IMG/VR virus record: IMGVR_UViG_3300019093_001331
Span: 1-20,041 of that record
DNA from: a virus
Strand: one strand, 5' to 3'
DNA: 20,041 nucleotides
In this document: piece after piece, positions 1 through 20,041 of the stretch
Position numbering within the stretch: position 1 is the stretch's first letter
Layout of the letters: each line of letters starts with the position of its first letter
Made by a program: the position numbers and the translations under genes
The notes under the pieces: model-generated
Told to the model about the DNA's origin: nothing
The model's input: only the letters and a program-made list of their open reading frames with translations
The model's database searches: none

Positions 1-1
1 C

Positions 2-322
2 CACAAATCAGTCTTTGACCAAATAGGATTGATGGATGAGCAATATGTCAATGCCATGGAGCATGTGGATCATACCATGAATGCTATAAGGCATGGATAC
101 CACCCACCGTTCCGTTGGTTCATTGACCTAGAGAACAGCAACCAATACATTGTTGATCAAGACTACCATCATGATAAATCTACCATAAGGAAAGGTGATT
201 GGATGAAGAATTTTAGAAATGGTGTGGATAGATTCAAACAAAAATATAATATTGATGTTACAGACCCTGGTCAGCCATATGATGGCTTGGATAAGGTTAT
301 TGAATATTTTAAATCATTATGA
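2..322 (+). CDS. Glycosyltransferase, C-terminal part (cut by window edge)
   Basis: The reading frame is open from base 2, so this is the C-terminal ~106 residues of a gene that begins outside the window. A TTG at 29 and an ATG at 32 exist but are unlikely to be true starts. The fragment aligns along its length with the C-terminal third of the next gene: PPFRWFIDLENSNQYIV here against APFWWFADLTNSDNYIM there. Both then carry a DxxxxR/K-rich linker, a K-W/E-W helix and a terminal helix ending in F-K. It is therefore a tandem paralogue of the GT-A type transferase at 319-1101. Its catalytic N-terminal half is not visible, so the function rests on that paralogy. The stop overlaps the next start as ATGA, implying translational coupling in one operon. 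Confidence 0.6.
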   Translation, partial: HKSVFDQIGLMDEQYVNAMEHVDHTMNAIRHGYHPPFRWFIDLENSNQYIVDQDYHHDKSTIRKGDWMKNFRNGVDRFKQKYNIDVTDPGQPYDGLDKVIEYFKSL

Positions 323-1101
323 ACACACAGAAAATTGGAGTAGGTATCACCACATATAATACTGAGCATTATTATGATGCATTGTACAATTCTCTACCAC
401 GTGATACAATTGATGAACTTGTGACAGTTAATGGTGGGAAAGAATATTCTAAAAAATATGATTCTGATTGGATACAGCATCACAAAAATAGGTATCCAAG
501 TGTATGCAGAAATGATTGTATTAATTTTCTTTTGGAAAAAAAATGTGATCATATTTTTATAATTGAAGATGACATGATCATCAAAGACAAGAATATATTC
601 TACAAATATATTGAGGCATCCAAAGCAAGCAACTTGAAGTACTTTTCATTTGTGAGTACATCCTGGGAATCTGGTGCACCAGAAAAACGAACACCAAAAC
701 TAACTGTAGAATATAGCAAAGATACAAGCATTTCATTTTATCCAAACATGTGCAACGAGTTCACATATCATCATGCTTCGTGCTACAGCAAGACTGGCTT
801 ATATGACACTGGATATAGGTTTGCATGGGATGTTGACCTCACATATAGAGAGTCTGTGCGTGGAGATTATGCAGCGCCGTTCTGGTGGTTTGCAGATTTA
901 ACAAATTCAGATAATTACATTATGAATAACCCAGAGACGAGCAGCCGCATTGATGCCCCAGATAATCCTGATGGCTCTCGTACTCTAAAAATTCATAAAG
1001 AGTGGGAATATTTTGTTAAAAAACACGGTGTCATGGTGAATCAAATACCCATCAAAACAAAGCAAGAGGTTGTTAGCTTTTTGAAGCAAATTAAACCATG
1101 A
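319..1101 (+). CDS. GT-A fold (GT2-like) glycosyltransferase
   Basis: Predicted soluble 260-residue transferase. The N-terminus has the GT2-style opening (IGVGITTYN, residues 6-14). A SVCRNDCINF segment at 61-70 resembles the GT2 'ARNxG' helix. Residues 79-88 (IFIIEDDMII) place an acidic EDD at 83-85 after a hydrophobic strand, where the metal/nucleotide-sugar DxD normally sits. The C-terminal region (about 150-260) has HH and WDVD motifs and matches the truncated upstream gene. No membrane segment or signal peptide is evident, so it should act in the cytoplasm. Donor and acceptor cannot be read from sequence. ATGA overlaps at both ends place it in the long glycosyltransferase operon. Confidence 0.72.
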   Translation: MNTQKIGVGITTYNTEHYYDALYNSLPRDTIDELVTVNGGKEYSKKYDSDWIQHHKNRYPSVCRNDCINFLLEKKCDHIFIIEDDMIIKDKNIFYKYIEASKASNLKYFSFVSTSWESGAPEKRTPKLTVEYSKDTSISFYPNMCNEFTYHHASCYSKTGLYDTGYRFAWDVDLTYRESVRGDYAAPFWWFADLTNSDNYIMNNPETSSRIDAPDNPDGSRTLKIHKEWEYFVKKHGVMVNQIPIKTKQEVVSFLKQIKP

Positions 1102-1961
1102 AAATTGCAATTGGTATAAATGCTTTCAAGCCTTACGATAGATTGAATCATCGTGAAATGCTGTGCATTGAGAGCTTGCAAAAATTAAAGCAAAAATTTA
1201 AAAACGTTGAACTGTATATAATAACGTTTCAAGAAGATCAATTAGTTTATGATGGATTCATTACCATCAACAAATTAAAAAAGAAGTCAAATGCAGTTGT
1301 AAAGGAGTATTTTAAACAAGCCCATCTATCACAAGAGTATAGTTTGAGAGAAAATGATATCAACAACAACAAGAGAGAATTACCAATTGTAAATGAAATA
1401 TTTGATGTCATGTCAGATATTGATAGTGACTATTTCTTATTCACAAACAGTGACATAATAATTTCTGATAGGTTCATCAAGCACATTACTGCAGAGTATG
1501 AGTGTTATCCCTCAAGCAAAGCCTGCATTAGCAATATTAAATCACTTGACGATACACCTGTTGCAGATGCATACTCAGTGCACGGGTTTGATGCTTTTGC
1601 AATTAAAAACAGCACATGGAAGCGTGTAACAAAATCTCTTAAACAGTTCATACTTGGTCACAATTATTGGGATACATATTTCTTCACCATGCTCAATTGC
1701 TTGTGTAAATGCAAGAATCTAAACAAATTACCTTTTGTTTCCTTTCATATAAATCATGATGGTTGTTCCAGTGACAAAGCATTTGTTGAAAATTATTATA
1801 CTGAAGATGTATTTAGACGCGACCCTATTGTCAATCGTATTTGGTGGAATTATGTGTTCAATGTTCTGGAGAAGCGACCCACAGTAAACAATTGCAGGTG
1901 GTACCAACCTTTTGAAAATGAAGTTGAATTAGAGCAACACTACTTTAAACTAACACAATGA
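1098..1961 (+). CDS. Putative glycosyltransferase, GT-A type
   Basis: 287 residues. The start MKIAIGINAF is a strand followed by a polar loop, as in GT-A nucleotide-sugar-binding domains. Residues 111-122 (DYFLFTNSDIII) give a hydrophobic strand ending in N-S-D at 117-119, the expected place of a DxD-like motif. The segment about 155-180 (VHGFDAFAIKNSTW) and the later HNYWDTYF and FHINHDG segments resemble the acceptor-side region of viral and bacterial GT-A enzymes. I do not recognise a named subfamily. The protein is Lys/Asn-rich like its neighbours and has no membrane helix. ATGA overlaps with both flanking genes. Glycosyltransferase identity rests on the motif and the context; substrate is unknown. 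Confidence 0.58.
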   Translation: MKIAIGINAFKPYDRLNHREMLCIESLQKLKQKFKNVELYIITFQEDQLVYDGFITINKLKKKSNAVVKEYFKQAHLSQEYSLRENDINNNKRELPIVNEIFDVMSDIDSDYFLFTNSDIIISDRFIKHITAEYECYPSSKACISNIKSLDDTPVADAYSVHGFDAFAIKNSTWKRVTKSLKQFILGHNYWDTYFFTMLNCLCKCKNLNKLPFVSFHINHDGCSSDKAFVENYYTEDVFRRDPIVNRIWWNYVFNVLEKRPTVNNCRWYQPFENEVELEQHYFKLTQ

Positions 1962-2761
1962 ATTGTACTATTGCACTATCTCTGGGGTTTAACTACAACT
2001 ACTTGAAACCATTTCTCAAGAGCTTTAATGACAATGTGGATGGTGTTTTATTCCTTGTAACTGATCTGGATTGCTCGAGCCTGCCAATTGATCAAAAGAA
2101 GATACAAATAATAAATTACTATAAATTTGCCGAAAAACATAATATTAGAAGCCTCACACCGTACAATTTAAAACCCATTGTATTTTATCTTCTCTTGAAA
2201 GAGATCAAAGCACAAACGAATTGTCAGACAGCTTTGATGACAGATGTGGATGTCATTTTTCAAAAAGACCCCTTTGTTGAATATGCAAAAAAATTCCCTG
2301 CAAACAGCACTGTGCTTGCAGAAGAACGAAACTATTTTAGAGACTGTGACACCAACACAACTTGGTACAAGTTCGGGTACAGTGAGAGTTACGATGGGGT
2401 AAAGGACAAGAAGATTTTGAATTGTGGCGTTACCATTGGTAATATTGACAAGCTAATTGATTATCAAAAGCAAGTTGCAACAGAGCTGAGCATCATTCTA
2501 CCACAAAGAAATTATTTTGCATACGATCAAGTTATTTTAAATCTCTTAACATATGTGAGGAAGAGTCTGCAGCTAGAGATTCTCCCGCATGGAGATGAAT
2601 TCTTAATACACCTGTCTGCAGCTGATGAGAAAAATGATTTGAGTGAAAAATGGATATGCAACAATCTGCTTACCAAGCCAGGTCAACAACCTTTTGCCAT
2701 TGTGCATCAATATGACAAAAAAGATCTGACCAAGGCATTTTTTACTAAAAAATATGAGTAA
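1958..2761 (+). CDS. Putative glycosyltransferase with DVD motif
   Basis: 267 residues. Residues 92-106 (ALMTDVDVIFQKDPF) contain a textbook D-x-D (DVD, 96-98) after a hydrophobic strand. The following 'VIFQKDPF' is typical of eukaryotic/viral 'nucleotide-diphospho-sugar transferase' and GT8/GT77-like proteins, where it reads D-x-D-V-x-x-x-x-x-P. A conserved-looking LNCGVTIGNID segment at about 154-165 fits the 'N-x-G-v' loop of those families. The stop overlaps the next start by 8 bases. No signal peptide or membrane helix. Probably a Mn-dependent retaining or inverting transferase acting in the infected cell; donor and acceptor unknown. Confidence 0.66.
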   Translation: MNCTIALSLGFNYNYLKPFLKSFNDNVDGVLFLVTDLDCSSLPIDQKKIQIINYYKFAEKHNIRSLTPYNLKPIVFYLLLKEIKAQTNCQTALMTDVDVIFQKDPFVEYAKKFPANSTVLAEERNYFRDCDTNTTWYKFGYSESYDGVKDKKILNCGVTIGNIDKLIDYQKQVATELSIILPQRNYFAYDQVILNLLTYVRKSLQLEILPHGDEFLIHLSAADEKNDLSEKWICNNLLTKPGQQPFAIVHQYDKKDLTKAFFTKKYE

Positions 2762-3670
2762 TTTGGTTTCGTTCTTTCTAGACAGAACATTTCTACCCAC
2801 CAGTATTCCTAGTAGTGAGGAAAATATCTACGCACCTGCCTCTCTGCCTGATTACTACAAACAGACACTTGCTTTTAATAAAAAACATGCAGATAATGCA
2901 TATATTATTTTACAAGAAAAATACAAGCACGAAAATTCTGTGGATGTGGAACCACTGCTTCAGACAGAGGAGTATAAAGAAATTATTCATATATTTAAAA
3001 CAAAATGGCCCAGGTATATGACTGATGCATTCTGGTTCAACACAACAATTCGTGTATTCCTATTTCTCATTTTTATCATCAAAAGAGACCTCAAAGATAC
3101 TCTGCATCTGGAAGGTGACAATCTTATATTTGATGATATTTCAAACATAAGCAAATTTTTTAAACCAGGTGAGTTTGGATTTTGCAATGAAGCGCCGTCC
3201 GCTTCTGCACCATGCTGTATCTTTGTAAAAGATAGTGCAGCAGCACAGACACTTCTGGACCTTCATGTGAAGCTCATCAAGAAAGGTGAGGAAGCTCTAC
3301 GCAGTCATGTTGGGCATTTTTATAGCTGGATTACAGACATGGCCTTGCTCGACTTAATCTACAAATACGGAAAAATTATAAAATGCTACCATGTGTGCCA
3401 TCAGGACCGTTTTCTGAAAATTTTAACGAAATGCAGATGCTTTTTGATCCTAATCCCTATGGCATGTTTCTCGGTGGTACTAATCAAAACCATCCACCAG
3501 GCTATGTGGAATACCGTCACTATGTTGGCAAGGAGCTCATCGAGAAAAGCATCTCAGTAGGATTTGATAAGAAACCCTATGTGATTTATAAGGATAAGAA
3601 GATTCCTATCTTCAACCTACACATGCATAATAAGAAATGCATTGAAGAGTTTATTAAGAAAAGTGAATAA
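2754..3670 (+). pseudogene. Glycosyltransferase interrupted by a frameshift near 3380-3384
   Basis: Two overlapping frames encode one protein. Frame one (from 2754) carries a GT-like core: FWFNTTIRVF at about 93-102 and HLEGDNLIF at 118-126, resembling the 'HxExDxLxY' acceptor/donor strand of a viral/bacterial transferase family. It runs sensibly to KYGKIIK, then turns into unrelated Cys-rich sequence and stops at 3560. The other frame, entered at 3383, continues with LPCVPSGPFSENF, FDPNPYGMFLGGTN and a C-terminal KPYVIYKDKKIPIFNLHMH, ending at 3670. A single missing A in the A-run at 3380-3383 would restore one ORF of about 305 codons. A -1 ribosomal slip on A-AAA would do the same, but no canonical slippery heptamer is present. 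This is either a true lesion, a sequencing error or recoding. Confidence 0.65.
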
Positions 3671-4463
3671 TACAGATTTTATAATTACACCAGATAAGTT
3701 GTTGAGCCTTGCAAGCAACTACATATCTAGATATGGTAAGAAAATTACATACAACCCTGACGAAAATATTATTTTTCTTCATGGTGATAACATTTCTCTA
3801 TTTGCAAGAGAAAATTTACCCAACATTAATTACCCGTTTGTCTTGATTACGCATGATGCAGATGCACCAGTCACAACAGAACATCTATCGATTCTCAACA
3901 ACCCGCATCTCGTCAAATGGTTTGGCATGAATTGCCATGTTATGCACAATAAATTACAAACCATACCCATAGGTATGGCAAATGAAGTTTGGCCTCACGG
4001 TAACAAAGAAACAATATTAAAAATAATTAATGAGAACAATAGTAAAAAGAATCTTGTTTACTGTAACTTTGATCCCAACACAAATCCCAATGAGAGGTCT
4101 CATGCAATACAGAAGATCAAACATTACGATTTTATCGATTTCGATTTTCATAAGCATAGCTTTGAAGACTATTTGCGCAAACTAAGCACATACAAGTATG
4201 TTATTTCACCACCAGGAAACAGTGTTGACTGTCATAGAATCTGGGAGTCAATGTATGTAGGAACAGTGCCCATTGTTTTAAAAGATATACCAGTGGTTTA
4301 TTTTAAAGATTGCCCAATTCTTTTTATTAACTCATGGGAAGATTTAACACCGGAGCTGCTCATGACCAAGTATGCTGAGGTGAGTAAAAAAGAAACATAC
4401 AAATCAGACTTCAATTATTATAAAAAATTAATTCTCGATGCCGCAAGTACTTGCAAAAGCTAA
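3663..4463 (+). CDS. Exostosin-like glycosyltransferase
   Basis: About 266 residues from a GTG at 3663 (GTGAATAA overlaps the preceding stop). A TTG at 3642 would add seven residues but overlaps more. The diagnostic block is VISPPGNSVDCHRIWESMY followed by VGTVPIVLKD, matching the 'P-P-G-n-G-x-D-(C/t)-H-R-x-W-E-x-l-x-x-G-x-x-P-(I/V)' signature of exostosin-like (GT47-type) domains. Upstream segments PFVLITHDAD and TIPIGMANEVW fit the same family (strand plus 'iPiG'). The enzyme would transfer a sugar from a nucleotide donor; the GT-B nucleotide-binding half is at the C-terminal side. No membrane anchor, unlike eukaryotic exostosins. Acceptor unknown. Confidence 0.8.
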   Translation: MNNTDFIITPDKLLSLASNYISRYGKKITYNPDENIIFLHGDNISLFARENLPNINYPFVLITHDADAPVTTEHLSILNNPHLVKWFGMNCHVMHNKLQTIPIGMANEVWPHGNKETILKIINENNSKKNLVYCNFDPNTNPNERSHAIQKIKHYDFIDFDFHKHSFEDYLRKLSTYKYVISPPGNSVDCHRIWESMYVGTVPIVLKDIPVVYFKDCPILFINSWEDLTPELLMTKYAEVSKKETYKSDFNYYKKLILDAASTCKS

Positions 4464-4481
4464 TTAATAGTATATATTAGA

Positions 4482-5303
4482 ATGATGAAGAAATATTTCT
4501 TAAATTTTGCTATATGGCACGGTGAACGCGAAAACTTATTCAGAAAGTATATTGAGCCGCGCAATAGAAAATATTGTGAGATGCACGGGTTAAAGTATAT
4601 TGAGATCAATCAAACCAATTTTACTCCACAAATCTACTTCCCAGAGCTTCACCCAGGTGATAATTTTCATTTCAACAGGTGGTATCTTTTCAAAGATTTA
4701 GTTGACTCAGGCAAGCTTGTGGATGGTGATGTTATATATCAATATGATGCAGACGTTTTTATTGCTCAGCTCGATAAGTTTTATGAGCCCAAGAAAAGTT
4801 TCACCTATGCAATTGATTCAGGCAACACACATTGCTTTGGATTCTTTATTCTCAAAATCTCGCCATTCACCCGCAAGCTAATCAATCTGATTACTTCAAG
4901 AGAGAAATTCTATGAAAACAAAGATTTTAAAATTTGGAACGAACATTTTAATGAAAAGAGAACCTTTTATCATGGTGATCAGCAGGCATACTATGTGCAT
5001 GCTGGCATAAAACCTCATAGCTGGACGCCTTTCTATGATCTACCTAACAACGGTCTGCATTCTGAAGTAACTGAAAAAACTGTTCTGTCGCTGGACGAAT
5101 TGCTTGAGAATGTTGATATACTGCCAACAGAATGGAACGTTACACATCTATTGGACGAGACAGGCGATAAAACGTTCACACCAACAAAGCCCAACACATA
5201 TGATATTGTGCATGCCGATCCAAATAATATAATCTACAGACATTTTGCAGGTGGCCAGCCTTGGTTATTCGAGGAATACAATAGGCGCTACCCCATCAAA
5301 TAA
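4482..5303 (+). CDS. Putative glycosyltransferase with DAD motif
   Basis: 273 residues. Residues 80-94 (VDGDVIYQYDADVFI) hold a D-A-D (89-91) after a beta strand, preceded by FNRWYLFKDLVDSG, the 'K-x-x-x-(l/i)-x-x-l-l' helix found before the DxD in GT34/GMA12-like and related galactosyl/mannosyltransferases. Residues about 160-170 (FYHGDQQAYY) fit the 'n-D-Q-x-a-l/y' acceptor motif of those enzymes. The C-terminal HADPNNIIYRHFAGG has conserved His residues consistent with metal coordination. The gene follows an 18-base gap and has no obvious Shine-Dalgarno; a second in-frame ATG follows immediately. No transmembrane anchor. Likely a metal-dependent cytoplasmic transferase; sugar specificity not assignable. 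Confidence 0.68.
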   Translation: MMKKYFLNFAIWHGERENLFRKYIEPRNRKYCEMHGLKYIEINQTNFTPQIYFPELHPGDNFHFNRWYLFKDLVDSGKLVDGDVIYQYDADVFIAQLDKFYEPKKSFTYAIDSGNTHCFGFFILKISPFTRKLINLITSREKFYENKDFKIWNEHFNEKRTFYHGDQQAYYVHAGIKPHSWTPFYDLPNNGLHSEVTEKTVLSLDELLENVDILPTEWNVTHLLDETGDKTFTPTKPNTYDIVHADPNNIIYRHFAGGQPWLFEEYNRRYPIK

Positions 5304-5308
5304 ATTAT

Positions 5309-5971
5309 ATGGAAATGAAAGTAGCTGTTTGTTTATCAGGTCAAATACGTAGCTTTAATTATGTACGCCAAAGCTTAAAAGACCATCTAATCGATCCTTA
5401 CAATTGTGATGTGTTTTGCCATTGCTGGCATAAGCATGACGATAGTGCTTATAAGAATGATTTCAACGACCATGACACAACACCCTATGGCAAGTATACA
5501 GATTATGATATAACTGACGTAGTTAATTTTCTAAAGCCAATCTCTTTCTGTTTTGATTACCCCACCTTTTCTGAAAATACAAAGAGCATGCTCAGGTCTA
5601 TTACAAGAAGTAATGATCTTAAGAAAGAATACGAGCGGGTTAATAATTTTAAGTATGATGTTGTAGTAAGAGTAAGATGGGATTTGCTTTATAGCGAAAA
5701 AATAAATCTACACAACTGTGCAGAGAAGCAGGTATATCTTATGGACCGCCCAGGTGGCTGCGGTGGTATAAATGATTGGTTTGCATACGGTAATTCGAAT
5801 ACTATGGACACATATGCAAAAGTTTACAACGATAATGAAGGCACCGAGCGTATAAAACAACCATGTCCAGAGGGTATACTAGGTGCACATTTAAATGCAA
5901 ACAATATTAATGTTAATATAATTCATAAGACATTTTATATTGTACGTGCAGACGGCATAATCGGTTGTTGA
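5309..5971 (+). CDS. Putative glycosyltransferase of a capsule-type family
   Basis: 220 residues. The opening KVAVCLSGQIRSFNYVRQSL, followed by DVFCHCW, matches a recurring bacterial/viral pattern ('k-i-a-v-c-x-S-G-q-x-R ... D-v-F-x-H-x-W') seen in capsular polysaccharide and glycan islands. The middle has YDVVVRVRWDLLY (about 129-141), where the R-x-R/W-D stretch is the usual conserved core of that family. NDWFAYGNSNTMDTY follows as the next conserved block. ATG codons at 5309 and 5315 are both possible starts; the second (MKVAVCLSG) fits the family start better. The precise reaction of the family is not something I can name, so this is called a putative transferase from pattern and context. 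Confidence 0.55.
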   Translation: MEMKVAVCLSGQIRSFNYVRQSLKDHLIDPYNCDVFCHCWHKHDDSAYKNDFNDHDTTPYGKYTDYDITDVVNFLKPISFCFDYPTFSENTKSMLRSITRSNDLKKEYERVNNFKYDVVVRVRWDLLYSEKINLHNCAEKQVYLMDRPGGCGGINDWFAYGNSNTMDTYAKVYNDNEGTERIKQPCPEGILGAHLNANNINVNIIHKTFYIVRADGIIGC

Positions 5972-5975
5972 TGCC

Positions 5976-6704
5976 ATGAATATGGTTATACCCATGGCTG
6001 GGGTGGGCTCTCGATTTAGCAAAACTCACTCGGGTGAGCTCAAGCCCCTGATTGATGTGAAAGGCAAGCCGATGGTAACTCGCATCATTGATAACCTATC
6101 ACAAGATAAACAAACTAAATTTTTTTTAATTATCTCATCACAACTCAGTACAGATAAAAGCTTCAAAGACATTCTTGATTCACTAGACATTAATTATGAG
6201 CTCATAGTTGCTGAGGCTCTTACTGAAGGACCCGCGTGCACATGCTTACTAGCTGAAAAATATATCAACAACAGTCAACAGCTTATTATAGTAAATTGTG
6301 ACCAGATTATTGTTGATTTTAATATTAAAAATTTACTTAATTTTGCTAAATTTAATCAAGCAGATGGCATTGTTGGTGCCTTTCATTCTAATTCCAATAA
6401 AAATAGCTACATAAAGCTTAGTGAAGATTTAAGAATTCAGGAAATAAAAGAAAAAATTGTAATCAGTAATATTGCAACAAATGGTCTGCACTTTTGGTCC
6501 AAGGGTTCTGATTTTGTTTATTCAGCAAACGAAATGATAAAAAAAGATGAAAGATATGGTAATGAATTTTATGTTGCACCTTCATACAATTACATGATAA
6601 GAGATGGTAAGAAAATTATACCTTATTACTATAATCTCCATTACCCCATTGGTGTGCCAGACGATTTAAATTATTTTACAGAACAAATATATGAAAATCT
6701 ATAA
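5976..6704 (+). CDS. Sugar-phosphate / alcohol-phosphate nucleotidyltransferase
   Basis: 242 residues with the pyrophosphorylase fold hallmarks. The N-terminal P-loop-like signature is MAGVGSRF (7-14) with downstream K23-P24. TEGPACTCLLAEKYI lies at about 83-97. The metal-binding aspartate is in IVNCDQI (D109), and EVKEK-like IKEKIVIS at 157-164 provides the catalytic Lys region. The overall pattern, notably 'LTEGxACT' and 'NxDQI', resembles capsule-cluster nucleotidyltransferases such as Campylobacter Cj1416 rather than RmlA or GalU. It would couple CTP or another NTP to a phosphorylated small molecule, releasing PPi. The gene overlaps the cupin start by 14 bases, tying it to the cupin-RLP-GDPD block. 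Nucleotide and substrate are not determinable here. Confidence 0.75.
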   Translation: MNMVIPMAGVGSRFSKTHSGELKPLIDVKGKPMVTRIIDNLSQDKQTKFFLIISSQLSTDKSFKDILDSLDINYELIVAEALTEGPACTCLLAEKYINNSQQLIIVNCDQIIVDFNIKNLLNFAKFNQADGIVGAFHSNSNKNSYIKLSEDLRIQEIKEKIVISNIATNGLHFWSKGSDFVYSANEMIKKDERYGNEFYVAPSYNYMIRDGKKIIPYYYNLHYPIGVPDDLNYFTEQIYENL

Positions 6705-7017
6705 CATTAATACTTTTAAAGGTGGGTGGTTTATCGGTGATTTTAGCCCTTCTGTTCTCAAGACAAAAGAATTTGAAGTCTGCTATAAGCAGCATCAGAA
6801 AGGTGAATGCTGGCCAAAGCACTTGCATAAAGTTGCGACGGAGATTAACTATCTAATCAAAGGTAAAATGATGATACAAGAAAAAATTTTACAACAAGGA
6901 GATGTTTTTGTTATTGAACCAAATGAAATAGCAGATCCCACTTTTTTTGAAGATTGCGAACTTATAGTTGTAAAAACACCTTCTGTGACAGGAGATAAAT
7001 ATGAAAATTTTCCGTAA
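6691..7017 (+). CDS. Small single-domain cupin
   Basis: 108 residues forming one cupin barrel. Motif 1 is KHLHKVATEINYLIKGKM, giving H44, H46 and E51 of the usual HxH(x)nE metal set and the G of 'vlxG'. Motif 2 is QQGDVFVIEPNEIADPTF (69-85), which keeps G, P and N but has no His at the usual fourth-ligand position. The metal site may therefore be three-residue or altered. Cupins in sugar clusters act as sugar (keto)isomerases, epimerases or binding proteins; which applies here cannot be told. The gene overlaps the nucleotidyltransferase by 14 bases and the RLP by 17, and its 3' end contains the RLP ribosome binding site. Confidence 0.78.
   Translation: MKIYNINTFKGGWFIGDFSPSVLKTKEFEVCYKQHQKGECWPKHLHKVATEINYLIKGKMMIQEKILQQGDVFVIEPNEIADPTFFEDCELIVVKTPSVTGDKYENFP
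6990..6995 (+). promoter_or_regulatory. Strong Shine-Dalgarno for the RuBisCO-like gene
   Basis: AGGAGA lies five bases before the ATG at 7001, inside the last codons of the cupin gene. It is one of the few near-consensus ribosome binding sites in the glycan cassette, where most genes rely on stop-start overlaps. This fixes the RLP start and suggests it is translated efficiently relative to its neighbours. Confidence 0.7.
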
Positions 7018-8197
7018 CAAGGAAGAGGTAGACATCAACAAATATGTTGTTGCCACATATAGAATGTCAAGCAACCAATCTCTCAAAGCAGCAGCTTGGA
7101 ACCTAGCCATAGGTCAAAGTGTTGGTAATCCTAATGTAAGAAATGAATGGGAGACAGACAGCTTGTTTGAAAATCACAGCTGTATTATATTTGCGGATGA
7201 AAAGAAATTAGAGGAACAAAAGGCTGGTATGGTAGAGATAGGATTTCCTGTTATCAATAGTGACTGGGATAACGATGGTATTAGCCATTTATTGTGCCAG
7301 CTCATGGGAGGTCATGTAGATATCGATCTGATCACTAGCTGCAGATTAATTGATTTGCTAATACCAGAATGTGTTAAGCAGCATTTCTTGGGCCCAAAAT
7401 TTGGCATCACAGGATTGAGGAAATTAACCAATCAATTTAACAAACCGCTTTTTGGTGCTATTATTAAACCCAAAACTGGTATCACTTCAAAAGTTTTGCT
7501 TGAAATGGTTAAACAAGTTGTTGAGGGTGGTGTTGATTTTATTAAAGAAGATGAAATAATGAGTAACCCTGCATGTTGCCGGTTGGAGGAAAGGGTAGAA
7601 GTTATAGCTAACTATCTTTCAACACAAAAGAAAAAAATAGCTTTTTGCCACACAATTAATGGAGATCCACATGTTGTTTTAGATAGGGTACGCAAAGTAA
7701 GCGAACTGGGCGGCAACGGAGTACACATAAATGTATGGAGCGGTCTGGGGGTTTATAATAGCATTCGTAAGTTAGATTTACCAGTATTCTTACATTTTCA
7801 AAAAAGCGGCGACAGAGTATTTACAGATAGAAGTCATAGATTCTCTATTGCTTGGCCTGTTGTTTGTCAGTTAGCAACTCTCATGGGTGCTGATACAATA
7901 CAAGCAGGTATGGTTGGTGGTTATAGCAATGATGATGAAATTGAATTGATGCAAGCATTAAAAATTTTAAGAGAAGGCAATACTGTGCCAGCTCTTAGTT
8001 GCGGAATGCATCCCGGTCTAGTTGATTTCTGTATTGGCAGGGTGGGTAATGATTTTATGGCAAATGTAGGTGGTGCAGTGCACGGCCATCCAGGTGGCTC
8101 CCGATCTGGTGCCTTGGCTATGCGGCAAGCTATTGATAAGGAACATGGCAAGGAATATAACCAAGCCATTGAAAAGTGGGGCATAGTTTCTGCATAA
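7001..8197 (+). CDS. RuBisCO-like protein (form IV type, non-carboxylating)
   Basis: 398 residues, full-length for a RuBisCO large-chain fold: N-terminal domain about 1-125, then the TIM barrel. Conserved: GPKFGITGLRK (131-141), KPK with K156/K158 (spinach K175/K177), and VDFIKEDE with K182, D184, E185 (the carbamylated Lys201, Asp203, Glu204). Also kept are SCGMHPG with S333/G335 (S379/G381) and VGGAVHGHPGG (356-366, phosphate-binding G403/G404 and GHP). Altered: loop-6 'GTVVGK' is GMVGGY, so Lys334 is Tyr308; the Arg295 and His327 positions are non-basic (HFQK, TIQ); the Asn123 region reads MGGHVD; Glu60 is lost. Form IV members with this pattern catalyse enolisation/isomerisation or decarboxylation of mono-phosphorylated keto-sugars, not CO2 fixation. 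Placement between a cupin and a GDPD-like gene points to glycan-precursor chemistry. Confidence 0.9.
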   Translation: MKIFRNKEEVDINKYVVATYRMSSNQSLKAAAWNLAIGQSVGNPNVRNEWETDSLFENHSCIIFADEKKLEEQKAGMVEIGFPVINSDWDNDGISHLLCQLMGGHVDIDLITSCRLIDLLIPECVKQHFLGPKFGITGLRKLTNQFNKPLFGAIIKPKTGITSKVLLEMVKQVVEGGVDFIKEDEIMSNPACCRLEERVEVIANYLSTQKKKIAFCHTINGDPHVVLDRVRKVSELGGNGVHINVWSGLGVYNSIRKLDLPVFLHFQKSGDRVFTDRSHRFSIAWPVVCQLATLMGADTIQAGMVGGYSNDDEIELMQALKILREGNTVPALSCGMHPGLVDFCIGRVGNDFMANVGGAVHGHPGGSRSGALAMRQAIDKEHGKEYNQAIEKWGIVSA

Positions 8198-8200
8198 CAG

Positions 8201-8617
8201 ATGAAGCTAATTTCACACAGAGGCAATACAAGCGGCTCGAACTTAACATTGGAAAATACCCCGGAACAAATAAAAAAAGTATTGAACATGGGTTATGATT
8301 GCGAGGTTGATGTCCATGCAACTCATGGGGGTTTGTTTCTTGGTCACGATGCGCCTGATCATGCTGTTGATGGCTCCTTTTTTGAGCTTAAGAGCATTTG
8401 GTGGCATGCAAAAAATTTAGATGCATTAATATTTCTTTTAAATAAAAATGTTGCTTGCTTCTGGCATGAATCTGATGAACGGACATTAACTTCCAATGGT
8501 TATATTTGGACATATCCAGGCAAAGCAGTGAATGAAAAAAGCATTATTGTGCACTTGCAAAATGATTGGAAACAGTTAAACTATAATTGTTACGGCATAT
8601 GCACTGATTTTATATGA
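8201..8617 (+). CDS. Short glycerophosphodiester phosphodiesterase-like protein
   Basis: 138 residues. It begins at once with the GDPD signature: ISHRG (H6, R7), then LENTPE (E18, N19, T20), then CEVDVHATHGG with metal ligands E35 and D37, then LGHD (H49, D50). All catalytic and Mg/Ca-binding positions of the N-terminal half of a GDPD barrel are intact. The protein is about half the usual ~240 residues, so the C-terminal barrel strands are abbreviated; WHAKNLD and ICTDFI near the end may be degenerate late strands. GDPDs hydrolyse glycerol-phosphodiesters, and short versions occur in polysaccharide clusters. Here it starts three bases after the RLP stop and ends with an ATGA overlap, so it is probably a co-translated partner of the RLP module. 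Confidence 0.75.
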   Translation: MKLISHRGNTSGSNLTLENTPEQIKKVLNMGYDCEVDVHATHGGLFLGHDAPDHAVDGSFFELKSIWWHAKNLDALIFLLNKNVACFWHESDERTLTSNGYIWTYPGKAVNEKSIIVHLQNDWKQLNYNCYGICTDFI

Positions 8618-9345
8618 AAATTGACGAATTTACAATTAGCTTGCACTGTGGTTGCAGTAGAGATATAACAAATAAACAAATAGAGGCATTAAAGCCGTTA
8701 GAGGCAAAATACAAAGTACACTGGAACAATAGAATCGATAGGTATCCTAAAATGTACCCCTCATACTCTCAGCTCATAAACCACGCTATTGTTACTTCAC
8801 CAACGGAATGGGTAATATTAATTAACGATCGCACTTATCCGAAACCAGAAGAAGTGGAAAAAATGCTGCATTTACTTGAGAATGGCATGTCGTGTGTGCT
8901 GCTTTATAATGTTGGGTTCATGGGGTTTGCAAAAGAATTAATCAGAAAAATAGGCTGGTGGGACGAGAGGTTCATTCATGGTGGTTGGGAAGATCGTGAT
9001 TGGGTGTGGAGATTGTATGAAGCAGATTTAGCCCTTTATGAGAGCCAGGAGAGCACTTATGATACCACCTGGAAATCGCCTCTCAATGTGCCTGGTGGTC
9101 ATAGCTCCACACCACATTGGCTGCAAAAATACAATGGTTATGACCACTTTGTTATTGTAAAAACTTTAGCTGAAGAAAAATACCCACACTGGGATCTATT
9201 CAATGGTGACCCCAGATCTGATATTAGTACTACATGGAAGAAGTGGAGTGATTCAATCCTCAATATAGATTATGATAAACCTGAATCCGGGCCATCCGGA
9301 TCATCACTAATAGCCAATAGAAAATTAATTACTAGTTACGTCTGA
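8614..9345 (+). CDS. GT-A fold glycosyltransferase (GT2/galactosyltransferase-like C-terminus)
   Basis: 243 residues. The early part (FTISLHCGCS) is the first strand of a GT-A domain. EWVILINDRTYPKPEEVEKML (65-85) has N-D-R at 71-73 in the place of the DxD. Residues 103-134 read MGFAKELIRKIGWWDERF then IHGGWEDRDWVWR. This is the classical 'f-x-k-e-x-l-x-x-i-G-x-f-D-E-x-f ... g-x-E-D-x-D-x-x-x-R' acceptor/catalytic-base block of GT2 and beta-4-galactosyltransferase-type enzymes. The stop is followed by a 42-base gap, one of the longest in the cassette. Being directly downstream of the RLP module it is a candidate user of that module's product; this is inference only. Confidence 0.75.
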   Translation: MKIDEFTISLHCGCSRDITNKQIEALKPLEAKYKVHWNNRIDRYPKMYPSYSQLINHAIVTSPTEWVILINDRTYPKPEEVEKMLHLLENGMSCVLLYNVGFMGFAKELIRKIGWWDERFIHGGWEDRDWVWRLYEADLALYESQESTYDTTWKSPLNVPGGHSSTPHWLQKYNGYDHFVIVKTLAEEKYPHWDLFNGDPRSDISTTWKKWSDSILNIDYDKPESGPSGSSLIANRKLITSYV

Positions 9346-9387
9346 TAAGGTAGATTGAAATAACAATAACATGTGCTAATTATAGTG

Positions 9388-10365
9388 ATGAAAAGGATTC
9401 TTATCACTGGTGGTCTAGGATTCGTAGGTGTACACTGCATTGAGAAGTGGAAAGCGCTTGGCTGGAGCATTACCATCATTGATAACATGTCATCGAATGC
9501 CATACCTGCAGATCACTCCATTACCAAAGATACACAGGTTATTGTGGACAACATTTTGCATGTCAAGTGGGCGGATCTGCCCAAGTTTGATTTAATACTG
9601 CACCTCGCATCACCAGTGGGCCCGGTTGGTGTCCTCAAGCATTCTGGTAATATGGCGAGATTGATTTTAGATGATATATACTGGGCAATCAACGGAGCAA
9701 ATCACAACAAATGTCCCCTGCTGTTCATATCCACATCTGAAATCTATGGATATAGAGCCAGTAAAAGTTATCTGAAAGAAGAAGACGATAAAGTTTTACA
9801 TGGACCTTTTACTGTAAGAAATGAATATGCAATTTCAAAATTACTATCAGAAATAGTTCTGGCTAATCATGGTAAAATTAATTCCAATTTTAAATATCAG
9901 ATCATCAGACCATTTAATATTACAGGTGAGTATCAACTGCCTGATGGTGGCTTTGTTTTGCCAAGATTTGTAGACCAAGCACTAAACAATGAGGACATCA
10001 CAGTTTATTATAATGGATTGCAGCTCAGAGCTTTCACCTGGGTAAAAGATATAGTTGATGGCATATATTTAACTTCAACTGCACCTGATGAATACTGGAA
10101 CCATGAATGGAATATCGGTTACGAGCAAAACGAAAGAACTGTGCTGTATCTTGCAGAGAAAGTAAAAGAGCTTACACATACAATGTCAAATATTAGTCAT
10201 GTTGATCCAGTGTCATTACATGGTCCTCTTTTCTCTGAAGCTCCTGAAAAAATTCCTAATAGTGAAAAAATTAAACAACATCTTGGTTGGAAGCCTACAA
10301 AAAATGTTGATGAAGTAATTGAAGAAGTTGTAAATTTCTACAAAAATAAAAAATGTACAAAATAG
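9388..10365 (+). CDS. NAD-dependent epimerase/dehydratase (UDP-glucuronate decarboxylase-like SDR)
   Basis: 325 residues from ATG 9388 (MKRILITGG); a GTG at 9373 would add five unlikely residues. Extended SDR. Dinucleotide loop TGGLGFVG at 7-14. LHLASPVGPVG at about 71-81 matches 'HLASPxSP' of UDP-xylose synthases. Catalytic STSEIYG at 115-121 has the Thr-Ser-Glu seen in ArnA and UXS decarboxylases rather than the Thr-Asp-Glu of 4,6-dehydratases. YxxxK is Y147-K151 (NEYAISK). RPFNITGEY then closes the substrate pocket. It probably acts on a UDP-uronic acid, giving a pentose nucleotide, but an epimerase or apiose-type synthase remains possible. The adjacent dehydrogenase-like gene could supply the uronate. 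Overlaps the next gene by 13 bases. Confidence 0.78.
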   Translation: MKRILITGGLGFVGVHCIEKWKALGWSITIIDNMSSNAIPADHSITKDTQVIVDNILHVKWADLPKFDLILHLASPVGPVGVLKHSGNMARLILDDIYWAINGANHNKCPLLFISTSEIYGYRASKSYLKEEDDKVLHGPFTVRNEYAISKLLSEIVLANHGKINSNFKYQIIRPFNITGEYQLPDGGFVLPRFVDQALNNEDITVYYNGLQLRAFTWVKDIVDGIYLTSTAPDEYWNHEWNIGYEQNERTVLYLAEKVKELTHTMSNISHVDPVSLHGPLFSEAPEKIPNSEKIKQHLGWKPTKNVDEVIEEVVNFYKNKKCTK

Positions 10366-11078
10366 GCATCATTGGGTATGGTGAAATTGGTAGTAGCCTT
10401 GCCAAGGTGTACAGAGAGCACAAGGACTTTGCATCTTCAGTATACATTGTAGACCCCAAGTTTAATTGCAACGATGACATAAAAAACTGTGATGTACTAA
10501 ACGTCTGCATACCATTTACAGAGAATTTTGTTACTACAGTCAACAATTACATCTCAGAAAACGCACCAAAACTCACTGTCATACACTCCACAGTTGTACC
10601 AGGCACAACAAGCAAGATCATTGGCAACACCTGTCATTCACCTGTTCGCGGCTTGCATCCTAATCTGGATACAGGCATAAAGCTCTTCTTAAAATACATT
10701 GGTGCAGATGACCGCTCTGTAGCAAAAAAATATCAAGAGCACTTGAACTGTCTGAATATTAAATCGTTGATTTGCAAAAATAGCAAGACCACAGAATATG
10801 CAAAACTACTGGACACTACATATTATGGCATTTGCATTGCGTTTCATAACGATGTGCTCAAGTTATGTGAAACAGAAGGGTTAAATTTTGAAGAAGTCAT
10901 GACAACATATAATCTCACTTATAATGAAGGTTATTTAGCATTGGGCAAAAAGAATGTGACAAGACCTGTGCTGTATGGTTCCAAGAAAATCGGTGGTCAT
11001 TGCGTTGTGCCCAACGCAAAAATTCTAAAAAACCTTCTTGATATTGAATCGATACATTCTATATTAAGATATGAGTAA
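10353..11078 (+). CDS. Short UDP-glucose/GDP-mannose dehydrogenase-like protein
   Basis: 241 residues. The Rossmann start is IGIIGYGEIGSSLAKVY (GYGEIG 8-13). STVVPGT lies at 80-86 and NLNVCIPF-type strands match UGDH. TTEYAKLLDTTYYGICIAFHND (147-167) is the central dimerisation helix with the Lys of family 'E-x-x-K' (K151). KIGGHCVVPNAKIL (212-225) aligns with the 'GGxCxPkD' motif, so the catalytic Cys is C217. Normal family members are about 390-450 residues; this protein stops just after the Cys and lacks the C-terminal UDP-binding Rossmann domain. It may be a minimal enzyme, one needing a partner, or act on a different substrate. ATG overlaps the preceding gene by 13 bases and the epimerase by 8. 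Confidence 0.72.
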   Translation: MYKIGIIGYGEIGSSLAKVYREHKDFASSVYIVDPKFNCNDDIKNCDVLNVCIPFTENFVTTVNNYISENAPKLTVIHSTVVPGTTSKIIGNTCHSPVRGLHPNLDTGIKLFLKYIGADDRSVAKKYQEHLNCLNIKSLICKNSKTTEYAKLLDTTYYGICIAFHNDVLKLCETEGLNFEEVMTTYNLTYNEGYLALGKKNVTRPVLYGSKKIGGHCVVPNAKILKNLLDIESIHSILRYE

Positions 11079-12078
11079 TATCAAGAAAGCATTAGTGCTT
11101 GGTGCAGGTGGATTCATTGGCAACCACCTTGTAACGAGATTGAAGAGTGAGGGGTATTTTGTTCGAGGCATAGATTTAAAACACCCAGAGTATTCTGATA
11201 CTGGTGCGGATGAATTTTTTATAATGGATCTCACAGATCCTAGCGCCGTAAAAAGAGCAATGAATGCCAGTTGGCATTATAGCACAGCTAGTGTTGTCAC
11301 GCCATTTGACGAGGTGTATCAATTGGCTGCTGACATGGGTGGTGCAGGCTACATCTTCACAAAAGAACATGATGCAGATGTGATGCAAAATTCTGCAACT
11401 ATCAATTTAAATGTGTGCAAGACAGCTGCAGCATATAATTATGCAGGCAAAAAGATTTTTTATAGCAGCAGTGCTTGCATGTATCCAGAACACAATCAAT
11501 TGGACCCCAACAATCCCAACTGCAGTGAAGACAGCGCATACCCTGCAAACCCAGACAGTGAGTATGGCTGGGAAAAACTTTTTAGTGAGAGGTTATACTT
11601 GGCTTACAGCCGCAATTACAATTTGAGCGTGCGCATTGCTCGCTTTCACAACATCTTTGGCACCCAAGGTACATGGCAGGGTGGTAGAGAGAAGGCACCA
11701 GCTGCAATTTGTCGCAAAGTGTTGCAATCCACAGGCGACATTGAAATCTGGGGTGATGGTGAGCAGACTAGATCCTTCTTGTATATTGATGAGTGCATTG
11801 AAGGCATTCGCAGATTGATGCAATCAGACTTTGCAGAACCAGTGAACATTGGTTCTGTGGAACGAGTAACCATCAATCAATTGGTTGACTTGGCATGTTC
11901 ATTTGAAAATAAAAAAATTATAAAAAACTACAAGCTGGATGGGCCTACCGGTGTAAGAGGCAGAAATTCTTGCAACAAGTTGATACACAAGCAATTGAAT
12001 TGGCAGCCATGTAGCCCATTGGTTGCAGGGTTAGAGAAAACTTATTTCTGGATTAAATCCCAAATAGAAAATAGTTGA
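11071..12078 (+). CDS. GDP-mannose 3,5-epimerase
   Basis: 335 residues, close to the plant enzyme in length outside its N-terminal extension. NAD loop LGAGGFIGNHL (10-20); LAADMGGAGYI (85-95); SSACMYPE with catalytic C136; YGWEK with Y165 and K169. RFHNIFGTQGTWQGGREKAPAA (191-212) contains K208, the second acid/base of the C3/C5 epimerisation. GDGEQTRSFLYIDECIEG lies at 228-245 and GVRGRNS with a substrate-binding Arg near 296. This motif series is specific to GME, which converts GDP-D-mannose to GDP-L-galactose (and GDP-L-gulose) and is best known from plant ascorbate and cell-wall synthesis. In a phage glycan cassette it most likely supplies an L-hexose donor for the neighbouring transferases. 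Last gene before a 30-base AT-only gap. Confidence 0.92.
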   Translation: MSNIKKALVLGAGGFIGNHLVTRLKSEGYFVRGIDLKHPEYSDTGADEFFIMDLTDPSAVKRAMNASWHYSTASVVTPFDEVYQLAADMGGAGYIFTKEHDADVMQNSATINLNVCKTAAAYNYAGKKIFYSSSACMYPEHNQLDPNNPNCSEDSAYPANPDSEYGWEKLFSERLYLAYSRNYNLSVRIARFHNIFGTQGTWQGGREKAPAAICRKVLQSTGDIEIWGDGEQTRSFLYIDECIEGIRRLMQSDFAEPVNIGSVERVTINQLVDLACSFENKKIIKNYKLDGPTGVRGRNSCNKLIHKQLNWQPCSPLVAGLEKTYFWIKSQIENS

Positions 12079-12108
12079 TATACAAACTTAACATATTATT
12101 ATTATTAA
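12075..12108 (+). promoter_or_regulatory. Possible promoter at the boundary between glycan cassette and core genes
   Basis: A 30-base non-coding gap of almost pure A/T. TTGATA at 12075-12080 and TATTAT at 12097-12102 are separated by 16 bases, a passable sigma70-like pair. The tandem TAT repeats make any -10 assignment ambiguous, and no Shine-Dalgarno precedes the ATG at 12109. Listed because it separates two functionally distinct gene blocks. Confidence 0.25.
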
Positions 12109-12693
12109 ATGATTATTAGTCAAAAAATATATGACGGTTCGTTGCTACACTCTCGATTTGCTTATAAGTTTTTTCGAGATAAAACTCTGCCCATCGGCAA
12201 CATTGTTGCTTTTCGAGCACCCATGCAAGTTGAAGCAGAGGGCATGATTGACAGTGAGGATATTCTTAATGCTGATTACATATACAGTGATGATGCTATT
12301 AATTTCCTTTGGGAAATTCCGTACCTGGATGCTTTTGGTGCAGTGGCATATCAGAGACTTTTAAATACTCAAATTGCAAATATACTGTCAACACAATACC
12401 TCAAAGCACCAATTGAAATGAAGGGTGATGATTTGATTGTGCACAAGGAGCATACACAAGGTGGTGTTGCACAACCTCGCGGCAAGTGCAGCGTTAGTAT
12501 CACATACACTAAGAATGATGTTGCCCTGGGTCATACAGGCATCAATATTAAAGCAGGAAAAAAAGCACCTGCCTTTGCATACTCAACAGATCTTACAGAT
12601 GATCAAGCAAACAGCTTCATGTCTGAAGTTATCGATCTGTTCTACCATCTCAACGACAACATATTCATTGCAACGACAAAAGTCATTTGCTAA
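12109..12693 (+). CDS. DUF366 family protein
   Basis: 194 residues. YDGSLLHSRFAYKFF, then NIVAFRAPMQVEAEGMIDSEDI, then NFLWEIPYLDAFGAVAYQRLL, and KGDDLIVH with SVSITYTKNDVALGHTGINI match the ordered motifs of DUF366: Y-D-G-s-q-L-x-S-x-w-A-Y, v-a-F-x-g-p, M-v-D-x-E-D, h-F-x-x-E, Q-R-L-L, s-V-S-I-x-T, H-x-G-I-N. The family is known mainly from archaea and thermophilic bacteria, is about 190 residues long, and has no established reaction that I can cite. The length is complete. The stop TAA shares bases with the next ATG (TAATG), coupling it to the clamp-loader gene and suggesting a role in the core replication/expression programme rather than the glycan cassette. Confidence 0.7.
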   Translation: MIISQKIYDGSLLHSRFAYKFFRDKTLPIGNIVAFRAPMQVEAEGMIDSEDILNADYIYSDDAINFLWEIPYLDAFGAVAYQRLLNTQIANILSTQYLKAPIEMKGDDLIVHKEHTQGGVAQPRGKCSVSITYTKNDVALGHTGINIKAGKKAPAFAYSTDLTDDQANSFMSEVIDLFYHLNDNIFIATTKVIC

Positions 12694-13055
12694 TGGATAC
12701 AATCTTTGATTTTCTTAACTCTATTCTTTTTTCAAAGAAAAAGCGAGAAATAAATCACGATAACAACAATTCCTATATACCATATATGATTAACCGCTGG
12801 TGTTCATTTCATAGCAAGGAACTGGCCAATGTTATCAACATAACTACAAACAGATTTACTAACCTGTCCAAACAGGAGCATTTTCACTTCTTGAAAAACT
12901 TCTTACCGAGGTACAACTTTAGCAAGATAGACTACATGAAGAAAAACAATAACAAAGAAAAAGAAGAAGATGCAAATCTAACAATGTTGTCGCGAAACCT
13001 TGAACTCTCAAAAAGAGAGATAAATCATTACATCATATGTCAAAACTATCTGTAG
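12693..13055 (+). CDS. 62: Clamp-loader small subunit (T4 gp62-like)
   Basis: 120 residues from ATG 12693, which overlaps the preceding TAA. The sequence MDTIFDFLNSILFSKK, then YIPYMINRWCSFHSKE, then HFHFLKNFLPRYNFSK follows the marker pattern of marine T4-like 'clamp loader subunit A' proteins: F-x-F-l-n-s-I near the start, Y-x-P-y-m-i-N-r-x-x-S-f in the middle, and a basic F-L-x-x-x-x-p-x-x-x-r-f-s-k segment. Members are much shorter than T4 gp62 (187 residues). With gp44 it would load the gp45 sliding clamp on DNA, which also licenses late transcription in T4. The expected F-x-K-W-x-K motif is degenerate here (NFSKIDYMK). gp44 and gp45 are not in this window. Confidence 0.7.
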   Translation: MDTIFDFLNSILFSKKKREINHDNNNSYIPYMINRWCSFHSKELANVINITTNRFTNLSKQEHFHFLKNFLPRYNFSKIDYMKKNNNKEKEEDANLTMLSRNLELSKREINHYIICQNYL

Positions 13056-13489
13056 ATGCTCTGGGCCCAGTTCCCAAGAGTTTAATTGATTTCGCTGATC
13101 TGCCTAAAAATACGTTTGATTCAGTATTCTTAGGACACAACCTGAAACAAGTGCTAGATGATATTATTCTTGCTATTTTTATTGATGAATCGGACAATGG
13201 AAAAGAGATCATACGCAATGGCATTCTGGTGCCTGTAAATGCTGAAACAAAAGCATGGCGATTGGGCAGAGTAATTCTTACAGGTCCAAGCGTGAGACAC
13301 ACCACTCCCGGTGACGTCATTTGCTTTCCAAATAATCTCGGGGTACCCATTTCAAACATTGATGTGGAGGGGTATGGTAAGATTGACAAAGGCATTTTTA
13401 TTAATGAACAACGCATCTTTGGCATATGCACCACACGTAAGGATAATGAAAATAACACTAGGGTCCCTAAAAAATCTCCTAGAAAATAA
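13037..13489 (+). CDS. GroES/gp31-like co-chaperonin
   Basis: 150 residues. The core at about 35-135 follows the GroES barrel: DDIILAIFIDES (strand 1), then NGILVPVNAETKAWRLGRVILTGP (mobile-loop position followed by the 'g-x-V-x-a-v-G-p-G' strand). VRHTTPGDVICFPNNLG matches 'v-k-v-G-D-x-v-x-f', and GIFINEQRIFGIC matches the final 'y-l-i-x-x-x-d-I-l-a-i'. T4 gp31 replaces host GroES so that GroEL can fold gp23, and the gp23-like gene lies downstream here. N-terminal (about 35 residues) and basic C-terminal (TRVPKKSPRK) extensions make it longer than gp31 (111) or GroES (97). Overlaps its upstream neighbour by 19 bases and the next gene by 44. Confidence 0.62.
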   Translation: MSKLSVDALGPVPKSLIDFADLPKNTFDSVFLGHNLKQVLDDIILAIFIDESDNGKEIIRNGILVPVNAETKAWRLGRVILTGPSVRHTTPGDVICFPNNLGVPISNIDVEGYGKIDKGIFINEQRIFGICTTRKDNENNTRVPKKSPRK

Positions 13490-13826
13490 TGTTTGTGAAG
13501 TGAAGTTTTCTAGGAAGCGGCCTGTTGCAGGTGAACCGCTCACGCGCAGAATGCTATGCACCAACAGTGCAGGCTTGTTGGGTAGTATAAATGGTAAGAT
13601 CTTATTAAATTACAAGCAGCCTAAAAGACGACCAAAATTTGATCCTACTAACAAAAATATTATCATAACATGGGACATTTTCATGCAAGATTTTAGATGC
13701 ATCAACATGGAGAGCTGTGAGCTCATAAAAACAATACCTATCACGGATGATGAATTTTGGAAATATTTTAATGAAAGTCTGCGCTTCATGTCAGTTGCAG
13801 AGAAAGAAAGGTTCATGAACACATGA
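13446..13826 (+). CDS. DUF2693-like small protein
   Basis: 126 residues from ATG 13446 (MKITLGSLKNLL). Upstream codons in this frame overlap the co-chaperonin gene and read as nonsense, so the later start is preferred even though it still overlaps by 44 bases. LKNLLENNVCEVKFSRKRP, then TRRMLCTNS, and later NIIITWDIFMQDFRCINMESCELI recall the DUF2693 pattern (l-l-x-e-n-v-v-e-V-x-F-t-k ... R-x-M-x-C-T ... l-t-V-W-D-x-e-x-x-x-w-R-x-f-x-x-d-s-i), a small family common in T4-like phages without assigned function. The C-terminal helix (DDEFWKYFNESLRFM) is additional. ATGA overlap with the next gene. Confidence 0.6.
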   Translation: MKITLGSLKNLLENNVCEVKFSRKRPVAGEPLTRRMLCTNSAGLLGSINGKILLNYKQPKRRPKFDPTNKNIIITWDIFMQDFRCINMESCELIKTIPITDDEFWKYFNESLRFMSVAEKERFMNT

Positions 13827-14161
13827 GCATTCTTAATTTAGAAAAAGATGTGACTTCGATTTTTCAAAAAGATCTCAAATTTAAAATCAATAACAAAATA
13901 TTAAGAGAGGGCAAGCTGATACTTTTTTCCTTCAAAGAGTTCTATCTGCACTTCAAGCTTTGTGTGGGAGACAATGCATACAAATATATTGAAATACCTT
14001 ACCCGTACACATATAAATTTGAAAAAAACCAACTATTTTTTGATTACACAAATTACACACTCACCAAGAAGAATAAGGAACTGGAGACAATTATTAAGCT
14101 TTTAAAAAGACAGAAGTTTTCAAAATTTTACGATAATACCTTGATCATTGAGTTCTTATAA
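13823..14161 (+). CDS. Hypothetical protein, unrecognised
   Basis: 112 residues, Lys/Phe/Tyr-rich, with no family I recognise. The pattern is a short amphipathic N-terminal helix (SILNLEKDVTSIFQ), then alternating beta-like segments (KLILFSFKEFYLHFKLCV, YKYIEIPYPYTYKF), then a Lys-rich helix (KKNKELETIIKLLKRQKF) and a hydrophobic C-terminal strand (NTLIIEFL). No signal peptide, no membrane segment, no Cys pair. ATGA overlap with the upstream gene and a 13-base gap to the helicase suggest it is genuine and co-expressed. Confidence 0.6.
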   Translation: MSILNLEKDVTSIFQKDLKFKINNKILREGKLILFSFKEFYLHFKLCVGDNAYKYIEIPYPYTYKFEKNQLFFDYTNYTLTKKNKELETIIKLLKRQKFSKFYDNTLIIEFL

Positions 14162-14174
14162 CTACAATTAGTAC

Positions 14175-15803
14175 GTGCAGAAAAAATTAGTTTCTTATTT
14201 TCCTCAAAACTATACTCCGAGCAGCAGTCAGATACAGTTGATTGATGGTGTTGAGAAAGCTTTTGCCAAAGGAAAGAAGTTTGTGATCTGCTGTGCGCCC
14301 ACAGGCACAGGTAAAAGCTTTCTTGGCAAGACATTGGCTAATCTGAGCACACCACCCACTGCAGCATATACCAGTCTTATCAACAGTTATGATGCATTCA
14401 GACAAGATTACAGTGGCAATTATACACATGAAGCAGACGCAAGGAAGGAACCTGCCTTTGGCACCTTCACTCTGACCATAACAAAATCTCTGCAAGACCA
14501 ATACATTCAGTTGTTTGAGGATGGCAAACTATTGAAGGGCAAAACAAATTATCAATGCCATGTGGATGAAAATTTTGATGTGGAGTCTGCACCATGTGTA
14601 TTAGTAAGCAAGCTCAAGGAGGATTGCTGGACAAAAAATATATGTCCTTATTATGCTGCAAGAAACACTGCTCTGCTGGACAGGTTCTCCATTTTAAATT
14701 ACAAAATGTTTTTATCTCTGCCAGATCATGTGAAACGAAAAAATTTTATTGTGTGTGATGAAGCGTCAGAATTAGAGGATGAATTGGTGAGACGGTTCTC
14801 TGCTCTCATTGATTATGACAGATTGAGGAGCTACGATATCAGTGTGCTGCCTCTGGTCACAGAGAGCATGCAGAAAACTCGTGTCTGGCTGTACGAGCTC
14901 ATCTTTCGTCTCAGCGAAACAATTGGCCTGCTACAAAGCAGGAACACCAAAAAAATAACCAATCTATCTCCATTGGACAAAATTAAAATTCGCTATCTCA
15001 AGAACCTACACAGCAATCTTGCAATTATTGAATCGCTGTGGGATGAGTGTGAGTTTGTTGTGGACAAGGATTCACGCCGTGCCTTGTTCACACCACTCAA
15101 AGTGGACAAATTATCAAAATATATCTTTGATTATGGTGACAACATCTTGTTAATGTCTGCTACCATCATTGATCATAAAAACTTTGCAAAAACGCTGGGC
15201 ATCAAAGATTATGAATATGTGGAGGTTGACTCCACTTTTGAATCGTCAAAATCACCCATATATGTCACATCTAAGAACAAGTTAAACTATAAAACCATTA
15301 AAACAGAATTGCCAGAAATTGTTAACAAGATTAAGCAAATTTGTGATTTTCATAAAGATGAAAAGGGTATCATACACACCCATACCATGGAGATAACAGA
15401 ATATATTAAAGCAAATTTGAGTGGTGATAGATTTCTCTTCAGGGAGCTATCGTCAAAAAATGAAGATATTCTCAAGGAGCATTCCTTGAGCAGTGCACCT
15501 ACTGTGCTGGTGTCACCATCATTGTCCTTTGGTATTGATCTCAAGGATGAATTGGCTAGATTTCAAATCATAGTCAAACTGCCATACTTGCCATTATCTT
15601 CCAAAAGAATCAAGAAGTTGTTTGAATTGGACAAAACCTGGTACATTGATAAAATGTTGAACGCCATGGTGCAAGCAACTGGAAGAGCTACAAGAAGCAA
15701 AAATGATTACTCTGTTACGTACATCCTGGACGGTAACATAGTGGATGTCATAAAGACACACAAAGACAGATTACCAAAATACTTTATTGATAGGGTTATC
15801 TAG
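14175..15803 (+). CDS. XPD/DinG-type SF2 DNA helicase with probable Fe-S domain
   Basis: 542 residues from GTG 14175. Helicase motifs in order: Walker A APTGTGKS (41-48), Ia TLTITKSLQDQY (99-110), II DEAS (195-198), III MSAT (327-330), V SPSLSFGIDL (447-456), VI QATGRATRS (500-508). Between Ia and II lie C128, C141, C151 and C157 (YQCH, APC, EDCW, ICPYY). This is the location and number of the 4Fe-4S ligands in the XPD/DinG/Rad3 family, which are 5'-3' DNA helicases. The protein is shorter than DinG (about 715) but has the complete motor. T4 uses other helicases (gp41, Dda, UvsW), so this could serve repair, recombination or R-loop clearance. Its stop is 16 bases before the late fibre gene. 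Confidence 0.82.
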   Translation: MQKKLVSYFPQNYTPSSSQIQLIDGVEKAFAKGKKFVICCAPTGTGKSFLGKTLANLSTPPTAAYTSLINSYDAFRQDYSGNYTHEADARKEPAFGTFTLTITKSLQDQYIQLFEDGKLLKGKTNYQCHVDENFDVESAPCVLVSKLKEDCWTKNICPYYAARNTALLDRFSILNYKMFLSLPDHVKRKNFIVCDEASELEDELVRRFSALIDYDRLRSYDISVLPLVTESMQKTRVWLYELIFRLSETIGLLQSRNTKKITNLSPLDKIKIRYLKNLHSNLAIIESLWDECEFVVDKDSRRALFTPLKVDKLSKYIFDYGDNILLMSATIIDHKNFAKTLGIKDYEYVEVDSTFESSKSPIYVTSKNKLNYKTIKTELPEIVNKIKQICDFHKDEKGIIHTHTMEITEYIKANLSGDRFLFRELSSKNEDILKEHSLSSAPTVLVSPSLSFGIDLKDELARFQIIVKLPYLPLSSKRIKKLFELDKTWYIDKMLNAMVQATGRATRSKNDYSVTYILDGNIVDVIKTHKDRLPKYFIDRVI

Positions 15804-15806
15804 GTA

Positions 15807-15814
15807 GATAAATA
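15807..15814 (+). promoter_or_regulatory. T4-type late promoter box before the fibre-like gene
   Basis: GATAAATA matches the T4-like late -10 consensus NATAAATA. The box ends five bases before the ATG at 15820 and directly follows the helicase stop. No Shine-Dalgarno sequence lies in the usual window. T4 late starts lie about six bases after the box, so the transcript would begin at the initiation codon. Confidence 0.55.
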
Positions 15815-15819
15815 ACTAC

Positions 15820-16662
15820 ATGGGTCAAATATCATTAACAGGACAAGCATTGGCGTTGCACAACTTGAATACAAATGGTCTCATAACTAGGACTGCAGCT
15901 GGCACAGTAGCAGGCAGAACCATAGCAAGTGGCACTGGCATCGCGGTCACTGATGGTGATGGCGTGGCAGGCAGCCCGGTAACCGCTTTATCCGGCCAAG
16001 CATTGGCGTTGCACAACTTAGGCACAAATGGTCTCATAACCAGAACTGCAGCTGGCACAGTAGCAGGCAGAACCATAGCAAGTGGCACTGGCATCGCGGT
16101 CACTGATGGTGATGGCGTGGCAGGCAGCCCGGTAACTGCTTTGTCAGGTCAAGCATTAGCCTTGCATAACATAACTGATAACGGCATCATATATAGAACT
16201 GGCACTGGTACTTTTGCTGCTGCCACATCAGGCACAAGCTCCTTTCTAAGAAACCAAGTGTACACAACTGGCACAGTTAATTATCTGGCTGCAGTTGGCA
16301 CTTATGCAACCATAGGTGTTGTGCCAGCAGGCTTTAGGTTTGCACCACAAGATCTCATTTTCACAGTGGACGCTGTGACTGGTGCTGTGGGTAGTACTGA
16401 CACCATGCCCGTTTTTAGAGTTTACAACAGCAACTCAGCCACTGTCTTGGCCAATCAGATCACACCCACGGTGTCACCATTTTCAAGTAGTGCTACTTTG
16501 AGTATCAATCAGTGGGCTAGAAGCTCATTAACCGCCGCCCGGTCAACTACTGCTACACCTGGCGACACATTATATTTGCGCGTAGACACAGCATATGCCA
16601 TAGGCAATGGTAGTTATACTGTATTAAATGGTAAGGTTATTTTGACAGGATATCTGTACTAA
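15820..16662 (+). CDS. Fibre-like virion protein with internal repeats
   Basis: 280 residues. Residues 6-108 are two near-identical 51-residue repeats (LTGQALALHNL...TRTAAGTVAGRTIASGTGIAVT...GVAGSPVTA), with the start of a third (LSGQALALHNI). This Gly/Ala/Thr-rich 'tRTaaGTva.RtI..GtGi.vtnGdGvaGnP' motif is a common repetitive shaft element of phage tail-fibre and receptor-binding proteins. From about 140 to the end the sequence becomes beta-rich and non-repetitive (TVNYLAAVG, FTVDAVTGAVGS, FRVYNSNS, LYLRVDTAYAIG, VILTGYLY), consistent with a globular tip. No transmembrane segment. The late-promoter box and position next to the head genes make a head fibre or decoration equally possible. Confidence 0.7.
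   Translation: MGQISLTGQALALHNLNTNGLITRTAAGTVAGRTIASGTGIAVTDGDGVAGSPVTALSGQALALHNLGTNGLITRTAAGTVAGRTIASGTGIAVTDGDGVAGSPVTALSGQALALHNITDNGIIYRTGTGTFAAATSGTSSFLRNQVYTTGTVNYLAAVGTYATIGVVPAGFRFAPQDLIFTVDAVTGAVGSTDTMPVFRVYNSNSATVLANQITPTVSPFSSSATLSINQWARSSLTAARSTTATPGDTLYLRVDTAYAIGNGSYTVLNGKVILTGYLY
15835..16180 (+). repeat. 153-bp tandem duplication inside the fibre-like gene
   Basis: Two copies, 15835-15987 and 15988-16140, differ at only a few positions, followed by a partial and more diverged third copy to about 16180. The unit is exactly 51 codons, so the duplication keeps frame. Near-identity at the DNA level, including synonymous sites, indicates recent duplication or ongoing homogenisation and makes copy number likely to vary between relatives. 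Confidence 0.9.
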
Positions 16663-16687
16663 GCTCATAAAAATAGCATTTCCAAGA

Positions 16688-16695
16688 TATAAATA
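16688..16695 (+). promoter_or_regulatory. T4-type late promoter box before the prohead protease gene
   Basis: TATAAATA, a perfect match to the T4 late consensus, in the 38-base gap after the fibre-like gene. It ends five bases before the ATG at 16701. No Shine-Dalgarno is present upstream of that ATG. Confidence 0.65.
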
Positions 16696-16700
16696 TTATT

Positions 16701-17375
16701 ATGGCTCTAAAACTATTGGTAGAAAGACCTGCTCCTGAAGAACAATTTGAATATGTTTTAGAAGAGAAGAATTCCAAAGGCCCTGCCACTCTGTACATCA
16801 ATGGACCATACATGATGGCTGAAGGTGTTAATAAAAATAACAGAGTGTATGATGTGAATGAAATGGCACGTGAAGTAACACGGTTCAGTGACGAGCTCAT
16901 CAAGAATAACCGCTCCATGGGAGAATTAAATCACCCCACCACTGCTGATGTGGACTTGGAAAGAGCTTGTCACTTGGTTACAGAGCTCAAGCAAGATGGT
17001 AATGTATTTTATGGCAAATCCAAGGTGTTAACCACCCCCATGGGCATGATTGTGCGCTCTCTTGTGAATGATGGTGTGCGAGTTGGCATGTCATCGCGCG
17101 CCTTGGGCAAGCTTGAAGAACAATCCAGTGGCATACAACGTGTCACAGAAATGCGTCTGGTGGCCATTGATTGTGTTGCAGATCCATCGTTTCCCAAGGC
17201 CTTTGTCAATGGTATTCTGGAATCCAAGCAGTTTGTTCTGGAAGCAGATGGCAAGTATGCAGAGGTGTATGACACGTTTTGCAACACACTGAAGAACTTG
17301 CCTAGAGTGGATGTGGAGTCATATTTAAAAGAACAAATATCAAATTTCTTTAAAAAAATGACTCTGGCAGTATAA
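16701..17375 (+). CDS. 21: Prohead core protease (T4 gp21-like)
   Basis: 224 residues, near T4 gp21 (212). It is the assembly protease of T4-like heads, built into the prohead core, which cleaves scaffold and capsid precursors after L/I-x-E. Visible: a beta-rich N-terminal part (ATLYINGPYMMAEGVNKNNRVY), GELNHP with the catalytic His (H78), RVGMSSRALG with the catalytic Ser (S131 or S132), and MRLVAIDCVADPSFPKAF with the third acidic residue (D157 or D161). The H-S-D order and spacing fit the gp21 family. The ATG is preceded by a perfect TATAAATA, and its stop codon is embedded in the next such box. Neighbours in T4 order (21, 22, 23) confirm the call. Confidence 0.92.
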   Translation: MALKLLVERPAPEEQFEYVLEEKNSKGPATLYINGPYMMAEGVNKNNRVYDVNEMAREVTRFSDELIKNNRSMGELNHPTTADVDLERACHLVTELKQDGNVFYGKSKVLTTPMGMIVRSLVNDGVRVGMSSRALGKLEEQSSGIQRVTEMRLVAIDCVADPSFPKAFVNGILESKQFVLEADGKYAEVYDTFCNTLKNLPRVDVESYLKEQISNFFKKMTLAV

Positions 17376-17378
17376 ATA
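17371..17378 (+). promoter_or_regulatory. T4-type late promoter box before the gp67-like gene
   Basis: TATAAATA overlapping the TAA stop of the protease gene and ending five bases before the ATG at 17384. The spacing is identical to the boxes at 15807 and 16688, and again there is no Shine-Dalgarno sequence. Confidence 0.6.
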
Positions 17379-17383
17379 TTTTT

Positions 17384-17536
17384 ATGCAGAAAGACTTAGT
17401 CAAGAACGGGGCAAAGCTGAAAATTAATCAATTTATTCAAGCAATTTCTGAGAAAAACTTTGCCGCGGCCAATAAATACTTAAAGACTGCAATTGAAGAG
17501 AAGATCATGCAAAGAATCTCCAAGGTTGCAAAATAA
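17384..17536 (+). CDS. Small prohead core protein, gp67-like
   Basis: A 50-residue ORF starting at ATG 17384 and ending TAA 17534-17536. The central part (FIQAISEKNFAAANKYLKTAIEEKIMQRI) is a helical, charged pattern resembling the N-terminus of T4 gp67, the small internal prohead core protein (l-I-e-A-I-x-x-n-d-x-x-a-A-r-k-x-f-x-x-a-m). In T4 gene 67 lies before 68-21-22; here it would lie between 21 and 22 and lacks the acidic tail of gp67. Support comes from its own NATAAATA box at fixed spacing, the close fit between flanking genes (8 bases and 7 bases) and the clean helical composition. The family call is tentative. Confidence 0.6.
   Translation: MQKDLVKNGAKLKINQFIQAISEKNFAAANKYLKTAIEEKIMQRISKVAK
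17471..17478 (+). promoter_or_regulatory. Candidate late promoter box upstream of the scaffold gene
   Basis: AATAAATA inside the gp67-like gene fits NATAAATA and lies 65 bases before the scaffold ATG at 17544. It could give a message with a normal leader. It falls in coding sequence (Asn-Lys-Tyr codons) of an AT-rich genome, so chance is a real possibility. Confidence 0.3.
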
Positions 17537-17543
17537 ACAATTT

Positions 17544-18431
17544 ATGAAAGAAGTAAAAGACGTACTCAAAGAAGCAACCAAAGATATTTTGTCTGAAGAG
17601 ACATTGAATGAGTTGCAGAATATTTTTAATGAAGCAGTCAACACCAAGGTGCAACTGCATGTTGAGAAAGCACTCATTGAGCAAGATGAAGATTATTCCA
17701 GCAAGCTTGAGAAGCTAGTATCTGCCATTGACACAGATCACACAGCCAAGCTGACCAAAGTGTATGAAGCAGTGGTTGCTGATCACACTGGCAAATTGCA
17801 GAATGTTCTCAAAAAATATGAAAACATGTCTGACAAAGACGCCAAGAATTTCAAAGGCAATTTGGTTGAAAACATATCAAATTATTTGGAACTTTACATT
17901 GATGAAGCAATACCTGCTGCATCAATCAATGAAGCAGTAAAGAACAAGCGAGCAGTTGCTGTTCTTGAAGGCATCAAAAAGACTCTGGCTGTTGATGAAG
18001 CACTTGCGAATAGTTCTATTCGTGATGCCATTGTTGACGGCAAGAATCAAATTAATGAAGCTTATAAAAAGCTTGAAGCTGTTCTCTCAGAGAATGCAGC
18101 ATTGAAGTCAAAACTCCAAGAGATTGAAGAAACAAATCTCTTTGCAGAAAAGACAAAAGACATGGATCCACAGAAAGTTAAACAAGTTGTTAAACTTTTT
18201 GCTGGCAAGAATCCTGAATTTGTCAAAGAGAATTTTGACTACACTGTTAAAATGTTTGAAAAGTCTGAGACAGAACGGCTCGAAACACTGGCCACTGAAG
18301 CAGTTGAAGATTCATCTTCATCCCAGGTAGATCGTCCCATTATTGAAGAAAAAATAATTGGTGAGAACACAAATCTGCCTGCTGATGATGATTCATCCAA
18401 ATACTACCTCAAAGAGCTCAGCAAATACTAA
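17544..18431 (+). CDS. 22: Prohead scaffold protein (T4 gp22-like)
   Basis: 295 residues from ATG 17544 (MKEVKDVLKEA); a TTG at 17493 in the same frame lies inside the gp67-like gene and was not used. The protein is almost entirely predicted helix/coiled coil, rich in Lys, Glu and Ala, with repeated segments such as DTDHTAKLTKVYEAVVADHTGKL and YKKLEAVLSENAALKSKLQEIEETN. The C-terminus is acidic and Ser-rich (EAVEDSSSS...ADDDSSKYY). This is the composition of gp22, the major core scaffold on which gp23 assembles and which gp21 degrades; several L/I-x-E sites are present (for example VLEG and EIEE contexts). Position between protease and capsid genes confirms it. Confidence 0.88.
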   Translation: MKEVKDVLKEATKDILSEETLNELQNIFNEAVNTKVQLHVEKALIEQDEDYSSKLEKLVSAIDTDHTAKLTKVYEAVVADHTGKLQNVLKKYENMSDKDAKNFKGNLVENISNYLELYIDEAIPAASINEAVKNKRAVAVLEGIKKTLAVDEALANSSIRDAIVDGKNQINEAYKKLEAVLSENAALKSKLQEIEETNLFAEKTKDMDPQKVKQVVKLFAGKNPEFVKENFDYTVKMFEKSETERLETLATEAVEDSSSSQVDRPIIEEKIIGENTNLPADDDSSKYYLKELSKY

Positions 18432-18448
18432 TTTTTGCAGTTTCGTTT

Positions 18449-18460
18449 AGGCTTTAGCCT
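18449..18460 (+). other. Small inverted repeat in the scaffold-capsid gap
   Basis: AGGCTTTAGCCT is a perfect 12-base palindrome in the 79-base gap between scaffold and capsid genes. As RNA it gives a 4-bp stem with a TTTA loop. No U-tract follows it on the + strand, so it is not a convincing terminator. The rest of the gap shows no NATAAATA box; it holds a GGAG at 18492-18495, fifteen bases before the capsid ATG. Confidence 0.3.
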
Positions 18461-18510
18461 TAATAGGAAAAAAACGGTCGACTTATGTTACGGAGAAATT
18501 TATTCAAAAT

Positions 18511-20013
18511 ATGAAAAAAGTTGTTCGTCCTTCGCAGTCATACATTGACGAGTCAAGAGCTTCAGCTCTTCTTGAAAAGTGGAGTCCAGTATTGGATTAC
18601 ACTTCCAAGAACGTTGCAGCTATCGAAGATGATCATACCCGTTTGAACACAGCCATTCTCTTGGAAAACCAAGAGCAGTGGTGCTTGAGAGAAGCAGGGC
18701 CTAATTATAGCCCTGCCGTTGGTTATGCTAATCAAGCTGGTTCAAATGCTGCCGGCACTGCCGGTGGCTCAATAGGCACATCACAAACAGGCGGTTGGAA
18801 TTCAAATCCAGCTGGCACACCTGGAACTGATACCTATGCAGCTGGTGATTATCGTCTTCCTAAGATCTTGATTCCCATGATTCGTAGAACGTTCCCCGAA
18901 CTTATTTCTAATGAAATCGTTGGCGTGCAGCCCATGTCAGGCCCAGTGGGTTTGGCATTTGCTTTGCGCTATCGTTACGAGAATGAAGCCCTTGGTAACG
19001 GTGTTGATGGTCAGCCATCAGCCACCGGTACAACCGTTGGTACAAACTACGGCAGTCAGACTGCCGCAGGTACTGATGGACAAGAATTGGGTTATCAGTT
19101 CCTAGATACACGTTTCACTGGTACATCATCTGCCGGCTTGTCCGGTAACTCTGCCTTCTCGATCCTCGGATCAGATGCAGGTGTGGCACGTATTCTCAAG
19201 GATTACGAATTGACGGGATCTATCCCTCAGGTCGTGGTTTCCTTCGAGAAAACTGCAGTTGAAGCCGGTACACGTAGACTAGGCGCGCGTTGGTCAGTTG
19301 AATTAGAGCAAGATCTCAAGAACATGAACGGTATTGACATTGACACAGAATTGATAAATGCTATGAGCTATGAGCTACAGGCAGAAATCGATCGTGAAAT
19401 GATCATCCGCATGATCCAGGTCGCTCTAAACGCTGGCGCAGGCGCCGGCTACTCTGTTTGGAGCCCAGCTTCAGCAGACGGCCGTTGGCTCGTTGAACGT
19501 AATCGCGATTTCTATCAGAGACTAATTATCGAAGCTAACCGTATTGCCGTTCGTAATCGTCGTGGTGCAGCCAACTTTGTTGTTGCAACACCTCGCGTTT
19601 GTGCTATCCTAGAGATGCTCCCTGAATTCCAGTGGGTACCTGTCCAGGGTAACGTAAACACACAACCGGTAGGCGTGGCTAAGGTAGGTTCGCTTGGTGG
19701 ACGTTTTAATGTGTATCGTGACACACGTACTGAGGCACAGTTCCAATCTGGTACCCGGAATCAGCCACTCGAGTATGCCCTTCTGGGCTACAAGGGTCCT
19801 GAGTTCTATGATACTGGTATTATCTACTGCCCATACATCCCTGTCATGGTACAGCGTACAATTGGTCCCAATGATTTCGCACCCCGTGTTGGTCTCATGA
19901 CCCGCTACGGTGTTGTCGATAACATCTTTGGTGCTAACTTGTACTATCACGTTATCATCCTCTCGGGTCTAGGCGTTGCCTTTACCCCTGGAACACAATC
20001 AGTCTACTTCTAA
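18511..20013 (+). CDS. 23: Major capsid protein (T4 gp23-like)
   Basis: 500 residues (T4 gp23 is 521). ALLEKWSPVLDY at 19-30 matches the T4-like N-terminal motif; residues 1-61 form the propeptide removed by the prohead protease, with CLRE|AGP (after E61) fitting the L-x-E cut site. A Gly/Ala/Ser/Thr-rich stretch (about 62-112) follows. Then come the conserved core blocks KILIPMIRRTFPELIS, VGVQPMSGPVGLAFALRYRY, and the C-terminal YALLGYKGPEFYDTGIIYCPYIPVM with LMTRYGVV. About 930-960 copies per T4 head would be needed. The sequence uses more CGT/CGC, GGT and C-ending codons than the AT-rich upstream genes, as expected for a very highly expressed protein. Weak GGAG Shine-Dalgarno 15 bases upstream. 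Confidence 0.96.
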   Translation: MKKVVRPSQSYIDESRASALLEKWSPVLDYTSKNVAAIEDDHTRLNTAILLENQEQWCLREAGPNYSPAVGYANQAGSNAAGTAGGSIGTSQTGGWNSNPAGTPGTDTYAAGDYRLPKILIPMIRRTFPELISNEIVGVQPMSGPVGLAFALRYRYENEALGNGVDGQPSATGTTVGTNYGSQTAAGTDGQELGYQFLDTRFTGTSSAGLSGNSAFSILGSDAGVARILKDYELTGSIPQVVVSFEKTAVEAGTRRLGARWSVELEQDLKNMNGIDIDTELINAMSYELQAEIDREMIIRMIQVALNAGAGAGYSVWSPASADGRWLVERNRDFYQRLIIEANRIAVRNRRGAANFVVATPRVCAILEMLPEFQWVPVQGNVNTQPVGVAKVGSLGGRFNVYRDTRTEAQFQSGTRNQPLEYALLGYKGPEFYDTGIIYCPYIPVMVQRTIGPNDFAPRVGLMTRYGVVDNIFGANLYYHVIILSGLGVAFTPGTQSVYF

Positions 20014-20041
20014 CCGAAGAGATAGAGTTGTAAAAGAAAAA

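What the first reader, a model, noticed from the sequence alone, without database searches (positions are those of the whole stretch)
7001..8197. Phage-encoded RuBisCO-like protein with intact metal triad but no loop-6 lysine
Seen: a full-length RuBisCO large-chain fold gene embedded in a T4-like phage genome. KPK (K156/K158) and K182/D184/E185 are kept; the Lys334 position is Tyr308, and the Arg295 and His327 positions are non-basic (Gln). Known: Lys334 is needed for carboxylation, and Arg295/His327 hold the second phosphate. Form IV proteins that keep the triad are enolases, isomerases or decarboxylases on mono-phosphorylated substrates. Inference: it acts on a keto-sugar phosphate or keto-acid sugar in glycan-precursor synthesis. 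It may belong to the marine-metagenome 'IV-GOS' form IV clade, whose function I know of no report for; this would make phages a natural home for such sequences.
Basis: partly seen in the sequence, partly recalled or inferred. Interest (0 to 1): 0.9.

Follow-up and report, generated by a model that had tools for sequence, protein, structure and literature searches.

The report
Phage RuBisCO-like enzyme for surface sugars
Many uncultured phages carry a relative of the carbon-fixing enzyme RuBisCO that has lost parts needed to fix carbon dioxide, keeps the parts needed to rearrange sugar phosphates, and travels with genes for making activated sugars.

Summary
The gene at 7001-8197 is a full-length RuBisCO-fold protein in a T4-like phage. 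Lys156, Lys158, Lys182, Asp184 and Glu185 are intact; Tyr308 replaces the loop-6 lysine. One detail of the finding is wrong: the Arg295 position is Lys268; Gln267 is the His294 position.

The protein belongs to a separate branch of the RuBisCO superfamily (support 100/100), apart from forms I-III, MtnW, OiaX and the other references sampled. The branch keeps the enolisation residues but has replaced Glu60, Asn123, His294 and Lys334. An IMG/VR scan reported 332 viral relatives (best 80 seen); a search of 50,697 GenBank phage records gave none. In cells it is rare and patchy.

It travels with a sugar-phosphate nucleotidyltransferase (76 of 79 viral loci; 18 of 23 cellular loci; 0 of 26 other RuBisCO-family loci), often with a small cupin and a miniature GDPD-like protein. 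Selection is purifying (median dN/dS 0.05).

Best reading: a metal-dependent sugar-phosphate enolase/isomerase feeding nucleotide-sugar synthesis for surface glycans. No activity is shown and the substrate is unknown. The IV-GOS idea could not be tested. Viral 'rbcL' genes of this branch should not be counted as carbon-fixation genes.

The parts
7001..8197 (+). RuBisCO-like protein, 398 aa, of a clade shared by viruses and some cells
   Evidence: Pfam PF00016 1.5e-32; model pLDDT 92.1; tree 100/100
7466..7474 (+). codons of K156-P157-K158 (spinach K175 and K177)
   Evidence: both Lys in 82 of 82 rows
7544..7555 (+). codons of K182-E183-D184-E185 (positions of K201, D203, E204)
7799..7804 (+). 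codons of Q267 (His294 position) and K268 (Arg295 position)
7922..7924 (+). codon of Y308 at the loop-6 Lys334 position
   Evidence: Y in 82 of 82 viral rows and in 20 of 20 cellular clade rows
5976..6704 (+). sugar-phosphate nucleotidyltransferase (phrog_3980 family), core partner
   Evidence: Pfam NTP_transferase 1.2e-10; phrog_3980 8.3e-51; family profile's best solved relative 4evw, 6.2e-35
6691..7017 (+). small cupin, overlapping the genes on both sides
   Evidence: Cupin_7 1.9e-5, below its gathering cut-off; phrog_24762 5.7e-39; 53 of 79 viral loci
8201..8617 (+). miniature GDPD-like protein, 138 aa
   Evidence: no Pfam hit; phrog_34507 9e-20; conserved H6, R7, E18, E35, D37, H49, K71; model pLDDT 95.6; GDPD fold Z 10.3 although Foldseek's best E was only 6.9e-3
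2..5971 (+). eight ORFs upstream, mostly unassigned; hits in three: GT25-like (below cut-off), RXYLT1_C/GT47-like, DUF7796
   Evidence: the first ORF (2-322) was not scanned
8614..9345 (+). possible glycosyltransferase
   Evidence: phrog_2456 4.1e-4 only; no Pfam hit
9388..12078 (+). two SDR nucleotide-sugar epimerase/dehydratase genes around a nucleotide-sugar-dehydrogenase-like gene (start taken as 9388; the mechanical ORF begins at 9373)
   Evidence: Pfam Epimerase 5.6e-29 and 3e-38, UDPG_MGDP_dh 1.8e-6
14175..20013 (+). phage helicase, prohead protease, scaffold-like protein, major head protein (gp23-like)

Best explanation
A RuBisCO-superfamily enzyme that has kept the first half of RuBisCO chemistry (metal-assisted removal of a proton next to a ketone to give an enediolate, using a probably carbamylated Lys182, Mg2+ on Asp184/Glu185, and Lys156/Lys158 as acid/base) and lost the second half (adding CO2 or O2). 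It most likely returns a proton to a different carbon, so that it isomerises or epimerises a keto-sugar phosphate held by its phosphate at the glycine-rich P1 site. The adjacent nucleotidyltransferase then activates the product as a nucleotide-sugar for phage- or host-surface glycans. The cupin and mini-GDPD are accessory steps whose place in the order is unknown. Shown: sequence, predicted fold, clade, gene linkage, purifying selection. Inferred: enolisation, hand-over to the nucleotidyltransferase, glycan use. Not known: the substrate; ketopentose phosphates are my first guess, by analogy with the R. rubrum RLP isomerisation (recalled; cited in the reference list of PMC6302742, seen).
For: All 82 viral rows keep K175, K177, K201, D203, E204, S379, G381 and G403, and so do all 20 cellular clade rows; G404 is kept in 80 of 82 and 18 of 20. 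E60, N123, H294 and K334 are replaced in 40 of 40 clade rows and kept in 21 of 21 form I-III rows, whose labels were checked by NCBIfam. Nucleotidyltransferase in 76 of 79 viral loci, all on the RLP's strand, 59 of them one or two ORFs upstream; within 3 ORFs in 18 of 23 cellular clade loci, among them isolate Legionella and a nanoarchaeal MAG. In size-matched loci with about 1.4 kb on each side it is in 8 of 8 clade and 0 of 26 other RuBisCO-family loci; seven of those 8 repeat loci. Protein distances covary with the RLP's: Mantel r 0.41 nucleotidyltransferase, 0.60 cupin, 0.51 GDPD, none of 2000 permutations reaching each. RLP and cupin ORFs overlap in 34 of 43 loci where the cupin is directly upstream, by mechanical ORF starts. 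Median dN/dS 0.053 over 31 non-independent pairs. Highest structural Z is to the MtnW enolase 2oem with a diketo-phosphate ligand, Z 43.8, rmsd 2.1, 368 aligned.
Against: No activity, ligand or solved structure. Form III RuBisCO 2cwx has Z 43.4, a tie, so fold does not single out an enolase. Five of 23 cellular loci show no nucleotidyltransferase nearby (L093, L096, L097, L099, L104); L093 and L104 are short contigs and L097 ends just downstream. Sugar nucleotidyltransferases are common in glycan clusters, so part of the viral linkage could be background, and no other gene was used as a yardstick there. The Mantel values have no control gene and shared phage ancestry alone would raise them. 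The nucleotidyltransferase family has no known substrate, so 'activates the RLP product' is inference.
Confidence: 0.58

Rival explanations
1. Decarboxylase of a 3-oxo acid sugar phosphate, as OiaX is, making a short ketose phosphate for activation.
For: OiaX is a RuBisCO-fold decarboxylase by its NCBIfam name; the window protein scores 132.1 bits on that model; the N123 position is Gly in 4 of 4 rows of the OiaX group (one annotated as OiaX, three grouped with it), as in this clade; a nucleotide-sugar-dehydrogenase-like gene lies downstream.
Against: 132.1 bits against a cut-off of 700; separate clade; the OiaX-group rows keep K334, H294 and R295 and lack K177, the reverse of this clade. The one annotated OiaX locus and two of its relatives lie with a four-carbon acid sugar kinase; I did not search for that kinase beside the clade, and only 25 of 102 neighbour families were shown.
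Confidence: 0.15
2. The enediolate is trapped by an electrophile other than CO2, for example an aldehyde, so that the enzyme builds a longer or branched sugar for the nucleotidyltransferase.
For: K175, K177 and the metal triad are kept as in true RuBisCO; K177 is kept in none of the other RLP groups tallied. Loop 6 is rebuilt around an invariant Tyr rather than lost.
Against: No RuBisCO relative is known to me to do this; nothing here points to an electrophile.
Confidence: 0.12
3. Methionine-salvage enolase (MtnW-like).
For: Highest structural Z is to MtnW structures, though tied with form III RuBisCO.
Against: NCBIfam MtnW models 131.1 and 162.5 bits against cut-offs 513.6 and 409; the position that is Lys in both MtnW rows (N123) is Gly here; no methionine-salvage family among the window proteins scanned.
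Confidence: 0.04
4. A carbon-fixing viral RuBisCO (auxiliary metabolic gene).
For: RuBisCO fold; a viral rbcL has been reported as carboxylating (PMC12615777, passages read).
Against: Loop-6 Lys, E60, N123 and H294 are replaced in 40 of 40 clade rows and kept in 21 of 21 form I-III rows; the tree places it apart from forms I-III.
Confidence: 0.01
5. Non-catalytic protein that keeps the fold for another role.
For: No activity is known.
Against: Invariant catalytic residues and median dN/dS 0.053.
Confidence: 0.05

Closest known systems
DK-MTP-1-phosphate enolase MtnW/YkrW (PDB 2oem, 2zvi)
   Same: fold (Z 43.8 and 43.6), metal triad, K175 position, G381/G403/G404, Gly at the E60 position
   Different: no Lys at the N123 position; K177 kept; Lys or Ser at the Arg295 position and Tyr at Lys334; separate clade
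3-oxo-isoapionate-4-phosphate decarboxylase OiaX and its wider clade
   Same: metal triad, K175, G381/G403/G404; Gly at the N123 position as in the OiaX group
   Different: H294 and K334 replaced and R295 replaced or Arg in 1 of 40; keeps K177; sits among nucleotide-sugar and glycan genes, whereas the annotated OiaX locus has a sugar-acid kinase and dehydrogenases
Form III RuBisCO (PDB 2cwx, 3a12)
   Same: fold (2cwx Z 43.4), K175/K177/K201/D203/E204
   Different: E60, T65, N123, H294 and K334 replaced in 40 of 40 clade rows, R295 in 39 of 40; not nested with it
Form IV-GOS (Tabita 2007, recalled; named in PMC10173188, passages read)
   Same: ocean sampling sequences, a form IV subgroup by that paper
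   Different: cannot be compared: no labelled sequence at hand
Viral 'RbcL-like' proteins in landfill and IMG/VR viruses (PMC12607003, passages read)
   Same: may include this clade: viral, called rbcL by annotation, grouping with RbcL-like proteins, said to occur in IMG/VR viruses and not to be widely reported
   Different: that paper lists them as carbon-fixation AMGs in a table and, in the passages read, gives no cassette or residue analysis; its sequences were not compared

Membership tests
RuBisCO superfamily | Pfam PF00016 above its cut-off | tested here: met
   113.5 bits, cut-off 30.1
RuBisCO superfamily | whole two-domain RuBisCO fold | tested here: met
   predicted model pLDDT 92.1; Z 43.8, rmsd 2.1, 368 residues aligned
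Bona fide RuBisCO (forms I-III) | loop-6 Lys334, and E60, N123, H294 | tested here: not met
   Tyr, Gly, Gly, Gln in 40 of 40 clade rows; Lys, Glu, Asn, His in 21 of 21 form I-III rows (labels)
Bona fide RuBisCO (forms I-III) | NCBIfam form III cut-off | tested here: not met
   165.1 of 497.45 bits
Bona fide RuBisCO (forms I-III) | nesting in forms I-III in the tree | tested here: not met
   clade separated from 40 references with support 100/100; no AU test was run
Bona fide RuBisCO (forms I-III) | carboxylates RuBP | not testable with these tools
   needs an assay
MtnW (IV-YkrW) | NCBIfam equivalog cut-offs | tested here: not met
   162.5 of 409 and 131.1 of 513.6 bits
MtnW (IV-YkrW) | Lys at the N123 position (general base, recalled as K98) | tested here: not met
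   Gly in 40 of 40 clade rows; Lys in 2 of 2 MtnW-group rows
OiaX decarboxylase | NCBIfam equivalog cut-off | tested here: not met
   132.1 of 700 bits
OiaX decarboxylase | groups with OiaX in the tree | tested here: not met
Form IV-GOS | groups with the GOS sequences that define the clade | not testable with these tools
   no labelled GOS sequence at hand; metagenome scans capped at 0; review not held
Clade described here (defined from these sequences, so partly by construction) | motifs GQS[VI]GNP, GGxxDI, KPK, KEDE, Gln at H294, GY at loop 6 | tested here: met
Clade described here (defined from these sequences, so partly by construction) | linked nucleotidyltransferase | tested here: met
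   window 5976-6704; 76 of 79 viral loci

The most novel reading that the evidence does not exclude
The clade is the first RuBisCO-fold branch dedicated to building nucleotide-activated sugars, spread mainly by phages, and its Tyr loop closes over a non-CO2 electrophile or a re-protonation step to yield an undescribed keto-sugar or branched sugar on phage or host surfaces.
Probability: 0.3. Interest if true: 0.9.

Novelty: new variant of a known kind. Interest (0 to 1): 0.74.

Why it matters
It gives the RuBisCO superfamily a coherent branch found mostly in viral contigs, whose gene partners point to sugar activation rather than carbon fixation or methionine salvage. It makes a concrete test possible, since two to four small genes can be expressed together. 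It also bears on viral ecology: annotation calls such genes rbcL and lists them as carbon-fixation genes (PMC12607003, passages read), while this branch lacks residues that all 21 form I-III rows keep. Whether the sequences of that paper, or the assayed rbcL1 of PMC12615777 (passages read), belong to this branch was not checked; PMC12615777 says its rbcL genes group mainly with Proteobacteria homologues, so they may well be another form.

Tried and rejected
IV-GOS: one search, one set of passages and one failed look-up gave only its name; GOS sequences could not be fetched, so the idea stands untested. PMC1821046 (passages read) reports 65 GOS sequences that cluster with no known RuBisCO; a link to this clade is possible but not shown.

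GenBank phage records: tblastn of 50,697 found nothing, but the tool warns that records near the window may be left out. The viral structure library listed no RuBisCO among its 50 best rows; a family not listed is not excluded.

Other RLPs in viruses: single-protein scans with one MtnW and one OiaX confirmed no viral relative. Such scans reach close relatives only and do not show that viruses lack other forms.

Viral counts: scans reported 171 and 332 relatives (tblastn E up to 1e-3), but only the best 80 of each were returned; the rest were not seen and their clade is not verified. Neighbour counts use 79 loci (L002-L080): I dropped L001, which carries an identical RLP, and L081, the window itself. 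T4 markers were sought in 30 contigs of 45 kb or more chosen from the 80: head protein in 11 of 30, terminase in 13 of 30, either in 14; 16 showed neither. The terminase family also rings in 6 of 14 cellular control genomes, the head family in 0 of 14.

Cellular prevalence: 4 of 22 Legionella-genus genomes, one of them new. In two overlapping draws of one Pelagibacter family, 2 of 197 and 2 of 147, all of them seed genomes. At clade-level scores 2 of 194 nanoarchaeal and 1 of 247 Bacteroidota genomes, again the seeds (weaker matches there are other RuBisCO forms). 2 of 379 Patescibacteria, one the seed, the other only 211 bits. Several cellular contigs are short (L082, L084, L085, L087) and could be phage DNA in a MAG or single-cell genome. 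The Legionella loci, L083, L090, L094 and L095 lie on contigs of 42 kb or more.

Trees: the 100-row quick tree had long branches; for the careful tree I dropped 31 rows, long-branch or redundant, leaving 69. Of 24 loci, 19 entered the first tree as clade rows together with L181; L089, L090, L091 and L104 were left out, and L105 was used as a reference because it falls outside the clade. W66 could not be aligned reliably.

Controls: the 8 clade loci are L178-L181, L207, L237, L239 and L259; all but L181 repeat loci. Reference loci under 4 kb (the larger part) were not used.

LicD lies beside the Legionella pair in 3 of 3 loci with enough flank (Pfam for L101, BLAST for L102 and L103), but BLAST found it in no viral locus, so it is not core evidence. 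The cupin PDB search gave weak hits. The window's own head genes match few of the 80 viral loci (3 of 80), since the flanks held are 10 kb at most.

Papers. Judged from the listed titles and abstract starts, and from passages of seven papers, none describes this clade or its cassette; one search listed 8 of 174 hits. Subscription journals and preprints are mostly not held.

Full report
What is there. The window is a virus record of 20,041 bases with a T4-like head block at 14175-20013: helicase, prohead protease, a weak scaffold match and a gp23-like major head protein. Upstream is a long run of genes on one strand, partly glycosyltransferase-like and partly nucleotide-sugar genes, many unassigned. 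Within it, 7001-8197 encodes a 398-aa RuBisCO-fold protein. The genes are packed: nucleotidyltransferase 5976-6704, cupin 6691-7017, RLP 7001-8197, GDPD-like 8201-8617.

Residues. The Arg295 assignment is off by one: Gln267 is the His294 position and Lys268 the Arg295 position. Across 82 aligned rows (the window, its copy L081 and 80 IMG/VR loci) the triad, both KPK lysines, His265, Gln267, Tyr308, Ser333, Gly335 and Gly357 are invariant; the Arg295 column is Lys in 43 and Ser in 39, the His327 column Gln in 49 and His in 33. In the clade as a whole (20 viral and 20 cellular rows) E60, T65, N123, H294 and K334 are replaced in every row, while K175, K177, K201, D203, E204, S379, G381 and G403 are kept in every row. 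In 21 form I-III rows all of these are kept. K177 is kept in none of the other RLP groups tallied. By RuBisCO chemistry as I recall it, the kept set serves enolisation and one phosphate site; the replaced set serves CO2 addition and closure of loop 6.

Fold. AlphaFold2 on the 26-row alignment gives mean pLDDT 92.1. VIA-align gives Z 43.8 (rmsd 2.1, 368 aligned) to the MtnW enolase 2oem and 43.4 to form III RuBisCO 2cwx; these are tied, so fold alone does not choose a reaction. Model coordinates were not at hand, so the sites were not inspected in three dimensions.

Clade. A scan of 84,980 species genomes with the viral alignment gave 24 relatives: Pelagibacter and another alphaproteobacterium, three Legionella isolates, nanoarchaea, Patescibacteria, Bacteroidota, Verrucomicrobia, Elusimicrobia, Azospirillum, and a Desulfosporosinus that proved to lie outside. 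A 69-row tree with 40 references puts 15 viral and 14 cellular rows on one side of a branch with 100/100 support; a 100-row tree agrees. Reference labels: 9 of 9 form III rows and 4 of 4 form II rows pass their NCBIfam equivalog cut-offs, 8 of 8 form I rows pass the large-subunit subfamily cut-off and stay under that of form III. One MtnW row passes its cut-off and one OiaX row is annotated so; the rest of those groups, and a probable Photo group, are labelled by tree position or by guess. The viral rows with a few cellular ones form a crown group and the deeper branches are cellular, which suggests exchange between phages and cells, but the root is not inferred.

Distribution. Two scans reported 171 and 332 IMG/VR relatives; the best 80 were returned each time. 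Of 30 long contigs tested, 11 carry a T4-type head protein and 13 a terminase, 14 either. No GenBank phage record matched. In cells the gene is rare: most genome draws found only the seed genomes, with one new Legionella genome.

Gene partners. In 79 viral loci the nucleotidyltransferase is present in 76, the cupin in 53 and the GDPD-like gene in 62, with 76 of 76, 53 of 53 and 61 of 62 on the RLP's strand. In the 23 cellular clade loci, a nucleotidyltransferase of the same family lies within three ORFs in 18, in L086 on the opposite strand. In loci of about 4 kb and more from the genome searches and plasmid records it is in 8 of 8 clade loci and 0 of 26 other RuBisCO-family loci; seven of the 8 repeat loci. 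In six Pelagibacter loci the RLP is flanked by two such enzymes; in L090 this unit lies between a thyX-like gene and a ParA/Band_7 block. In Legionella the pair has no cupin or GDPD hit and stands beside a divergent LicD gene. The nucleotidyltransferase's best solved relative is 4evw, annotated only as a nucleoside-diphosphate-sugar pyrophosphorylase. A Pfam scan of 80 of 107 other neighbour groups showed, among the first 25 of 102 families, glycosyltransferases, methyltransferases, an aminotransferase, UDP-galactopyranose mutase and epimerases.

Selection. Among 142 viral pairs of 80-99.5% identity, 31 had dS under 1.5; the median dN/dS is 0.053, the highest 0.226. The pairs are not independent, but the values fit a protein kept as a working enzyme.

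Mechanism. The most economical reading is a sugar-phosphate enolase/isomerase feeding the nucleotidyltransferase. The linkage that survives in the most distant genomes is RLP with nucleotidyltransferase, so these two are taken as the core; cupin and GDPD are accessory. This remains inference until an assay is done. Decarboxylation and a C-C bond-forming reaction are the main rivals.

Known and new. Viral rbcL genes are in print: PMC12607003 notes viral RbcL-like proteins in landfills and in IMG/VR, distinct from a virally encoded RbcL reported earlier (passages read), and PMC12615777 reports a carboxylating viral rbcL1 (passages read). Nothing listed by the ten searches describes this clade, its signature or its cassette. 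I therefore call it a new variant of a known kind.

Noticed in passing
window 8201-8617: The 138-aa GDPD-like protein is predicted with pLDDT 95.6 and aligns over 131 residues with the whole barrel of GDPD 1vd6 (Z 10.3, rmsd 3.0), which suggests a naturally miniaturised TIM barrel with its catalytic residues kept; Foldseek alone gave no match under E 0.001.
   Followed up: partly
window 2754-3560 and 3383-3670: Two overlapping ORFs in different frames in the glycan cluster look like one gene interrupted by a frameshift.
   Followed up: no
window 15820-16662: The predicted protein begins with near-identical repeats of about 50 aa (GQALALHNL...), just before the head genes, and has no PHROG match.
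   Followed up: no
window 12109-12693: A DUF366 protein (2.6e-22) sits between the sugar genes and the phage core.
   Followed up: no
L088, L089, L090, L091, L092, L094: Six Pelagibacter loci carry two nucleotidyltransferase paralogues flanking the RLP plus the GDPD-like gene; in L090 this unit sits between a thyX-like gene and a ParA/Band_7 block.
   Followed up: partly
L101, L102, L103: The Legionella RLP and nucleotidyltransferase lie beside a divergent LicD-family gene, which could hint at a CDP-activated product.
   Followed up: partly
window 7802-7804 and 7901-7903: Residues 268/271/299/301 fall into linked subtypes (S-A-T-Q 37, K-D-F-H 16, K-D-T-H 15, K-D-T-Q 10 including the window, 4 others, of 82), perhaps different substrates.
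   Followed up: partly
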